Assembly: GCA_029261035.1 (NCBI GenBank)
Contig: JAJDCD010000008.1
Location: 401,967-465,966 of the forward strand
Reading direction: 5' to 3'
Source of the DNA: Candidatus Omnitrophota bacterium
Lineage (GTDB): Bacteria; Omnitrophota; Omnitrophia; Omnitrophales; JACROU01
DNA length: 64,000 bases
In this document: positions 1 to 64,000 of the stretch, one piece after another
Numbering within the stretch: position 1 is the stretch's first letter
Layout of the letters: every line of letters begins with the position of its first letter
Notes under the pieces: generated by a model
Seen by the model: only the letters and a program-made list of their open reading frames with translations
What the model was told of the DNA's origin: nothing
Database searches by the model: none
Position numbers and translations under genes: made by a program

Positions 1-161
1 TTGAACACGTCACTATTGCAATAAACGCCAAAAATGTGAGTATGTAATGAATCGTATTTTTTTTCATAAGTTCAGTCAAGAATAACATCTTTTAATTTTT
101 TGTTCAATCGCAGAAGTTGCTATTACTCTGCATGATCTTGAAACAAACACAAATATAATCG

Positions 162-404
162 TCAGGAGCTCCGTCGCCGAATTTTCATCCAATAATCGCC
201 TTCTGCGTGCTTGATAGTAATATGCGCCTCACGGGCAAGCCAGCCTGCAGCCATAAGAATCAGATCCCTTGAACAATGGGTAACATCTATTAGTTCTGCA
301 ATCGGAAGCTCATCTTTATCATCCAATGCGCGCCAAATTTCCCCAGCAACAATGCCTATCTCGGTTATCATGGATATTTGATCTTCCGTTTTATATGGCT
401 TCAT
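162..404 (-). CDS. DUF2582-type winged helix-turn-helix protein
   Basis: Small 80-residue protein. The core GEIWRALDDKDELPIAEL...LAAGWLAREAHI-like pattern matches the winged-helix DUF2582 family (family recognition from memory): a helix pair followed by a GWLAREA recognition segment at about residues 53-60. It probably binds DNA or acts as a small regulatory adaptor; no experimental role is assumed. The start has GGGAG about 8 bases upstream and the gene overlaps the end of the P-II gene by 14 bp, so it is the last gene of the heavy-metal efflux operon. The basic tail KIRRRSS ends the protein. Function within the operon is unknown. Confidence 0.75.
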   Translation of the reverse strand: MKPYKTEDQISMITEIGIVAGEIWRALDDKDELPIAELIDVTHCSRDLILMAAGWLAREAHITIKHAEGDYWMKIRRRSS

Positions 405-729
405 TTCCTTGGCTCCCGGTCCTAATACTCATGGCAGTCTCAATTTTCGTAACAAATATTTTTCCGTCACCTCTTCTACCTGTATGCGCATGCTCTTTGA
501 TCGTTTTTACGATCTCATCGACCTCGTCATCTTCACATGCAATTTCTAACTTCACCTTCGGTGTAAATTCCACACAGTCCGCTTTTGCATCATGCGCGTA
601 CCCCTCATCTTTTTCTTTTCCAAATCCTTTGATTTCATTCACACTCATCCCTCGAATATGAATAGCGTGAAGTGCGTCTGTTACTTTTTGAAGCATAAAG
701 GGCTGTATATAAGCTTTAATTTCTTTCAT
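391..729 (-). CDS. P-II family signalling protein of a metal-efflux operon
   Basis: 112 residues, the usual GlnB/GlnK length. Family signatures are visible: KGFG at 34-37 before the T-loop, FTPKVKLEIACEDDEV after it, and TGRRGDGKIFV in the B-loop region (about 83-93), which binds nucleotide in this family. Aligning by position with E. coli GlnB, the uridylylated Tyr51 is replaced by Asp (YAHDAKADC segment), so control by GlnD-type modification is unlikely. The gene lies directly after the RND pump gene and shares its direction. P-II proteins next to CusA/CzcA pumps are a recurrent arrangement, so it may sense nucleotides or metal rather than nitrogen. A clear AAGGAGA ribosome site precedes the ATG. 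Confidence 0.9.
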   Translation of the reverse strand: MKEIKAYIQPFMLQKVTDALHAIHIRGMSVNEIKGFGKEKDEGYAHDAKADCVEFTPKVKLEIACEDDEVDEIVKTIKEHAHTGRRGDGKIFVTKIETAMSIRTGSQGNEAI

Positions 730-753
730 TTCAAATCTCCTTTTTAAAAATTG

Positions 754-3700
754 TTAAAATTCAATTCTTTCCTCTTTCACAAACCATCCGTAAAACGCGG
801 GTATCGCAAAAAGCGTTAAAAATGTTGACGAGACAAGTCCACCAATCACAACTATAGCTAAAGGTCTTTGAACCTCAGAGCCCGTCCCCGTTGAAAAGAC
901 AAGCGGAAGAAGCCCCAAACCTGTCGTAATGGCGGTCATTAAAACAGGCCGTAACCTATCTTGTGCGGCTTGCGTGCAAGCCTTAATCATTTCCATACCT
1001 TCTAGCCGCAATTGTGTAATGCGTGAGACTAAGACGAGTCCATTCCCCACAGCAATTCCAAACAACGCAATAAAGCCAACCGAGGAAGGCACAGACAGGT
1101 TGAGTCCCGTGATAAACAATCCGATAAGGCCACCCACTAAGGCGAGGGGAATATTCAGCACAATTAAAAATGCTTTCGGGAGAGAATTAAATGTTGAGTA
1201 TAAAAGCAATATAACGAGACCAATCGTTATCGGGACAACAACCGAGAGTCTTTTGTTTGCTTTCTGCTGCAACTCAAAATCTCCGCCCCACTCCATGAGA
1301 TATCCCGTAGGGAAAGTGACATTTTTCTTGATGACTTTTTGGCCTTCTTCAACAAAACCACCAATGTCACGACCTCTCACGTTGACTTGAACCACGATAA
1401 ATCGTTGGTTGTTCTCTCGCGTAATCTGACGAGGGCCAACAACCTCTGTGATATTAGCAACCTGGCCTAGAGGTACATGCGCACCGCTAGGTGTTGCTAA
1501 CAAAAGGCCTTCTATGGCCTCCCTTGAAGATCTTGCTTCTTCTCGGTATCTCACGTAAATATCAAAGCGCTTAACGCCTTCAAACACCTGCCCGGCTTCT
1601 TCACCACCAACTGCTGCGCGAATGGTTTCTTGGACTTCCTGCATCGTTAATCCGTACTGTGCAATTCTGTTTGGATCAGGTGTAATCACAAGTTGAGGTG
1701 TTCCTGTAACTTGATCTGCCTGCACGTCTTGCGCCCCACGAATTTCTTTAACAGCTGTCACAACTTCATCTGCAAGTCGCTTCAACTCAGAGATATTATC
1801 CCCATAAATTTTTATTGCTAAATCAGCTCGAATTCCTTCAAGCATTTCATCAATCGTCATAGCAATAGGTTGCGTGAAACTCAAATTTACGCCAGGAAAC
1901 TTCGACAACTTTTCACTCATGACCTGAAAAAGATCTTCTTGGTTCTTAGCGGTCTTCCACTCTTTTTTAGGTTTTAAGTTCACATACATTTCGGCACTAT
2001 TAATAGGATCAGCATGAGCGCCAACTTCGCCTCTTCCAACACGGCTCACGACTCGCGTGACTTCAGGGAACTTAAGGAGTTGCTTCTCAAGTAAGAAAGC
2101 TGTTTCTTTTGATTCATTAAGAGAGATGGAAGGTGCCATCGTAGCTCTCACAACAAGTGTCCCTTCTTGCAATTCAGGTGTGAACTCTTTACCCAAAAAG
2201 GGAAAGACCACGACTCCTAAAGCTGCAATGATCAGCGTGATGCAAAGCGTCATTTTCCGGTGTCCGACAAAATGCTTTAGAGGGGCTGCATAAACACCCT
2301 GCAATTTGTCAATCATCTTCTCGCCGAATGATTTTTTTTGATGACCCTTCTGAGGTTGTTTCAAAATCATAGCGCTCAATGCCGGAACAAATGCAAGTGC
2401 ATAGAGTAATGAACCAAACATCGCCATCATGATGGTGATCGCGAGTGGCCGAAACGTCTTCCCTTCAACTCCTTGCAATGAAAGAAGCGGAAGAAACACA
2501 ATTACGACGATTAACACTGCAAACATAACCGGACGCCCCATCTCACGACAAGCGTCTGCGACTATTTTTATCTTTGAGTGTTTCTCAGCGCCCTCAGCGC
2601 TAAAATGACGATCACAATTTTCAATCATAACAATGGACGCATCAACCATCATGCCAATTGCAATGGCAAGTCCACCAAGTGACATTAAGTTGGCCGATAT
2701 GTTGTAATATTTCATTAATATAAAAGTGAGAAGGACACTAAAAGCAATCGAACCCGCAACAATAAGCGAGCCTCTAACACCTCCGAGAAATAAGAACAAG
2801 ACAAGAGCAACAAGAAATACGCCTTGAATAAGTGCGTTTGTTACCGTTTTGACACAGGCTTCAACCAAAGTTTTTTGGTCATAATAAGGAATGATTTTGA
2901 CTCCCTCTGGCAAAGCCTCATTGATCTTCGCAAGTTTCTCTTCTACGCTCTTGATCACTGTAGAGGTATTGGTCCCAAATAATTTAATCACCATTCCAGC
3001 AACAACTTCCTCAGTTCCATTCAAAGTTTGAAGCCCACGCCGAATGGCTCCACCGATTTTGACATCAGCTACTTGCTTAAGGTAAATGCGGTTGTTGTCA
3101 TTTAAGGCTTTGACGACTATGTTTTCGAGATACTCCGCGTTTTTAATGAGCCCGATGGAACGAATAACATATTCTTCTTCTCCCTTTTCAATAAACTGAG
3201 CACCTACATTCAGGTTGTTCGCTTTAATCGCCTCAATGATTTCATGAAGCGTTAAGTCGTAGGCTAGTAGCTTCTCAGGATGAATAATCACTTGATACTG
3301 CCGCTCGTCCCCACCAATCCCCAACACTTCGGTGACACCCGTGACGGTCTGCAAATTAAATTTAATCAGCCAGTCCTGGATCGTCCTCATTTCCTCGGGT
3401 GTTCGTGTTCCCGTTTCATCCTGGAGGTAATAAAACAAAATCAATCCTAAGCCTGTGGAGATAGGGCCAAGCTCAGGTTCTCCCATACCCTCGGGGATAC
3501 TGTCGCGCGCCTCACCAATTCTTTCTGATACAAGCTGCCTTGCCCAATAGATATCCGTACCGTCTTTAAAGTAAATATTGACTACCGAAAGACCAAAATT
3601 TGAGACAGAGCGAATCTTCTCAACCGCTGGTAATCCGTTCATGGCGGTTTCAATCGGATAGGTCACCAACTGTTCAACTTCTTCCGGAGCAAGTCCTTCA

Positions 3701-3858
3701 GTTGTTGTGAACACTTGAACAAGCGAAGGTGTCACGTCTGGAAAAGCATCAATGGGAAGTTTGTCGTAGGAATATTTTCCAAAAACACATATCACAATAA
3801 ATGCAATAACGATAAGAAGCCTATTTTTTAAAGAAAAATCTATAATTCGATCCGTCAT
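754..3858 (-). CDS. czcA: Heavy-metal efflux RND transporter, inner-membrane pump (CzcA/CusA family)
   Basis: 1034 residues, the normal size for an HME-RND pump that uses the proton gradient to expel metal ions through a tripartite complex. The start MTDRIIDFSLKNRLL precedes TM1 (about 10-28), and the porter motif LPIDAFPDVTPSLVQV follows. TM4 carries AIGMMVDASIVMIEN at about 398-412; the Asp near residue 405 is the proton-relay residue of the family. At positions corresponding to the CusA methionine triad (573, 623, 672) I read Arg, Ser and Glu by hand alignment, so a Cu(I)/Ag(I) methionine relay is not supported and a divalent cation is more likely. AAAGGAGA lies 6-8 bases before the ATG. 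It sits between the adaptor and P-II genes. Confidence 0.93.
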   Translation of the reverse strand: MTDRIIDFSLKNRLLIVIAFIVICVFGKYSYDKLPIDAFPDVTPSLVQVFTTTEGLAPEEVEQLVTYPIETAMNGLPAVEKIRSVSNFGLSVVNIYFKDGTDIYWARQLVSERIGEARDSIPEGMGEPELGPISTGLGLILFYYLQDETGTRTPEEMRTIQDWLIKFNLQTVTGVTEVLGIGGDERQYQVIIHPEKLLAYDLTLHEIIEAIKANNLNVGAQFIEKGEEEYVIRSIGLIKNAEYLENIVVKALNDNNRIYLKQVADVKIGGAIRRGLQTLNGTEEVVAGMVIKLFGTNTSTVIKSVEEKLAKINEALPEGVKIIPYYDQKTLVEACVKTVTNALIQGVFLVALVLFLFLGGVRGSLIVAGSIAFSVLLTFILMKYYNISANLMSLGGLAIAIGMMVDASIVMIENCDRHFSAEGAEKHSKIKIVADACREMGRPVMFAVLIVVIVFLPLLSLQGVEGKTFRPLAITIMMAMFGSLLYALAFVPALSAMILKQPQKGHQKKSFGEKMIDKLQGVYAAPLKHFVGHRKMTLCITLIIAALGVVVFPFLGKEFTPELQEGTLVVRATMAPSISLNESKETAFLLEKQLLKFPEVTRVVSRVGRGEVGAHADPINSAEMYVNLKPKKEWKTAKNQEDLFQVMSEKLSKFPGVNLSFTQPIAMTIDEMLEGIRADLAIKIYGDNISELKRLADEVVTAVKEIRGAQDVQADQVTGTPQLVITPDPNRIAQYGLTMQEVQETIRAAVGGEEAGQVFEGVKRFDIYVRYREEARSSREAIEGLLLATPSGAHVPLGQVANITEVVGPRQITRENNQRFIVVQVNVRGRDIGGFVEEGQKVIKKNVTFPTGYLMEWGGDFELQQKANKRLSVVVPITIGLVILLLYSTFNSLPKAFLIVLNIPLALVGGLIGLFITGLNLSVPSSVGFIALFGIAVGNGLVLVSRITQLRLEGMEMIKACTQAAQDRLRPVLMTAITTGLGLLPLVFSTGTGSEVQRPLAIVVIGGLVSSTFLTLFAIPAFYGWFVKEERIEF

Positions 3859-3895
3859 ACGTTATCTCCTTTTTCTCAAGTCTTTATGAATAAAT

Positions 3896-4885
3896 TTAAT
3901 GACCGTGGCCATCGCCAAACGATGCCTTCTCTCGCTCTGACTTGAGATTAAAACTCCCATGCACAACAACGTGTTCTCCTTCACTCAGGCCCGATTTGAC
4001 TTCAACTGCGTCACCAACGGCATGCCCGAGCACAACCTCTCTGATTTCGATTTCATCCTTTTCTTGAGGAACAAAAACAACATTTTCGTTATTAACTAAT
4101 TGGATCGCTGATTTCGGCACAATAAGACTTTCCCGATCTGTGTGATAAATCAGTGCCCCAGAAATCGACATCCCGAGTTTTAAGAGATGCTCCGAGTTAT
4201 CCACATCCACGCGAACCTTAATGGATTTTGATTCGTCATCAATTTCAGGTGAAATGAAAACAACTTTTCCATGAAATAGAGTCTCGGGATAAGCAATAGA
4301 CATCACTTCGACTTGCTGACCAATTTTTACAAATCTCAAGTCTCTCTCATAGATATCAATAGTGGCTCGCAAAGTATCCAGATTTACAATGCTCACCAGG
4401 GATTTTAAGCGGTCAACTTTATCGCCTTTCTTAACATAGATTGAAATGATTGTGCCATGCTCAGCTGACTTAATACTTTCAGTAACTCCATCTGGTTGCC
4501 TAATGGTTAAAAGATCAGACCCCTCGTCAACGATATCTCCCAGGGCAATATGAACGGTTTCAACAACTCCTCCATTTGCATAAGTAATATGTGAATACTG
4601 CTCCGTGTCCTTCGCAACTTTTCCATAGACTTTCAAACGGTCCCCGAAGGTTTTCTTTTGCACTTTGATTGTCTGAAGGCCAATCATCTCGCGTGCTTCT
4701 GCATCAAGCTCCATACTATTTTCTTCATGATGTTCACCTTCTTCTCCGTGATCATCATGCTTTTGCTCACTGACCTCCTCACGCTTCGAGTGATCGTGAT
4801 CATGTTCCTCTTCTGCGAATCCAAGACCAGAAGCTGACAACATCACTAAAACTGAAAACAATAAAACCAAATAACGCTTATCCAT
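3896..4885 (-). CDS. czcB: RND periplasmic adaptor, His-rich (CzcB/CusB type)
   Basis: Membrane-fusion subunit linking the pump to the TolC-like channel. I chose the start at 4885 (MDKRYLVLLFSVLVML) because AAGGAGA lies just upstream and a clean signal peptide follows; a longer frame to 4945 would bury it. The mature N-terminus (about residues 24-58) is extremely rich in His, Asp and Glu (EEEHDHDHS, HDDHGEEGEHHEE), suggesting metal binding or buffering. The lipoyl/barrel region (GGVVETVHIALGDIVDEGS, GTIISIYVKKGDKV) and beta-barrel follow, and the C-terminus ends in DGHGH. The start overlaps the end of the TolC-like gene by 8 bp, indicating translational coupling. Confidence 0.92.
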   Translation of the reverse strand: MDKRYLVLLFSVLVMLSASGLGFAEEEHDHDHSKREEVSEQKHDDHGEEGEHHEENSMELDAEAREMIGLQTIKVQKKTFGDRLKVYGKVAKDTEQYSHITYANGGVVETVHIALGDIVDEGSDLLTIRQPDGVTESIKSAEHGTIISIYVKKGDKVDRLKSLVSIVNLDTLRATIDIYERDLRFVKIGQQVEVMSIAYPETLFHGKVVFISPEIDDESKSIKVRVDVDNSEHLLKLGMSISGALIYHTDRESLIVPKSAIQLVNNENVVFVPQEKDEIEIREVVLGHAVGDAVEVKSGLSEGEHVVVHGSFNLKSEREKASFGDGHGH

Positions 4886-6161
4886 TTTTTTCTCCTTCGC
4901 CTTGTCCCTCGTGAGGAATAGGGGTAGATTGAATAGCTCTTTCAAGCGCAGCCACTCTTGTCATGTAATTTCTTAAAGCCTCGAGGTAAGCAACTCTTGT
5001 TTGCTTAATCGTTTTCATACTGTCTAAGTAGGAGATGAATGTCATCTGACCCTCTTGATACTGCGTTGTAATTTGTCTTAATAGCTCGTTGGATTCCTCA
5101 AGCGTTTTTTGTTGAATCTGGACTTGCTTATCACCGAGCTCTGCTTCGAGAAACGCTGTATAGACATCAAGACCGACTTCATTTTTAAAAGCTTCCAACT
5201 TTATCTCTTGAATTTTCTTTTCAGCTTTCGCCTCTTTCACTTCACCGAGATTAAAACCCCAAAGCGGATAAGACGCCTCGATCAGGAGAGCTGTATCATT
5301 TTCGTATTCCACTGTTGTTCGCTCAACGCCAACCGCCATCTCAGGCAAAAACACTTTTAAAAGTGCTCGCCACAATCCTTTCTTCTTGGTACGAAGTTTA
5401 ATCTCTTCCTGCTTCAAATCTGCACGTTGTAGGAGAGCATCTGCTTTAATCAATGCGTATTTATAATTCAACGCTTCATAACTTAACTCATCAGAAAGAA
5501 CAAACGCCTCTTCAGCAACACGACCCAATGCTAGGTTGAATTCTCCTTGTGATACTTTCAGGTCTTTCTCTGCGATCAATAAGTTATTTTCAGCACTCGA
5601 GAGCTCGATACGCGCTCTTATAACATCGCTTTTAAGCCCCTTACCCGATTGATATCTTGTTTCAACTTTGGTAAAGAAATTCCTCGTCACATTCAAATTA
5701 TCTTCAGCGACCTCCAAGGCCTGTTCTTGCGCAAGAATCGTAGAATAGAGCTCAATAATGTTTTCACGCACTTCAGCCCATGCAAGTTCAATATCTTTTT
5801 TAGCAATTCGAACTCCATCTTTCGCCATGCTTGCGCCTAAGAATCTGGTTCCCAAAGCATCAAGCGGCTGTTTAATTGAGAAAGAATCGACGGAGCCCTT
5901 CCTTGAGCCTTCTGATTTTTTAAGCCCACCAACCTCAAACCCAACTTCAGGATTTGGTAGAGCTTCGCTTTGAATCCATCTTCCTTTGGAAGCCTTCACT
6001 TCTTCACGGGCCACAATCATTCGGGGGTTATTCTGGTAAGCTAACCTTAAGGCTCCCTCCAATGAGACAGAGGACGCCCCAGCACTTTCAGCTCTTGCAA
6101 TGAAAGCATTTGAACAAATACAGATAAATAGAAACAAATATATATTTAATTTTCTTGCCAT
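4878..6161 (-). CDS. czcC: TolC-family outer-membrane efflux protein (CzcC type)
   Basis: 427 residues with a signal peptide (MARKLNIYLFLFICICSNAFIARA) and the duplicated helical-hairpin organisation of outer-membrane efflux proteins: LEGALRLAYQNNPRMIVAREEVKASKG in the first half, LEAELGDKQVQIQQKTLEESNELL and YQEGQMTFISYLDSMKTIKQTR in the second. The latter resembles the family's xYxxGxxxxxxxLxA signature. It forms the exit duct for the RND pump. No strong ribosome-binding site is visible. The gene follows a small secreted cysteine protein by 56 bp and leads into the adaptor gene with an 8-bp overlap. Confidence 0.9.
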   Translation of the reverse strand: MARKLNIYLFLFICICSNAFIARAESAGASSVSLEGALRLAYQNNPRMIVAREEVKASKGRWIQSEALPNPEVGFEVGGLKKSEGSRKGSVDSFSIKQPLDALGTRFLGASMAKDGVRIAKKDIELAWAEVRENIIELYSTILAQEQALEVAEDNLNVTRNFFTKVETRYQSGKGLKSDVIRARIELSSAENNLLIAEKDLKVSQGEFNLALGRVAEEAFVLSDELSYEALNYKYALIKADALLQRADLKQEEIKLRTKKKGLWRALLKVFLPEMAVGVERTTVEYENDTALLIEASYPLWGFNLGEVKEAKAEKKIQEIKLEAFKNEVGLDVYTAFLEAELGDKQVQIQQKTLEESNELLRQITTQYQEGQMTFISYLDSMKTIKQTRVAYLEALRNYMTRVAALERAIQSTPIPHEGQGEGEKNG

Positions 6162-6217
6162 GATAAATATCCAATAGTTTAAGAGGTTAAGGTTTTGGAC
6201 AGACTACGAGCGTGAGC

Positions 6218-6529
6218 TCAGGCAAGAAGGAGAGGTGGGCGGAAAATCGATCCAAGAGGTGGATCGGGACTCTCTGAGAGAGAGTGGATAACAGATCCTA
6301 AAGATGGAAGCGATTGACCTACGTCCATTGACGTGGAACCGACATTCCAAAGATGATGAGAAGAACAGCAAATGAAATCACAGTGGGCACCACCCTCTTT
6401 AGCTACATCAGAAGAGTTGCAGCCATCCATCTGAGCTAAAGCAGGTTCAATAGCAACGCAATTGACAATCCCAAAAAGGGCGACCAAAGCAATAAGAGTG
6501 ATGGGTAGTCGTTTCATTTTAATCATCAT
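6218..6529 (-). CDS. Small secreted Cys/His-containing protein, first gene of the efflux operon
   Basis: 103 residues. A hydrophobic signal segment (about 8-32, ending EPALAQ) is followed by a short exported chain with CNSS, HCDFICCSSHH and a hydrophobic proline-rich end SIFRPPLLLA. The Cys/His cluster (about 47-58) could bind metal. Short poorly conserved ORFs with this kind of RPP tail are often found at the head of czc/cus operons, so I place it in the metal-efflux operon; this is inference from context. I do not recognise a named family. The start could also be the internal Met at 6517; no Shine-Dalgarno sequence decides it. Confidence 0.6.
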   Translation of the reverse strand: MMIKMKRLPITLIALVALFGIVNCVAIEPALAQMDGCNSSDVAKEGGAHCDFICCSSHHLWNVGSTSMDVGQSLPSLGSVIHSLSESPDPPLGSIFRPPLLLA

Positions 6530-6576
6530 TCAGAAGTTTATCATTCAGATACAAGAGTGTCAATTAATTACCCTTG

Positions 6577-6697
6577 TCAATTACCCTGTTTCAAAGGGCA
6601 TTTAACTGTGCCATAAGAGCAAAAGACACAACACTCACCTGGCGCCGTTTTTAAACATCACCCTATATTGCGTACAAGTATAAAAATACCGATTCAT
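6577..6697 (-). pseudogene. Decayed GDCC-motif protein gene, one-base frameshift
   Basis: Reading the minus strand gives MNRYFYTC at 6697 and, in the next frame, APGECCVFCSYGTVKC followed by PLKQGN and a stop at 6577. These correspond to the QYFYTC and GDCCAFCSYGTVKC parts of the intact GDCC protein at 13363-13563. The two parts are separated by a run of five A residues (TTTAAAAACGG); removing one A joins them. The N-terminal CPECC half seen in the intact homologue is absent or unrecognisable. It lies between the ferritin-like gene and the efflux operon, so it may be the relic of a mercury-type cassette gene. A sequencing error in the A run is the alternative. Confidence 0.65.
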
Positions 6698-6742
6698 TGA
6701 GAGGCGCCAGCACCCTTTTATGCAACTTTGTTCACCATTCAA

Positions 6743-7198
6743 TTAAGATTCAAAGGGTGAAAGGTCTCCGGGCTTTCTGAGCATTTTATTGACTTCATCT
6801 TGATGAAGCTCTTCAGCATAAATCATTTCGCGCGCATATTCTTCAAGCGTAATGGACTTTCCTTGAACCAATTCAAGAAGCTTATAGTAACTCTCTACGG
6901 ATAACTTCTCATGCTCAAGGCTTTCCCTCAAAATATCTCCGATATCATGTTTTTCCGTTTCGAGGAGCTTCCCGATTTTAAGCGAGGGGTGTCCTCCCAT
7001 CATCGTCGCTAATTCGCCCGCCTTATGCGCGTGCGCCAGTCCTTCACTTGCAACCCCTTTGAGCCAACTCACGATAGGAATGCGGTTGTATCCGTACACC
7101 ATCAAAGAATAATGCGTGTATCGAACCACGCCCGCTAATTCAAGTTCCATGATTTCATTCAGGATTTCAATCGCTTTTTTCTTCTCTTCATTGTTCAT
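6743..7198 (-). CDS. bfr: Bacterioferritin-like (ferritin superfamily) protein
   Basis: 151 residues, close to the usual bacterioferritin length, forming a four-helix bundle. Visible iron-site type residues: Glu20 in ELELAGVVRYTHYS, the helix SEGLAHAHKAGELAT (His56, Glu62), ESLEHEKLSVESYY and EELHQDEV (E129xxH132). These match the ExxH pattern of di-iron carboxylate proteins, although the second-helix Glu-His spacing differs by one from E. coli Bfr in my hand alignment. Likely role is iron storage or detoxification in the cytoplasm. GGGGAG lies about 12 bases before the ATG. It follows the FTR1 iron permease gene by 50 bp, which fits an iron function. Confidence 0.8.
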   Translation of the reverse strand: MNNEEKKKAIEILNEIMELELAGVVRYTHYSLMVYGYNRIPIVSWLKGVASEGLAHAHKAGELATMMGGHPSLKIGKLLETEKHDIGDILRESLEHEKLSVESYYKLLELVQGKSITLEEYAREMIYAEELHQDEVNKMLRKPGDLSPFES

Positions 7199-7248
7199 AT
7201 ATTATCTGTCTCCCCTAGCTTATCGATAACAATCTTTTCAATATGGCA

Positions 7249-8088
7249 TCAGGCAGCTTGAACCTTTAACTCGACAGCGTTACTTCTCTTTCGGAGAAAA
7301 AACGGCATAGCTGCAAGATACCCAAAATAAAAAAGCACCTCCGTTAACGAAGGGTTCCCATTATAACCGAAAAGAGCTTTAAGAAAAGAACCTAGGCCCT
7401 CCTTCTCATTAAGAATGTGGTTGATATTCCAGACAGGGTAAACAACCTGCGGGATAATCCCCACTTCCTCAAGTTCGTGAATCCCGTAAGCTAGCAACCC
7501 TGCTGAAACCAAAAGAAGGAAAAATCCTGTTGAGCTGAACAGTGCCCGCAAAGGAATTTTTTTTCCAAGAGAAAACAAAGCTACGGTCACGACTGCGGCC
7601 GCTGTGAATCCCGAAGCACCTCCCCAAAAAGAGACGGCGCCCGAACCTTGATTTGCAATCGCACTCAAAAACAAAACCGTTTCGGCTCCTTCCCGAAAAA
7701 TAGCAAGAAATGGCAGTGCCATTAACGTCAATAATTCACCTTGCGTAACCGCCGCTTCTACTTTCATTTCAATTTCAGGGCGAATTCGCTTCGCCTGACG
7801 ATCCATCCAAAAAATCATATAGGTTAAGACTCCGCAAGCCGCAAGAGAAATCACGCCTTCAATGATTTTTTCCACGGCGCCCTGAGCGGAACTGAGAATA
7901 TTAAGAATAAGGAGGCCCGCAGCAATACTTGTAAGAACTCCTGCCAAACTACTCATGAGTATATGCGGGATATAACGCTTCTGTCCCAATCTAAAGAGGA
8001 CTGTCAAAATAATTCCGAGAATCAAACCAGCTTCCAGAGATTCACGAAAAACAACTAAAAACGTAGCTAATATCGATCCTTCATTCAT
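7249..8088 (-). CDS. FTR1-family high-affinity iron permease
   Basis: 279-residue membrane protein with about seven hydrophobic segments. Both REXXE iron-ligand motifs of the FTR1/EfeU family are present: FRESLEAGLILGI near residues 14-26 and FREGAETVLFLSA near 131-143, each in a transmembrane helix. It should import ferric (or oxidised ferrous) iron across the inner membrane. No EfeO or EfeB partner is adjacent; instead tonB lies upstream and the ferritin-like gene downstream, giving an uptake-plus-storage order. AAGGAT precedes the ATG. Confidence 0.9.
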   Translation of the reverse strand: MNEGSILATFLVVFRESLEAGLILGIILTVLFRLGQKRYIPHILMSSLAGVLTSIAAGLLILNILSSAQGAVEKIIEGVISLAACGVLTYMIFWMDRQAKRIRPEIEMKVEAAVTQGELLTLMALPFLAIFREGAETVLFLSAIANQGSGAVSFWGGASGFTAAAVVTVALFSLGKKIPLRALFSSTGFFLLLVSAGLLAYGIHELEEVGIIPQVVYPVWNINHILNEKEGLGSFLKALFGYNGNPSLTEVLFYFGYLAAMPFFLRKRSNAVELKVQAA

Positions 8089-8114
8089 AATAATAATTAT
8101 CCTTTTTCTATGGT

Positions 8115-8759
8115 TTATTGACGGCTTTCATTTTCGAGAACAAATCGAACCGGAATCTCAATCGTGCTCTTGACCGGCATTCCAGCAACATGAGCCGGCT
8201 TAAAATGCCAGTTTCTCACGGCACGCACCGCCGCTTGATCTAATATTTTTTGTCCGGAACTTATGCTAATTTTGACACTTTCAGCGCGACCTTCTGGAGA
8301 CACGCGAACATTTAAGTGAACGGTGCCCTCCCATCCGCGAAGTCTGGCAAGATGCGGATATTGCGGAGCTTTATTTTTCTGGCCGTCAGGCACGGCTTTT
8401 GTCAAAGCCCCTTGAATAGGAGAACTTAACACCTGGGGCATAGGCTCTTCTTTTAGAGGTTTAGCTTCTTCAGTTTTCGGCTTCGGCTGGTCCTCGACAG
8501 ATTCAATAACCTCCGGAGTCAAAACCGGGTTCTCCTTTTTAATATTCAAAACAGCTTCCTCTTTGACTTTTTCAGTCTTCGGAGGTGCCAGTTTTTCCTG
8601 AACCATAACGATCTCAACACTGTTAGGGGCACTCTTGACATTGTATTGCGGCGAAAGACTCCCCCAACCGTTTAAACCAAAAGTCAAGCCATGAAGGAGT
8701 AATGAACCCCCTAAAACTGGAATCAAAAAATTCTTTTCGTATGAAAATCGTACTTTCAC
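8115..8759 (-). CDS. tonB: TonB energy-transducing protein
   Basis: 214 residues: an N-terminal membrane anchor (about 12-30), a Lys/Glu/Pro-rich periplasmic linker (about 45-115, with PKTEKVKEE, PKPKTEEAKPLKEE), and a C-terminal TonB domain (about 128-210) containing YPHLARLRGWEGTVHLNVRVSPEGRAESV-type text and AAVRAVRNWHFKPA. It couples the ExbBD motor to the outer-membrane receptor. The start is a GTG with AGGAG seven bases upstream. It follows exbD by 15 bp in one operon. Confidence 0.92.
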   Translation of the reverse strand: MKVRFSYEKNFLIPVLGGSLLLHGLTFGLNGWGSLSPQYNVKSAPNSVEIVMVQEKLAPPKTEKVKEEAVLNIKKENPVLTPEVIESVEDQPKPKTEEAKPLKEEPMPQVLSSPIQGALTKAVPDGQKNKAPQYPHLARLRGWEGTVHLNVRVSPEGRAESVKISISSGQKILDQAAVRAVRNWHFKPAHVAGMPVKSTIEIPVRFVLENESRQ

Positions 8760-8774
8760 TCCCAGACTCCTGAG

Positions 8775-9182
8775 TTATTCATCAGCCGCCTCATGCACGA
8801 TATGAATCCGTGATGCCCCTGCAAGGCGAAGTTGATTCATCACACTGACAAAAACACTATAGGGCATGTCTTTATCCCCCTTCACATGAACAGCAGGTTC
8901 ATCCGGCGTTTTCTGCATAAGATTTTTTAAACTTGATTGCAAATTATCAAGATTAACCTGATTTCCATTTAAGGACAATTCGCCATCTTTTGCAGCGCTA
9001 ACCACGATAGCTTCAGGAATCGTTTTATCGATGGTTGCCATAGCTTGCGGTAATTTAAGCTCCATACTCGGTTTTAAAAACGACGAACTTAACATAAAGA
9101 AAATAAGCAAAAGAAAAATGACATCAATCAAGGGTGCCATATCAAGTCCGATGGCTGATTTCCTGGGGCGCATAAATTCCAT
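8775..9182 (-). CDS. exbD: ExbD/TolR-family motor protein
   Basis: 135 residues with one transmembrane helix near the N-terminus: APLIDVIFLLLIFFMLSSSFL (about 16-36). The Asp in LIDVIFLLLIFF is the conserved proton-path residue of ExbD/TolR. The periplasmic part ends with QLRLAGASRIHIVHE, typical of the family. The ATG overlaps the exbB stop (TGATG), a tight coupling. With ExbB it supplies proton-motive energy to TonB. Confidence 0.93.
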   Translation of the reverse strand: MEFMRPRKSAIGLDMAPLIDVIFLLLIFFMLSSSFLKPSMELKLPQAMATIDKTIPEAIVVSAAKDGELSLNGNQVNLDNLQSSLKNLMQKTPDEPAVHVKGDKDMPYSVFVSVMNQLRLAGASRIHIVHEAADE

Positions 9183-9868
9183 CAGTGAACACCCTCTAGA
9201 ACTTCTTCTTCAGGTTTGGCTGTTGGAGCGAGTTCTTCACCGCTTGTCCTTTTCTTGAAGAACTCATCAAGATCTGTGATAAACGTTTTCATCCGAAGAC
9301 AAATATCATCAGCGAAGCTCTCAAAGACATGATGAAAGGCCATGCAGGGAATAGCTATCATCAAGCCGAAGACGGTCGTTAAAAGTGCTTCCCAAATACC
9401 ACCGGCTAAATCCGATGGCTGGACACTTCCGCCTAAAAGCTCAATTTGATGAAAAGCACTGACCAGCCCCGTGACGGTACCGAGCAAACCGAGCAAAGGA
9501 GCAATATGGGTAATCGCAGAGAGTATTCTGAAATTCTTTTCAACTTTTTTAAGGGCCAGGGAACCGTCTCTTTTAATGAGATCCGCCCTCAATTCATCGC
9601 ATGAGATATTTTTGAGATAACTGGCAACTAAACGCGGCACAGGATGGGCAATTTTACGGCAATGCTTTTGCGCTTCGGTTACCTCTCCCCGTCTCAGCAT
9701 TCCAAAGAGCTTTTCCCTAAACCGTTTTTCTGAAAACCGGATCCTGAAAAAATAAAGCGATCTTTCAAAAATAACGGCCGCCCCGACCACCGAACAAAAC
9801 AACAAAGGCCACATCACAAAACTACCGCGATTAAATATTTCGGTTAATGTTTGATCCCAAAGCATCAT
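9182..9868 (-). CDS. exbB: ExbB/TolQ/MotA-family proton channel
   Basis: 228 residues with three transmembrane segments (about 17-38, 121-143, 160-182). The segment THIAPLLGLLGTVTGLVSAF and the following GGIWEALLTTVFGLMIAIPCM are the family's conserved second and third helices. GAGGTGG lies eight bases upstream of the ATG. It opens the exbB-exbD-tonB operon, which lies directly downstream of the TonB-dependent receptor gene with a 91-bp gap. Confidence 0.93.
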   Translation of the reverse strand: MMLWDQTLTEIFNRGSFVMWPLLFCSVVGAAVIFERSLYFFRIRFSEKRFREKLFGMLRRGEVTEAQKHCRKIAHPVPRLVASYLKNISCDELRADLIKRDGSLALKKVEKNFRILSAITHIAPLLGLLGTVTGLVSAFHQIELLGGSVQPSDLAGGIWEALLTTVFGLMIAIPCMAFHHVFESFADDICLRMKTFITDLDEFFKKRTSGEELAPTAKPEEEVLEGVH

Positions 9869-9959
9869 GATTGAACCACCTCACAGGCCAAGAAACGGAA
9901 ACCTTGCGATTTTTCGATCCTTGGCATTATTATTTTAATAAATACATAACCAGCGTTCA

Positions 9960-12254
9960 TTATCCCCAATTAACCTTCACACCCCACGTTGCCGTGAGAG
10001 GTCGTCCGGGACGAGGACCATGCGGATGCCGCGAGACAATGTATTCTTGGTCGGTAATATTATAAACATTCATTGTCAGTGTTGCCCAATCCGTGAGAGC
10101 GTACTCCGCCGCAAAATCAAAAACCAAATAGCTGTCTGTTTGTCCAAAACGTGCATCCCGCACTCCTGTGGTAGGATTGATTTGATCCGTCGTATTGCTG
10201 GCTGAAGTAAACGTTTGAGGGACAAAATTCCCATTTACGTAGACTCCGAATTTGCCGTATTCAAACCCTGTTCCGAAAGAAAGCAGATACTCTGGCACAT
10301 AAGGGACTTCATTGCCTTCTCTTGCCCCTGAGAAAATGGATTCCTGATCTGCCGATGCGGATGAAGAATCAAACTTCGCATTCGTATAAGTAAACGAAAG
10401 ATAACTCGGAAGATTAAAAGGTTTATCCATATGCTTTGCCGGATCATATTCGAGTAAAAACTCAATACCTTGAGAATTCACCTCACCGGCATTGACACTC
10501 ATTCCGCTCCCGGCGCCGCCTATGCTGTCATCAACCAGCAAATCATCAAAATCCGTGTAAAACCAGACGATTTCAGAATGGAGTGCGCGTTCAGCATCAT
10601 TCAGCCTTAATCCGACTTCGTAGGCATCGCTTGTCTCTTCCCGCAAGTTAGAAGCTCCTGTCGCAGCACTCGGACTCGGTACAGAAAAACCCCTATGCCA
10701 GCCAGCAAAACCAGAAACTTTATCTGTCAGACGGTAGTTGGCTGAAACTCCCGGAGCTAAGATGTCATAATTAACTTTTCCGGTGGCTCCCGTGGCTTTA
10801 TTTTTGAACTCGGGCTGAATCCATTCCCAACGCAGGCCTCCAGCAAGGGTCAGCCGATCCCACGTCATTTGATCATTAATATAGAAAGCATGAGCTTCGG
10901 TGTGTTGCCGGTTAAAGCCACCGGACCCGGGTGCTCCAAGGGCTTCATCTATGATTCGGCCCTCTCCATCCTGCGTGTAAGTAATATCCCGCTGGTAACG
11001 CTCTACGCGGTCTTGATGATAGCGGTATCCAAAATCCATGCTGTGTTCTGTATCCATAATATCAAACTTAAAATTCAGAACATTATCAAGACCGGCACCG
11101 TAGTAGTAGCGCCGATTCTCACGAAAACGAAAACTCCCGGCTGCATCTCCTTTTAAAACCGCTAGGTGTGTTGGCGACTCTAACGCTTCGGAAATACTTA
11201 GTCGGTCTCCGGTCCCAGGAATTGAAGCGGCATCAATGCGGTCATTGACCTTCCTCCAATTACGATAAAAATAGTTGAAGTAACCGGTTGAAGTAATGTT
11301 CAATCTATCGGGAATCAACTCCGCATAGTAGCGCAGGTAGGAACGAACCTGATTGGATTCAATGCCATCAAAACGGGAAGCGGCATAGCGGCGGTAAGGA
11401 TTGTTCCGGAAATCCTCCGTATTAAGCCCAATATATGTTTCATTAGCATCTCTGTAAGAGTTTCCTACTTTTAATTCAAGGCGCTGGTACATGTCCGTAT
11501 CAGGCTCAAAAAAGAATTTCAACATAGTATCGTAAAGTTCATATCCTGTTGCATCCGGGTCTTTGATACCGGGTTTTTCATCGATGAACTTGAATCCATC
11601 CTGAAAACGCTGGTAGGATTCAGCAAGCCAGCCAAATTTTCCGATACCTGTTTCAACAGTATCTCCCACATAAATATGGGACCGCACTTCCGCGTCTTCA
11701 CGAAAATCTGTACCGCTCGTAAGATTGACATACGCTTTCAAATCATCAGGGATGGGTGTCGAGAGATAATTAATGACCCCTCCCGTTGTATGCGGGCCAT
11801 ATTTGATCTGGCTCGACCCTTTCAGCACCTCGATACCACTCATACGTCCCGTGGTAGGAGAATAATAAGCCGAAGGATCAGAATAAGGTGCCGGAGCCGT
11901 CAGTACCCCATCTTCCATAATTGTGACCTTACCGCTACGTCCGGGATCAACACCTCTCAAACTGATGTTAGGAAATAAACCGTATCCATCCTCTTCCCGC
12001 ACATAAACTCCGGGAACTTTGCGCACAACCCGATTGATATCATCGTAATTAAATTGATGGATATCTTCGGAATCCAGGTAAGCACCCGATCCACCCAAAT
12101 TCACCACATTTTCCTTGGCACCAATCACCGTGACTCCTTGGTAACTTTTTTTTGATGTGTCTTTTTCATCTACTGCTGTTTCCTCGGCCCGAAGACCGGG
12201 CACGCAAAGAATCATCAACGACATCATCCCTACCCATACGCGAATCATTTTCAT
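9960..12254 (-). CDS. FecA-like TonB-dependent outer-membrane receptor
   Basis: 764 residues from the chosen start MKMIRVWVGMM at 12254, which has AAGGAG seven to eight bases upstream and gives a clean signal peptide ending GLRA; the open frame continues to 12323 but without a better start. The plug domain has IHQFNYDDINRVVRKVPGVYVREE, ISLRGVDPGRSGKVTIMEDG and IEVLKGSSQIKYGPHTTGGV; the beta-barrel ends with NVYNITDQEYIVSRHPHGPRPGR and VNWG. The plug wording is FecA-like (ferric citrate or similar siderophore), but there is no N-terminal signalling domain, so it should not drive a FecR/FecI cascade. Neighbours HemP, Fur and ExbBD-TonB make an iron or heme substrate likely. Confidence 0.93.
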   Translation of the reverse strand: MKMIRVWVGMMSLMILCVPGLRAEETAVDEKDTSKKSYQGVTVIGAKENVVNLGGSGAYLDSEDIHQFNYDDINRVVRKVPGVYVREEDGYGLFPNISLRGVDPGRSGKVTIMEDGVLTAPAPYSDPSAYYSPTTGRMSGIEVLKGSSQIKYGPHTTGGVINYLSTPIPDDLKAYVNLTSGTDFREDAEVRSHIYVGDTVETGIGKFGWLAESYQRFQDGFKFIDEKPGIKDPDATGYELYDTMLKFFFEPDTDMYQRLELKVGNSYRDANETYIGLNTEDFRNNPYRRYAASRFDGIESNQVRSYLRYYAELIPDRLNITSTGYFNYFYRNWRKVNDRIDAASIPGTGDRLSISEALESPTHLAVLKGDAAGSFRFRENRRYYYGAGLDNVLNFKFDIMDTEHSMDFGYRYHQDRVERYQRDITYTQDGEGRIIDEALGAPGSGGFNRQHTEAHAFYINDQMTWDRLTLAGGLRWEWIQPEFKNKATGATGKVNYDILAPGVSANYRLTDKVSGFAGWHRGFSVPSPSAATGASNLREETSDAYEVGLRLNDAERALHSEIVWFYTDFDDLLVDDSIGGAGSGMSVNAGEVNSQGIEFLLEYDPAKHMDKPFNLPSYLSFTYTNAKFDSSSASADQESIFSGAREGNEVPYVPEYLLSFGTGFEYGKFGVYVNGNFVPQTFTSASNTTDQINPTTGVRDARFGQTDSYLVFDFAAEYALTDWATLTMNVYNITDQEYIVSRHPHGPRPGRPLTATWGVKVNWG

Positions 12255-12283
12255 TTTTCTGCTCCTTCGTGTCATCATTTGAA

Positions 12284-12321
12284 GAATCCGGCCGCCCAAG
12301 GGAGGAAGGACGACCGGATTC
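12284..12321. other. Inverted repeat ahead of the receptor gene
   Basis: GAATCCGG (12284-12291) and CCGGATTC (12314-12321) form a perfect 8-bp stem with a 22-base purine-rich spacer, in the mRNA leader between hemP and the receptor gene. A second hairpin, AGATGAA/TTCATCT with a four-base loop, lies at about 12343-12360. Neither has a clear U-tract. They may set relative expression in the hemP-receptor transcript or act as weak terminators. Confidence 0.45.
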
Positions 12322-12378
12322 ATTCATAATATTCGCTGGGTACGAGATGAAGGATTTCATCTTTGCCTGGCTACAGTC

Positions 12379-12609
12379 TTATTTATTTAAAATCAATTTG
12401 CCTGCTTTTGTAATTTGCAAACGATAGTGTCGATCACTATGCCGGATATAAATTTCTCTTTCATCACCAAATAGATCATTTGAACAAAACACCCGGCAAT
12501 TCTTGCTACCAGCATTTTGTTCAGAACGACATTCAATCATGTTTTCAACTGAGAGGAGACCTTTGTCTTTTTTCATATCAAATCCATGTGAGGACGAGCT
12601 TCCGGTCAC
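12379..12609 (-). CDS. hemP: HemP/HmuP-like hemin uptake protein
   Basis: 76 residues from a GTG start preceded by GGAAGAG eight bases upstream; an ATG at 12576 gives a shorter 65-residue alternative. The C-terminal 26 residues, with IYIRHSDRHYRLQITKAGKL and the end ILNK, match the HemP pattern (aromatic-Arg-Leu, then Gly-Lys-Leu-Ile-Leu-x-Lys). HemP proteins are short and usually encoded just before heme or siderophore receptors, as here. The N-terminal half is Ser/Cys-containing and not typical, so only the C-terminal part is family evidence. It may act as a small regulator of the receptor gene. Confidence 0.72.
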   Translation of the reverse strand: MTGSSSSHGFDMKKDKGLLSVENMIECRSEQNAGSKNCRVFCSNDLFGDEREIYIRHSDRHYRLQITKAGKLILNK

Positions 12610-12749
12610 TACGTGAACTCTTCCTTTAATTAAACTGTTTTTCTGCCGACATCAACCGGCGCATCGTCATAACCTGAAGACGTTGATGAAACCATCAAAA
12701 GGCAATCACCCTCCCAAATGAATTTTCTTCGGCGTCCGTCCATCACTCT

Positions 12750-13190
12750 TTAGGCTCCTTTTTGCCCACACTTGGGGCATTGCCCATAAAGGCGAAGCTC
12801 ATGAAAACTGGATTTAAAACGATACTGCTCGTAAATTTTGTCTTGCAGGACTTCTATTTCTTGGTTTTTGAATTCAATTATTTTTCCGCAGTCGAGACAG
12901 ATCAGATGATCGTGATGCCCTTTAGCACTCAGTTTTTCAAAGTATTCCCTCTTCCCCGGTCCCACGGACTTCTGCACAACTCCGGCCTCAAGCAAAAGCG
13001 GGAGTGTTCGGTATACCGTATCACGGGAAATACGTTCACCCCGCTTTTTGAATTTTTCATGGAGCTGGTCTGCATCAAAGTGACTTTCCGTACGCTGAAC
13101 TTCCTCGTAAATCTTCCGGCGTTCATAGGTATATTTGAACCCTTTCTGGTCCAAATGCTTTTGAAACTCAATCATCGTGTTTGTGCTCAC
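12750..13190 (-). CDS. fur: Fur-family metalloregulator
   Basis: The protein has a winged helix (FKYTYERRKIYEEVQ... ISRDTVYRTLPLLLEAGVVQK) followed by the dimerisation/metal domain with HHDHLICLDCGKIIEF and a C-terminal CPKC pair, the structural zinc site. I prefer a GTG start at 13190 because GAGGTGG lies six bases upstream; a TTG/ATG pair at 13205-13208 is the alternative. It is the first gene of the iron block and probably represses hemP-receptor-exbBD-tonB and itself. Fur, Zur and PerR are hard to separate by eye; the surrounding iron genes favour Fur. Confidence 0.9.
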   Translation of the reverse strand: MSTNTMIEFQKHLDQKGFKYTYERRKIYEEVQRTESHFDADQLHEKFKKRGERISRDTVYRTLPLLLEAGVVQKSVGPGKREYFEKLSAKGHHDHLICLDCGKIIEFKNQEIEVLQDKIYEQYRFKSSFHELRLYGQCPKCGQKGA

Positions 13191-13274
13191 TTGGTACCAC
13201 CTCATCAAATTCAGCTAGGCTTTGATTATCGGATAACGTCTTACTCAGATCTATAATGACTTAGATTGTATCCA

Positions 13275-13293
13275 ATTAAGACATAATCTTAAT
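13275..13293. promoter_or_regulatory. Candidate Fur-type operator upstream of fur
   Basis: A perfect inverted repeat ATTAAGA-CATAA-TCTTAAT lies about 85 bases upstream of the fur start in an AT-rich stretch. Its 19-bp length and AT composition resemble Fur-family boxes, although the arm sequence is not the classical GATAATGAT type. Autoregulation is the simplest reading. No identical copy was noticed in front of the other iron genes. Confidence 0.4.
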
Positions 13294-13362
13294 ACATTTA
13301 ACTCTCCTGTCAAGCACTTTTTTACGCTGAATATACTAATAGAGTGAAAGAGGAAGGACTAT

Positions 13363-13563
13363 CTACAAGTCTGAGGTTTGTTTTGACGGACATTTAACCG
13401 TTCCATAAGAGCAAAACGCACAGCAATCACCCTTCTTGGGCTTTAATTGAACTTGGCAATTGAAGCAGGTGTAAAAATACTGGCAGGCATTCGTTGGCAT
13501 CGTTTCTTCTTTTTCAAAACAACACTCCGGACATTTGATTATCGACTTTAATATTATGGGCAT
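13363..13563 (-). CDS. GDCC-motif Cys-rich small protein of a mercury-type cassette
   Basis: 66 residues: an N-terminal zinc-ribbon-like half (IIKCPECCFEKEETMPTNACQ... YFYTCFNC) and the diagnostic KKGDCCAFCSYGTVKCPSKQ end. This matches the GDCCVxC protein family that accompanies mercury-resistance genes, in some genomes with selenocysteine; here all positions are Cys codons. The start overlaps the end of the MerC-like gene by 10 bp, so it is the last gene of the MerR-controlled cassette. It probably binds soft metal in the cytoplasm; the biochemical role of the family is not established to my knowledge. Confidence 0.85.
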   Translation of the reverse strand: MPIILKSIIKCPECCFEKEETMPTNACQYFYTCFNCQVQLKPKKGDCCAFCSYGTVKCPSKQTSDL

Positions 13564-13922
13564 CGTTTACAATTCGCTTTAAGCCTCAAATTAATGACAG
13601 ATGTTCCGATTAATACAACTGCCCCGCTCATCATGAGAATTTGGTTCAACCAGATGTATCGTCCGACGTATATCGAAGCAGCACCTAAAATACCGGCTAT
13701 CAAAATCCACCACTTCTTGTGCTTCGTCGCAGACCAACCTAGACTGATAACGGCCAAGAGCAAAAGTAAAACAAGTACCGACTGAAGAAATTTAACGTTC
13801 AAGGCAAATCCGAGACCTACTGAAGCAAGAAACGCCCCTAGTGCAGGAATGCATAAGGGACAAATAATCGCAAGTACCGAAGAAAATACTGAGGCGAACG
13901 GAGCCGTCCATTTAGTTTTCAT
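13554..13922 (-). CDS. MerC-like mercuric transport membrane protein
   Basis: 122 residues from the ATG at 13922, chosen because AGAGGAGAAATT precedes it (the open frame runs to 14009). Four hydrophobic segments are visible. The first carries ICPLCIPALGAFLASVGLGF, resembling the Cys-containing first-helix motif of MerC; the protein ends RLKANCKRC, adding a cytoplasmic Cys pair. It should carry Hg(II) or a related thiophilic ion across the inner membrane to thiol proteins made by its neighbours. It could equally be called a generic MerC/MerT-like protein. Confidence 0.72.
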   Translation of the reverse strand: MKTKWTAPFASVFSSVLAIICPLCIPALGAFLASVGLGFALNVKFLQSVLVLLLLLAVISLGWSATKHKKWWILIAGILGAASIYVGRYIWLNQILMMSGAVVLIGTSVINLRLKANCKRCP

Positions 13923-13942
13923 AATTTCTCCTCTAATCGGCA

Positions 13943-14218
13943 CTAAGCCGCTTCTCCTATACCAGCTTTCACCAAGGATTCTCGGTCCAATTTTCCTCGT
14001 TTGCAGCATTCAGCGATCTTCCCATCTACCACGACCACCGGGACAGAAGTAATCCCATATGCTTTTGTCTTTTCGATGCACTCTTTCGACTCGCAAGGCT
14101 CGGAGATATCGTAAACCGTAACCTCACAGTTCGAACACGCAAGCTCCTTAACCAAGCTCACCGTTTCTTTGCAGAGATAACATCCACTTGTAAACACCTC
14201 AACTTTTCTTTTTCCCAT
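13943..14218 (-). CDS. Thioredoxin-like thiol protein of the mercury cassette
   Basis: 91 residues with a thioredoxin/glutaredoxin fold: VEVFTSGCYLCKETVSLV (CxxC at Cys13/Cys16), then AYGITSVPVVVVDGK with the cis-Pro loop, and extra cysteines (ACSNC, PCESKEC, ECCKRG). It may hand the metal between carriers or reduce it. The GGAGAAAAG ribosome site precedes the ATG, and the gene overlaps the merR-type gene by 20 bp. Small thioredoxin-like proteins of this kind are common in MerR-MerC/MerT cassettes lacking merA, as here. Confidence 0.82.
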   Translation of the reverse strand: MGKRKVEVFTSGCYLCKETVSLVKELACSNCEVTVYDISEPCESKECIEKTKAYGITSVPVVVVDGKIAECCKRGKLDRESLVKAGIGEAA

Positions 14219-14666
14219 GACGCTTTTCTCCTTTTTTTAACTTTGCATTTCTTTCAATTTGAGGACACACCGTAAAACGTTGCTTTTTAGCAACCTCCAT
14301 CGGAATCCAGGATTTCATGAGTGCCCGCAGACTTTTCTTCATAGCTTGAAGCTCTTTAATTTTTCCTTCCAGCTCATCAAGCTTTTTCGTTAGCACCTTG
14401 TTTACGTGCCCGCAACACTTCTCAAGTCCTCTTTCACTTTCTTGCATGATCCGCTTGATCTCGGCAAGAGACAGGCCAAAAGACTGAGCTTTCCGGATAA
14501 AGAGAATACAATCAATGGATTCCTGCGGATATTTACGAAATCCACCCTCTGAACGCAAAGGCCGCTTTAACAGACCCTCCTTTTCGTAATATCGAATTGT
14601 ATCAATTGAAGCGCCTGCTTTTCTGGACACTTCCCCGATCTGTTTAAGCTCCATACTTTGAATCAT
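14199..14666 (-). CDS. MerR-family heavy-metal-responsive activator
   Basis: 155 residues from the ATG at 14666, which has GGAGG five bases upstream; a longer frame to 14714 would overlap the promoter. The N-terminal MerR DNA-binding domain (KQIGEVSRKAGASIDTIRYYEKEGLL) is followed by a long dimer helix. Metal ligands can be matched to Tn501 MerR: Cys82 corresponds to the CC in LEKCCGHV, Cys126 to TVCPQI, but the position of Cys117 reads ALMKSW without Cys. So either the CC pair substitutes or the effector is not classical Hg(II) in trigonal thiolate coordination. It controls the cassette from the MerR-type promoter just upstream. Confidence 0.9.
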   Translation of the reverse strand: MIQSMELKQIGEVSRKAGASIDTIRYYEKEGLLKRPLRSEGGFRKYPQESIDCILFIRKAQSFGLSLAEIKRIMQESERGLEKCCGHVNKVLTKKLDELEGKIKELQAMKKSLRALMKSWIPMEVAKKQRFTVCPQIERNAKLKKGEKRHGKKKS

Positions 14667-14682
14667 TTTTACCTCCAATGAC

Positions 14683-14714
14683 ATAATACACTCTAGAGTA
14701 TACTCCAGAGTCAA
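14683..14714 (-). promoter_or_regulatory. MerR-type promoter with 20-bp spacer and dyad operator
   Basis: On the minus strand TTGACT (14714-14709) and TATTAT (14688-14683) are separated by 20 bp. The spacer is filled by the dyad CTGGAGTATACTCTAGAG. The overlong spacer plus an internal dyad is the hallmark of promoters untwisted by MerR-family activators. The ATG of the regulator is only 16 bases past the -10 element, so the leader is very short and the regulator controls its own operon. Confidence 0.88.
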
Positions 14715-15074
14715 GCCCGATTTCTCCTTCTAAGTGCTGAAATAGATAAGATCTTTCTATCTTTTTTATCGAGGGAGTCTCATTATCATCATTTTGTTAT
14801 TGGGCGTAAGAGCAGCCTCCAGGTAAGAGCAATAGGCTTGAAGAGCTGAGGAATCTACGGACAAATATACAAAAAATTATTTTAGAGGTTCTCTATAGTG
14901 ATATTTATTATTCGGCGTGAAGGTTGGCAGATGGTAAGAGCTTTAGTGAAAATCATTCGCCTTAATAAGGCAACGGTGCATAGTAGCCATTCATTGAAAA
15001 TTATTATTAACAATCCTTTTGACGTTTTAATTGGCAACTTTGAGATCAGTAAACGCCACCCGTTCTTCAACACC
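14715..15074. other. Intergenic stretch without recognisable gene
   Basis: About 360 bases between the MerR-type promoter and qatD. A weak hairpin AGATA/TATCT followed by six T on the plus strand lies near 14744-14769. One 63-codon minus-strand frame (14882-15073) has no ribosome site or family resemblance and I do not call it. This is the boundary between the metal cassette and the Qat operon. Confidence 0.4.
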
Positions 15075-15866
15075 CTAATTTGAAGCGATCTTGTTCAAGT
15101 CTATACCTGCGAACAGCAACACACACTGTGAGTTATTCGTAAGACGCGTCATGGTTTGAGTCGCAGATTCGCCATATAACTCAGCTAGTTCTGTTATTGT
15201 ATGAACAACATCTCTCGGTTCTGAATTTCGAGAGCCTATTTTAGCAAATGGAGCATCTGTTTCTGTCAGTATTCGGTCTTTTGGAATACTCTGAACCAGA
15301 GCACGCCCGCGATCATGTTTGAGCATCGCGGAGTTTACTGAAAAAAAGCAACCTGCATCAGCTGCGCGTCTTGCTTCTGAGAGCGATCCCGAAAACCAGT
15401 GCAGTATGCATAACACTTTAGCGGGATCGCTACGCTCCTCTATCATAGCAATCACGTCACGTGCTGCGCGTCGACTATGAATAGTCAAAACTCGTCCGCC
15501 GTTCCTTTGCGAAGCTTCAAGTACACGGGAAAACGCTTTTTTCTGCATTTCATAACTAGCGCTGTGCTGAGGACTACCGTCTAACCCGACTTCGCCAACA
15601 AGACGGCAATCGCCAATTAACTGCTCAAGCATCACTATCTCCGCATGCCTTTTACCGACAAGCTCCGGGTGTAAACCAACCGCTGCATGTACATATGGAC
15701 TAGCTTTCATCCATGAATGATTCTGAGCCCAAGCTTTTGGCGTAGTCGTCACAGCAACAACAGCTATACGATCTCTTTCACATTGCTCTATAACAGCAAC
15801 GGGATCGGCGTGCAAATCAACGTGACAATGAAAGTCAAAACCTACTATCCCCTTATTTGTGCTCAC
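15075..15866 (-). CDS. qatD: QatD, TatD-family nuclease of the Qat antiphage system
   Basis: 263 residues of the TatD metal-dependent hydrolase family. Metal-ligand motifs in order: DFHCHVDLHADP near residue 10, VGEVGLDGSP near 90, LTIHSRRA near 128, CILHWFSGS near 155, and TETDAPFAK near 203. TatD enzymes are DNases/exonucleases; within Qat this subunit is required in the reported systems. The ATG overlaps the qatC stop (ATGA), indicating translational coupling. It is the last gene of qatABCD. Confidence 0.93.
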   Translation of the reverse strand: MSTNKGIVGFDFHCHVDLHADPVAVIEQCERDRIAVVAVTTTPKAWAQNHSWMKASPYVHAAVGLHPELVGKRHAEIVMLEQLIGDCRLVGEVGLDGSPQHSASYEMQKKAFSRVLEASQRNGGRVLTIHSRRAARDVIAMIEERSDPAKVLCILHWFSGSLSEARRAADAGCFFSVNSAMLKHDRGRALVQSIPKDRILTETDAPFAKIGSRNSEPRDVVHTITELAELYGESATQTMTRLTNNSQCVLLFAGIDLNKIASN

Positions 15867-17227
15867 GGTATTTGTATCACCACGTCATCAACAATTTTTG
15901 CAACCTCAGCAATACCTCTTCTAAAAACGGCAGAGTATTCCAATATCTCCTCCGGCGAATAATCATCAAATGAGCCAGTTTTATGAATCAAAATGTCTGA
16001 CAGTGCAGGCTTCCGCGAAAGTCGATGGCTCATCATTTGAAATGCTCTCACGTCTGTTGCTTCTTTCTGTTTCGCATTAAGCGCTCGAACAGTCAAATCA
16101 GGTATGGAATAATTTGTAGAATCCACCCCAAACGCTGCATGAATTGAAGCTCGACGAATCAAGCATGGCGTGCAGTAGCCGCAGTGCCCTGGCGGACGCC
16201 CTTTCCACCGACCTTTGGAAAAGGAGGAACAAGATATAGTGATGTCTGCATACTTTTTTAGAAAGGCCACATTTGTACACGCAGAAAGCATTTCACCTTT
16301 GGTTTTGAAGCGATAGGGATTCAAAAGTTTCGCTCCTAGCCCCAAGTTATCCAAAAGTTTTTGCCAGAGAGCCATATAAAAAGGATGCGTTGTACGCGTG
16401 CTCCATGCACCAAGTCTCAGTGGATCAAGTGGTACGTTTAAAGAGATTAGACCATTCTCTGGGACATAAAGTGGTGTGATGCCGCCGTCCATCGAACTCG
16501 CAGCTAAAACCGCCAGCGCAAAGAATATGAAAGATCGTCCTCTCGTTGTTGTCTCCGTACCTAGGCCAGTCATGTCATTTTTATCAAAGCTCACATTGGC
16601 TCGGACATGGTGAGAGTAAAAATCCCCATATTCTTCCTCTAATTTGTCGGCACAAATAACCTGACTCTTAGTACTTACATCACGGTAATGGCTAACGAAA
16701 ACGGTTTTCTTACTAGCTGCAAGCAGGTCAATTGCTCCGACAAAGCTGTCGAGTCCCCCCGAAAAAAGACAGACGCTATCAAATGTAGTTTTCACAAGTT
16801 CTGGGGTTCTCTTGATCAGCGATTCCAGACCCTTCTGCCTGGGTCTAAAAAAAATCCGCCAGTGATCACCGGTCAGGAATTTCAACGTCCTCTCTATTAG
16901 TTTAACATTTGAGTCCCAGTCATCGGGTTTTGCAACTGGAATATACAGATCAATCTCGCGTGTCCAACTATCCTGAGAATCAGATACTCGTGAGATTTTG
17001 GTATCAGCAGCTGCGACTGTTGCTGCGAGAATAGCCAAATCAATCGCACTCTCCGGCGGGTACATCCCGCGCTGTGTGAGTTGGTCGAGCATCTGGCCAA
17101 TGCCATGATTCAAGCGACGGTCATCATCGACAAAGTGAAGCACTGTAGTCAGTGAAGTTCTATCCTTCACTTTCACTTTTGTTTTGTCGGATGCATTAAG
17201 CCGCACCACGATGCTATGACGTTTCAT
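15863..17227 (-). CDS. qatC: QatC, QueC-like enzyme of the Qat antiphage system
   Basis: 454 residues from the ATG at 17227, whose ATGA overlaps the qatB stop; an upstream in-frame Met at 17263 is less likely. The PP-loop ATP-pyrophosphatase motif SGGLDS lies near residues 156-161 (VCLFSGGLDSFVGAIDLL). A zinc-knuckle region follows (CSSFSKGRWKGR ... GHCGYCTPCLIRR, about 332-355), as in QueC, which makes preQ0 from carboxy-deazaguanine. In Qat the substrate is inferred to be a 7-deazaguanine-type or protein conjugate; I recall recent work on QueC-like defence enzymes modifying protein N-termini, but cannot verify it here. Confidence 0.93.
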   Translation of the reverse strand: MKRHSIVVRLNASDKTKVKVKDRTSLTTVLHFVDDDRRLNHGIGQMLDQLTQRGMYPPESAIDLAILAATVAAADTKISRVSDSQDSWTREIDLYIPVAKPDDWDSNVKLIERTLKFLTGDHWRIFFRPRQKGLESLIKRTPELVKTTFDSVCLFSGGLDSFVGAIDLLAASKKTVFVSHYRDVSTKSQVICADKLEEEYGDFYSHHVRANVSFDKNDMTGLGTETTTRGRSFIFFALAVLAASSMDGGITPLYVPENGLISLNVPLDPLRLGAWSTRTTHPFYMALWQKLLDNLGLGAKLLNPYRFKTKGEMLSACTNVAFLKKYADITISCSSFSKGRWKGRPPGHCGYCTPCLIRRASIHAAFGVDSTNYSIPDLTVRALNAKQKEATDVRAFQMMSHRLSRKPALSDILIHKTGSFDDYSPEEILEYSAVFRRGIAEVAKIVDDVVIQIP

Positions 17228-18114
17228 CCTTCTCGATCTCCCAATTGCTGCAAAAGATCCCACGCTTCAAGGTAGGTCTTGTCAACGATCTCCCTGATGT
17301 CCTCATCGGACATATTGGATAGTTTTTCAAAATCACTCGTAAAAGAGTCACGCACAGTTCTTTGGATATAATCCCTAAACTGCCTATCGAATCCATCGAT
17401 ATCATCTAGTCCTTCGGAAAACCGGAATCCGTTTATACCGATTTCTTGATATAATCGTGACTCAATCGTATGCCCAAGAAAGCTAAGGAAAATCTCCTGG
17501 GTTGCTTCATGTGATAATGCATCAAAATCATCAATGCCAAACTGATCCAACTCGGCAATCGTTTCCAGCCATGCGTCTCGTGCGATAGCTTCGTCGACTG
17601 ATCCACCATCACGACAAATAACCTCGGTAAAACCAATGAATACGTCTTGGATTTTTCGACCTGATAACTTTTGAAGGTTAAGACGTTGTAATGTCGCCTG
17701 TATGCCATCGCGTTGAATGCCTCGGAACACACCAAGTGCGTTACTCGCCGCTGAACGTGATGCACCCATGCGTCGTACTGCATTCCGGCTGCCGCCTGTC
17801 CCAGAACGAACATAATCACGTACAGCTCTTCTAAGTGATCGCACATTACTGCCGCCAGAACCAACGAACCGTGAAAAATTAGTCCGCGCACCTCTAAAAC
17901 GTTCTGCCTGGGGAGGAGGTATTGCGGGAAACTCTTTTCCATTATCTTCAGAGTCTGGTTGCGCGGCGGGGTTACCATTGCCTCCAATGTCATCTTGCTG
18001 CTGCATCACAAGGGCGTCACTACACGGCAACAAACCAAGAGGTTCATTCTCTAGCCATGTTGGTACGAGAGGCGTCCCTGAACTAGAACCTGATGAAGTT
18101 CCTGATGTACCCAT
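17224..18114 (-). CDS. qatB: QatB, Qat system subunit
   Basis: 296 residues. The flexible Gly/Ser/Thr N-terminus (MGTSGTSSGSSSGTPLVPTW) followed by an Arg/Ser/Gly-rich stretch (FRGARTNFSRFVGSGGS) and a helical C-terminal half is characteristic of QatB. No catalytic motif is visible. The second residue is Gly, so Met removal would expose an N-terminal glycine, notable given the QueC-like partner. Three bases separate it from qatA; its TGA overlaps the qatC ATG. Confidence 0.9.
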   Translation of the reverse strand: MGTSGTSSGSSSGTPLVPTWLENEPLGLLPCSDALVMQQQDDIGGNGNPAAQPDSEDNGKEFPAIPPPQAERFRGARTNFSRFVGSGGSNVRSLRRAVRDYVRSGTGGSRNAVRRMGASRSAASNALGVFRGIQRDGIQATLQRLNLQKLSGRKIQDVFIGFTEVICRDGGSVDEAIARDAWLETIAELDQFGIDDFDALSHEATQEIFLSFLGHTIESRLYQEIGINGFRFSEGLDDIDGFDRQFRDYIQRTVRDSFTSDFEKLSNMSDEDIREIVDKTYLEAWDLLQQLGDREG

Positions 18115-18117
18115 ATA

Positions 18118-20055
18118 TTAATAAGCCCCTTGATCCAGTGCTTTAAGCGCTGCTGGTGCACCTTGTTTTAACAAGGAGTTATCCTCTTGAGTTTCCCATC
18201 CTCGTATCACCGACTTCAATTCATCACGAGCCTTCGACTCCGTAATAGCCTCGTTCCAACCTTTCAATATCCAAAGCCCTACTTTTTTAGGATCAAGGCT
18301 GCCCAATAATTTCACAACTTCGCTTTGAAATTGATGGTGATGTTTAGCCACTATGGTGAGACCGTTTATACCGGGCGGTGGGTTGTTAAGACTACTCACA
18401 CTAAGAACTCGCTCTCGCAATACACTAAAAATGGTATTCGCATCACCTTCAATCAATGCTTTAACCTCCGATTCCGCCGTTCTAACTTCTAACTGCGACC
18501 CACAAAGTCTTTTAATTAATGCCTCCAAAGCTCCCGACCCGCTCTCTCCACTAAGCATACGCTTGTCGCGCACTACGAATACATATGGTCGCAAATCTTC
18601 ATTTCCGAGCTCGGGCTTAATTTGGAGCCAACGTTTTAGCCAATCACGTTCAAGCCATTTATCAGCACCCGCTTGTTGAATTTCTTTCTCTGATGTCATC
18701 ACTTTCTTATCTCTACTTTTCTTCTTTTCATCCGATTGAGCCCCCTTACCATAACCTTCTAAGTAGACGACATCTCTAGCCTTCCCGCTATCAGAAGTCA
18801 TAGCTTGTGCGGCAACGCGCTCATAAAAATCAGGTTGGAAACGTTCAGCGAGCATAAGCTTAGCTAACACAGGCTGATTAATTAGCCCCTCAAACCCTCT
18901 CGCTTTCGCAATCATTTGACGTACAATCAATGCGTTAAGAAAACGCTTTACCTGCCGCGGGTTTCCTTTCGTGCCCTCCGCAAGCATTGGGGCAATTTGT
19001 TGCGCCAAAACAAATGCTAAATCCAAGCCTTCCTTCTTCGCATTATCCACCTCTTGAACATCAGTTTGCGATAGGCTGGCTCCAAGCCAGGGTTTCTTCA
19101 AGCCCTCTTTCGCTTTCATCAGAAGCCTATTAAAACCATCATGATCTTCCCCAACTAGACTCTGTACCAACAAAAGAGTCACATAAGTGCGAGTTTCCTG
19201 AGCACCAAGCATCGGTATCGTGAACGGAATCTGGACAAGCTTTTCCAAATAATTTCGTGCATATGGTAAAGGCCCAGACGCAACTGGCAAATCTGGAAAA
19301 TGCTGTCGTACTGCATATTCGATCATTGCCTCATCAGCAGCAATAATAAATGCTGTTTTGGGCACAAATAAAAATAACCGAATAGCTTCCAGTGTCTCAA
19401 TTGCTGTTGTGGGAAGGCATCGATCGAGATCATCAATCAACACAACAAGTTGATCAACCTTTGCCTCCTGAAGCAACTCTTGAAAGTCTTTTCGAAACTC
19501 ATGGATGGTATCCGGCAAATTCTCACCATCCTCAGACGGCTTTAGAAAGCCCGCTACTTCTTCGACACGCGCTGGGATCTCACTAGGATTGATACTTGCA
19601 GCATTTTGAGCCAGATCCTTCAGCGTACTGAGAGCAGTTCCAATTTGATCTGGAGAGGGTAAACCCGTGATAATATTAAAAGCCACGCCACTACCACGTT
19701 TGGCGACTTTCAGCCAATTCACGCGCTTAATCAGTTTATTGGCAAACTCTTTAACCTTACCTACCGTTGAACGCTGTCGACACAGCTCAGTAATCGTCGC
19801 TTCAATCAAAACAGTCTTCGCATCATCAAACCCTTCAAATGTCCAACCATTAAACCACAGCACGGCAACGTTTTTATCCGAGGACAAATCCTTCTCAATC
19901 ATTTTGAGAATACTAGATTTGCCAGCTCCCCAATCACCATGGATACCAATCGTCAATGGACGACTACGATTATGTTTTAATGTTTCGATAATCGTTTGCG
20001 AAATAGCCTCACAATTAAGAAAATCAACTTCTGTCTCGTTGTCTGGAATTAGCAT
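18118..20055 (-). CDS. qatA: QatA, KAP-family P-loop ATPase of the Qat system
   Basis: 645 residues. Walker A GIHGDWGAGKSSIL at 37-50; Walker B LVVLIDDLDRCLP near 205-217 with the KAP-type DDLDRC signature; then helices typical of KAP NTPases (KGNPRQVKRFLNALIVRQ near 363). KAP ATPases are often membrane-linked, but no strong transmembrane segment is visible here. It is the first gene of qatABCD and probably the sensor or motor. The ribosome site (GTGAGATCACT) is weak. Confidence 0.94.
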   Translation of the reverse strand: MLIPDNETEVDFLNCEAISQTIIETLKHNRSRPLTIGIHGDWGAGKSSILKMIEKDLSSDKNVAVLWFNGWTFEGFDDAKTVLIEATITELCRQRSTVGKVKEFANKLIKRVNWLKVAKRGSGVAFNIITGLPSPDQIGTALSTLKDLAQNAASINPSEIPARVEEVAGFLKPSEDGENLPDTIHEFRKDFQELLQEAKVDQLVVLIDDLDRCLPTTAIETLEAIRLFLFVPKTAFIIAADEAMIEYAVRQHFPDLPVASGPLPYARNYLEKLVQIPFTIPMLGAQETRTYVTLLLVQSLVGEDHDGFNRLLMKAKEGLKKPWLGASLSQTDVQEVDNAKKEGLDLAFVLAQQIAPMLAEGTKGNPRQVKRFLNALIVRQMIAKARGFEGLINQPVLAKLMLAERFQPDFYERVAAQAMTSDSGKARDVVYLEGYGKGAQSDEKKKSRDKKVMTSEKEIQQAGADKWLERDWLKRWLQIKPELGNEDLRPYVFVVRDKRMLSGESGSGALEALIKRLCGSQLEVRTAESEVKALIEGDANTIFSVLRERVLSVSSLNNPPPGINGLTIVAKHHHQFQSEVVKLLGSLDPKKVGLWILKGWNEAITESKARDELKSVIRGWETQEDNSLLKQGAPAALKALDQGAY

Positions 20056-20114
20056 AGTGATCTCACTGCAAAAATAGTTCGTGTCATTAATTATTAGCCC
20101 AATTTATTTTCCTC

Positions 20115-20143
20115 ATTATATACCACCCTCTAGTGTTCGGAAA
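20115..20143 (-). promoter_or_regulatory. Candidate qat operon promoter
   Basis: On the minus strand a consensus TATAAT (20120-20115) lies about 60 bases before the qatA start, within GGTATATAATGAGG. Seventeen bases further upstream is TTCCGA, a poor -35 match. It is the only good -10 box in the 137-bp gap, so it is the probable qat promoter. Confidence 0.45.
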
Positions 20144-20192
20144 ATGATCATTTAAACAGGTTAGATTTATCGAGGTAAGAATCGTCCATCTT

Positions 20193-20741
20193 TTAGGGGC
20201 TATTTGGCATTTCAAGCTTGTCCAATATTTCACGAAATCTAGCTAGCTGTAACCTCTCATCACCCAGTTTTACAATTTCAAGTAATCGACGGAGATGAAA
20301 ATGTTTGACAATTTGAGGAAAGGGATTTTTTGTGAGAACTTCACGTATCCCCTGAGGAAGATTTAGGATTCGCAGAAGCTTAGCGATATAGGACCAATCC
20401 TCCCCTGTCATCTCAGCTAATTGGCGGATACTTGAAGCACCTGTTGACTCCATCAATCGCTTGAAATATTCAGCTTTTTTTATGGGATTATTCTCAAGGC
20501 GCTTTTGAAAAATTCTGTGTTTTTGAAGATCTTTTTGGGTGGGAATCAAGCCGGTTTTAAGGCTATTTGGTCGGTCCTCAAGAACAAAAACTCTTTTACC
20601 TGACTTGTAAATGCTATAGAATGATTCAAAATAATCAAACGAACGGGAAATCGCTACTTGGGAAATTAGTTCGTCGAGCGTCCGAGTGGGGACCCCATAT
20701 AAAAAAAGCCATCCAAAACGGATGGCTTTTTTTATGCCCAT
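20193..20741 (-). CDS. ParB-like HTH domain protein, start uncertain
   Basis: Open frame of 182 codons. The middle, STGASSIRQLAEMTGEDWSYI followed by KLLRILNLPQGIREVL, is a KorB/ParB-type helix-turn-helix; the end HLRRLLEIVKLGDERLQLARF is the matching downstream helix. No ParB N-terminal nuclease/CTPase motif is visible. The first 20 codons lie inside a perfect 14-bp hairpin that also occurs at 24653-24685 without a gene, so the true start is probably downstream (no convincing ribosome site seen). It may be a fragment of a partition-type or transposon-borne regulator. Its neighbours are the Qat operon and the repeat-flanked modular genes. Confidence 0.6.
   Translation of the reverse strand: MGIKKAIRFGWLFLYGVPTRTLDELISQVAISRSFDYFESFYSIYKSGKRVFVLEDRPNSLKTGLIPTQKDLQKHRIFQKRLENNPIKKAEYFKRLMESTGASSIRQLAEMTGEDWSYIAKLLRILNLPQGIREVLTKNPFPQIVKHFHLRRLLEIVKLGDERLQLARFREILDKLEMPNSP
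20701..20733. terminator. Bidirectional hairpin terminator
   Basis: AAAAAAAGCCATCC and GGATGGCTTTTTTT pair perfectly over 14 bp with loop AAAAC; either strand ends in a T-run. It lies beyond modular gene 1 and overlaps the beginning of the ParB-like open frame. Confidence 0.85.
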
Positions 20742-20761
20742 GGTGAGCGACGGGACTTGAA
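20741..20761 (-). other. tRNA 3'-end-like fragment
   Basis: On the minus strand TTCAAGTCCCG continues to CGCTCACCA. This has the T-loop consensus TTCAANT and a terminal ACCA, but only five bases between the T-stem and ACCA (seven are needed) and no 5' part of a tRNA. The same fragment is at 24693-24713 with one change. It may be a relic attachment site; it is not a functional tRNA. Confidence 0.4.
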
Positions 20762-21026
20762 AAGAGGCCCGACCAGTTTATATAAGATGAAATAAAAATA
20801 GAGCTGACTCAATGTCAGGTCTCTTTTCATTGAATTCCTTAGGAGGGCCGAATGGCCGACCTGGAGTAAGTACTTACGACCAGTAAGTAACGAACGTAAG
20901 GCGCCAAGTCCCTCGACTGAGAAACCTTAGCAATTCCAAACCAATTCAACATTCAACAACTGACCCCCAAAATGCAAACTCAAATGTTGGATTGTGTTCA
21001 TATCGTGTTGATGAACACTTAAGGAA

Positions 21027-24000
21027 TTATGCTGCTCGTGCTATGGCTAAATCCGCTTCATGGGATTGAACTAGGGCTAATAAAGCTTCCCCTACCGCAG
21101 AGAAGAATCCATCTACTTTCCTTAATCCGTATTTCGTCAGGAAGGCTAATGGGTTCTCTGATTGAGTGTAGAGTAAAGCTACTCCTAAAAGCCCATTCTC
21201 TTCGTTTGGATATCTAAACTTATTGTCTCCGACTAATGTGAAGTCTTCTGCTGGATCAATGGTTCGAGATAAATGAAGATTATGTTGGGCTTTACGTATT
21301 CCCTTTGCAGCCTCTCTCGCATTTTGTGGAGTGAAGTGTATGTTTGGTAGATTAAGCAATGGTTGTTTATCATACGAACCTGCATTAGTAACCACCACTT
21401 GTAACTGCTTTGGATTCCTCGCTGCTAGTTTGAAGATTTCATCCAGTTGAGCACGAGAGAAGTTGTCTATGTCACGTCCGATGAAAACATTTATGGATTC
21501 TTTTAGGTTGTCTAGGACAGAAACATTTACAGAACCCAAACTCTTCGCATCGGCTTCATCTTCTGTTCCCAATGATGCCCCACTCACTCTCTCTGGAAAC
21601 ACTTCATTAGGGAATAAACCTTGTTCGTATTCTGTGAAAGCAGGATCAATGTTGGCGTACAAGACGCGAACGGTTCCGTCGTTGCCTACAGTCACAAACT
21701 TTTTTTGATCAGGAGTTATAACAACATCTTGAATTCCTCCACTATGTCCTTCTAGTCGTTGGCGCTCTTCTCCTGTCTGGATATCCCACATCCGTAGAGT
21801 TCCATCTCGATACCCTGTTACAATCTGTTGCCCATCAGGAGTGATGGTTAGAACATCATCAACAAATCCACCATCCTCTTCAATATCACGATGCCCTCTA
21901 AACATCAGAAGCCGTTCCCCTGTATTTATATCCCAAACTCGAACAATTCCATCTTCACTGCTGGTTACAACCTTCTTGCTATCCGGGGTAATCGTAATGA
22001 CCGTTACACTATCTGCTTCTTGCATAGGATTTAGATCAAAACCAGGAATTCGTTGTTGGGTTTCTGTATCCCACACTTCTAAACGTCGGCCTTCATCCAT
22101 AAAATTAAGGCTCGTCAAAGCCATTCGTTTGTTATCAGGGCTTAAAGCAACAAAGGCTGCAGACGGGATTGCTTCTGATTCAATCATATAAAGACTCTCT
22201 TGGGTTTTCCAATCCAAAACTTGCACTCTTGTTACCCATTCTCCTACGAGATCATTAGGAGCTGGTTCACTAATGACAAGATAACGTATAAACAAGCTCC
22301 CATCCCGACTAAAAGGTGTACTTCGATAAAATATCTCATGCGGTGTAGATGGTGATACTGTTAATGATTCAAAAGGTGTCCAAAACAAAGTGTTAATTCC
22401 TTGATTCTGGGATATTAAAACTTTATTTCCATCAGGAGTAAAATAAGCAGCATCAGCATCAGAAGCGGATGCTGTTCTTTTTCCCGTTAACATGTCCCAA
22501 ATAGTAACCCTTTGATCTAACCCTATAGTCACAATTTGACTTCCATCTGGATGAATTGAAACTCTGTCTAGTGGACTTCCATAATTTGCTACTACCCGAC
22601 TCCTTAACCTTTCTCCATCCCAACTGTAAAGACTATCTATCACCCTATTTAAGCTCGGCAAATCCTCTCTTTCGAGAACTGCTTTCACACCACCCGCTCT
22701 TCCCACTGCTGCTAATAATGCCTTTAAATCTTCCTCATCTTCATGCGCTCCATATTGCTTCAGTGCTGCTTTAACTTTGTCTCTATCTGTCCCCAAACTC
22801 TTTGCATCGACTTCATCTTCTTCTGTCACAACTCCACCTTGAGCTGTTGTCTCCCATCCTTCTTTCAACCGATCCAGCTGTGTCAAAACTCGTTCTAGGC
22901 CAATAGCATCAATGCTCTCTAAAACCTCTAAAACCTCTGGGGTGTGTTTGTGGGGAACGTAATATTCTTCTGTTGTACCATTAGTTAATTTAAATACTTT
23001 ATCAAGTTTTCGATAAAACTCCTCTTTTGCATCCTCACTTAGCTCTTCATATTTTCTAAAAACATCATCAATCCTATCTAGCTGCTCTTTTACTCCTTGC
23101 TTAGAATCAATCCCTAAAGAAAGTATTATCGGAACAAAAAGAGATGCTTCTGCTTCTTCAAAAAATCTCATGCTCCAATTTCTTACAAACCTCTGATAGT
23201 CTTCATCATTATTTTCGGCTACCATCTCCAATGTAAGATCTAATTTCTCCCAAAAAGCTATAAAATGCCCTCCCCAATCCTCACCACCACCCCCCTCTAG
23301 AACAAGGTTTTCAATAAAGGCTATAAAAAAATTAAGATTAAAAGTAGAAGGAGCTAACACTCCAAATCTCACAGCCCTAGTTAAAGAAATAAGAGGATCG
23401 TAATGACTACCGCCAACCTGATTTACTCGACTAGCGTAATAAAAAAACATTGTTTCCATCATCTCTCCATCTATCACTCCTGCTTGAACAGCTTTCCCTA
23501 AACTTAGAAGAGGATCGAAATAAATATAAAATTCATGGTTAGCATCAGCATTTACAATACTACGGTCTAATAACTTACCTAACACTGAAGGGTCTGCTTC
23601 TCTATCTCTAACTGCTTCTATTAACCTTCTCAGAGATTCAAAATCTTCATCGCTCCCCCCCGTCGTGAAACCATGCGTAATTTTTAAAAAGCGCTCGACA
23701 TCAAGTAAACTTTTGTCAGCACCACCCTCTTTAACTGCCTGGGCAACAATCACTAAAAAACCAGAGATCTTCTCTAAATATCTACCCTCCTCCCTCCACT
23801 TTACATAACTAGTATTCGTTTCTGATACAGCTTTTAACAACGCAACAACGTCTTCTGTGGTCTGACCCGTCACATCCTTCAATTCCATTAATAATTCAAA
23901 TGCTTCAAAAGCATTTGCTGTTTCACTTAAAATCTGAAGTACTTCTTTCTGGCTAATATTATACGACTCGCTAATAAATTTCCTCATTTCACCTGCCACT

Positions 24001-24374
24001 GCATCCTTAAAGAAATCACCCAATTCTTCATTACGAAGTAATAGAGTTAATGATTGTATTATTTGCGCATTAGTACGGCCTGCCCTTATAAGTTTTTGTA
24101 TATATTCAAAAATCAACGCAGTGTCTTTCCCAGACTTCATTTGTTTTTCCAAATCTACCAAATCCCTGTCTGTCCCCAAACTCTTAGCATCTGCGTAATC
24201 TGGCTGCTCAGCATCCCTACCTTCTAATAATGCTTCTTCGTAAATAGATTGTGGTCTTGCTGCATACAAAGGAGTGGCATATTCAAAGATATTAAAAAGT
24301 GTGAAGAAAATGGACAGTAAAATAGTAGTGTTTTTGTGGAATATAGGTAATCCTGGTTTAGACTGACACTTCAT
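21027..24374 (-). CDS. Secreted modular WD40 protein 1 (A[KQ]SLG family)
   Basis: 1115 residues. Signal peptide (about 15-38, ending TPLYA) followed by ARPQSIYEEA. AKSLG linkers occur at 63-67, about 524 and about 943, plus ASLG near 932. Module order: helical repeat region (about 75-520), a short conserved helical piece (KVKAALKQYGAHED ... LLAAVGRAGGV, about 530-590), a WD40 propeller (about 600-905, blades such as DGIVRVWDINTGERLL and DGTLRMWDIQTGEE), then an unknown C-terminal domain (about 950-1115) ending SHEADLAIARAA. No anchor is visible, so it is periplasmic or secreted. Its signal peptide, conserved piece and C-terminal domain recur in modular protein 2. Function unknown. Confidence 0.82.
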   Translation of the reverse strand: MKCQSKPGLPIFHKNTTILLSIFFTLFNIFEYATPLYAARPQSIYEEALLEGRDAEQPDYADAKSLGTDRDLVDLEKQMKSGKDTALIFEYIQKLIRAGRTNAQIIQSLTLLLRNEELGDFFKDAVAGEMRKFISESYNISQKEVLQILSETANAFEAFELLMELKDVTGQTTEDVVALLKAVSETNTSYVKWREEGRYLEKISGFLVIVAQAVKEGGADKSLLDVERFLKITHGFTTGGSDEDFESLRRLIEAVRDREADPSVLGKLLDRSIVNADANHEFYIYFDPLLSLGKAVQAGVIDGEMMETMFFYYASRVNQVGGSHYDPLISLTRAVRFGVLAPSTFNLNFFIAFIENLVLEGGGGEDWGGHFIAFWEKLDLTLEMVAENNDEDYQRFVRNWSMRFFEEAEASLFVPIILSLGIDSKQGVKEQLDRIDDVFRKYEELSEDAKEEFYRKLDKVFKLTNGTTEEYYVPHKHTPEVLEVLESIDAIGLERVLTQLDRLKEGWETTAQGGVVTEEDEVDAKSLGTDRDKVKAALKQYGAHEDEEDLKALLAAVGRAGGVKAVLEREDLPSLNRVIDSLYSWDGERLRSRVVANYGSPLDRVSIHPDGSQIVTIGLDQRVTIWDMLTGKRTASASDADAAYFTPDGNKVLISQNQGINTLFWTPFESLTVSPSTPHEIFYRSTPFSRDGSLFIRYLVISEPAPNDLVGEWVTRVQVLDWKTQESLYMIESEAIPSAAFVALSPDNKRMALTSLNFMDEGRRLEVWDTETQQRIPGFDLNPMQEADSVTVITITPDSKKVVTSSEDGIVRVWDINTGERLLMFRGHRDIEEDGGFVDDVLTITPDGQQIVTGYRDGTLRMWDIQTGEERQRLEGHSGGIQDVVITPDQKKFVTVGNDGTVRVLYANIDPAFTEYEQGLFPNEVFPERVSGASLGTEDEADAKSLGSVNVSVLDNLKESINVFIGRDIDNFSRAQLDEIFKLAARNPKQLQVVVTNAGSYDKQPLLNLPNIHFTPQNAREAAKGIRKAQHNLHLSRTIDPAEDFTLVGDNKFRYPNEENGLLGVALLYTQSENPLAFLTKYGLRKVDGFFSAVGEALLALVQSHEADLAIARAA

Positions 24375-24651
24375 TTAGACAAAGTCCCCTTTGGGTAAAG
24401 GATACCATATTAAATTATATTGTAGAAATACCCAAAAATTACCCGCCGCGTGAGAGTCTGCCTAGTATACCCACTACCCCCGGGGTACCCCCGAAAGCAA
24501 GTTTGATAAGAATTGTAAGGTCTGAAATAAAAGGGCTTATTAGGTCTATTAGGAGGCTAAAACGGGTATGTTCATAGGGATACTTAAGGAAAATTGTTTT
24601 AAGCTACGTTGAGGAAATAGGTTCTAAGTTCATCTAGACAGTGACCCCATA
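24375..24651 (-). promoter_or_regulatory. Duplicated 5' leader of modular gene 1
   Basis: This 277-base stretch matches 28882-29152 almost throughout by eye. On the minus strand it holds a conserved TATAAT box (near 24415-24422), a GC-rich palindromic block TACCCC/GGGGTA (near 24473-24488), and, just before the ATG, CCTTT-ACCC-AAAGG, a small hairpin whose right arm is the Shine-Dalgarno AAAGGGGA. Such pairing could restrict ribosome access. The far end (TACGTTGAGGAAATAGGTTC ...) also recurs at 31098-31146. Confidence 0.65.
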
Positions 24652-24885
24652 TAAAAAAAGCCATCCAAAACGGATGGCTATTTTTATGCCCATGGTAAGC
24701 GACGGGACTTGAAAAGAACGACGCCAAGTTTATCACGCTGAAATAAATAAGGAGCTGACTCAATGTCAGGTCTTTATTTATTGAAGTCATTACAAGGAGT
24801 GAATGGCCGACCTGGAGTAAGTACTTGCGACCAGCAAGTAACGAACGTAAGGCGCCAAGTCCTCGACTAGAGAAGCTTTAGCACT
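24645..24885. repeat. Structured repeat, copy A, downstream of modular gene 2
   Basis: Second copy of the 250-base repeat seen at 20692-20940, with the same order of hairpins and the tRNA-like string at 24693-24713. The hairpin at 24653-24685 has one change in its T-run (GGCTATTTTT). Together with the leader at 24375-24651 it fills the whole 553-base gap between the two modular genes; no gene is seen there. Confidence 0.8.
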
Positions 24886-24927
24886 CTTAAATTACACCCA
24901 GCAAACTATTAAACTTCTAATTAAAAA

Positions 24928-27900
24928 CTACGCCGCTCGTGCTATAGCTAAATCTGCTTCGTGGGATTGAACTAAGGCTAACAAAGCCTCCCCTACTGCT
25001 GAGAAGAATCCATCTACTTTTCTTAATCCATACTTCGTTAGGAAGGCAATCTGATTATCTGATTGAGTGTAGAGCAAAGCTACTCCTAAGAGGCCATTCT
25101 CTTCGTCTGGATATCTAAACTTGTTGTCTCCAACTAATGTGAAGTCATCTGAGGGATTTATTGTCTTGGACAGATGAAGGTTATGCTGAGCTTTCCGTAT
25201 TCCTTTTGCTGCTTCTTTCGCACTCCGTGGGGTGAAGTGTATATTTGGCAGATTCAGTAATGGATGTTTATCATAGGATGGCGCATTAGTAACCACCACT
25301 TGTAACTGCTTTGGATTCCTTGCTGCTAGTTTGAAGATTTCATCTAGTTGAGCTTGTGAGAAATTATTGATGTCACCACCATGAACAAATATATTTGTGG
25401 ATTGTTTTAATCTATCTAAGACAGAAACATCTACAGCTCCCAAACTCTGTGCATCTACTTCTTCTATTGGAACCTCTGATGCCCCTAAACTTGCCGCCAC
25501 AATTACTTGGCCATCTGTCACACTTCCTTGCCAACGAGCAGTTCCATCATCAAAAACAACCTCTAAGTCTTTCCTTACCCCATCCCGAAGTTTTCCTGCA
25601 TTATTTGGATCTTGAAATAACTCTTTTATTTCTTCTTCAGTTACAGACGTTCTTCTTAGAATTAAGCTTCTTAATTCCTTCAACTCTGACAATTCCACTA
25701 ATTCACGAATATCCTCATTTCCTGTTAAATCAAGTACTTTTAATCCCTTTATCTGAACTAGTTGTGGAATAGCTAAATAACTTTCTAATTCTGCATCTTT
25801 AGCGATTAGCTCTTCTAATTTTGGAAGACGGGATAATCTACCATACTCTGTCATGTATTTATTTCCACTCAAATTAAGTTTCCTCAAACTTTTAATTTCT
25901 ATAAGTTCATCCAGATTATCATTAGTGGCATCAAATGTAAGTGATATATTTAACTCTTCTAATTTTGAAAGTTTCGATAAACCTATAAAGGAGGGGCTAT
26001 AAAAACCGAGATCTTCATCCATGTCCATGTCCACATCATCAATATAAAGATTCTCTGTCTGCATATAAAGCACTTCTTCTAAAGAGAGTTTTTTCAAACT
26101 TTTAATGTTCCCAATATCATCGATAGACGGCTTTCCAAGTGTAGAATTGTTTAAGTCTAAAGTTTCTAAACCTGGAATAGTAGATAGAGCTCCTAATTCA
26201 GTAAAGCTACTCAATTCTAAAGTGAGTTTTTTCAAGCCCTTATTTTCTGCTATTTGAGCAACAACTGTAGGATCACTTATATTTTCTCCTATCAACTCCT
26301 CCAATTGAATTGGTGCTAAAGAACCAATGTCAAATGTTGGGTTTCCCACATATAAAGTACCCTTTACACCAAATGTCTTTCCCTCTATTTCTATCTTATA
26401 CATTGCTCCGGAAGTAAGTTCATCTACTTGATTCACCACCCTTTTTTCATGTTCTTCAAAAAAAGAAGTCGCAAAAGGAGAAATATCTTCGTTGCTCACA
26501 AATCTAATGAAAGCATCCTCAGCTTCAGCTCTATTATCATCAACACCAAAATATTTTGGATTTAAAAATGAGAGGACAGCTCCAACATTTTCTACAGTTA
26601 ATCCCCTAGACTTAATGAATGCGAATCCATACATTAGCATATGACCAGTATCCCCAAAAGTTGCTTTGCTCTTCAACTCATATAGACTCGTGTCCATATT
26701 ACCTAAACTCTGCGCATCTACACTTGCTCGAAGCCACTCTTCTTCATTCTGCGTTGGAGGCTCATCTTGAGACTCTCTTTCCCACTCTTCTTGCAATTGC
26801 TCCAGTTGTTTCAAAGCTTGATCCACACCTATATCGTCTGCTCTCCTTACTATTTCTAATACTTCCTCTTTTCTAAATTCCTTGTTTATTCCCGTAAAAA
26901 AGACTCCAACATCTTCTTTCATAATCTCTACTAGCTCCTTTAAGAACTCCACATCTAATACTTCCTCTTTCACTTCTCCTTCTTTTACCCTCATTCCCAA
27001 ACCTCTTAAAGAGTGAAATACCAGTGGTGAAAACGGTCCAGTTTTTTCTGCTATTGCTATCAAAAGTTCAGCGTCCAGCACGTCTGACTTTGCTTCTCCT
27101 TCTCTCACTGCTTCACTCAATCTTCTTAAAGCTGAAAAGGTAGTTTCCGGATAAACGTCTTCGTCAATCTCGGTAATCACACCTAAGAGCTTTTCAGCTT
27201 CCACTAACAAAATTTCTTTTTCACTATTGCCAATATATTTCATCAACGTTTCTGTTGCAGTTTCCTCTTCTTTCAAAATCTTTACTAATGTTGGATAATC
27301 TCTTTCCAACTCTTCCCAACTTAGCTTTAATTGTTGAGGTAATTCTGATGCTTCATACTGTTCCTTTGCTCCCAAACTCTGAGCTTGTACTTCACCTTCT
27401 GTTTCCAACGATGCTTCACTCACTCTCTCTGGAAATACGGTATTAGGAAAAAGACCTTCTTCAAACTCTTCAAATTCCGGCTTAATATTGGCATACCAAA
27501 TATGAGCTGTGGTTTTCCAAATACGTTCGTTCGAAGGACGACCTGGTTCAGAAGTATTTATATAACTCGTTGCAACAGCAATTCTTCCATCTTGACTAAC
27601 TTCTAAAGAAGACTGATTATTTTCAATCTCCCAAATATGTCCTCTAATCATCCATTCAACACTTTCTCCTGTATTCAAAACAGCCTGTTCTTCTCCTGTT
27701 TCCACATCCCAAATCTGCACAGAATCAATATCAGCCCCATCAGCCCCATCATCCCCCATCATCAACACTTCTCTGCTATTCAAACTAGTAAACACCATAT
27801 AATAACGATGCTCTTGGTTTCCAAAAGATATCTTCTCCCCCGTTTTCAAATCCAAAATCCAATGAGGACCATCTTCACTTACTCCGATTAATTGTTTACT

Positions 27901-28881
27901 ATCCGCTGTTATAGCTACTGCACGAAGATTATCAAATGGCCCTAACATTCTAGATTCAGCTTTTTTTTCAACATCCCATATTCGCACCAATATTGGGTAC
28001 CCATACTCTTGACCTTCTGGTCTATGGAGTGTCACAATCTTGCTTCCATCTGGACTAATTACAACTGTCGGATCAATAGTATTTTTAAGCCCTCTCACAA
28101 CAACCTCTTCTTGCCCCGTGTTTATATTCCATACCCGCAGTGCATCATCTCCACTCAGAGTTACAAACTTGGTCCCATCTGGAGTAATGGCAACTGCCAA
28201 TATGCCATTCTCATTATCTTTCACCACCAATTTTTCTATTCCAGTTTTCACATCCCATACCCGTGCTGTTCCATCCGAACTTGCCGTAACAATATCATTT
28301 CCATCCGAACTAATTGCGACCCCATTAACACGGCCTTCATGCCCTCTCAAAATCAGTTTCACATCTCCAGTTTCTATATCCCAAATATGCACATTATAAT
28401 CACCTCCCGATGTTGCTACACGCATCCCATCTGGGGTTATTGCAAATCTATACAAAGAATCCGTTCTCGTTGGAATTGACAATTTTTTAGCTCTTAAATT
28501 CCCTCCAGACCATGTATAAAGTTCACTCACCACCTTTCTTAATGCAGGTAAGTTCTCTCTTTCCATTACTGCCTCAACACCGCCCGCTCTTCCCACTGCT
28601 GCTAATAATGCTTTTAAATCTTCTATGTCTTCATGAGCTCCATATTGCTTCAGTGCCGCTTTAACTTTGTCTCTGTCTGTCCCTAAACTCTTCGCGTCTG
28701 CGTAGTCTGGCTGCTGAGCATCACTAGCTTTTAATACTGCTTCTTCGTAAATAGATTGCGGTCTTGCTGCATAAAGAGGTGTGGCATATTCAAAGATATT
28801 AAAAAGCATGAAGGAAATGAACACAAAAATAGCGATGGTTTTGTGCAATATAGGTAATCCTGGCTTAGACTGACATCTCAT
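24928..28881 (-). CDS. Secreted modular WD40-LRR protein 2 (A[KQ]SLG family)
   Basis: 1317 residues. The N-terminus copies protein 1 (signal peptide, ARPQSIYEEA, AKSLG at about 64, KVKAALKQYGAHED). Then come a WD40 propeller (about 140-470, e.g. DGTARVWDVKTGIEKL), a linker with QAQSLG near 503, a helical region (about 510-705), DAQSLG near 726, an uncharacterised module (about 727-860), leucine-rich repeats (about 865-1095, e.g. LKVLDLTGNEDIREL, LRKLNLSGNKY), ASLG and DAQSLG near 1133-1150, and the shared C-terminal domain ending SHEADLAIARAA. Each module is bounded by the SLG motif. WD40 and LRR suggest protein binding outside the cytoplasm. No enzyme motif or anchor seen. Confidence 0.82.
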   Translation of the reverse strand: MRCQSKPGLPILHKTIAIFVFISFMLFNIFEYATPLYAARPQSIYEEAVLKASDAQQPDYADAKSLGTDRDKVKAALKQYGAHEDIEDLKALLAAVGRAGGVEAVMERENLPALRKVVSELYTWSGGNLRAKKLSIPTRTDSLYRFAITPDGMRVATSGGDYNVHIWDIETGDVKLILRGHEGRVNGVAISSDGNDIVTASSDGTARVWDVKTGIEKLVVKDNENGILAVAITPDGTKFVTLSGDDALRVWNINTGQEEVVVRGLKNTIDPTVVISPDGSKIVTLHRPEGQEYGYPILVRIWDVEKKAESRMLGPFDNLRAVAITADSKQLIGVSEDGPHWILDLKTGEKISFGNQEHRYYMVFTSLNSREVLMMGDDGADGADIDSVQIWDVETGEEQAVLNTGESVEWMIRGHIWEIENNQSSLEVSQDGRIAVATSYINTSEPGRPSNERIWKTTAHIWYANIKPEFEEFEEGLFPNTVFPERVSEASLETEGEVQAQSLGAKEQYEASELPQQLKLSWEELERDYPTLVKILKEEETATETLMKYIGNSEKEILLVEAEKLLGVITEIDEDVYPETTFSALRRLSEAVREGEAKSDVLDAELLIAIAEKTGPFSPLVFHSLRGLGMRVKEGEVKEEVLDVEFLKELVEIMKEDVGVFFTGINKEFRKEEVLEIVRRADDIGVDQALKQLEQLQEEWERESQDEPPTQNEEEWLRASVDAQSLGNMDTSLYELKSKATFGDTGHMLMYGFAFIKSRGLTVENVGAVLSFLNPKYFGVDDNRAEAEDAFIRFVSNEDISPFATSFFEEHEKRVVNQVDELTSGAMYKIEIEGKTFGVKGTLYVGNPTFDIGSLAPIQLEELIGENISDPTVVAQIAENKGLKKLTLELSSFTELGALSTIPGLETLDLNNSTLGKPSIDDIGNIKSLKKLSLEEVLYMQTENLYIDDVDMDMDEDLGFYSPSFIGLSKLSKLEELNISLTFDATNDNLDELIEIKSLRKLNLSGNKYMTEYGRLSRLPKLEELIAKDAELESYLAIPQLVQIKGLKVLDLTGNEDIRELVELSELKELRSLILRRTSVTEEEIKELFQDPNNAGKLRDGVRKDLEVVFDDGTARWQGSVTDGQVIVAASLGASEVPIEEVDAQSLGAVDVSVLDRLKQSTNIFVHGGDINNFSQAQLDEIFKLAARNPKQLQVVVTNAPSYDKHPLLNLPNIHFTPRSAKEAAKGIRKAQHNLHLSKTINPSDDFTLVGDNKFRYPDEENGLLGVALLYTQSDNQIAFLTKYGLRKVDGFFSAVGEALLALVQSHEADLAIARAA

Positions 28882-29152
28882 ATAGACAAAGTCCCCTTTG
28901 GGTAAAGGATACCATATTGAATTATATTATAGAAATGCCCAAAAATTCCCCGACACGTGAGAGTCTGCCTAGTATACCCACTACCCCGGGGTACCCCCGA
29001 AAGTAAGTTTGATAAGAATTGTAAGGTCTGAAATAAGAGTGCTTATTAGGCCTATTAGGAGGCTAAAACGGGTATGTTCAGAGGGATTTCTAAGGGATGT
29101 TATTTTAAGCTACGTTGAGGAAATAGGTTCGAAGTTCATCTAGACAGCGACC
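28882..29152 (-). promoter_or_regulatory. Duplicated 5' leader of modular gene 2
   Basis: Copy of the leader at 24375-24651, with the same TATAAT, a perfect TACCCCGGGGTA palindrome (near 28982-28993), and the CCTTT/AAAGG hairpin at the ribosome site. Its distal end carries the sequence that supplies the last codons and the TAG of the glycosylase gene at 29140. Confidence 0.65.
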
Positions 29153-29574
29153 TTTTCCCAAGAAGATATTTTTCCTGCGATGAGCTTAAAATAGGGATGA
29201 GCCTTTGTGGCTCGCTTTATATCGAGAGTTTTCAAATAAGCTGGGTCTCGCACTTTTAATTTGTTCTTTAACCACTCTAATTCGTATTTTAATTGTCCTC
29301 TTGTAACTGTAATTTTTTGAGTCGTGCGTTTCTTACCCAATTTACCTTCATCAAAAGAATAGCCTCTTGATTTCGCTTCTAAATAAACACCGTACAAATA
29401 AGTCGCAATGGCTGCTTTGGGATTACAATGCTCCTTGAAACGTTCCAGCTGAGGATGGTTCTTATACCCTTTTGTTTTTCCTTGAAGTACCTTTTGAGCA
29501 AGCAATCCTTCTCGCCACAAAGCAACAAGCCCTTTTGCATCAAGGTAACTCGGGTGTAAGCTCCAAAGCCTCAT
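29140..29574 (-). CDS. Pyrimidine-dimer DNA glycosylase / AP lyase (DenV-like)
   Basis: 144 residues. The start MRLWSLHPSYLDAKGLVALW and LAQKVLQGKTKGYKNHPQLERF are characteristic of the Pyr_excise (T4 endonuclease V-like) family; YLYGVYLEAKSRGYSF follows. It should excise UV-induced pyrimidine dimers. The last codons (KVAV, stop) coincide with the start of a repeat also found at 24651 and 31146, so the C-terminus may have been set by the repeat. It overlaps the SDR gene by 4 bp (ATGA). Confidence 0.82.
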   Translation of the reverse strand: MRLWSLHPSYLDAKGLVALWREGLLAQKVLQGKTKGYKNHPQLERFKEHCNPKAAIATYLYGVYLEAKSRGYSFDEGKLGKKRTTQKITVTRGQLKYELEWLKNKLKVRDPAYLKTLDIKRATKAHPYFKLIAGKISSWEKVAV

Positions 29575-31058
29575 GTTTGATTCTGTCTTTCAGAACGCTC
29601 AGCAATTTTCTTTAACATTCCGTTAAAAACATAACCGTGAAATGGAAGGACAAGATACCAATACAGAATGCCAAACAAACCAAGGGGATTAAAGCGAGCT
29701 ATTTGCTGAATACGACATTCACCACCACTATTATCAACCCGAAACTCTAACATTGCTGTGCCAGGCAATTTCATTTCAGCAAACAGCAGTAACTTCTTAT
29801 TCTTTTCTACCGCAACGACTCTCCAAAAATCCAATGCATCACCAGGAATTAAATTATCATCATCACGCCTACCTCGTCTTAAACCAACACCACCCACCAT
29901 GCGGTCCAAGAAACCTCGAATAATCCATAATCCATTAGCATGATACCAACCGTGCTTACCACCAATCCCCTCTATCACCTTCCACGCTTTTTCTACATCT
30001 GAATGAGGCACGATTTCTCGCTTATCTTCAAAAACGGTTCCACCTGCCCAATCAGGGTCACCCTCATAAATTGATTCCATTGGTGGCATAGTCCCTGCAT
30101 CTGTCCAATGACTTTTGATTTCATTGTCATCCAGCTTATTCAACGCACGGCGAATTGACTCACTCGGACTTAACACTTCTTGTTTAATTATTTTCTTAAT
30201 ATCATCATTTTGACAGACAACAGGATTCTTCAAACCTTCTGCAAGGGGTCGAGCAATCGAAGCAGGAACGGGTGTCACTAAATGAATCCAATAAGAACTA
30301 AGTCTCGGAGTTAATACAGGAACTGGGATAACTAAGCGTTTGGGAAGATTCGCTTCCACAGCGTAAAGTTCCATAAGACGTCGATAGGTTAAAACTTCTG
30401 AGCCGCCAATATCATAAGTTTTTCCATCCGTCTCACTATGTTTAAGACAGCAAACGAGATACTCTATGACATTGCGTATCGCAATCGGCTGACTTGGAGT
30501 TTCAAGCCATTTAGGCGTCACCATCAGCGGCAATCTATCAACAAGGTATCTTAGAATTTCAAATGAGGCACTGCCTGACCCGATAATCATGGCTGCACGA
30601 AAAATGGTGACAGGAACTTCACCCGAAGAAAGTATCTTTGCAACCTCGGCTCGGGATTTAAGATGCTTACTCAAATCAGGATTATCCTCACCTAGCCCGC
30701 CAAGATATACCATCCGCCCAACACCCTGCGACTGGGCAGCTTGCTTCATATTCTCAGCGGCATCTCTATCAGCTTGCTCAAAATCTTTCTGCCCAGGTAA
30801 CATTGAGTGAACCAAATAATAAACGATTGAACACCCTACACAAGCTCGTTTCAAAGATTCAACATCAAAAACATCCCCCACATACAATTCCACATTCGGA
30901 TGGTTAGCCCAGACACGACTCCGAAGCTTTTTCTCTGAACGGGTAAAAGCACGAACTTTATAGCCCTCTTCAAGAAGTTTAGGCACAAGCCTGCCGCCAA
31001 TATAACCTGTCGCACCTGTAACCAAAATGAGCTTATCTGAATTGTTTTGTTGAGGCAT
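29571..31058 (-). CDS. NAD(P)-binding SDR-like protein with DUF2867 domain
   Basis: 495 residues. An N-terminal atypical SDR/NmrA-like Rossmann domain has VTGATGYIGGRLVPKLLEEG (about 14-33) as nucleotide loop, DVFDVESLKRAC and YLVHSM. The C-terminal part (about 330-490) has DFWRVVAVEKNKKLLLFAEM and RFNPLGLFGILYWYLVLPFH, typical of DUF2867 fused to SDR. The substrate is unknown. It precedes and overlaps the DNA-repair glycosylase gene, a pairing I have seen in other genomes but cannot verify here. Confidence 0.85.
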   Translation of the reverse strand: MPQQNNSDKLILVTGATGYIGGRLVPKLLEEGYKVRAFTRSEKKLRSRVWANHPNVELYVGDVFDVESLKRACVGCSIVYYLVHSMLPGQKDFEQADRDAAENMKQAAQSQGVGRMVYLGGLGEDNPDLSKHLKSRAEVAKILSSGEVPVTIFRAAMIIGSGSASFEILRYLVDRLPLMVTPKWLETPSQPIAIRNVIEYLVCCLKHSETDGKTYDIGGSEVLTYRRLMELYAVEANLPKRLVIPVPVLTPRLSSYWIHLVTPVPASIARPLAEGLKNPVVCQNDDIKKIIKQEVLSPSESIRRALNKLDDNEIKSHWTDAGTMPPMESIYEGDPDWAGGTVFEDKREIVPHSDVEKAWKVIEGIGGKHGWYHANGLWIIRGFLDRMVGGVGLRRGRRDDDNLIPGDALDFWRVVAVEKNKKLLLFAEMKLPGTAMLEFRVDNSGGECRIQQIARFNPLGLFGILYWYLVLPFHGYVFNGMLKKIAERSERQNQT

Positions 31059-31097
31059 AGGTAGGATTATAACAGGGAAAGAAGAATCTAGTTAGTT

Positions 31098-31146
31098 CTA
31101 CGCAACTTTGAGGAAATAGGTTCGGAGTCTATCTAGACAGCGACCC
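31098..31146. repeat. Third copy of the leader-end repeat
   Basis: Matches the distal ends of the two leaders (TTGAGGAAATAGGTTC ... ATCTAGACAGCGACC). On the minus strand it again begins with GTCGCTGTCTAG, here closing a short frame reading GFLLLWMYLMGWPIPRWVAV, possibly the tail of a lost membrane protein gene. Confidence 0.7.
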
Positions 31147-31235
31147 AGCGAGGAATCGGCCACCCCATGAGATACATCCACAAAAGTAAAAACCCCGCCC
31201 CCCAACTAACCAAGTTTTAATTTCACACACCCTTC

Positions 31236-31325
31236 AGAGTACTTACGACTAGTAAGTAACGAACGCAAGGCGCCAAGTCCCTGATTAGAGAAACCTTAGC
31301 AATTCCAAACCAATTCAACAACTAT
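31236..31325. repeat. Structured repeat, partial copy C
   Basis: Carries only the right half of the 250-base repeat: ACTTAC/GTAAGT hairpin, AACGAACGCAAGGCGCC and the tail CCTTAGCAATTCCAAACC, which agrees better with copy B than copy A. The left half (hairpin and tRNA-like string) is missing. Confidence 0.75.
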
Positions 31326-31329
31326 CCCC

Positions 31330-31440
31330 TCACCCCTCCATAACCTCACAAACACAACAATCATGACAAGAATTACAAGTCACACACAAACTTTCTTCTT
31401 CAACTTTTTCCCCACATTTAGGGCAAGTTCCGAGTAACAT
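31330..31440 (-). CDS. 36-residue zinc-ribbon-like small protein
   Basis: A short gene with a perfect AAGGAGGTGG site upstream of its ATG. It encodes MLLGTCPKCGEKVEEES, then LCVTCNSCHDCCVCEVMEG. Nine cysteines and a His in CPKCG, CVTC and CHDCCVC arrangement indicate a zinc- or other metal-binding knuckle. The strong ribosome site and the divergent promoter argue for a real gene. No family recognised. It is transcribed away from the membrane protein at 31539. Confidence 0.72.
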   Translation of the reverse strand: MLLGTCPKCGEKVEEESLCVTCNSCHDCCVCEVMEG

Positions 31441-31482
31441 AACCCACCTCCTTATTTAATTAAAGTATACCCCCTTCTTTAA

Positions 31483-31512
31483 TTGTCAACAAATGACCCT
31501 AAATGCTAGAAT
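31483..31512 (+). promoter_or_regulatory. Overlapping divergent promoters
   Basis: Plus strand: TTGTCA (31483-31488), 18-bp spacer, TAGAAT (31507-31512), ahead of the membrane protein gene. Minus strand: TTGACA overlaps the same position (31489-31484), with TACTTT or TATACT 14-16 bases on, ahead of the 36-residue gene. The two would compete for RNA polymerase. Confidence 0.55.
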
Positions 31513-31538
31513 AGTCTCCATAAACAAGGAGGCAGTAA

Positions 31539-32045
31539 ATGAATAAAATTATTACGGGTGTGGTCGCAGGAATTATTGTGTTTGCATGGGGAATGGTTTC
31601 CTGGATGGTTCTTCCGTTACATAAGGATTCTATCGAAAAATTGAACGTACCCATCGCTTTAGAAGCGGTGAAACAGGCAGCTCCTGAAAGCGGTATGTAT
31701 GCGTATCCTCACATGGATGCGTCCAAAGAAGAAATGAAAAACAAACCGCATGTCTTAGTCGTTACCAACTATGCGGAAAAGAGTTTACCGGTCTGTATGG
31801 GAATCGGCTTTTTGATTCAACTCTTAGGGGGGATCTTCTTAGCCTGCTTGGTCTCTAAATCGGGTCTCGAAAAATTTGGAGATCGAATGAAGTTGATATT
31901 GAAGGTCGTGATTTTTACAGGTATTGTGGGTTCACTGCCGAATTGGCATTATTGGGGATTTACGCCGATGTACACGGCACTGGAATTTGCTGATTTAATT
32001 ATTGGCTGGGGTCTTGCTGGACTTTGGATTGCTAAGCGAGCTTAA
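31539..32045 (+). CDS. Four-helix membrane protein of unknown function
   Basis: 168 residues. Hydrophobic segments at about 4-26, 84-108, 120-137 and 148-166; an extracytoplasmic loop after helix 1 contains LPLHKDSIEKL and PESGMYAYPHMD. The start WGMVSWMVLPLH and the GMYAYP motif are shared with a set of uncharacterised bacterial membrane proteins as I recall; no function is known. AGGAGGCAGTAA precedes the ATG. One of only two clear plus-strand genes in the window. Confidence 0.78.
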   Translation: MNKIITGVVAGIIVFAWGMVSWMVLPLHKDSIEKLNVPIALEAVKQAAPESGMYAYPHMDASKEEMKNKPHVLVVTNYAEKSLPVCMGIGFLIQLLGGIFLACLVSKSGLEKFGDRMKLILKVVIFTGIVGSLPNWHYWGFTPMYTALEFADLIIGWGLAGLWIAKRA

Positions 32046-32056
32046 GAGAAAGTAAA

Positions 32057-32119
32057 AGACACTGGATCCCCGCCTTCGCGGGGATGACAAACATTGGGAC
32101 AGTCCCGTGGGACTGTCCC
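32057..32119. repeat. Palindromic repeat R1 with terminator-like hairpin
   Basis: CTGGATCCCCGCCTTCGCGG-GGATGACAAACATTGGGAC followed by an 11-bp palindromic stem GGGACAGTCCC/GGGACTGTCCC. The same composite occurs at 32902-32998; the first half alone at 42806-42838. It may end the transcript of the membrane protein gene, although no T-run follows. Confidence 0.75.
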
Positions 32120-32129
32120 AAAATACCAC

Positions 32130-32441
32130 CTAAGCGGCTTTCTTCTTTGGCTTATTCAACTCAATTCGAAAGTGAATACCTAAAGCTTTTAACAACATCA
32201 TCACACTTCCCCACTCAGGATTTCCTTTTTTTGACAACATCTTGTATAGACTGACTCTATTTAATTTTGTCTTTCGAGAGAACTTGCTTAAACCACCTTG
32301 CGCTTCGATCACATTACGCAAAGCAAGAAGAAACAACTTTTCATCCCCTTCCTCTAAAGCTTCGTTTAAATAGGCTTTAGCCTCATGAAGGTCTTTCAGG
32401 TCTTGAATTAAATCTTCATGATAATCTTTAAATGGTTTCAT
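32130..32441 (-). CDS. Antitoxin, HigA-like addiction-module protein
   Basis: 103 residues. YLNEALEEGDEKLFLLALRNVIEAQGGLSKFSRKTKLNRVSLYKMLSKKGNPEWGSVMMLLKALGI is the typical text of the probable addiction-module antidote family with an XRE-like HTH (text abbreviated by position 24-90). One base separates it from the toxin gene upstream. It neutralises the toxin and probably represses the pair. Confidence 0.88.
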   Translation of the reverse strand: MKPFKDYHEDLIQDLKDLHEAKAYLNEALEEGDEKLFLLALRNVIEAQGGLSKFSRKTKLNRVSLYKMLSKKGNPEWGSVMMLLKALGIHFRIELNKPKKKAA

Positions 32442-32442
32442 T

Positions 32443-32769
32443 TTATACTCTCCTCTTAAAATCTTTCCAATACTCTTTAGCCTTTTCTATGTCTTTATTT
32501 TGTTGCTTTTTATCTCCTCCACATAAGAGGACAACAATCGTTTTTTTGTATTGAGCATAATAAATTCTATACCCTGCACCAAAAAACAACCTTAATTCAC
32601 AAACCCCACTTCCAATAGATTTTACATCTCCAAAATGACCTAACTCTAAACGGTCAATTCGCGTTCGAATCCTGGACCTTATTCGAACGTCTTTAATGGA
32701 TTTAAACCATTTTCTAAAAGGCACATCCCCATCTACTGCTTGGTATTGGAGTATTTGTACTTCATTCAT
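32443..32769 (-). CDS. RelE/HigB-superfamily toxin
   Basis: 108 residues of the phage Gp49-like/addiction-module killer type: FRKWFKSIKDVRIRSRIRTRI, RLELGHFGDVKSIGSGVCELR, FGAGYRIYYAQYKKTIVVLL, then GGDKKQQNKDIEKAKEYW. These match the ribosome-dependent mRNase fold. Toxin first, antitoxin second is the order usual for this subtype. It appears intact. Confidence 0.88.
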   Translation of the reverse strand: MNEVQILQYQAVDGDVPFRKWFKSIKDVRIRSRIRTRIDRLELGHFGDVKSIGSGVCELRLFFGAGYRIYYAQYKKTIVVLLCGGDKKQQNKDIEKAKEYWKDFKRRV

Positions 32770-32901
32770 ATTGTAGCCTATAGTTTACAGTAGTGCAAAT
32801 TCTTTAATATTATATTATTAATAATTTTTCAAATTAAATCTATAGACTGATGAATTAGAATTGAGGATTATTTGATGAATACAACAAATTGCTTCAAAAC
32901 C

Positions 32902-32998
32902 AAAGACACTGGATCCCTCCGCCCAACAAACTGACGGGCAGTCGCAAATGCGTTCCGCGGGGATGACAAACATTGGGACAGTCCCATGGAACTGTCCC
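32902..32998. repeat. Palindromic repeat R2
   Basis: Second copy of the GGATCC...GGGGATGACAAAC repeat with a longer insert, followed by GGGACAGT/ACTGTCCC and a run of seven T on the plus strand, so it can terminate plus-strand transcription. It occupies most of the gap between the first toxin gene and the broken XRE gene. Confidence 0.75.
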
Positions 32999-33007
32999 TT
33001 TTTTTAC

Positions 33008-33268
33008 TTAAGCTGCTTTATTTTGGTTCAAAGACCATTCTGGAAATACAAGAACTGCTGGATGACATTGTAACGCACAAGCCAAAACCTTTGCTCTTTC
33101 TACACCCAGATTAATCCTATCGGTCTCGATACCAGAAATCGTTGACTGAGGAATCCCTGTAAGATGCGCAAGCTCATTTTAACTTAATTCTTGAAGTTCA
33201 CGAATAATTCTCACAGATTCTCCAACAGATACTTTTACTCGTTTTTTAGCTAATTTGAAATCTTTCAT
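33008..33268 (-). pseudogene. XRE-family regulator gene with in-frame stop
   Basis: Reading from the ATG at 33268 gives MKDFKLAKKRVKVSVGES and then RIIRELQELS before a TAA at codon 30 (33179-33181). The frame continues as NELAHLTGIPQSTISGIE, an HTH, to LNQNKAA and a stop at 33008. A single base change (CAA or similar to TAA) explains the break. A start-to-HTH layout of this size fits a MazE/HigA-like or XRE antitoxin. No partner toxin is adjacent. Confidence 0.75.
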
Positions 33269-33297
33269 TACTTTCTCCTATAGTCATGTAACTAAAC

Positions 33298-33579
33298 TTA
33301 TGCAACCAGTTTAATCTCCACTTCAACATTTAAAGCGGCTGCAATTTTATCTAACATAGCTACGGTAAAATTATAATTCCCTTCCTCAAGACGAGAAATA
33401 TTTGATTGTTTAGTGCTAATTCTTTTAGCTAACTCTGATTGAGTTAAACCTGCTTTTTCACGGGCTCTAAAAATTTGGAAACCTAAATTAAGTTTCTGCT
33501 TTTCTTCTTCATATCCTTTTTTAAATTGAGGGTCTTTGATTTCTTTACTTAGATATTTTTTAAGACTGTGTTTATTCAT
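33298..33579 (-). CDS. XRE-family HigA-like antitoxin
   Basis: 93 residues. The HTH FRAREKAGLTQSELAKRIST and KQSNISRLEEGNYNFTV (about 38-72) is a clear XRE domain; the end ALNVEVEIKLVA is typical of antitoxins paired with RelE-like toxins. It follows the frameshifted toxin gene by 15 bp. If the toxin is dead, this antitoxin may now act only as a repressor. Confidence 0.88.
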   Translation of the reverse strand: MNKHSLKKYLSKEIKDPQFKKGYEEEKQKLNLGFQIFRAREKAGLTQSELAKRISTKQSNISRLEEGNYNFTVAMLDKIAAALNVEVEIKLVA

Positions 33580-33594
33580 TATGTTTACCCTATT

Positions 33595-33941
33595 TTATTT
33601 TTTGAAACGCTTAACAAAATCAGCCATTCGACTCAATGCTAAATTGATATCTGATTTCTTTAATTTCCAATCTTTTTTTCTAAAAGCATGAAGAAGTACT
33701 ATTTTCTTTCAAAAGTAAAAAAATATAGGATTCTAATATTATTACTTGCCATACGAATCCTTAATTCATATAACTTACCTTCTACTTTATCAGCATAAGG
33801 TCTTTTAAAAGAAGCCCCTTTATCTTCTAATAACCCTACCCAAGCTAATACTTTTTGCCTAACTTTAATAGGTGTAGCCTCTATAAATTGTTCAACAGGA
33901 GCATTTCCCTTTTTATCATAATAAAATAAAACCTCATACAT
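33595..33941 (-). pseudogene. RelE/HigB-like toxin gene with frameshift
   Basis: The first frame gives 80 codons (MYEVLFYYDKKGNAPVEQFI ... NNIRILYFFTFERK) ending at 33699. The missing family C-terminus lies in the neighbouring frame: IVLLHAFRKKDWKLKKSD continuing to MADFVKRFKK and a stop at 33595, 15 bp before the antitoxin. Adding one A in the AAAA run near 33702-33706 joins the halves into a normal length of about 115 residues. The LLHAF.KK segment is a core beta-strand of the toxin, so the short product should be inactive. Confidence 0.78.
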
Positions 33942-33960
33942 TGACCTTTTCCCCTTAATT

Positions 33961-33991
33961 ATATATCATATATGATATATTTGCAGGTCAA
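33961..33991 (-). promoter_or_regulatory. Operator/promoter of the second toxin-antitoxin pair
   Basis: A perfect 20-bp palindrome of alternating A/T with central TCATATATGA occupies 33961-33980, 20 bases before the toxin ATG. On the minus strand TTGACC (33991-33986) lies 17 bp from TGATAT inside the palindrome. A repressor on the palindrome would cover the -10 region, as in autoregulated toxin-antitoxin operons. Confidence 0.6.
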
Positions 33992-34049
33992 CCTTAATAT
34001 TTGGTCATATTATACTATGTTTTTTACTTATATTTTATATTTATATTTC

Positions 34050-34895
34050 TCAATCAAAATGCTTAGATATTGTCACCAAAGCCTCTACTTCATTATCCGA
34101 ATGTCTCCCTACGGGGAATTTCACTCCACAACCAACAGATAAATCATATTGAAAGTTTACACGACCCCCTGGCATAAATGATAACTGGCTCTTTCCCTCT
34201 TCTTCTCCATTAAGAGGTACAGTCCCCAAAACTTCAAAAATTGGGATAAAACTATGAATCATTTTTATATTCTCTAGTTCAAATGGATAACTAAACGAAT
34301 GATTGTATTTTAAAAATGCTGGGTCTTGCCCTGAACCTAATTCCAAAGAGAATACATACTGCCCCTGTATCACAAGACCACCCACCTTCTTAAAAAGTAA
34401 AAATGAAGGTTCAAGCTCAACCCTTCCCTCACCTAATCCATAGTCTTCATTTCCTGTAGGAATACCAACACCAAACGATAAAGCAGAAACGAACTTGTTC
34501 TCCAAGTCCATCCATGGAATGTATTTTAACTCTACTTCGGTATCACCAAAACCAACCGTATTGGATTGGTCAAAAGCATCTACTTGAAGCAGAGAAGTTT
34601 CTATTCCAACACCCAATCTCTCAGAAAGCATCCACTCTAGTAATAAACTATAACTAGCTATATTTGCTACCCCTTCTTGCGTTGTCTCCCCCTCTTCATT
34701 AAGTGGTTGATCTTGCCTCTCAAAGTCACTGCGATTTTGATACCCAAAGTCAAAACGTAACTTGTTTTCTAAGAACGCGTGTTCAACCATTAAAGGATCG
34801 ATATAAACCAACTCATGTTGTTCGTGTTCAATTTCCGCAAAACTATTTGGTAAAGAAAGTAATAAAAATAGACAAAATAATAATATGTTTTTCAT
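34050..34895 (-). CDS. Outer-membrane beta-barrel protein, transporter-like
   Basis: 281 residues with a signal peptide (MKNILLFCLFLLLSLPNSFA). The mature part alternates polar and hydrophobic residues in beta-strands (LLLEWMLSERLGVGIETSLL, FVSALSFGVGIPTGNEDYGL, LVIQGQYVFSLELGSG, GRVNFQYDLSVGCGVKFPV). The pattern resembles the phenol-degradation meta-pathway/transporter barrel family. It follows a small membrane protein with CFAC. Ligand unknown. HxxH-like residues near the N-terminus (IEHEQHELV) may bind metal. Confidence 0.75.
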   Translation of the reverse strand: MKNILLFCLFLLLSLPNSFAEIEHEQHELVYIDPLMVEHAFLENKLRFDFGYQNRSDFERQDQPLNEEGETTQEGVANIASYSLLLEWMLSERLGVGIETSLLQVDAFDQSNTVGFGDTEVELKYIPWMDLENKFVSALSFGVGIPTGNEDYGLGEGRVELEPSFLLFKKVGGLVIQGQYVFSLELGSGQDPAFLKYNHSFSYPFELENIKMIHSFIPIFEVLGTVPLNGEEEGKSQLSFMPGGRVNFQYDLSVGCGVKFPVGRHSDNEVEALVTISKHFD

Positions 34896-34936
34896 ATGAC
34901 AAGTTCTCCTGAGTTTAAAATTAAAAAGAATAACTA

Positions 34937-35230
34937 TCAGGAAAACAGAGGAGGAGCCCGACTGGAAAATAACTGGAAGCTAGGATTTTGGTAAAAAAAG
35001 AGGGTTGATTCATGAAAAGAACGGCTTTCGATCCGTAGTGCCTTCAAACAAAACGCAAACACAATAAGTAATGAAAAAACTGCCCCTACCTGACAAGCAA
35101 AACATGGATTCAATTCCTCATCAAAGGAATGCTCCAAATGAAATACAGCATGGAAAGCAAAGAAGGCAAAAGACAGAGCCAGAATAACTGCAAAAACTCT
35201 AAAATATGGGTTTTGTCTGAATTTGTTCAT
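34937..35230 (-). CDS. Small two-helix membrane protein with CFAC motif
   Basis: 97 residues. Hydrophobic helices at about 11-29 and 44-64 flank a loop with FHAVFHLEHSFDEELNPCFACQ. His residues and a CxxC in the loop could bind metal or redox-active ligand. The end FSSRAPPLFS recalls the proline-rich tails of small proteins at the head of metal-efflux operons, such as the one at 6218. It sits 41 bp upstream of the beta-barrel gene. No named family assigned. Confidence 0.62.
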   Translation of the reverse strand: MNKFRQNPYFRVFAVILALSFAFFAFHAVFHLEHSFDEELNPCFACQVGAVFSLLIVFAFCLKALRIESRSFHESTLFFYQNPSFQLFSSRAPPLFS

Positions 35231-35351
35231 GGAGATAGTCTAGCAAAGTCGTCAAGGTATTAAAACGCTAAAAAAGATAGGTTTTGAGTCTATGGAGAGA
35301 TCCGGGACCTAGAGTGAGTATTGGTGACTAATTGAAGAGCTTCCTATCACT

Positions 35352-37106
35352 TTAAATTTTTGAGCCCATAGAATCTTTAGCAATTCCTTCAGCTTCCTCT
35401 TGAATTCTTTGGCCTTCTCCTTGAATTCGACGATTATGGCTTTCTTCATACTCTCCAGCATCCTTAGGGTCCGCATTTCTTTTATTTCCTTCTTCAACAC
35501 CTTTCATTCCAAAATTAAAAAGGTTTGTAATCGATTCTTTTATGGCCTCGTAATTCTTTTTAGCTTCAGCTGCTTTTGCTCGCGTCCAAGCAACTCCTGG
35601 AATACGATTAATCGTTTGTTCTTTCGAAGCTTCCTCCATCCAGGATTTAAAATCTTTTTGAGTTTGATCCCAACGTTCTTGCCAGTTCATTTCTTTTTTT
35701 GGCTTTTGATTTACACCTTCTTCATTAGATTCAATCACAGATGAAGCTTTCGATGAATTTAAATTTGGAGATGGAACAGGATTAACAATTAGCGTTTCAT
35801 TTCTTTGGGCCTGAGTTTCATAAACCTTTTTCTCTTCTTCTTTCTGCGGAACCACCAACATTTCATATTGGGGCTGTGTATCCTGAACTTGCTCTTCTAA
35901 CATTTCTTCTGTACTCTTCTCAGGTTCATTGTGTTGTTCCAGCTTTTCTTTAGACAACTCAAGCCAACTTTCGGCAAGCCAATTATCCGGATCAGCCTCT
36001 AGAGCTTCCTTAGCATAATAAATGGCTCGTTTGTAATCTTCTTTTTGATGTAAAGTAATCGCTAAATTTGTCAAATACTTTGAATTCTGGTTATCAAAAA
36101 CCACTGCTTGGTTATAGAACCGTTCTGCCTGTTCATAATCAGGCATAAGATAAGCAGCCTCTCCCGCCAAATTATGATAAGAAGCGTTGTATGGATCCAT
36201 CTCTATAACCTGCTTAGCAATATTTATGGCTTCAGAGTAATTTTTATTTTGACGGTAAAGAGTTGAGAGGTTTTCAAAAACAATAGGATCCTTAGACTCA
36301 TAATAAATAGCCTCTTTATAAGCTTCGATAGCTTCACTATCCCGATCTAATTTTGAAAGCACGAAACCCAGTCTTGCATGGGCCTCATGGTCATTGTAGT
36401 TCCATTTGATTGCTCTCCTAAAAGCTGCTACAGCTTCTTCATATTTCTCTTCTCGCATAAATTTACTACCCTGATTATATGCCTTATCTCCCTGAACGAC
36501 AGGATCACTCTCTTCATATATTCTTTTATCTTCGGCCATGCTTTCATTAAGAGTTTTCAATGCCTGGATTGCTTCTTTGTGATTTGGATCTTGATGAATA
36601 ACCATCTCATAACGTTCCTTAACCTGTGACTTCCAAGACATTGTAAGGTACTCCACCCCTTGCCTATCCCACTCCAAGTGTTGGTTATCCATAGATCGAG
36701 CCCAAATATAGACTGCTTTAGGGCCATAAAATTCGGAAGCTTTTAACGATTTGTAGGCTTCTGTCTGAGCATTTTCCCAATCGCCCGCATCAAAATAATT
36801 TTTAGCTAACTTATAATGTTTTTTTGCTTCTTTTTTAGGGTTATAAACAGGCTGTGCAGGAGTTGACGAATTCCCATTCCCAAAACTGCCTCCCGAACCA
36901 GATGAAGAACTCGAACTGGCGCTACTCGAGTTAGGGTTCCATCCTTCCCAACCCCAAGTGCTTTGATAAGAAGAGGAACTAGATGAAGTGTCAAACTGAG
37001 ATTTTTTTCCAAAATTTTCACGTGTGATGTAATCAGCCGTCGCCACAGACTGCCATAAAAAGAAAAAAATATAAAAACAGATAGGAGTAAGTTGTTTCAT
37101 GCTCAT
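35352..37106 (-). CDS. Secreted TPR-repeat protein
   Basis: 584 residues. Signal peptide (about 5-24, ending VATA), a Ser/Gly-rich linker (about 38-85), then tetratricopeptide repeats at about 92-125 and about 202-395, e.g. AVAAFRRAIKWNYNDHEAHA, EAIEAYKEAIYYESKDPIV, AINIAKQVIEMDPYNASYH, RAIYYAKEALEADPDNWLA. The C-terminal third is Glu/Lys/Gln-rich and charged (coiled coil, low complexity). It should act as a scaffold in the periplasm or outside the cell. Partner unknown. Confidence 0.83.
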   Translation of the reverse strand: MSMKQLTPICFYIFFFLWQSVATADYITRENFGKKSQFDTSSSSSSYQSTWGWEGWNPNSSSASSSSSSGSGGSFGNGNSSTPAQPVYNPKKEAKKHYKLAKNYFDAGDWENAQTEAYKSLKASEFYGPKAVYIWARSMDNQHLEWDRQGVEYLTMSWKSQVKERYEMVIHQDPNHKEAIQALKTLNESMAEDKRIYEESDPVVQGDKAYNQGSKFMREEKYEEAVAAFRRAIKWNYNDHEAHARLGFVLSKLDRDSEAIEAYKEAIYYESKDPIVFENLSTLYRQNKNYSEAINIAKQVIEMDPYNASYHNLAGEAAYLMPDYEQAERFYNQAVVFDNQNSKYLTNLAITLHQKEDYKRAIYYAKEALEADPDNWLAESWLELSKEKLEQHNEPEKSTEEMLEEQVQDTQPQYEMLVVPQKEEEKKVYETQAQRNETLIVNPVPSPNLNSSKASSVIESNEEGVNQKPKKEMNWQERWDQTQKDFKSWMEEASKEQTINRIPGVAWTRAKAAEAKKNYEAIKESITNLFNFGMKGVEEGNKRNADPKDAGEYEESHNRRIQGEGQRIQEEAEGIAKDSMGSKI

Positions 37107-37175
37107 ATTTTTCCAGAACCTTTTTTAGTGATTTTGAATGCTCCCATAGTAACAGCACCTGACATTATCTAACTT

Positions 37176-38027
37176 CTACCGTTTTAGAAACGTCTCGATA
37201 TGTTGTCCATAATGCTTAGCATAAAGAACTTTTGAATTGTAACCATTCCCTACAACGGCATTACCTTCAGCATCAAGAGAAATAAGTCCAAACTTTAGTT
37301 TCTTACTACGAGCAATTTTAAATAAACGTTCGACAGCAACATTTAGAGGGACTCCATCTTCTACACGAGCTACAATCTTTGCAGCTACAGCCTGATTGAC
37401 AATGCTCTCACCTTTGCCTGTGCAAGATACGCCACAAACTTTCGAGGCGTATGTTCCAGCAACCGTAGCACTATCAGAAACTCGTCCTGGTGTTTCATAA
37501 CCAACGCCACCTGTTGATGTGCCTGCACAGATACACCCTCTTGAATCAATGGCTACAACGCCCACGGTTCCTGTTTCTCCCTTAACTCTTTCTTCATGTT
37601 CCTTGATGCGATGAGGTGCTAGAGGACTGCAATATTCCATCTTCTGTCGTCTAGCATATTCTGTAGCGCCTCTCCCCCCCAGAACGGTGTGTCTTTTTCT
37701 CTGTAATGAATTCGCAACATCAATGGGATGACGAACATTACAAACATTAATCACCCCTGAAAATTTCTGAGAAACTGAATCCATAATAGCTGCAGACATT
37801 CGAACCCTTCCATCTTTTTGGAGTCTAGAGCCATAACCTGCATTAAACAATGGGTTGTCCTCTAGTAAGCGAACACCGTAAAGAACCGCTTCTCTAGCTC
37901 CTTTTTTAAGCAACTTAGAATAGGTCTCTTTGATTATTCCTTTAAGAGCTTTTTCATATTGTCTTTCGGTAAATTCAGGGCTTTCGACCAACCCTGCACC
38001 CCCGTGAATAATTAATTTTGGAATCAT
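37176..38027 (-). CDS. Isoaspartyl peptidase / L-asparaginase (Ntn hydrolase, family T2)
   Basis: 283 residues. The alpha part starts LIIHGGAGLVESPEF and has NPLFNAGYGSRLQKDGRVRMSA. The autoprocessing site is GETGTVGVVAID (about 151-162): cleavage before the second Thr would free the catalytic nucleophile. AGTSTGGVGYETPGRVSDSA and VAGTYASKVCGVSCTGKGE are the substrate loops. It should cleave isoaspartyl dipeptides and perhaps asparagine. It lies back to back with the P-loop gene at 38105, sharing a 77-bp region. Confidence 0.92.
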   Translation of the reverse strand: MIPKLIIHGGAGLVESPEFTERQYEKALKGIIKETYSKLLKKGAREAVLYGVRLLEDNPLFNAGYGSRLQKDGRVRMSAAIMDSVSQKFSGVINVCNVRHPIDVANSLQRKRHTVLGGRGATEYARRQKMEYCSPLAPHRIKEHEERVKGETGTVGVVAIDSRGCICAGTSTGGVGYETPGRVSDSATVAGTYASKVCGVSCTGKGESIVNQAVAAKIVARVEDGVPLNVAVERLFKIARSKKLKFGLISLDAEGNAVVGNGYNSKVLYAKHYGQHIETFLKR

Positions 38028-38104
38028 TATTATTTACTTCCCTTTAGTTATGTTGAAGAGTTATAATTCGCATCACTAAAATACTATATTTCAAAGGAAT
38101 AATC

Positions 38105-39130
38105 ATGCAAAAAATAAAAGCAGGTATTGCATTCCCCAGTGCGGCCTTCGGGCTCAGCCGCAAACAAGTTAAGTTTTTTAAGACCCTTCATAAAACTCCT
38201 GAGGTAGGCGATGTTGTTTATGGCGAAATAGTTCATATTGGTGAGCATTCGAACCTAGAAAACAAGTCTGCAAGAATCCACATGATTCATAACGGCTCAA
38301 AGGGAATCTTTGTATTTGGGAATCGCTACGCTCCTGATTTTTATGAAGCTCGAATTCCTACAGAACCCGTAGTGGAAGTTGATCTACTCGCACGTTCAGG
38401 GATTATCGGCACGGTCCATTCAAAGAACACGCAAAGGAAAGATCCAACTCGAGTAAAAATTCTAGGGTATGTTCATGATGAACATGGGAATATCGTGAAT
38501 ACAAAAAATCACCCTGTCTTTACTCCAAAAAAAGAAGCTAAAAAATTTCCACGTGCCAAAATGATTCTCGTTTGCGGAACTGCAATGAACTCTGGAAAAA
38601 GTGTCGCTGCAGCTTCTTGCTGTTGGGCCCTTTCAAATTTGGGATACAGAGTTCGAGGAACAAAAGTTACGGGTACAGCAAGTCTCAAAGACATTCTCCA
38701 TATGAACGACGCGGGAGCAGATCATTATGCGGATTTTACCTACTTAGGCTATCCTTCAACTTATTTGCTCGAAGAAGATGAAATGTTGAGCATTTATAAT
38801 AAACTTGATTTGAAATATGCTAATAACCCAAAAAATTATTGGATTGTTGAATTTGCAGATGGGATTAACCAAAGAGAGACATCTATGTTGTTGAATCACC
38901 CAGAAGTAAGAAAAAGACTGCATAAGTTCATCTTTTGTTCTTATGACGCTTTTGGTGCTATTGGAGGACTTAGAATCCTAAAGGAAAAGTTCAATCTAAC
39001 ACCCGACGCAATCTCAGGAGTTTGCTCAAGCTCTCCCCTTCACTTAAAAGAACTTAATGAATTTACAGACATCCCTATTTTTAATAGCTTTGATGCAAAT
39101 TTAAATCAAATGGAAAAGCTTCTAATTTAA
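38105..39130 (+). CDS. P-loop NTPase, DUF1611-like
   Basis: 341 residues. The N-terminal half (1-145) is a beta-rich domain of unknown type. The C-terminal half has a P-loop ILVCGTAMNSGKSVAAA (about 153-169), SLKDILHMNDAGADHYADFTYLGYPS and YWIVEFADGINQRETSMLL, a layout like the dethiobiotin-synthase-fold DUF1611/DgcN proteins. Some DUF1611 proteins act in D-amino-acid metabolism, but this one is divergent. AAAGGAATAATC precedes the ATG. It converges with the aminopeptidase gene (4-bp overlap of stops) and diverges from the isoaspartyl peptidase gene. Confidence 0.75.
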   Translation: MQKIKAGIAFPSAAFGLSRKQVKFFKTLHKTPEVGDVVYGEIVHIGEHSNLENKSARIHMIHNGSKGIFVFGNRYAPDFYEARIPTEPVVEVDLLARSGIIGTVHSKNTQRKDPTRVKILGYVHDEHGNIVNTKNHPVFTPKKEAKKFPRAKMILVCGTAMNSGKSVAAASCCWALSNLGYRVRGTKVTGTASLKDILHMNDAGADHYADFTYLGYPSTYLLEEDEMLSIYNKLDLKYANNPKNYWIVEFADGINQRETSMLLNHPEVRKRLHKFIFCSYDAFGAIGGLRILKEKFNLTPDAISGVCSSSPLHLKELNEFTDIPIFNSFDANLNQMEKLLI

Positions 39131-40155
39131 ACACACCATCTTTCATCTTGATAAATATTGTCTCCATCTAAAATCATCGCTTCTGTATCCACAAAAATAT
39201 CGACATGAAACTTAGCTGTTTTATTGGTAAATTTAAAATTAGGCTTTTTGTAGACATTGTGCTTTGCACCTAGAGACAAATGAACTCCACACATGCGTTC
39301 ATAGGTACCAATATCCGTAACAATACATTTCTTTGTGAAAGCACGGTTAAGACCAAATCCCAGTTCCCGAACCCAAACTTCTCCATCCTCTCGTTCACGA
39401 ATACTGACAAGAACCTCGTCAAACTCCGGGGTTGAATCTATAGCTTCGGTGACCCTTCCCTCTTTAATTACAAGCGTAATAGGTTTCTTCGGGTTACTCA
39501 CCTTAAAATGCATATCCCCAAAAGCAAAAATATTGACTCGTCCATTCACAGATTCTAACTCTTTAGACTCTGTAAAAACTTCACCTATAGGAAACTGACC
39601 TCCCACATTTCTCATACCTGTATAATCTCCTATATTTAACTTGGCAGGTTCAAAACCATCGCTGAATATAAGTTCTTCCCCTCCACTCTTCAATACCCCT
39701 AAGCTAGCCCTATCAATACGAGCTTGAAGGGCGTATCCAACACCTCGATAATACTTAGCGTCATACGCAAGAGCATCGATATAAACAAGCTGCTCATCTC
39801 CCTGAATTCTGAGAAGATGCGGATGCTCAATAACTTTAATCGATCGGTTAAATAGAGTTACACGAATACGAAATTTATCCAGTCTAAAACTGGTTGATTG
39901 GATCAGGACAACAAGGTCCGAGGGTTTAAGACTTTCAAAATCAGAAAGAATAGACTCTTGGGATACTTCATCAAAATTAACAAATTTTGCTTTAGGAAGA
40001 CAGCGCTGGTATGCTTCTGTCAAGACTTGAGACAAAGCGCACTGCGTATCATAAATAACTAAAGCTTTTTGAGAATCTTCAGAATACTCAAAAGATACCG
40101 ATAGAATATCGGATACATGTTTTTCTGCTAAATCAACTTTATCACTGGGTATCAT
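39127..40155 (-). CDS. M29-like metallo-aminopeptidase
   Basis: 342 residues. The C-terminal domain has ligands in the order known for M29 aminopeptidases: GGQFPIGEVFTE (Glu), VRELGFGLNRAF (Glu), CGVHLSLGAKHNVYKKP (His, Tyr) and KFHVDIFVD (His, Asp). The N-terminal half resembles the family's substrate-gate domain (YDTQCALSQVLTEAYQ). It is shorter than the usual 400 residues. It should release N-terminal residues from peptides using two metal ions. Neighbours suggest a peptide-turnover set. Confidence 0.83.
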   Translation of the reverse strand: MIPSDKVDLAEKHVSDILSVSFEYSEDSQKALVIYDTQCALSQVLTEAYQRCLPKAKFVNFDEVSQESILSDFESLKPSDLVVLIQSTSFRLDKFRIRVTLFNRSIKVIEHPHLLRIQGDEQLVYIDALAYDAKYYRGVGYALQARIDRASLGVLKSGGEELIFSDGFEPAKLNIGDYTGMRNVGGQFPIGEVFTESKELESVNGRVNIFAFGDMHFKVSNPKKPITLVIKEGRVTEAIDSTPEFDEVLVSIREREDGEVWVRELGFGLNRAFTKKCIVTDIGTYERMCGVHLSLGAKHNVYKKPNFKFTNKTAKFHVDIFVDTEAMILDGDNIYQDERWCV

Positions 40156-40178
40156 ATCATCCTTAGCGGGGTCATAAG

Positions 40179-41153
40179 TTACGACATTAAATTCAAAAGC
40201 ACCTTTATCATCGCTTCTTTTTCAGATGGTTTACTAGCTGCAATCATAAGCGTTAAAGCAACCAACACATTATCATCAAGTAGTTTTGTTCCATCACGAC
40301 GTATCAACATTTTATTTTTCTCTAAAAAGCAAATGAATAGGGCTGCGGCAATACGTTTTTTACCATCTATAAAGCTGTGCTTTTGGCAATAAAATAAAGA
40401 AGATGAGCAGCTTTATCTTGAATAGTAGGATAAAGATCTTTTTTTCCAAATGTTTGATAAATAGTTTGAAGGGAACTTTTAAAGCTTTTGTCTTTTTCCT
40501 GACCTACAAGATTAGAATCTTTAAACTTCTTCTTCATTGTTTCAATGATTTTCCGAGCCTTTTCATAAGTCAGCTCATAAATCGATCTTTTACTTCCCTT
40601 TGGTACACTTAATCGCTCGTGATCAAAGTCATCAAGAATATCAAGAGCTCGTGTATATTCAGAAATTACTTGAGCTATACCACGCACTTCTTGAGACACT
40701 CCTTCAACCTTTGCTACATTCCCAATAAGAGAAACTGATTTTTGAAGTTCCCTATCTTTTGTTTGAATTTGTTTGAGCATTTTATTATTGAGAGTGTAAC
40801 CATCTACTAAATGCTTTTTGAGAACGTTTGTTGCCCAAATTCGGAATTGGGTTGCTTGAGTAGAGTTCACACGATACCCGATCGAAATAATTGCGTCTAA
40901 ATTGTAATACCAGGTTTTATAGGTTTTACCGTCCGAAGCAGTATGTTCCATTTTGGAACTAACTGATAATTTTGATAACTCTTTTGATCTAAATATATTA
41001 GATAAGTGCTTCGTAATAGCTGGTCTCTGAGTACCAAACAACTCGGCAATTTGTGATTGCGTGAGCCACACCATCTCCTTTTCGAACCGAACCTTGAAAC
41101 TCTTTTTATATAATACGACTTCCCCCTTAATTAACCCCTATTTTCTTATTCAT
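40179..41153 (-). pseudogene. Decayed RhuM-Fic fusion gene
   Basis: A strong AGAGGAG site precedes an ATG at 41153, but that frame stops after 8 codons (MNKKIGVN). The RhuM domain resumes in another frame (GEVVLYKK ... VRFEKEMVWLTQSQ) and runs from 41074 to 40367 (RPAITKHLSNIF, SIGYRVNSTQATQFRIWA). It then breaks at an AAAA run, and the Fic motif HSFIDGKKRIAAALFICF, continuing to IKVLLNLMS, lies in the next frame to a stop at 40179. At least two lesions. Intact homologues are about 330-residue RhuM/Fic proteins linked to mobile elements. A middle-only product might still be made from the internal ATG at 41074. Confidence 0.8.
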
Positions 41154-41246
41154 AATTGCTCCTCTTATTAATTTAAAGATAATAAATATTATTTATTTTA
41201 ATATTTTATATTAAAAATTAATAATTATCAAGAATAAGAACAGAGC

Positions 41247-42191
41247 TTAATAATGAGAGCCTTCGTGCCCTTCTCCTGCTTCTGTGTCTGTAACCGAAAC
41301 TTGCATAGAACGAGAATCATCTAAATCGCCTGCACCAAGAGCTATAGAATCAGCAGAATCAAAAGCTCCCGAGGTCTTTTGGTCTTTAGCCTTTTCGTCT
41401 TCTTTCATTTTCTTTTGTTCTTCCTTGTAAACTTCACGGCCTAAGCGAGCCGCTTCTCTTTCTAATTTTTTGAGCTTTTCCAAGGATCGAGTCACATCAT
41501 TCTTAGCTTTTTCAGCTGCTCTTTTAGCATCATTTGCTTTTTTTCGTGCTTCCTTAGCTTTTTCTTTTTTGTAATCACTACTTGAATCTTTAATTCGACC
41601 TTCTTTTTTAGCTGCTTTTCCATCAAGTTCTTTAGCTGTCTTATCTAACTCATCTGCTTGTTTAACCGCATCATCATGAGATTTTGTATGTTCATTTAAT
41701 CGATCCACACCAACATCATAATCTGCTTCTTTTACAGTTCCCCCATCATCTACTTTCCCTTTAAATACTTTCGCGTCTCTCTTGCCTCTTAAATCTGTTT
41801 TCGCTTGCTTCGTTTTTGTATTTGCATCTTTCCTAGCTGCATTTGCTGTTTTCTTTAATCCATCTACATTGGTTTGTCTTTCGGTAATCTCCTTGGTGAT
41901 TCTCCCTCTGGTTTTAGTCCCTTTAGCCCTATCTAATCTTCTTTTAGCAGAATTAAGGTTACTTTCAGCTCTCTTCAGTTTGCCTTCAGCTCTTTTAGCT
42001 GTTTTTTGAGCTTTATCAGCAGCCTTAGATGAAAGCCGACTCGTTTTAGAAGCTGCTTTATAAGCCGCATCGGCACTTGATTGAAGAGGTGTTAGTTCCG
42101 CCACAGCTGTATCATCTGCTTGAGATAAACCTAAACTACCTAAAATAAAAATAGCACTCACAAATAAATTCAAAAGAATATATTTTTTCAT
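41247..42191 (-). CDS. Secreted Lys/Ala-rich coiled-coil protein
   Basis: 314 residues. Signal peptide (about 8-25, ending LSQA), then a long heptad-like helix rich in Ala, Lys and Asp (AAYKAASKTSRLSSKAADKA, AEKAKNDVTRSLEKLKKLER) with a short break near 155-175. The C-terminus is acidic (SIALGAGDLDDSR ... GHEGSHY); SIALG faintly recalls the SLG motif of the modular proteins. Its ATG overlaps the ribE stop by 4 bp, so it is translated from the riboflavin operon. Function unknown; a structural periplasmic or surface fibre is possible. Confidence 0.72.
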   Translation of the reverse strand: MKKYILLNLFVSAIFILGSLGLSQADDTAVAELTPLQSSADAAYKAASKTSRLSSKAADKAQKTAKRAEGKLKRAESNLNSAKRRLDRAKGTKTRGRITKEITERQTNVDGLKKTANAARKDANTKTKQAKTDLRGKRDAKVFKGKVDDGGTVKEADYDVGVDRLNEHTKSHDDAVKQADELDKTAKELDGKAAKKEGRIKDSSSDYKKEKAKEARKKANDAKRAAEKAKNDVTRSLEKLKKLEREAARLGREVYKEEQKKMKEDEKAKDQKTSGAFDSADSIALGAGDLDDSRSMQVSVTDTEAGEGHEGSHY

Positions 42192-42790
42192 GAACTAGAT
42201 CTCCCTTGTTGAATTACATTACGAACATATTTAGCTAAAATATCAATCTCTATATTTACTCTATTTCCATTTTTCAACCGCCCTAAATTAGTCATCTCTA
42301 AAGTATGAGGAATAAGAGCAACACAAAAACTAGACTTAGACATGGATTGAACTGTAAGACTAATGCCATTAATGGTAATCGAAGCTCTAGGAATAAGATC
42401 TTTCAGAAGTTTTTTTGGTAACTCAAAATGAAATTCATAGTTTTTCCCTTTTTTAACTTTACGAACTAGCTTAGCAACCCCATCCACATGCCCTTGGACA
42501 TAATGGCCACCCATTCTTCCATTCAATTTCATTGCTCGTTCAAAATTAACAGCATCTCCCACCTTCAAAGATCCTAGAGAAGTAACTTTCATGGTTGCTT
42601 CAACAATATCTACATCAATAAACCCTTTACCAAAACCAACCACGGTAAGACAAACACCATTCGTAGAGATACTATCTCCAAGCTTAAGTCCTTTTTGAAT
42701 AGAATTTACTGCAAAACGGCAGCACAAAATATCCCCAGACTTCTTTTTGGATTTTAGCTGCCCTGTCGTTTCAATAATTCCTGTGAACAT
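42188..42790 (-). CDS. ribE: Riboflavin synthase, alpha subunit
   Basis: 200 residues with the duplicated lumazine-binding barrels: MFTGIIETTGQLKSKKKSGD and the ISTNGVCLTVV motif in the first, GRMGGHYVQGHVDGVAKLV and SITINGISLTV in the second. It joins two dimethylribityllumazine molecules to give riboflavin. AAAGGAAAACC precedes the ATG. The repeat R3 separates it from ribD by 50 bp. Confidence 0.95.
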   Translation of the reverse strand: MFTGIIETTGQLKSKKKSGDILCCRFAVNSIQKGLKLGDSISTNGVCLTVVGFGKGFIDVDIVEATMKVTSLGSLKVGDAVNFERAMKLNGRMGGHYVQGHVDGVAKLVRKVKKGKNYEFHFELPKKLLKDLIPRASITINGISLTVQSMSKSSFCVALIPHTLEMTNLGRLKNGNRVNIEIDILAKYVRNVIQQGRSSS

Positions 42791-42805
42791 GGTTTTCCTT
42801 TGTTT

Positions 42806-42838
42806 ACTGGATCCCCGATCTAGTCGGGGATGACAAAC
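42806..42838. repeat. Palindromic repeat R3 inside the rib operon
   Basis: ACTGGATCCCCGATCTAG-TCGGGGATGACAAAC: the first half of repeats R1 and R2, with CCCCGA/TCGGGG arms. It lies between ribD and ribE and would fold in the operon mRNA. It shows that this repeat family has entered conserved operons. Confidence 0.75.
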
Positions 42839-42839
42839 T

Positions 42840-43937
42840 TTACAAATAGGCTTCGATGAGGGTGTCTTGGCCGACTTTATAGTGTTTTATATTATTCAGT
42901 TTGATAGCTTGTTTGGATGATGAAAGCCCTAAGCCTTCTACAGATGTCTTGGTGTTTCTGCCTCCTAAAAAATAAGGGGCTATAAAAAAGTTAATTTTAT
43001 CCACACACTTTTCATTTAAAAGAGAGGCTGATAATTCCCCACCCCCTTCAACCAGTAGAGAAGCTATACCAAATTCATGCAAGGTTTTTAATACTTGTTT
43101 CAAGTTGAGGTGTCCTTGTTTTTCAGTTACGGTAAACACATCTACTTTTCTAAGTTTAGAATAACTCTCTATTTTTTTCTTAGAATGTTTGTTCGAAGTA
43201 AAAATAAAATTAATAGAATTGGTATCAAATACCTTTAAATTCTTTTTCAGACTTAAAGTTCGATCTAATATAACTCGAGTTGGATTATGAATAAAATGAG
43301 ACTCTATCAAATAAGGGGTTAACTTAGGGTTATCGATACGAACCGTATCTGAACCTACAAGCACAGCATCACAGTCTTTTCTTAATTGATGAGACCAAAC
43401 TTTTGCTTCCTGAGACGAAATGTTTTCTCTATTATTTCTTGACCCTGTTATTTTACCATCCATACTTTGAGCCATCTTCAACAAGACAAAGGGGCGTTTC
43501 TTTAACTGCGATATCACAAAAGATTCGTTTTGTTTTTCCACCATCTCACTCAGAACACCACTTTCAACTTTAATTTTTTTTCTAGAAAGAATTCTCCGAG
43601 CTTTGTTTTTATGTGCTGGGTTTGGATCCGTCATACCATAAATAACTTTTTTAATTCCTGATCTGATTATTTGTTCTGTGCATGGAGGAGTCTTACCTTC
43701 TGTAGAACAGGGCTCTAAGCTAATATAAAGAGTCGCTCCCTTAGCACGCTTACCTGCTTTTTTTAAAGCCATTGCCTCAGCATGGGCTCCGCCATAAAAA
43801 GCATGATAACCACTAGCCACAAGCTTCTTGTTCTTCACAACGCAAGCCCCGACTAAAGGATTGGGAGAAACAAAACCTCTTCCTTTTTCAGCCAACTCAA
43901 TACATTTAGACATCCAATATAAATGTTCTTTATTCAT
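42840..43937 (-). CDS. ribD: Bifunctional diaminohydroxyphosphoribosylaminopyrimidine deaminase / reductase
   Basis: 365 residues from the ATG at 43937, two bases after the nusB stop; a Met at 43970 inside nusB is the alternative. The deaminase half has GAHAEAMALKKAG and SLEPCSTEGKTPPCTEQII (zinc site HAE and PCxxxGxxPPC). The reductase half has RPFVLLKMAQSMDGKITGS, CDAVLVGSDTVRIDNPKLT and LLVEGGGELSASLL. It performs the second and third steps of riboflavin synthesis. Confidence 0.95.
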   Translation of the reverse strand: MNKEHLYWMSKCIELAEKGRGFVSPNPLVGACVVKNKKLVASGYHAFYGGAHAEAMALKKAGKRAKGATLYISLEPCSTEGKTPPCTEQIIRSGIKKVIYGMTDPNPAHKNKARRILSRKKIKVESGVLSEMVEKQNESFVISQLKKRPFVLLKMAQSMDGKITGSRNNRENISSQEAKVWSHQLRKDCDAVLVGSDTVRIDNPKLTPYLIESHFIHNPTRVILDRTLSLKKNLKVFDTNSINFIFTSNKHSKKKIESYSKLRKVDVFTVTEKQGHLNLKQVLKTLHEFGIASLLVEGGGELSASLLNEKCVDKINFFIAPYFLGGRNTKTSVEGLGLSSSKQAIKLNNIKHYKVGQDTLIEAYL

Positions 43938-43938
43938 G

Positions 43939-44364
43939 TTATTGTTTGTTTTTGGGTAGGGACTCCGCATGTGAAATTTTGTCTAAAATACCATTCACAA
44001 ATTTACCAGAATCTTCTTGGGAGAATTTTTTAGCTAAATTAACAGCCTCATTAATTGTTACTTTGACAGGAATATCCTCGCAATAAATGAGTTCAAATGT
44101 AGCCATACGTAAAATATTACGGTCAATAATTGCCATACGTGCAGGGTTCCAATTCTGAGCATAAGATTGAACCATTGCATCGATATCCGTTAAATGCTCT
44201 AACGTTCCAAGAACTAATTGTGTTGCAAACTCTTTAGAATCATCTTCTGTATTATTCTGCTGCCAAAAGGATTCCAAGACTTCTTCTGCAACATCCTCTT
44301 TCAAAATGATTTGATAAAGAACCTGAACTGCATACTCTCTGGATTGAGTTCGTTTTCGCTGCAT
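43939..44364 (-). CDS. nusB: Transcription antitermination factor NusB
   Basis: 141 residues: RTQSREYAVQVLYQIILKED at the start, then NWNPARMAIIDRNILRMATFEL and VTINEAVNLAKKFSQEDSGKFVNGILDKI at the end, all NusB signatures (text by position 80-135). It binds boxA RNA with NusE in rRNA antitermination. nusB following ribH is a widespread order. Its ATG is two bases after the ribH stop. Confidence 0.94.
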   Translation of the reverse strand: MQRKRTQSREYAVQVLYQIILKEDVAEEVLESFWQQNNTEDDSKEFATQLVLGTLEHLTDIDAMVQSYAQNWNPARMAIIDRNILRMATFELIYCEDIPVKVTINEAVNLAKKFSQEDSGKFVNGILDKISHAESLPKNKQ

Positions 44365-44366
44365 AA

Positions 44367-44870
44367 TTAAACCTTGGATTTCTTTCTGTTTCGTGAAGTG
44401 CTTTTAATATTTTGCTGAATTTCAAACATTTTTAATAAAGTCTCTGCTGCTTCTTCCCCTTTATTACCCAACTTACCACCTGCTCGATTAAGAGCCTGCT
44501 TTTCTGTATCTGTTGTTAATACACCAAAAGCTATTGGAACCCCTGTGGCTAATTGTAAATCCATAATGCCGTTTGTAACTCCCTGACAAATAAAATCATA
44601 ATGATCTGTCTCACCCCGAATAACGGCACCTAAAGCAATAACTCCATCCGCTTTCTTGTTTTTGATAAGCTCACTTGCCGCAAATGGGATCTCAAAGGCT
44701 CCCGGCACCTTCACAATACTTATATTCTTCTGGGGTGTACCTGAATACATCAAAAAACTAATCGCACCATCACAAAGTTTTGATGTGACTTCTTCATTAA
44801 ATTCAGAAACTACAATCCCAATTTTAGTCATTTTTAATATTAAAAGTTGGTCCGTGACAGTCACATTCAT
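44367..44870 (-). CDS. ribH: 6,7-dimethyl-8-ribityllumazine synthase
   Basis: The core shows IGIVVSEFNEEVTSKLCDGA, VPGAFEIPFAASELIKN, ALGAVIRGETDHYDFICQGV and GVLTTDTEKQALNRAGGKLGNKGEEAA: the lumazine synthase fold with the catalytic His in TDHYDF (text by position). The conventional start MTKIGIV is at 44831 (154 residues) but neither it nor 44870 has a good ribosome site. Third enzyme of the operon; self-assembling oligomer in the family. Confidence 0.94.
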   Translation of the reverse strand: MNVTVTDQLLILKMTKIGIVVSEFNEEVTSKLCDGAISFLMYSGTPQKNISIVKVPGAFEIPFAASELIKNKKADGVIALGAVIRGETDHYDFICQGVTNGIMDLQLATGVPIAFGVLTTDTEKQALNRAGGKLGNKGEEAAETLLKMFEIQQNIKSTSRNRKKSKV

Positions 44871-44944
44871 CGGTCTTTAAATTCCGGGTGACAGCCACCA
44901 CTAGTTCAACCTTTACTCCTTTTAGAGGATTATCTTATTTACAA

Positions 44945-46108
44945 CTACAATAAATTCTCTGTTCTACTTTCTTGATCTAACAAAGATACTCTTTCAACAA
45001 CTTCTAAGCCATGACCTTCTAGCCCTATAATTTTTCTTGGGTTATTTGTAACCAATTTTATTTTTTTAACACCTAAATTTCTTAAAATTTCAGCACCCAT
45101 TCCATATTCGCGTAAATCGCTGTTAATACCCAATTTTTGATTCGCTTCTTCAGCATCTAATCCTTGGTTTTGAAGATCGTAGGATTTTACTTTATTTGCC
45201 AAACTTAAGTCACGTCCTTCTGGCCTAAGGTAAAGCAAAACACCTCTTTCTTCTTTTTCAATCATATGAACTGCTGGGTGCAACAAATCTTTGTGTCCAG
45301 GTTTTAAGGACCCAAGAACATCTTTAACAAAGCATTCTGCGTGGACACGAACCAAAATAGGATCATCCGTTACTTCTCCTTTAATCATAGCAACATGATC
45401 ATTCCCGTCCACTAAGGAACGAAATACTTTCAGCTGCCACTTTCCATTCTGAGTCGAAAATTCCGATTCGGCTACTTGATTCACTAACCGATCAAACTTT
45501 CTACGGTACTCAATTAAAGATTTAATCGTTCCAATTTTAAGTTGATGCTCTTTTGCAAAATTCATTAACTCAGGTGTGCGCATCATGGTTCCATCAGAAT
45601 CCATGATTTCACAAATTACGGATGTTGGGGAAAAACCTGCCAATCGAGAAAGATCCACTCCTGCTTCAGTATGTCCTGCTCGAGTTAAAACACCCCCATT
45701 TTTTGCTTTTAATGGAAATACATGTCCTGGAGAAACAATATCGCGGTAATCTCTTTTTAAGTCTGCCAAGACCTCTATGGTATGTGCGCGATCATAAGCA
45801 GAAATACCTGTAGTAACGCCAATTTTGGCATCTACAGACAAAGTAAATGCAGTTCGATAGACATCATCTGAATTACCGTCTACCATATCTCTAAGACCTA
45901 ATGCCATAGATCTCTCTTCTGCCATAGGAACACAAATCAACCCTTTTCCATACTGAGCCATGAAGTTAACTTTTTCTGGGGTAACACACTCTGCTGCAAA
46001 AATGAGATCCCCTTCGTTTTCACGAGACTCATCATCCGTCATGATTACCATTTTACCTTGACGAACATCTTCAATAATATCTTCTATAGAATCAAACTTG
46101 ATAGACAT
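44945..46108 (-). CDS. ribBA: RibBA-type protein: DHBP synthase with degenerate GTP cyclohydrolase II domain
   Basis: 387 residues. The N-terminal RibB domain is complete ([36 protein letters not shown] with catalytic acids). The C-terminal half keeps RibA-like features ([41 protein letters not shown]) but the zinc motif is damaged: the family's GDVFGSLRCDCG reads [12 protein letters not shown], so two of three zinc cysteines are gone. This is like RibBX proteins, whose second domain is inactive as GTP cyclohydrolase II. AGAGGA precedes the ATG. First gene of the riboflavin operon; no FMN riboswitch was seen upstream. Confidence 0.92.
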
Positions 46109-46256
46109 AGCTATTCCTCTGTTTATAAGTATTTAGCCAAGGATTGTAGCAGAAAAACACATCTCAGACGACAGAAATAAACCCAGATTTATCCCACAGA
46201 AACTAGTTAGATTCATATAGAAAGCTGCCTCTTGGCTCAAAGAAGGCTTGTACCTA

Positions 46257-46284
46257 GTGTGCCAGGTCTTTAGCCCTGACACAC
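46257..46284. repeat. Hairpin repeat H1 after rluD
   Basis: GTGTGCCAGG and CCTGACACAC form a 10-bp stem with one mismatch. A related hairpin is at 49369-49396. Each lies just 3' of a minus-strand gene (rluD, pgi). They may act in transcript ending or mRNA stability; no T-run follows. The rest of the 232-base gap holds nothing recognisable. Confidence 0.55.
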
Positions 46285-46340
46285 ATTGACACATGAGTAC
46301 TCCTATACTCCTACTAATTTAAGTCTAAAAAGGGGCTTAA

Positions 46341-47267
46341 TCAGTCTTTTTCCTCTTTTTCTAACTGCTCTATAAGGTATTTCATATCCTCTGGCACCTC
46401 GGAATCAAAGCTGAGACGTTCTTTAGTATGGGGATGTTTGAAGGTGAGAGACTTAGAGTGAAGCGCCTGTCTGCTAATATGTTTACTCTGTATTCCATAC
46501 AAAGAATCCCCTAATACAGGGTGCCCTAAATGCGCCATATGAACTCGAATTTGATGAGTTCTTCCTGTCTTAAGCTTAACTTCCAAGAGAGTTGATTTTT
46601 TATACCGACGTATCACTTTAAAAAATGTATGTGCGGATTTTCCACCCGTAGGTTTAATGATTACTTTTTTGCGATTTAAAAACGCCCGCCCAATGGGCTC
46701 CTGACACTCCCCTTCATCTCGTTGTACGATACCTTTAACAACAACCCAATAAGTTCTTCCTACCGTTCTATTTTGAATCTGGAGAGAAAGTGCCGCATGT
46801 GTCGTTTCATTTTTAGCCACCATCATTAACCCAGAAGTATCTTTATCTAACCGATGCACAATTCCAGGACGAACCCCCTCATTCAACTCCGTCAACTGTT
46901 TCCCTACATGGTAAAGCAAAGCATTAACGAGCGTATGCTCCATATTCCCATTCGCAGGATGAACAACCATACCCTGAGGCTTATTCAGAACAATTAAATC
47001 TTTATCCTCAAACACAATATTCAGAGGAATCTCCTCTGGTTCTGCGAAAAAGTCTGATTCCGTCACCAAATCCACATGAATTTTATCACCTAATTTCACA
47101 ACAGTATGAGGTTTACAAGATGCTCCATTTAATTTAATTTGTCCATTAAAAATATATTTCTTAAGCTGACTACGAGAAAGCTCATTCACCAACTGTAGAG
47201 CAAGATAAGTATCAATGCGTTTACCCGCATCTAAAGATTCAACTTCATAAAATTGATTTATTTTCAT
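46341..47267 (-). CDS. rluD: Ribosomal large-subunit pseudouridine synthase, RluD family
   Basis: 308 residues: an N-terminal S4 domain (RIDTYLALQLVNELSRSQLKKYIFNGQIKLNG, about 17-48) and the RluA/RluD catalytic domain with the HRLDKDTSGLMMVAK motif containing the catalytic Asp, followed by LEVKLKTGRTHQIRVHMAHLGHPVLGD (text by position). It isomerises uridines of 23S rRNA helix 69 in the family. Confidence 0.94.
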   Translation of the reverse strand: MKINQFYEVESLDAGKRIDTYLALQLVNELSRSQLKKYIFNGQIKLNGASCKPHTVVKLGDKIHVDLVTESDFFAEPEEIPLNIVFEDKDLIVLNKPQGMVVHPANGNMEHTLVNALLYHVGKQLTELNEGVRPGIVHRLDKDTSGLMMVAKNETTHAALSLQIQNRTVGRTYWVVVKGIVQRDEGECQEPIGRAFLNRKKVIIKPTGGKSAHTFFKVIRRYKKSTLLEVKLKTGRTHQIRVHMAHLGHPVLGDSLYGIQSKHISRQALHSKSLTFKHPHTKERLSFDSEVPEDMKYLIEQLEKEEKD

Positions 47268-47287
47268 TTAATTTTAATCCCTACTTT

Positions 47288-47393
47288 GTCATTACGAGGT
47301 ATTTGATATTTAGCCGAAGTAATCTCAGAAAAAGAGAATATTATCCCAAACCTTAGATTGACACGATTCCTTGGTAGACTATCTCGCAATGAC
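47288..47393. repeat. Inverted-repeat element overlapping the end of lgt
   Basis: Ends GTCATTACGAG (47288-47298) and CTCGCAATGAC (47383-47393) are inverted copies with one mismatch. The interior keeps GCCGAAGTAATCTCAG and AGATTGACACGATTCC, resembling the widespread GTCATTGCGAGG...GAAGCAATCTC bacterial repeat. The last codons of lgt (GTC ATT GCG AGA TAG) lie inside the right end. Confidence 0.7.
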
Positions 47394-48131
47394 TTCCTTT
47401 GTTTTTTTAAAAAACGCAAAATACAAAACTGCTGTTCCTAAAATTAGGAAGCTACAAATAATCTGTGCAATAGTCATACCAAAAAATATTCGCATGTTAT
47501 CCCCACGAAAAATCTCCAAAACAAAACGTCCCAAAGGATAAAGTAAAAAATAAAGTAAAGTAACTTCTCCTTTAAAAGCGCTTCTTTTATAACGGCAAGC
47601 TAAAAGTAAAAATAAACATAAATTGAATACAGACGAATAAATTTGAGTTGGGTGCACTAACTCTTTAAATAAAGGAAACTGAACAGCCCAACTTCCATAA
47701 AATGCAGTTCCCCAACAACAGCCATTCAAAAAGCATCCAATGCGACCAAAGCTTTGAGCTAACGCTAAAGCAGGGAAATAAAGGTCTGATAAATCAAGCA
47801 AAGAAACTTTTTTTACACGGCAAAAAATAAGGAGTCCCAAAAAACCCGATAGGATTCCACCATAAACAACTAAGCCACCCTCCCAGAAATAAAAAATCTC
47901 TTTAGGGTAACTTTGATAATAAGCCCAATTTTGTATTACAAAAAACATTCGGGCCCCAACGACCCCTAGCAAAGTTAATAAAAGAATCAAATCGATGATC
48001 TGGTTCTTTTTCATACCTGCAACGGGTTCTTGACGACTTAAATAAAAAAGGGATGAGAGAATCCCTAAAGCAAATAAAAGACCATAAGAATAAATCGTTA
48101 TTGGACCAAATGAAAATAATACAGGATGCAT
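47379..48131 (-). CDS. lgt: Prolipoprotein diacylglyceryl transferase
   Basis: 250 residues, about seven transmembrane helices. GARMFFVIQNWAYY, WEGGLVVYGGILSGFLG, GRIGCFLNGCCWG and HPTQIYSSVFNL are Lgt signatures (family GRxGxFxNGE/CC and HPxQ/LYE variants); the catalytic Arg and His positions are covered. It attaches diacylglycerol to lipobox cysteines before LspA acts. The C-terminus KEVIAR and the stop come from an inserted repeat. Confidence 0.94.
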   Translation of the reverse strand: MHPVLFSFGPITIYSYGLLFALGILSSLFYLSRQEPVAGMKKNQIIDLILLLTLLGVVGARMFFVIQNWAYYQSYPKEIFYFWEGGLVVYGGILSGFLGLLIFCRVKKVSLLDLSDLYFPALALAQSFGRIGCFLNGCCWGTAFYGSWAVQFPLFKELVHPTQIYSSVFNLCLFLLLACRYKRSAFKGEVTLLYFLLYPLGRFVLEIFRGDNMRIFFGMTIAQIICSFLILGTAVLYFAFFKKTKEVIAR

Positions 48132-48322
48132 GAATTGTTCCTTTGTCTATTAACGAAGAGCGGGTAGCGTTTAGGAAAAGATTCCTCTGTCATAGATCCT
48201 TCCCACCCAATCCTCCTAATAAGCTAGCGGACCCGCCGTTTTTCGTGGCGGGCAAGACGGCGGGCAGGCACTTCGTTCAGGATGACAATGTATTTCTGTC
48301 TTCAGACCTCTGCCCTCCTACT
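48132..48322. other. Intergenic gap with degenerate palindromic repeat
   Basis: Between lgt and lspA. GACCCGCCGTTTTTCGTGG and CGGGCAAGACGGCGGGC fold together, bounded by TGTCATAGATCC and GGATGACA, resembling the ends of repeats R1-R3. No gene seen. Confidence 0.45.
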
Positions 48323-48793
48323 TCATTTCTTTTGTTTCAGTAATGCAAAGCTGAGAATAATGACACCTACTGTAATAAAACTATCTGCTAAATTAAAAAC
48401 AGGCCACACTCTAAAGTCTATAAAATCAACAACAGCACCTCTAAAAAAACGATCCGTTAAATTCCCGAAAGCTCCGCCAATAATAAAACTAATTCCAAGC
48501 TGAAAAATAAGCGGTTCGTTTCTAATTTTATAAGCTAGATAGATAAGCATTGAAATTCCAATCAGAATCACTCCAACCAAAATCCATGAGCCCCCTCTAA
48601 ACAAACCAAAAGCAATGCCCGTGTTATATATAAAGGTGAAATTGAATAGATTCGGAATAATTTCGATGGATTGCAATTCGTCCATATGGAGAACGATAAA
48701 GTATTTAGATACTTGATCAACAATGTAGACAAAGGTGACTACAACAGGAAGAAACCAACTTAAAGAAGCTTGAGAAATAAGAGATGAATTCAT
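48323..48793 (-). CDS. lspA: Lipoprotein signal peptidase (SPase II)
   Basis: 156 residues with four transmembrane helices. Catalytic Asp residues: FGNLTDRFFRGAVVDFIDF (about 111-129) and FNLADSFITVGVIIL (about 133-147). VDQVSKYFIVLHM near the start is also conserved. It cleaves the signal peptide of diacylated prolipoproteins. The next gene upstream is the DksA/TraR-type gene, three bases away. Confidence 0.95.
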   Translation of the reverse strand: MNSSLISQASLSWFLPVVVTFVYIVDQVSKYFIVLHMDELQSIEIIPNLFNFTFIYNTGIAFGLFRGGSWILVGVILIGISMLIYLAYKIRNEPLIFQLGISFIIGGAFGNLTDRFFRGAVVDFIDFRVWPVFNLADSFITVGVIILSFALLKQKK

Positions 48794-48796
48794 GAA

Positions 48797-49186
48797 CTAA
48801 TTACGCTCTTTTTTCTCCTCTTCCTCTTGGCAAGAGATGCAGTATGTGGCATAAGGTACTGCCATAAGACGTTTCATAGAAATTTCTTTACCACAAGGTT
48901 CACAGGTACCATAAGTACCTTCTTCTATGCTTTCAATAGCGTCTTGAATTTTATTAAGTAATTGCTGTTCCGTTGAGGCTAGATCTAGGCTGAATTCACG
49001 ATCAAAATTATCTGTAGCAACATCAGCCATATGAAAGGTATATCCAGACAAATCTCCCGATGCGTCTTTTTGACTTAAATTTAGATGATCTTTAGCTATA
49101 TGATCAATACCATCAGAAATAACTTTTCTTTGAGCAATCAATAACTCTTTAATTTTATCGAAATTTCTCTCTTTTTTCTTGGCCAT
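48797..49186 (-). CDS. DksA/TraR-family zinc-finger protein
   Basis: 129 residues from the ATG at 49186 (GGGGAC about 8 bases upstream); an in-frame TTG two codons earlier is less likely. A coiled-coil N-terminal part is followed by the C4 zinc finger YGTCEPCGKEISMKRLMAVP with YCISC (about 93-121). DksA-type proteins bind RNA polymerase through the secondary channel; the acidic tip residues are not clear here, so the exact role is open. dksA-like before lspA is a common order in several phyla. Confidence 0.88.
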   Translation of the reverse strand: MAKKKERNFDKIKELLIAQRKVISDGIDHIAKDHLNLSQKDASGDLSGYTFHMADVATDNFDREFSLDLASTEQQLLNKIQDAIESIEEGTYGTCEPCGKEISMKRLMAVPYATYCISCQEEEEKKERN

Positions 49187-49368
49187 GATCAAGTCCCCAC
49201 TTTCATTCCACTAAGGCTGCCCTGTTAATTAAGTATACCCCAAAACTCTAAAAAGCGCTAAATTATAGCGCCACACAGTATAAATGCAAGAACAAAAGCT
49301 TAATCTCACAGTAAAACGTGTGACTCAAACCTAATTACGTTATTTGGAACATAAAAGTTATGTACCGA

Positions 49369-49396
49369 GTGTACCAGGTCTATAGACTTGGCACAC
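49369..49396. repeat. Hairpin repeat H2 after pgi
   Basis: GTGTACCAGGTCTA and TAGACTTGGCACAC form a 14-bp stem with two mismatches, a longer version of H1. It begins 22 bases beyond the pgi stop. No T-run. Confidence 0.55.
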
Positions 49397-49417
49397 ACAA
49401 GATTTATAATTTAACTC

Positions 49418-51040
49418 TTACTTTCTCTGTTTCATTTTGCTTAAAATTTCACGTGTCTGAACTTTGTATCCCTCAACTCCGTCTTGCAAATAAGTATAAT
49501 CCTTATAACTTCCGTCTTCAGCCTTCTCCTTCTCTAAACCTCTCAACTTACCTTCGACGGCTACAATCGTCTGAAACAAATAAATAAACCGAGCTACTTG
49601 TCTCACATTTCTTTCTGGAAGCAACAGGGTGTAATTTAAAATGCCTCTTTCGGTAGCATCCGCTGCAACTCCTTGCAGTGAAGCCTGCTGAACTGTCGAT
49701 AGATTCAAACCTTCCATCGAAACAATTTCTTTCCCTGAAATACCGCTCCCCTTTGGAATCACAGGATTGCGAGACTCTTCAGTTGTCTTAGTTCCAACAA
49801 ACAAAACAAGATCACGCTCAGCACCGGTTCCCTCTACAGCACCATTCCATATCGAATGCATTTTCTCCGATCCAACGATCGATAAAAAGTCGAGTCCTTG
49901 TCCAAATTTCTGCACCGACTCCGAGTAAAGCTGTTGTGCTATATCACCCACTTGTTTCATAAGTGGATCATACACAATCATGATCAACAAAGACTTCCCT
50001 TTTTCTTTTTCTGCTATCACATGATTCATTGCCGCTTGAAATGCTATGTTGTTTTCATCTTCAATAGGCAATTCCAACGTATCTCGAATCACATCTTTAA
50101 TACCATTCATAACATCGTCAATACGGCTTTTAGGGGATTCTCCTAAATTACTATTTGCTGTCACTGCTAAAGCTAAAAGACCCACTGGAGAAAAAGCAGA
50201 AAAACGTCCTCCCGTACCATCTGGAACAGGAAGCATCGCGTAAAATTCATCTGATTCTTTCTCTGAACCATATGTTTTTTGATTCAATTGAAACAAAACA
50301 CTCTTTTCATTCAAACCCGTCGTAGCTACAAAAAATTGGCCCGTTTTATAATACTCCGAACCATCTTCAAGAAGGATTGGCTTTACTCCTGTTTTTTTAA
50401 GCTCCTCTGCTAAAACACTTCTCGTAATCAAAAATGCAGCCAAAGTTTCTTGTGTCGCTCCTGATTTCGAAACCACATTAAATTTAGTTTTTAAAAGAAG
50501 TCCACGATCACGAAGACTTGTTAAAAGATCGATCACTTTTTCAGGACTAAAATCATTTCCTATAAAATATATTTCAGGAGCCCCTCCTCTTTTTTCTTTA
50601 GAGAGGTTATTATGCTGACTATTAATCGTACTAGAAACTAACGCTTGTGTTGGTAAATCAGAACCCCCAATGCCAATATTCACCCAAACTTCTACCCCAT
50701 CTGCTCTAACTTTATCTGCTGTTTCAATAATAGATTGGATGATAGGGTTATTGGAAACAATGCTTCCATCTGGATCTAAAGCGTTGTCATAAATAACACT
50801 TTCATCCAACTCCACATCTACCCACGGAAGAGTCCAACCTCGTAACACTTTTTTTAAATGAATTCTACCTGCAGCATCCCCTGCACCTTGAAGCTCTTTC
50901 TTAAACTGTTCCTGGATTTGTTTTGCTTGGTCGATGAATTTTTGCTTGTCCTCTAAGACAAACTTAGAAGGAGTGCTTTCTGTATATAAATTGTCTTGTA
51001 TTAAATCAATGGACTGAGAATTAGAAGTAGAAAGTGCCAA
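49418..51040 (-). CDS. pgi: Glucose-6-phosphate isomerase
   Basis: 540 residues. SIS-fold signatures: WVNIGIGGSDLPTQALV (about 119-135), FNVVSKSGATQETLAAF (about 191-207), PDGTGGRFSAFSPVGLLAL (about 277-295), and QLYSESVQKFGQGLDFLS (about 371-388). These match phosphoglucose isomerase, which interconverts glucose-6- and fructose-6-phosphate, although the usual PGI signature 1 is altered (a divergent lineage). It is separated from the giant gene upstream by a 294-bp hairpin-rich gap. Confidence 0.88.
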   Translation of the reverse strand: MALSTSNSQSIDLIQDNLYTESTPSKFVLEDKQKFIDQAKQIQEQFKKELQGAGDAAGRIHLKKVLRGWTLPWVDVELDESVIYDNALDPDGSIVSNNPIIQSIIETADKVRADGVEVWVNIGIGGSDLPTQALVSSTINSQHNNLSKEKRGGAPEIYFIGNDFSPEKVIDLLTSLRDRGLLLKTKFNVVSKSGATQETLAAFLITRSVLAEELKKTGVKPILLEDGSEYYKTGQFFVATTGLNEKSVLFQLNQKTYGSEKESDEFYAMLPVPDGTGGRFSAFSPVGLLALAVTANSNLGESPKSRIDDVMNGIKDVIRDTLELPIEDENNIAFQAAMNHVIAEKEKGKSLLIMIVYDPLMKQVGDIAQQLYSESVQKFGQGLDFLSIVGSEKMHSIWNGAVEGTGAERDLVLFVGTKTTEESRNPVIPKGSGISGKEIVSMEGLNLSTVQQASLQGVAADATERGILNYTLLLPERNVRQVARFIYLFQTIVAVEGKLRGLEKEKAEDGSYKDYTYLQDGVEGYKVQTREILSKMKQRK

Positions 51041-51124
51041 TGGATTATCTCCTATATATAATTGTGAAAATCATTTGAGGCAGGTATTTTACCCATTCTC
51101 AAGGTTCGGTCAACCCTTTAGAAC

Positions 51125-51169
51125 CCCTCTCAGGGGCCAGGCCCCAAAAGGGCCTGCCCCCTGAGAGGG
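51125..51169. terminator. Long GC-rich hairpin before pgi
   Basis: Arms of 20 bases (51125-51144 and 51150-51169) pair with one mismatch around a five-base loop CAAAA; the ends are CCCTCTCAGG and CCTGAGAGGG. No T-run directly follows, so it may protect mRNA or block read-through together with the next hairpin rather than act as a simple terminator. Confidence 0.6.
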
Positions 51170-51192
51170 TGGTGAGCCCTTTAAAAAAGGAA

Positions 51193-51218
51193 AATGCCAG
51201 GGTTTTGCCCCTGGCATT
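51193..51218 (-). terminator. Hairpin terminator of the giant gene
   Basis: On the minus strand AATGCCAGGG...CCCTGGCATT (10-bp perfect stem) is followed by TTCCTTTTTT. It is preceded by a T8 run that ends the structured element upstream. Together they should stop transcription from the giant gene before pgi. Confidence 0.7.
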
Positions 51219-51222
51219 AAAA

Positions 51223-51331
51223 AAAACAGTGATTACTGTGAGAGGAAGCCTATGTGGGCTGCCCGGCTCGCACGTAGGCAATCCTCTCACTCATTTGAGT
51301 CCACCGCGAAGATGGAGTCAACCACTGTTTT
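51223..51331 (-). ncRNA. Multibranched structured element between the giant gene and pgi
   Basis: On the minus strand a closing stem AAAACAGTG/CACTGTTTT (perfect 9 bp) encloses two hairpins: TTGACTCCA/TGGACTCAA (one mismatch, loop TCTTCGCGG) and GTGAGAGGATTGCCTACGTG paired with CACATAGGCTTCCTCTCAC. The closing stem runs into eight T. This is a three-way junction ending as an intrinsic terminator, starting three bases after the giant gene's stop. I do not recognise a known riboswitch or ncRNA class. It could be a 3'-UTR-derived RNA, a leader of pgi, or just a complex terminator. Confidence 0.5.
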
Positions 51332-51334
51332 AAA

Positions 51335-54300
51335 TTATTCAAACGTCCAACCTGCATTACCTCCTAAATTAGATACATTACTACCTGCCGTAATAGCATT
51401 GCCTACATTCTGACTTTCCGACACTTTCAGATTTGATGTTGTCGTTGCTCCCTGAACATCTAATTCCCAAGCAACTCCTCCAAAGTTAGAAATAAGTGAC
51501 AACGTATTACCTACTCCACCCTGAAAAGTAAGCGCTCCCAAAATCGTCTGCCTGGATCCTCCGCCAAACCTTAATGTATCCGCTGTTATAGTAGTTTTAG
51601 TAAAATTAAAGAAAGTTGTCGTTCCTAGAATTTTTTGACCTTGACCATCTAGAACAACGGTTCCAGAATTATGAGTAAAGGTTCCGCCCGTGCGAACAAA
51701 GTCTCCTGCTACATTCAACTGGCCTGAAGGTGCTGTGAAAGTTCCTCCAGACTGCGTAAAACCTCCGTCTATATCAAGAGAACCAGCAGCTCCTGAAAAT
51801 ACCCCTGCAATCAATTCAAAGTCAGAAGAGAATGTTGTGGTTCCAGAACTTGGGCCAACAAGGGTTACGTTAGCCGCATTAAGAACAACTTTTGGTAATG
51901 TTCCTCCAGATGCTAAATTTATCACTCTGGTTCCTGTACCAATAATATTAATTGTGACACTTCCACCATCAAAATTACTGTTATGTGTTAGCCCCCCAGA
52001 CAATTCAATCACCGACCGTCCTACAAAACCATCCAACAAAGATAAGTTACCTAGAACAATCACTTTGTTAGAGCCCGACAATCCCAAATTAATTCCTACG
52101 CTCTGAGCAATAATTAAGTTATTAAACGTAATATCATTATCTGCAACAATACTGGCTACCGCTCCATCAAAGTTAACAGTACCGTTATTAGCATCAAAGA
52201 CCACACCTGTAATAAAAGTGAGTTTACCTTCTAAAAATAAAGTTCCTGAAGGAGCTGTGAAGGTTCCTGAATTCAAACTCATGTCACCATCCACATCTAA
52301 ATTACCATCTCCCCCTACAAATAAACCATCATCTAAATTAAAGTTTCCAACTACCGTAGTGGTTCCAGATGTTGGACCATTTACAGTAACATTAGCAGCA
52401 TTTATTGTAATGTTTGGTAGTTTTCCTCCACCCGTTGTTAAATCAATGCTTCTTGTTGCCGTACCTGTAACTGTAATATTTCCAACATTTGTAGAATCAG
52501 CTCCATCAAAGCCTGTTCCCAAACTAATAGTATCTTTAACATCTACAATTCCATCCCCGCCCAATTCTCCATCTGTAAGAGTCAACGTTCCATCGACTTG
52601 CAACGTATCTCCAGAACTAATATCTAAAGTCTTTCCATCCGTTTTATTCAAAGTTAAATTGTTGAGCGTCAACAACGTTTGAACATCTACTGTTGAGTTT
52701 TCTCCATCAAAAGCAAGTGTTCCACTATTATGATTAAAGACCCCGCCAGAAACAGTAAATCCATTTTCAACAGACAGGGTACTTGAAGTAGATGTAAATG
52801 TTCCTCCACTTAAACTAAAGAAAGAGTTCACATCTAGAGCTCCACTTCCACCATTAAACGTTCCCCCACTTTGAACAAAACCTTGATCATCAAACGTCAG
52901 GTTAACAGTTCCTTGGTCTACTTCACCAGCTTGTAAGTCAAAGAACTCTTCAAACGTAACCGTACCTGCTCCTGCAGTTGCTAAGGTTACATTGGCTGCA
53001 TTTAATACAACGTGAGGTAAATTTCCTCCACCATTCAAAGTGATTGTTCTTGTAGCTGCTCCTGTAATTTCTATTAAACCGCTACCACCATCAGCTCCAG
53101 TATTTAAAGTCATCCCATTAGTGACATTAATCGTTCCGCCACTGTCTGTAATTCGACCATTACTAAATACAAAGGTTCCATTAACGTTCAGAGTATCTCC
53201 GTTTGCTACCGTAAATGATTTTTGATCTACTTTATCAATTGTTAAATTATTAAATGTTTCTGAAGTAGGAACATCGGCTGTACTATTTCCTGGAGATCTA
53301 AATACAACAGTACCTCCATTAGGGTCAAAGGTTCCACCTGTTCGCGTGTAATTGGTTCCAATGTATAAATTTCCTGTTGGCGCTGTTAAGGTTCCACTAC
53401 TAACCAATATATCAAAACTGGTAGAAACATCGCCTCCTTGTCCGGTTAACGTTCCTCCGTTAATCGTCAATCCATTATTAAAAGTTTGAAGTTGAGTACT
53501 TGCTAAGTAGTTCCCTCCACTCAATGTACTTCTAAGCAGAACAAAGAACTGATTTCCATTTGCGTCAAACGTTCCATTGGTCAAATCAAACGTTCCAAGT
53601 AAATTCTTTTTACCATCTAAGTTAAAAGTATCTAAAGCATCGATAGGGCTAATCAGTAAATGTTTAAAATCAATTGTTCCAAAATCATGAATCGTATAGT
53701 TGTCTGCTAAAGTGTCTCCATCACCTACATAAAGGAATGTTCCAGAGTTCCTATCTTGAGTTAATCCTGTAATAGTTTCATCTCCAACGAGACGAACTGT
53801 CCCGTCATTAGAGAATGTTGCTCCTGTCATCGTCCAATCTTGCCCATTAAGATCTAACACACCTGCATTGAGGTTGAAAGCGGTGGTAACTGTTAACGTA
53901 TTACTGGTTAATTGCAAAGTCGCAGCACCTGAATGTGTAATAGTAGCAAAGCTACTGCTTCCACTATTGAATGTCTGAGTCCCTGTAGTTTGATTAAAAA
54001 TCAAAGTAGAAGTTCCTGCATTAAACGTGCCTGAATTTGCAAAGTTACCTGCAACCGTCAGCGTATTGGAGATAGCATTAAAGACAGCTGAGGATTGAAT
54101 AACTAAGTTACCACCACTTCCTTGAGTCGTTACATCGCCTCCTGGTGCATAAGTCTTACCTGAACTTACAATAACTTGAATTCCTGTATTAACAGTTAAG
54201 TCGCCACCAGAAACAGAATATGGAATATCTGTATCACTCAAAGCTCCCTTAGCTGTATTTAAACTTGCATTTGTAATTGGGCCAGCACTAGCATTATGCA

Positions 54301-57300
54301 AGGTTAATGTACTGCCTAAGATACTAAATCCCGTAATATCTGTATCTGCATCTAAACTAATGGTAGAAAAGGCTCCATCAACAGCATTATCATTAATATA
54401 AACTAGAACATCATCATTTGCAGTTGCTGTTGTTGCTAAACTAAAAGCCCCTGTTACACCGTCTGTAGTCGTTGAACCTTCAACAACTCCATTAATAACA
54501 AAAGTGATTGTCGCACTCGTTAATGGAGTAACACCCGCATCACTATAAGCAATACCACTGATAGTAACGCCAAACCAAAGTATTGTATTTCCTGAATCCA
54601 CACTATTAGCAGGTAGAATTGCAGGTCCTGTTAAATTAACACCATCTTTAACATCCACCAAACTAATCGTTCTTGTTCCCTGAGGATCAACATTCCATTG
54701 ATTTCCATCTGAAGAGCTTCTCAACAATAAACGGTTAGAAGCATCAAAGCCTTGCAACGTAGTAGTCCCTATAATTGTTTGTGTTGTTCCAACCCCAATA
54801 GTAAGAGTTCTATCTCCTTCAGCTTGAACTCCTGTAACAGTCTTAGTCAAATTATTAAATGTACTTGACCCAAGAATTTGTTGTCCCAAACCATCAAGAA
54901 CAACCGTTCCGCTATTATGGGTGAATGTTCCAGAATTTGAGTAGTCACCAGCAATAGTAAAGGAGCTTGTAGCTGGGGCCGTAAATGAAGCCCCTACATT
55001 AATTGTAAAGTTTCCATTAACATCAATTACTGTATCTGATGAATTCAGAACAACTGCACCTGAATTCAATGTGTAATTATTTAATGTAATTGTATTACTT
55101 GGAGAATATTGGCCTGTGCCAATTGTTAAGTTAAATGGATCAACACCACCAACGATTTGAGAAAGAGTTGTTGTTCCTGTTCCTGAAATTAATGTTAATG
55201 TTTCAGCAACTCCACCAGCTGTTCCATTAACAATTCCAGAAATTGAAATATTTCCAGCTACACCAGAACCTGTATTGAGGGTAACACTCAAACCTTCTCC
55301 GATAACAACACTATCGCTAATAGTAATATCTTCTCCACTAGTGACAATATCTGCATTTAAGGTTGTTGTGGCTCCAGGACCATCAAGAGTTACTGAACCA
55401 TTACCTGTTATTTGTCCATTAACAGTAATGCTTCCAGCACCTGCGGGAGAACGAATTGTAACATCATCATCAAAAGTTACAGCGTTAACCGTAACAGCTG
55501 CTGTTCCATCACTTCTACCAATTGTAATAGAACTAAAACCATCCGCTATTGCAGCAATATCTGCTACAGAAACATCTAACGTTCCAGCACCACCAGCAAC
55601 ACCAATGGTTGTTGCTGCTGTAGAAGGTTGTAAGACAAGTGTTCCTGTTCCAGAAACAGAATCAGCACCACCCGTAAAATCAACTCCATCAGCTGTAAGG
55701 GTTAATCCATTAGCTCCTACCGCTACTGTACTACTAAAGGTAACCGCATTAACTCCTGAAGTTATAATAGCATCACTATTTAATGTCACACCTCCAGCAA
55801 ATAAAAATTTTGTTAAGGCATTCAGTGTTCCAGAAGGTCCAATATTTAATATCACTGGATTAGTTAAACCTAACGCTACTGTATTATCGGTTATGTTATG
55901 TGTTGAAGAACCTGTAACCGTAATAGATGCTGTTCCTCCTTCATAAGCAGCCCCAACAATCATTGTTCCCTGCGCTTCAATCGTTCCTGGACCATTGGCT
56001 ATTCCTGTATTTAATAATAATTCATTGGTTACAATAATATTATCTCCTACAGAAATATCTATCATATCTCCAGCACCTTTATCAAACTCTAAGTCATACA
56101 AAGTTAGGGTTCCAGGGACATCAAAAATAGAATCTCCACCAATAAAATCATCAAAATCTACTTGCCCTAAGTTAGCTAAGAAAGTTCCTGCCGTCATTAT
56201 AAAATCACCATTAAGCTGTAATTCTCCACCATTTAAATCAAAGCTTCCGCCATTTAAATTAAAATCATCTAAGACTTCTAACAAACTACCATTAGCATCT
56301 AAAGTTCCATCATTCATAATAAGGTCACTTTGGAATAAGACCCAACCCCCATTAGAATCAAAAGAGCCGCCATTCTGTGTATAGTTATTATTTATTTCTA
56401 TTCGAGTAGCCGTAGCTGCAGATTGGAAGAAGAAAGTTCCAGAGGTAAGTGTTAACGCTCCATTTAAATTAAAGTACTGTGATGCTCCAGTGGTAATTGC
56501 ATTAACTGTCCCCGCACCTACATTGATAACCAAATCTCCATCAAAAGATTCTCCTTCATCAAAGGTGAAAGAATGTGTTGTTGCTCCGGTCACTGTTAAA
56601 TCAGCACTTCCACCATCAAAGCCAGAGGTAACCAAAACATCCCCTTGCGCTTCCATCGCTCCAGGACCATCAACAGCACCAGAACCTAATTCTAATAAAT
56701 TTGCAGATATCAATGTATCACCAGCTGAAATTGTTATTGTAAAACCATCGTTTGCGTCTAATTCTAAATTATAAAATGTTTCTGTTGTTGCTACATCAAT
56801 AGCTAAATTAGAAGCTCCACCAATATCAACGTTACTGGTATCAGGATTAAAAGTAGCAAGCGGACCAATTGTAAAGCTATTACCTTCAATAAATATTTCA
56901 TTCGTACCGGCATTCAAAGTTCCTCCTGTTTGAGAAAAAGGACCTCTCACTTCTAGGTTAGAACTAAAACCATTATACGTACCACCTGTCATGCTAAATG
57001 TATCAATAATAAGTGTTTGCGTTCCATCACTATTAAACGTACCATTATTAATCGTTAAATCATCCGATTCAAATTCTCCGGCTCCTCCACCTAAATCTAT
57101 CTGACCATTATTTAAAGTAACCAAACCAAAATTTAAATAGAACCCTGCATTAACATCAATAACACCACCACTCATAGTTAATCCTAATGACGTGTTAACT
57201 TCTCCTCCATTAACATCAAGAGTTCCTCCTGTGATCACGGCAGCTCCTGTGTGAATAATATCACCACCATTAACATCAAAGGTTCCACCATTAATCGTCC

Positions 57301-60300
57301 ACGTTCCAGCAATATCAAAATTATCTCCACTAGGTCCTGTTTGGAAGAAAACTGTTCCTGAATCTAATGTAAAATCACCACTAAAATCAAACCCTAGATC
57401 AGCGCCTGTTCCTACCATATTGAGTGTTCCAGCACCAATATCAACAATGAAATCATTTGAAATAGCTCTAGAGTTACTAACCGTAAATGTATGAACACTT
57501 GCTCCTGAAATAGTTACTAGAGCATTTCCTCCATCATAAGAATCCGAAACAGAAAGGTCTCCCGTAACCGTTAAACCTCCTGGCCCATCGAACCCACCAT
57601 CATCCAAGTTTAGAGTTCCATTCACTCTCATGGTGTTATTGAGTTCTATAGATGTTAATTCATCATCATCAACAGGATTTAACGTTACATCGTTAAAATC
57701 TTGCGTAACAACTATGGAGCTATTTTCATCATTGAAGAAAATGTCAGGAGAGCTTGCAGACGAAGGAAAAAAGTTTACTAAACCAGTTAATGCATTAAAG
57801 GTTGCTGTAGAGTTCTTTCTAAAATGATAACGCGCAATAAGCGTTCCATCCGCATTAAATGTTCCGCCAAATAATTTAAAGTCATCCTTAACATCAATCG
57901 TTCCACCATTTAAGTTTGTAATACCACCATTACTGATATAGTCATCATCGGTTGTGATACTACCTCCAACACCTACAGTAACTGTTCCAGAATCAATGAT
58001 AAAGTCCTCATCTCCTCCGGTTACTGTAACCGTTCCTCCATTAACATTAAAGGTAGCTCCATCCACTTGAATAAACCAATCACTATCTAGGGTAGTCCCC
58101 GCAAGATCCCAGGTTCCTCCATCAAGACGCATTTCATCATCAACATTAATAACTGTTCCTGTTCCTCCATTAATATTTCCTGATGTAGAATCAAAATCAT
58201 CTCCTACAGTAACAGTCGCATTGGTTCCTGTATTAAACGTTCCTCCACTAATCAAAATATCTTCTGTCGTGGTCAAATCTCCACCATTTAAATTAAAAAT
58301 TCCACCGCTAATTTCAACAGAAATATCCGTCCCTGGAGCATTCTGAGCATCTAAAAGTCCTCCACCCCCAGAGTAGGTTCCTCCTGTTTGGTTATACACT
58401 TGAAGTTCAATGTTGTTAGCTCCTGGATTTAAGGTACCACTGATAAGATTTAATTGATCTAATGGAGTTGTTGCTCCTACATTGCCACTTAAATTAATAT
58501 TTCCTGAAGTACCAGCTCGAAGCGATAAATCTTCTGTATAAGCTGTTGTTCCATCTATCGTTCCTTCAAATATAATATTTGCACCACTTGCAGAAGCTCC
58601 TCCATTTGTTGTGTCTAGAAGCACATCTGCTCCAAGGACTACTGCATCGCTAAAAGTAATTATGTTTCCAACGGTTACCACATCAGCGTTCAATGTTGTT
58701 GTTGCTCCTGGACCATCTAAAGTAATAGATGCATTATCAGCACCTGTTATCTGACCATTAACCACAATAGATCCACCTGATTGTGGAGATTGGATTGTAA
58801 CAGGATCATTAAACGTAACCGCATTTACTGTAATCGCTCCTGTTCCATCACTACGACCCATTGTAATACCACTAAAGCCGTTAGCTAAAGCTGCAACATC
58901 TACAGTTGAAAGAGCCAAAGTTCCTGCTGCTCCAGCAATCCCAATCGATGTACCTGAAGCTGCTGGTTGTAAGAGTAAAGTTCCAGTACCAGAAACTGTT
59001 CCAGCTCCTCCAGTAAAATCAATGCCATTTGCCGTAATTGTTAACGCATTGGATCCAAGTGTAAGGTTATCAGCAAAGGTAAGAGAATTAGTTCCAGCAT
59101 TAAATGCTGTTGGATTACTATTCGTCACTGTTCCATCAAATTGAACATTATCATTAAATGTAATTGAACTAGCTACACCTGTGAAGTTAACATTATTAAA
59201 ATTAGAACTATTTACCGTAATATTAATTGGATCTGCGTCGCTAAACACAAATGTTCCTGAAGAACTAAAAGCTCCTCCAGTTGCATCAAAAATGTCTCCA
59301 GCAACAGTTAACTGATTTGCTGCCATATTCAATGTTCCATTAATATCAAGATCTTCTGTACTGACAGTTCCTCCTGGAGTAAAAGTCTTTCCTGAACTAA
59401 TAATTAAGTTTATTCCAGAATTTAGAGATAAATCCCCTCCACTCACAGAATAAATAATATCGGTGTCTACCTGAGCTCCTTTAGCGGTGTTTAACAATAC
59501 ATTAGTTACAGGCCCTGCATTTTCGTGTGTTAAGGTTAAGCTATTAGCTGTGATAGAAAGACCTGTAATACTCGTTGCTCCAGAAGCAATCGTAAGCACA
59601 TTTCCTAATGTGGTTCCATTATCATCAATATAGATTAATATATTATTTCCGTTTGAAATAGAAACACCTGCAAATGTAAAGGCTCCTGAACCACCTGCCG
59701 TAGTAGTTGTTCCTTCATTTGAACCATCAATAATCAAAACTAACGTCGTGCCATCAACAACACCTGTGGCAACACCTGAAATATCAGCTCCAAACCAAAG
59801 CACATTATTTCCTGAATCAGTACTATTTGCTGGAGAAATAGAAGGGGATGATAAATTGACACTATCTTTAACATCCACAAAACTAACTGCTCTCGTTCCC
59901 TGAGGATCGATACTCCATTGGTTTCCATCACTACTACTTCTTAATGACAATAATTGACCACTAGCTCCTTGAAACGTCAATGTTCCTGTTACCGTAACTG
60001 TTCTTCCAACTGTAAATGTTAAAGTATCTGCAGTTGCAACGGTTTTAGATAAATCATTAAACGTAGTTCCAGCCACTGCTACAGAAATTGTTTGTGATGT
60101 TCCTACTAAATTAACTATTCCTGTTCCAGCATTAAACGTTCCTCCACTGTGTAAAAAGTCTCCAGACAAGTTCAATGTGGATGAATCCATATTAACCACA
60201 CCACCTTGAATATCCCAATCTCCGGCTTCTGTGATAGTTCCGCTTCCAGCATTAAACGTTCCACTAGTGAAAGTGGTTGTGTTGGCTGTCATGGCAAGAT

Positions 60301-63300
60301 CACCACCCGCTGTAAACGTTCCTCCATTTTGAATGTAAGATGCTGTAGTTAGCGTATTTGCTGATGATGTTGCAACACCTGCTGCTATAGTTAGTGTTCC
60401 AGCTATGGTATGTTGATCAAAATCAAATTGGTCATTGCTGTCAGTTGGATTAATAGTGATATTAAAGTAATCCGTAGCTCCGATTTCATGTATTGAATAC
60501 GTATCAGCTAAAGAATCTCCATCTCCAACATACTCCCATATACCAGAGTTAACATCATTTCCATTAGGTAACGCAATTGTTGTTTCAGACCCAATAAGTC
60601 TTAGTGTTCCACTATTAGAGAAATCTCCAGCACCGGATAAAATTAGATTTTGGCCATTAAGAGCTAAGACTCCCAAAGTTATTGTTAAATCTCTTCCGCT
60701 TGCTAATGAAATAGCTCCCGTGGGTGTCAGTTGATTTCCTGATTTGTCTACTTCTAAGTTCGCTGAAAAAGTTCCAGAAGTAATTGTATAGGTTTGAGCT
60801 GCTGCACCAGAAAACTCAAGTGTCAAATTAGCACTTCCTAAGGTGATAGCACCCGAACCTGTAGGTCCTAATTCAAAATCGCCATCCACTGTTATTTTTC
60901 TTGCAGATGCATCTGCGACAACAGAACCTGTAATAGCTCCACTAGCTGTTCTTACAATTAAGTTTCCAGCTACCGTCATATCACCTGTTAAAGTATGCGT
61001 TCCATTAGAACTGATATTAAAGGTGACATCATTGAATGTTGCTCCATCAGCATCAATTGAATGAGTACCTCCGTTAAAGACCATTGTTCCACCATTATGA
61101 TTAAACGTAGCGCCTGCTCCTATATTTGAGAACTGAACCAGCCCTGAAACAGTCGTTGTTCCAGTTGAAGCATTAAACACTCCCCCTGAGAATGCGAAAG
61201 TAGATGCTCCGATATTCATCGCACCACTTCCCCCATTAAAGGTTCCTCCGCTTTGGTTATAAAGCACGGGTGAAAAATCAAAGCCGTTCAAATTGAAAAT
61301 TCCATTGGAAACAGCAAAAGTAAAACTAGTCGTTATAAAGTTCGATGCTAAATCAACCGTCTCGTTTGCATCATTTAAGCTCATTCGTGCTGCAAAAGTT
61401 CCACTGCCTTGCGTAATTGTATGCGTTGTGTCTCCAGTAAATTTAAGGTTAAAATTGGTACCACTTAAAGTAATCGCACCTGAACCTGCAGGTCCCATTT
61501 CAAAATTTCCTTGAATGCTGACTATACGAGTTGTTCCATCGGCAGTCACTGTTCCATTGACACCACCAGCAGATGTTCTAAAAAGTATATTCCCTCCAAC
61601 CGTCATACTTCCTGCCAGTGTAATAACATGGCCGTTAACACTACCATTAAAGGTGACATCATTAAAGGTAGCGCCCCCTGGATTAACCGTACTTGTTCCT
61701 CCCGTAAATACAAAGGTTCCTCCATTATGATTAAACGTGGCTCCTGCTCCGATGTTAGAGAATGTAGTTGCTCCTACAACGCTGGTTGTTCCTGATGGGG
61801 CAGTAAACGTTCCTCCAGAAAGGGTCCATGATCCTGGAACTGTCATATTTCCACTACCCCCATTAAACACACCACCCGTTTGATTGTAAATTGCAGGATT
61901 AAAATCAAAACCATTGGCATTAAAGGTTCCATTAGAAATCGTGACTGTAAAACTATTGGTGGTAAAATTAGTAGCAAGATTAATGACTTCGTTGGCATTA
62001 TTAATACTTAATCGACCTAAGAAGGTTCCACTGGTTTGCGTGATGGTGTGAGTCGTATCTCCTTCAAAGTTCATTTGAAGGTTATTGTCTCCAATGGTGA
62101 TTGGTCCTGAACCCACAGGTCCTAATTCAAAGTTTCCTTCCATTCTAAGGAAACGGTTCGTGCTATCCGCATTAACCGTTCCTGTAATTCCACCACTAGC
62201 GGTTCTAACAATTAAGTTACCACCAACTCTCATATCTCCTGTCAGTGTATGAACAGCACCGTTAGTCGTAATATTAAACGTTACATCATTAAACGTAGCT
62301 CCTCCTGGATTAATGTTATGCGTCGTTCCATCAAAAATAAAGGTTCCTCCATTGGCATCAAATGTGGCACCCGCACCGATGTTGGACATGGCTACGGTGG
62401 AAGCAACATTTGTTGTTCCGCTTGTAGCCGTATAATCTCCTCCTGATAGAGTAAAGCTAAAATTAAAATCATGCGTTCCACTACCACCATTAAATGTTCC
62501 ATTACTAAGAGTAACAGCTCCTCCAACAGTCATGTTTGAAGCTCCAGCATTCAATGTTCCACCACTTTGATTGTAAATGGCTGGATTAAAATCGAAACCA
62601 TTGGTATTTAAAATTCCGTTTGAAACACTAAAGGTGAAGCTGATGCCTGTAAAGTTAGAAGCAAGATTAACGGTTTCGTTAGCATCATTAATGTTCATGC
62701 GGCCGCTAAATGTGCCGCTAGTTTGTGTGATCGTGTGGGTGGTATCTCCAATAAATTTAAAGTTTAAGTTGGTGTTACCAACGGTGATTGCTCCGCTTCC
62801 AACAGGACCCATCTCAAAATTTCCTTCAATAGAAATAATACGACTGGAACCATCGGCAATAACAGATCCGTTGACTCCACCTGAGGATGTTCTGAAGAGC
62901 AAATCACCTTCAACCGTCATACTTCCAGCTACAGTAATGACATGACCATTAACACTACCATTAAAGGTTACATCATCAAACGTCGCTCCACCTGGATTAA
63001 CTGTATGTGTTCCACCATCGAAAACTACGGTTCCACTATTATGTGTAAAGGTAGCACTTCCACCAATATTTGAGAAAGTGGTTGTTCCGGCGATGCTCGT
63101 AGTACCGCTGGTTGCCGTATAGTTTCCTCCGGAGAATGTGAAGCTGTTATTGTAATCATGGGTACCACTTCCGCCGTTAAAGGTTCCACTAGCCTGACTG
63201 TAAACGCCATCTAAAATCAAATTATGGGTGCTCATATTTACGGTACCTCTAACATCTAAGTTGCCTCCAGTCACATTTCCACCCGGCGTAAAAATGTGAC

Positions 63301-64000
63301 TGGTAGGAACCAAGAGTGTTTTACCACTCACAACTGTTAAATTAGTTGTCGTTGCTATAGCTGTTGAATAAATTGCTGCAATATCAGAATCTCCATTATT
63401 ATCTGCTGTATCCAAATTAACATTGGTTATAGCAGCCCCCGCTTCTTCACGAATAGTTAAATGATTTTGGAATAAACTAATATCAGACAAAGCTCCCGAA
63501 GTAGAATCAATATCTGCAATGGTAATAGTTACTGCTTTTTGTGTTTCTCCATCAATATAAAGGGAAATTACATCTCCACTTGAGAAAGTAGCTCCTGTAA
63601 TGGTAAAAGCACCCGAAGCACTCGTTTCAGCTGTACCTGAAGCTGCTGCACCCTCTACAGATAAGGATACGGTCATGACATCAATTCCATTTAAAGCATC
63701 TGGATCATCATAGACAAAACCTGAAATATCTCCTGAAAATATCCAATTCGTGTTATTCCCCCCAGTGACACTTCCAGTTCCAACAGCATTTATAGCTGTC
63801 GCATTCACATTATTACTATCCGTTACATTCAAGTTAGAGATTGTTCTTGTTCCTTGTGGGTCAATTTCCCATTGGGTGGCTGGTGAGCTACTAACAAGAG
63901 ACAATCGATCTCCTGTTCCAAATCCTTGTGCTGTCCATGTTCCGGCTACAATCACTCTTCTTCCAGCCGTAAACGTTAAGGTGTCTGTAGCAGATAATTC
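51335..64000 (-). CDS. Giant beta-helix type repetitive surface protein (partial)
   Basis: At least 4,221 codons, open at the right edge (the frame continues past 63955 as ELSATDTLTFTAGRR), so the N-terminus and signal are outside the window. Composition is dominated by Gly, Thr, Ser, Asn, Asp with almost no Cys. Short turns recur: SGGTFTAPSGTL, HNSGTVVLDG, GTFNGGSG, NITVTGTATRSI. A longer module with WSIDPQGTRAVSFVDVKDS occurs near 63850, 59900, 54660 and as the final module at 51335-51560. This resembles filamentous-haemagglutinin-like parallel beta-helix adhesins. The end NLGGNAGWTFE has no beta-barrel, LPXTG or PEP-CTERM-like anchor. Expected to be exported and surface-exposed; ligand unknown. 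Confidence 0.85.
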   Translation of the reverse strand, partial: ELSATDTLTFTAGRRVIVAGTWTAQGFGTGDRLSLVSSSPATQWEIDPQGTRTISNLNVTDSNNVNATAINAVGTGSVTGGNNTNWIFSGDISGFVYDDPDALNGIDVMTVSLSVEGAAASGTAETSASGAFTITGATFSSGDVISLYIDGETQKAVTITIADIDSTSGALSDISLFQNHLTIREEAGAAITNVNLDTADNNGDSDIAAIYSTAIATTTNLTVVSGKTLLVPTSHIFTPGGNVTGGNLDVRGTVNMSTHNLILDGVYSQASGTFNGGSGTHDYNNSFTFSGGNYTATSGTTSIAGTTTFSNIGGSATFTHNSGTVVFDGGTHTVNPGGATFDDVTFNGSVNGHVITVAGSMTVEGDLLFRTSSGGVNGSVIADGSSRIISIEGNFEMGPVGSGAITVGNTNLNFKFIGDTTHTITQTSGTFSGRMNINDANETVNLASNFTGISFTFSVSNGILNTNGFDFNPAIYNQSGGTLNAGASNMTVGGAVTLSNGTFNGGSGTHDFNFSFTLSGGDYTATSGTTNVASTVAMSNIGAGATFDANGGTFIFDGTTHNINPGGATFNDVTFNITTNGAVHTLTGDMRVGGNLIVRTASGGITGTVNADSTNRFLRMEGNFELGPVGSGPITIGDNNLQMNFEGDTTHTITQTSGTFLGRLSINNANEVINLATNFTTNSFTVTISNGTFNANGFDFNPAIYNQTGGVFNGGSGNMTVPGSWTLSGGTFTAPSGTTSVVGATTFSNIGAGATFNHNGGTFVFTGGTSTVNPGGATFNDVTFNGSVNGHVITLAGSMTVGGNILFRTSAGGVNGTVTADGTTRIVSIQGNFEMGPAGSGAITLSGTNFNLKFTGDTTHTITQGSGTFAARMSLNDANETVDLASNFITTSFTFAVSNGIFNLNGFDFSPVLYNQSGGTFNGGSGAMNIGASTFAFSGGVFNASTGTTTVSGLVQFSNIGAGATFNHNGGTMVFNGGTHSIDADGATFNDVTFNISSNGTHTLTGDMTVAGNLIVRTASGAITGSVVADASARKITVDGDFELGPTGSGAITLGSANLTLEFSGAAAQTYTITSGTFSANLEVDKSGNQLTPTGAISLASGRDLTITLGVLALNGQNLILSGAGDFSNSGTLRLIGSETTIALPNGNDVNSGIWEYVGDGDSLADTYSIHEIGATDYFNITINPTDSNDQFDFDQHTIAGTLTIAAGVATSSANTLTTASYIQNGGTFTAGGDLAMTANTTTFTSGTFNAGSGTITEAGDWDIQGGVVNMDSSTLNLSGDFLHSGGTFNAGTGIVNLVGTSQTISVAVAGTTFNDLSKTVATADTLTFTVGRTVTVTGTLTFQGASGQLLSLRSSSDGNQWSIDPQGTRAVSFVDVKDSVNLSSPSISPANSTDSGNNVLWFGADISGVATGVVDGTTLVLIIDGSNEGTTTTAGGSGAFTFAGVSISNGNNILIYIDDNGTTLGNVLTIASGATSITGLSITANSLTLTHENAGPVTNVLLNTAKGAQVDTDIIYSVSGGDLSLNSGINLIISSGKTFTPGGTVSTEDLDINGTLNMAANQLTVAGDIFDATGGAFSSSGTFVFSDADPINITVNSSNFNNVNFTGVASSITFNDNVQFDGTVTNSNPTAFNAGTNSLTFADNLTLGSNALTITANGIDFTGGAGTVSGTGTLLLQPAASGTSIGIAGAAGTLALSTVDVAALANGFSGITMGRSDGTGAITVNAVTFNDPVTIQSPQSGGSIVVNGQITGADNASITLDGPGATTTLNADVVTVGNIITFSDAVVLGADVLLDTTNGGASASGANIIFEGTIDGTTAYTEDLSLRAGTSGNINLSGNVGATTPLDQLNLISGTLNPGANNIELQVYNQTGGTYSGGGGLLDAQNAPGTDISVEISGGIFNLNGGDLTTTEDILISGGTFNTGTNATVTVGDDFDSTSGNINGGTGTVINVDDEMRLDGGTWDLAGTTLDSDWFIQVDGATFNVNGGTVTVTGGDEDFIIDSGTVTVGVGGSITTDDDYISNGGITNLNGGTIDVKDDFKLFGGTFNADGTLIARYHFRKNSTATFNALTGLVNFFPSSASSPDIFFNDENSSIVVTQDFNDVTLNPVDDDELTSIELNNTMRVNGTLNLDDGGFDGPGGLTVTGDLSVSDSYDGGNALVTISGASVHTFTVSNSRAISNDFIVDIGAGTLNMVGTGADLGFDFSGDFTLDSGTVFFQTGPSGDNFDIAGTWTINGGTFDVNGGDIIHTGAAVITGGTLDVNGGEVNTSLGLTMSGGVIDVNAGFYLNFGLVTLNNGQIDLGGGAGEFESDDLTINNGTFNSDGTQTLIIDTFSMTGGTYNGFSSNLEVRGPFSQTGGTLNAGTNEIFIEGNSFTIGPLATFNPDTSNVDIGGASNLAIDVATTETFYNLELDANDGFTITISAGDTLISANLLELGSGAVDGPGAMEAQGDVLVTSGFDGGSADLTVTGATTHSFTFDEGESFDGDLVINVGAGTVNAITTGASQYFNLNGALTLTSGTFFFQSAATATRIEINNNYTQNGGSFDSNGGWVLFQSDLIMNDGTLDANGSLLEVLDDFNLNGGSFDLNGGELQLNGDFIMTAGTFLANLGQVDFDDFIGGDSIFDVPGTLTLYDLEFDKGAGDMIDISVGDNIIVTNELLLNTGIANGPGTIEAQGTMIVGAAYEGGTASITVTGSSTHNITDNTVALGLTNPVILNIGPSGTLNALTKFLFAGGVTLNSDAIITSGVNAVTFSSTVAVGANGLTLTADGVDFTGGADSVSGTGTLVLQPSTAATTIGVAGGAGTLDVSVADIAAIADGFSSITIGRSDGTAAVTVNAVTFDDDVTIRSPAGAGSITVNGQITGNGSVTLDGPGATTTLNADIVTSGEDITISDSVVIGEGLSVTLNTGSGVAGNISISGIVNGTAGGVAETLTLISGTGTTTLSQIVGGVDPFNLTIGTGQYSPSNTITLNNYTLNSGAVVLNSSDTVIDVNGNFTINVGASFTAPATSSFTIAGDYSNSGTFTHNSGTVVLDGLGQQILGSSTFNNLTKTVTGVQAEGDRTLTIGVGTTQTIIGTTTLQGFDASNRLLLRSSSDGNQWNVDPQGTRTISLVDVKDGVNLTGPAILPANSVDSGNTILWFGVTISGIAYSDAGVTPLTSATITFVINGVVEGSTTTDGVTGAFSLATTATANDDVLVYINDNAVDGAFSTISLDADTDITGFSILGSTLTLHNASAGPITNASLNTAKGALSDTDIPYSVSGGDLTVNTGIQVIVSSGKTYAPGGDVTTQGSGGNLVIQSSAVFNAISNTLTVAGNFANSGTFNAGTSTLIFNQTTGTQTFNSGSSSFATITHSGAATLQLTSNTLTVTTAFNLNAGVLDLNGQDWTMTGATFSNDGTVRLVGDETITGLTQDRNSGTFLYVGDGDTLADNYTIHDFGTIDFKHLLISPIDALDTFNLDGKKNLLGTFDLTNGTFDANGNQFFVLLRSTLSGGNYLASTQLQTFNNGLTINGGTLTGQGGDVSTSFDILVSSGTLTAPTGNLYIGTNYTRTGGTFDPNGGTVVFRSPGNSTADVPTSETFNNLTIDKVDQKSFTVANGDTLNVNGTFVFSNGRITDSGGTINVTNGMTLNTGADGGSGLIEITGAATRTITLNGGGNLPHVVLNAANVTLATAGAGTVTFEEFFDLQAGEVDQGTVNLTFDDQGFVQSGGTFNGGSGALDVNSFFSLSGGTFTSTSSTLSVENGFTVSGGVFNHNSGTLAFDGENSTVDVQTLLTLNNLTLNKTDGKTLDISSGDTLQVDGTLTLTDGELGGDGIVDVKDTISLGTGFDGADSTNVGNITVTGTATRSIDLTTGGGKLPNITINAANVTVNGPTSGTTTVVGNFNLDDGLFVGGDGNLDVDGDMSLNSGTFTAPSGTLFLEGKLTFITGVVFDANNGTVNFDGAVASIVADNDITFNNLIIAQSVGINLGLSGSNKVIVLGNLSLLDGFVGRSVIELSGGLTHNSNFDGGSVTINIIGTGTRVINLASGGTLPKVVLNAANVTLVGPSSGTTTFSSDFELIAGVFSGAAGSLDIDGGFTQSGGTFTAPSGQLNVAGDFVRTGGTFTHNSGTVVLDGQGQKILGTTTFFNFTKTTITADTLRFGGGSRQTILGALTFQGGVGNTLSLISNFGGVAWELDVQGATTTSNLKVSESQNVGNAITAGSNVSNLGGNAGWTFE
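60740..63210 (-). repeat. Four tandem coding repeats of about 210-230 residues in the giant gene
   Basis: Successive units share ATFNHNGGTFVFTGGT-like, GGATFNDVTFN, TVGGNLIVRTASGG, EGNFELGPVGSG, GDTTHTITQTSGTF and GFDFNPAIYNQSGG. The last motif recurs at about 62590, 61895 and 61270, spacing about 693 and 624 bases. The units remain in frame and are not identical, so they arose by old internal duplication or repeated exchange. Confidence 0.8.

What the first reader, a model, noticed from the sequence alone, without database searches (positions are those of the whole stretch)
20692..29152. Tandem cassette of two secreted modular proteins with constant ends and exchanged middles
Two adjacent genes (21027-24374, 24928-28881) share signal peptide, a short helical piece and a 160-residue C-terminal domain, yet differ in between: helical repeats plus WD40 in one; WD40, helical region, unknown module and LRR in the other. 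Leader and 3' repeat are duplicated with each gene. Constant ends with variable binding modules are what one expects of a secreted recognition or adhesion system that diversifies by module shuffling. No function is known to me.
Basis: partly seen in the sequence, partly recalled or inferred. Interest (0 to 1): 0.78.

Follow-up and report, generated by a model that had tools for sequence, protein, structure and literature searches.

The report
Linker-punctuated exported polyproteins of Omnitrophota
Two neighbouring secreted-protein genes turn out to be small members of a large family of exported bacterial 'bead-string' proteins, in which complete enzymes and binding domains are strung together with one short, lineage-specific peptide between the beads; the string is probably cut there, and this would explain many of the mysterious giant genes of the uncultured phylum Omnitrophota.

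Summary
A (21027-24374) and B (24928-28881) share a signal peptide/leader and a 170-aa C-terminal domain (CTD). Their middles are the same two modules in opposite order (A helical-WD40; B WD40-helical-LRR). Every module border carries a short peptide, [VASILT]-x-[AG]-x-S-L-G. The edges of the DNA-similar blocks between A and B fall on these linkers.

In the 2.7-Mb genome (an Omnitrophota MAG) this linker occurs 90 times in 17 sequenced stretches of signal-peptide proteins of up to 8086 aa; about 2 are expected by composition. It joins whole domains: phosphoglucomutase, inositol phosphatase, Nudix, PPDK, phosphatases, HTH arrays, WD40. In other families of the order the same architecture occurs in frames of up to 14273 aa with other linkers: RSE[LMVTA]R (169 counted) or GFGA. 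No linker of 95 lies inside a Pfam domain (12.8 expected). Linker codons vary synonymously, so the peptide is what is kept.

Best explanation: exported polyprotein precursors, cut or recognised at a lineage-specific linker, that diversify by recombination at linkers. Module shuffling is well supported. Cleavage, the protease and any host-directed role are inferred. 'Adhesion' as such is not supported. No description of the linker system was found in the papers searched.

The parts
21027..24374 (-). Gene A, 1115 aa: signal peptide/leader | helical module | WD40 module | CTD, separated by [AG]xSLG linkers
24928..28881 (-). Gene B, 1317 aa: signal peptide/leader | WD40 module | helical module | unknown+LRR module | CTD, separated by [AG]xSLG linkers
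24192..24374 (-). A: signal peptide plus ARPQSIYEEA leader piece (residues 1-61)
   Evidence: leader cluster of 15
28699..28881 (-). B: signal peptide plus ARPQSIYEEA leader piece (residues 1-61)
24174..24191 (-). A linker 1, DAKSLG
   Evidence: DNA block 24163-24646 ends 11 bases past it
22791..22808 (-). A linker 2, DAKSLG
   Evidence: DNA block 22657-22808 starts exactly here
21567..21584 (-). A linker 3, SGASLG
   Evidence: DNA block 20691-21581 ends inside it
21534..21551 (-). A linker 4, DAKSLG, in front of the CTD
   Evidence: DNA block 21535-21660 ends here
22809..24173 (-). A helical-repeat module, homologous to the B module at 26719-27369 and to four modules of two C16 proteins
21585..22790 (-). 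A WD40 module with short helical start, homologous to the first B module
21030..21533 (-). A CTD (168 aa, ends ARAA); 8 copies in the genome
28681..28698 (-). B linker 1, DAKSLG
   Evidence: DNA block 28547-28698 starts exactly here
27388..28680 (-). B WD40 module
27370..27387 (-). B linker 2, QAQSLG
   Evidence: DNA block 27371-27496 ends here
26719..27369 (-). B helical module
26701..26718 (-). B linker 3, DAQSLG
25501..26700 (-). B module of unknown N-terminal part plus leucine-rich repeats
   Evidence: LRR_4
25483..25500 (-). B linker 4, VAASLG
   Evidence: DNA block 24643-25485 ends inside it
25438..25455 (-). B linker 5, DAQSLG, in front of the CTD
24931..25437 (-). B CTD (169 aa, ends ARAA)
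20691..21026 (-). 3' non-coding repeat unit behind A, matching 24643-24927 behind B
24643..24927 (-). 3' non-coding repeat unit behind B; contains a hairpin followed by a T run (terminator-like by eye)
24375..24646 (-). 5' leader repeat in front of A, matching 28882-29152 in front of B
28882..29152 (-). 5' leader repeat in front of B

Best explanation
A and B are Sec-exported modular precursors of a polyprotein type. Shown: signal peptide; complete domains in tandem; one short lineage-specific peptide at each border ([VASILT]-x-[AG]-x-S-L-G in this family, RSE[LMVTA]R or GFGA in others); a common end domain; and module exchange with breakpoints at the linkers. Inferred: a trans-acting protease recognises the linker and frees the modules during or after export. 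In this family the -3/-1 pattern fits a cut after the [AG], as in V-x-A|x-S-L-G. Also inferred: because each linker is a short homologous DNA stretch in a permissive place, unequal recombination between linkers adds, drops or reorders modules without breaking domains. For A and B the probable products are a helical-repeat protein, a WD40 propeller, an LRR protein and the CTD; the CTD may serve sorting or release. Where the products act (periplasm, cell surface, or a partner cell) is not shown.
For: (1) [AG]xSLG occurs 83 times in 38.0 kaa of own concatemers against 2.2 expected by composition; permuted motifs occur 1-6 times; outside concatemers one real hit remains in about 30 kaa. Unsupervised k-mer enrichment recovers A.SLG in family f1, RSE.R in f5/f3/f8 and GFGA in f2. 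The sets exclude each other: RSExR 0 times in 52 kaa of f1. (2) 0 of 95 linkers lie inside Pfam domain envelopes, 12.8 expected, p<5e-5; for example PGM 581-1187 sits between linkers at 513 and 1222. (3) Peptide-level conservation: the RSELR codons vary freely, and SLG uses all Leu and Gly codons and four Ser codons. (4) The fourth residue of RSExR is genome-specific (G021 28 L of 29; G037 9 T of 16; 0 of 5000 shuffles reach this), as expected if one trans-acting factor per genome reads the site. (5) 85 of 90 linkers have V/A/S/I/L/T two residues before the [AG], background 42%, the -3/-1 pattern of signal-peptidase-like cleavage. (6) The stand-alone N-terminal-domain protein of this genome ends 61 aa after GGFH, where the first linker lies in concatemers (54-192 aa after it). 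(7) DNA-block edges fall on linkers; linker-cut modules cluster by type with positions shuffled.
Against: No proteomic or biochemical evidence of cleavage. No protease identified: signal peptidase I is a single copy in nearly all these genomes whatever their linker. The Ser codon is biased to AGY (81% against 32% background), so part of the linker uniformity comes from DNA copying rather than repeated selection. Several concatemers contain ATP-, UTP- or DNA-dependent modules that would have no substrate in a periplasm. Signal peptides were judged by eye and hydropathy, not by a dedicated predictor.
Confidence: 0.6

Rival explanations
1. Uncleaved multi-domain secreted or surface scaffolds: the linker is a docking or spacing peptide bound by a scaffold or chaperone, or simply a flexible joint, and the chain works as one giant protein.
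For: Signal peptides and very long frames. Published work reads Omnitrophota giant ORFs as adhesins, coats or cell-wall weapons (PMC10066038; PMC12057145). No protease identified.
Against: A mere joint would not need an exact SLG or RSExR, nor a genome-specific fourth residue. Cargo is whole metabolic-type enzymes with no adhesive theme. Stand-alone versions end where the linker would be.
Confidence: 0.22
2. The linker is mainly a DNA element (recombination or duplication scar) that spreads by copying; the peptide has no function of its own.
For: Ser codon bias to AGY; DNA-similar blocks of A and B start or end at linkers; some inter-linker spacers look like translated intergenic repeats (L092).
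Against: Free synonymous variation, especially in RSELR (CGG AGT GAA TTG CGG, CGC TCC GAA CTT AGG, and so on). The motif is in frame at domain borders, and the peptide differs between families while the architecture is kept.
Confidence: 0.1
3. Secreted recognition/adhesion proteins diversifying by module shuffling.
For: WD40, LRR and helical repeats in A and B; shuffling.
Against: The same leader, linker and end domain carry enzymes and HTH arrays elsewhere in the genome, so the shared parts are not specific to recognition.
Confidence: 0.08

Closest known systems
Giant ORFs of Omnitrophota (Seymour et al. 2023, PMC10066038; West-Roberts et al. 2023 preprint, known here only as cited in PMC12057145)
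   Same: Same phylum; very long ORFs, reported there as having few annotated domains; several of the frames found here exceed 20 kb.
   Different: Those reports propose adhesins, coats or cell-wall weapons. The passages read do not mention linker peptides, a common N-terminal or end domain, enzyme concatemers or polyprotein processing; the preprint itself could not be read.
Euglena RBCS and light-harvesting polyproteins (PMC4938576)
   Same: N-terminal targeting signal; units separated by a short conserved linker peptide and released by proteolysis.
   Different: Units there are near-identical copies of one protein in a eukaryote; here the modules are unrelated domains in a bacterium and the linker differs between families.
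MARTX toxins (PMC5218395, PMC6315884)
   Same: Very large secreted proteins with constant ends and a variable, exchangeable set of middle domains.
   Different: MARTX has RTX-type end repeats and its own cysteine protease domain; the Pfam scan of A and B finds neither. To my knowledge there is no shared short consensus linker there, and the cargo here includes metabolic-type enzymes.
Viral polyproteins
   Same: Different proteins in one chain with a repeated protease site; site specificity differs between lineages.
   Different: Chromosomal bacterial genes with signal peptides; many different polyproteins per genome; no protease module recognised in A or B.

Membership tests
Polyprotein (processed precursor) | Several complete, separable protein units in one reading frame | tested here: met
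   Pfam domains complete and bracketed by linkers, 0/95 linkers inside domains; clean module clusters; stand-alone N-terminal-domain protein
Polyprotein (processed precursor) | A repeated recognition site at each unit border | tested here: met
Polyprotein (processed precursor) | Proteolytic release of the units at those sites | not testable with these tools
   needs proteomics; only the -3/-1 pattern of the site is suggestive
Polyprotein (processed precursor) | An identified processing protease | tested here: inconclusive
   S26 signal peptidase is essentially single copy in f1, f2 and f5 alike; other protease families not searched
Sec-exported proteins | Cleavable N-terminal signal peptide | tested here: met
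   basic n-region, hydrophobic stretch (KD15 1.7-2.7) and usually a small-residue cleavage site in the own and relative concatemers inspected; judged by eye and hydropathy
MARTX toxins | RTX-type repeats and cysteine protease domain | tested here: not met
   No such Pfam family among those listed for A and B (best 25 of 33-34 shown, WD40 models dominate)
Adhesins / cell-surface recognition proteins | Known adhesive domains or surface anchor (Ig-like, discoidin, LPXTG or similar) | tested here: not met
   Only WD40 and LRR found in A and B; sister proteins carry enzymes

The most novel reading that the evidence does not exclude
A dedicated bacterial polyprotein system: Omnitrophota export strings of up to about 14,000 residues holding many different enzymes and binding domains, release them by a protease whose site has co-evolved within each lineage (SLG, RSExR, GFGA), and supply them to the space outside the cell or to a partner/prey cell, where ATP-, UTP- and DNA-dependent modules would find their substrates. 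A good part of the phylum's giant genes would then be polyprotein genes.
Probability: 0.3. Interest if true: 0.95.

Novelty: new variant of a known kind. Interest (0 to 1): 0.85.

Why it matters
Giant ORFs are a recurrent unexplained feature of Omnitrophota, whose roles published work calls poorly understood (PMC10066038). If many are linker-punctuated exported polyproteins, each can be parsed into modules by eye, annotated module by module and tested by looking for peptide ends at predicted sites. It would also give bacteria a general heterologous polyprotein strategy, with a natural series of linker/protease pairs and a clear case of domain shuffling whose breakpoints can be read at DNA level.

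Tried and rejected
Old gene pair without exchange: rejected, module order is swapped and DNA blocks end at linkers. Chance motif: rejected. RNA or DNA signal as the conserved entity: disfavoured by codon variation. A specialised signal-peptidase paralogue as the cutter: not seen. Identifying the CTD and the N-terminal 'IQDAH' domain by sequence or by fold gave nothing reliable: models were low-confidence (mean pLDDT 60 and 56) and no PDB match reached E 1e-3. A resemblance of the IQDAH domain to TraB/ChaN/EreA-type folds is from memory and untested. The single-protein CTD scan of named genomes found nothing; the alignment scan gave six Omnitrophota records. Literature searches for polyproteins in Omnitrophota and for 'bacterial polyprotein' gave 0 papers.

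Full report
OBSERVATION. Genes A (21027-24374, minus) and B (24928-28881, minus) are intact ORFs. Both start with a signal peptide and the piece ARPQSIYEEA, and both end in a ~168-aa C-terminal domain (CTD). blastp between them gives the CTD at 73%, the leader at 62%, A 520-948 against B 59-505 (WD40) at 34%, and A 413-528 against B 617-727 (helical) at 33%. Pfam finds WD40 in both and LRR in B.

LINKERS. Reading the junctions shows the peptide [AG]-x-S-L-G at each border: A at residues 62, 523, 931, 942; B at 62, 499, 722, 1128, 1143 counted from its ATG. A blastn of the two loci gives four similar blocks: A 24163-24646 / B 28670-29152 (90%), ending 11 bases past linker 1 in both; A 22657-22808 / B 28547-28698 (86%), starting exactly at DAKSLG in both; A 21535-21660 / B 27371-27496 (75%), ending at the linker in both; A 20691-21581 / B 24643-25485 (78%), ending inside a linker in both. 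The other inner edges fade out inside homologous modules. The simplest history is recombination at linkers: A carries an extra helical module between two DAKSLGTDRD copies, and B carries the helical module after WD40, plus an LRR module.

GENOME-WIDE. The CTD occurs 8 times in this 2.70-Mb genome. Reading those loci and further ones found by the N-terminal domain gave 17 stretches with 90 linkers in 40.4 kaa; frames reach 8086 aa with 24 linkers (C18). For the 83 linkers of the set, composition predicts 2.2, permuted motifs occur 1-6 times, and outside concatemers one real hit remains. Cut at linkers, 98 modules of 60 aa or more form clean clusters: 15 leaders (always first), 8 CTDs (always last), 6 helical modules in four proteins at positions 1-6, 4 WD40 modules in four proteins at positions 1-6, and others. 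Clusters do not run across types, so the linker marks true borders.

CARGO. Pfam in linker-bounded modules: phosphoglucomutase/phosphomannomutase, UDPGP, inositol monophosphatase, PPDK_N and PEP-utilizers; sigma-70 region 4/LuxR-type HTH arrays, TPR, calcineurin-like phosphatase; Nudix, DUF218, DnaJ, and a second PGM in G002. In relatives: NAD-dependent epimerase, TPR, methyltransferases, aldolase II, CheR, HEAT. The PGM motif TASHNP is kept in both genomes.

RELATIVES. The CTD profile hits 18 of 145 genomes (own included), at the end of open frames of up to 12257 aa (a partial match lies in one of 14273 aa). There the linker is RSE[LMVTA]R (135 listed; 169 with five further genomes). The N-terminal IQDAH domain (A3) hits 77 of 117 Omnitrophota genomes, often with 16 or more copies (scoring stopped at 16 candidates per genome). 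Named records with the CTD are all Omnitrophica/Omnitrophota MAGs. Unsupervised k-mer counting recovers the linker of each family without being told: A.SLG in f1 (G000, G001, G002), RSE.R in f3, f5 and f8, GFGA in f2; more distant orders show none. [AG]xSLG and RSExR are nearly exclusive, and the fourth residue of RSExR is genome-specific.

WHAT SELECTION SEES. RSELR codons vary freely. SLG uses all six Leu codons and all four Gly codons, with a Ser bias to AGY. So the peptide is maintained, while shared DNA ancestry contributes. No linker of 95 falls inside a Pfam envelope (12.8 expected). 85 of 90 SLG linkers have V/A/S/I/L/T at -2 from [AG], so the consensus V-x-A-x-S-L-G fits the -3/-1 rule of signal-peptidase-like cutting. 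That rule is general knowledge; cutting itself is not shown.

MECHANISM. The anatomy (targeting signal, units, repeated site, end domain) is that of a precursor polyprotein; Euglena RBCS is a worked example with a signal peptide and linker decapeptides (PMC4938576). The constant ends with exchanged middles are also the logic of MARTX toxins (abstracts), but the Pfam scan of A and B lists no RTX or protease domain. Export of ATP-, UTP- and DNA-dependent modules suggests use outside the cell, perhaps in a partner cell; published work reads Omnitrophota as host-dependent or predatory (PMC10066038). That step is inference.

LITERATURE. Giant Omnitrophota ORFs are known and called poorly understood (PMC10066038; PMC11573180; PMC12057145). 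Searches for Omnitrophota with polyprotein, and for 'bacterial polyprotein', returned nothing. Subscription papers and preprints are not held, so absence is not proof; the West-Roberts preprint on giant genes was not read.

LIMITS. Completeness of the MAG is 95%. The concatemer set was collected by CTD or IQDAH hits, so other linker proteins may be missed, and the frequent Ala-Ala C-terminus is partly a selection effect. Folds of both constant domains are unsolved.

Noticed in passing
L080-L085, L087 and the CTD proteins (own genome): Most concatemers end in Ala-Ala (ARAA, SRAA, AIAA, ESAA, KQAA, KKAA, LQAA; exceptions RESA, ATMA). Members found without using the CTD also tend to, so a C-terminal AA may be a sorting or processing signal.
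   Followed up: partly
L071 and ORFs: A ~380-aa N-terminal 'IQDAH' domain (IQDAHxxxEAQ, EGxxG, GGFHxxxI) without Pfam or PDB match is present in 16 or more copies in many Omnitrophota genomes and also occurs as a stand-alone secreted protein (503-aa ORF, L086).
   Followed up: partly
L092 (G002): Spacers between successive linkers read like translated intergenic repeats (ILSPTQSGEESGWRRPDSSSASRPQNDKR and a near copy), which suggests that former intergenic DNA was taken into the reading frame.
   Followed up: no
L080 3761-4454 aa, L081 3001-3327 aa: Arrays of sigma-70 region 4/LuxR-type helix-turn-helix units inside an exported protein; unusual for a secreted chain.
   Followed up: no
window 20193-20741: The start of this ORF (MGIKKAIRFGWLFLYGV) lies in the 3' repeat of gene A, so the true start of the ParB-HTH-like gene is probably further in.
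   Followed up: no
window 51335-63955: A 4206-aa open frame of repeated GGTFNGGSGTH/FSNIGAGATFNHNGG-type units, no Pfam hit and no linker: a different kind of giant secreted protein.
   Followed up: no
window 29140-29574: Small ORF with a strong Pfam match to pyrimidine dimer DNA glycosylase (PF03013, E 2e-23) directly upstream of gene B.
   Followed up: no
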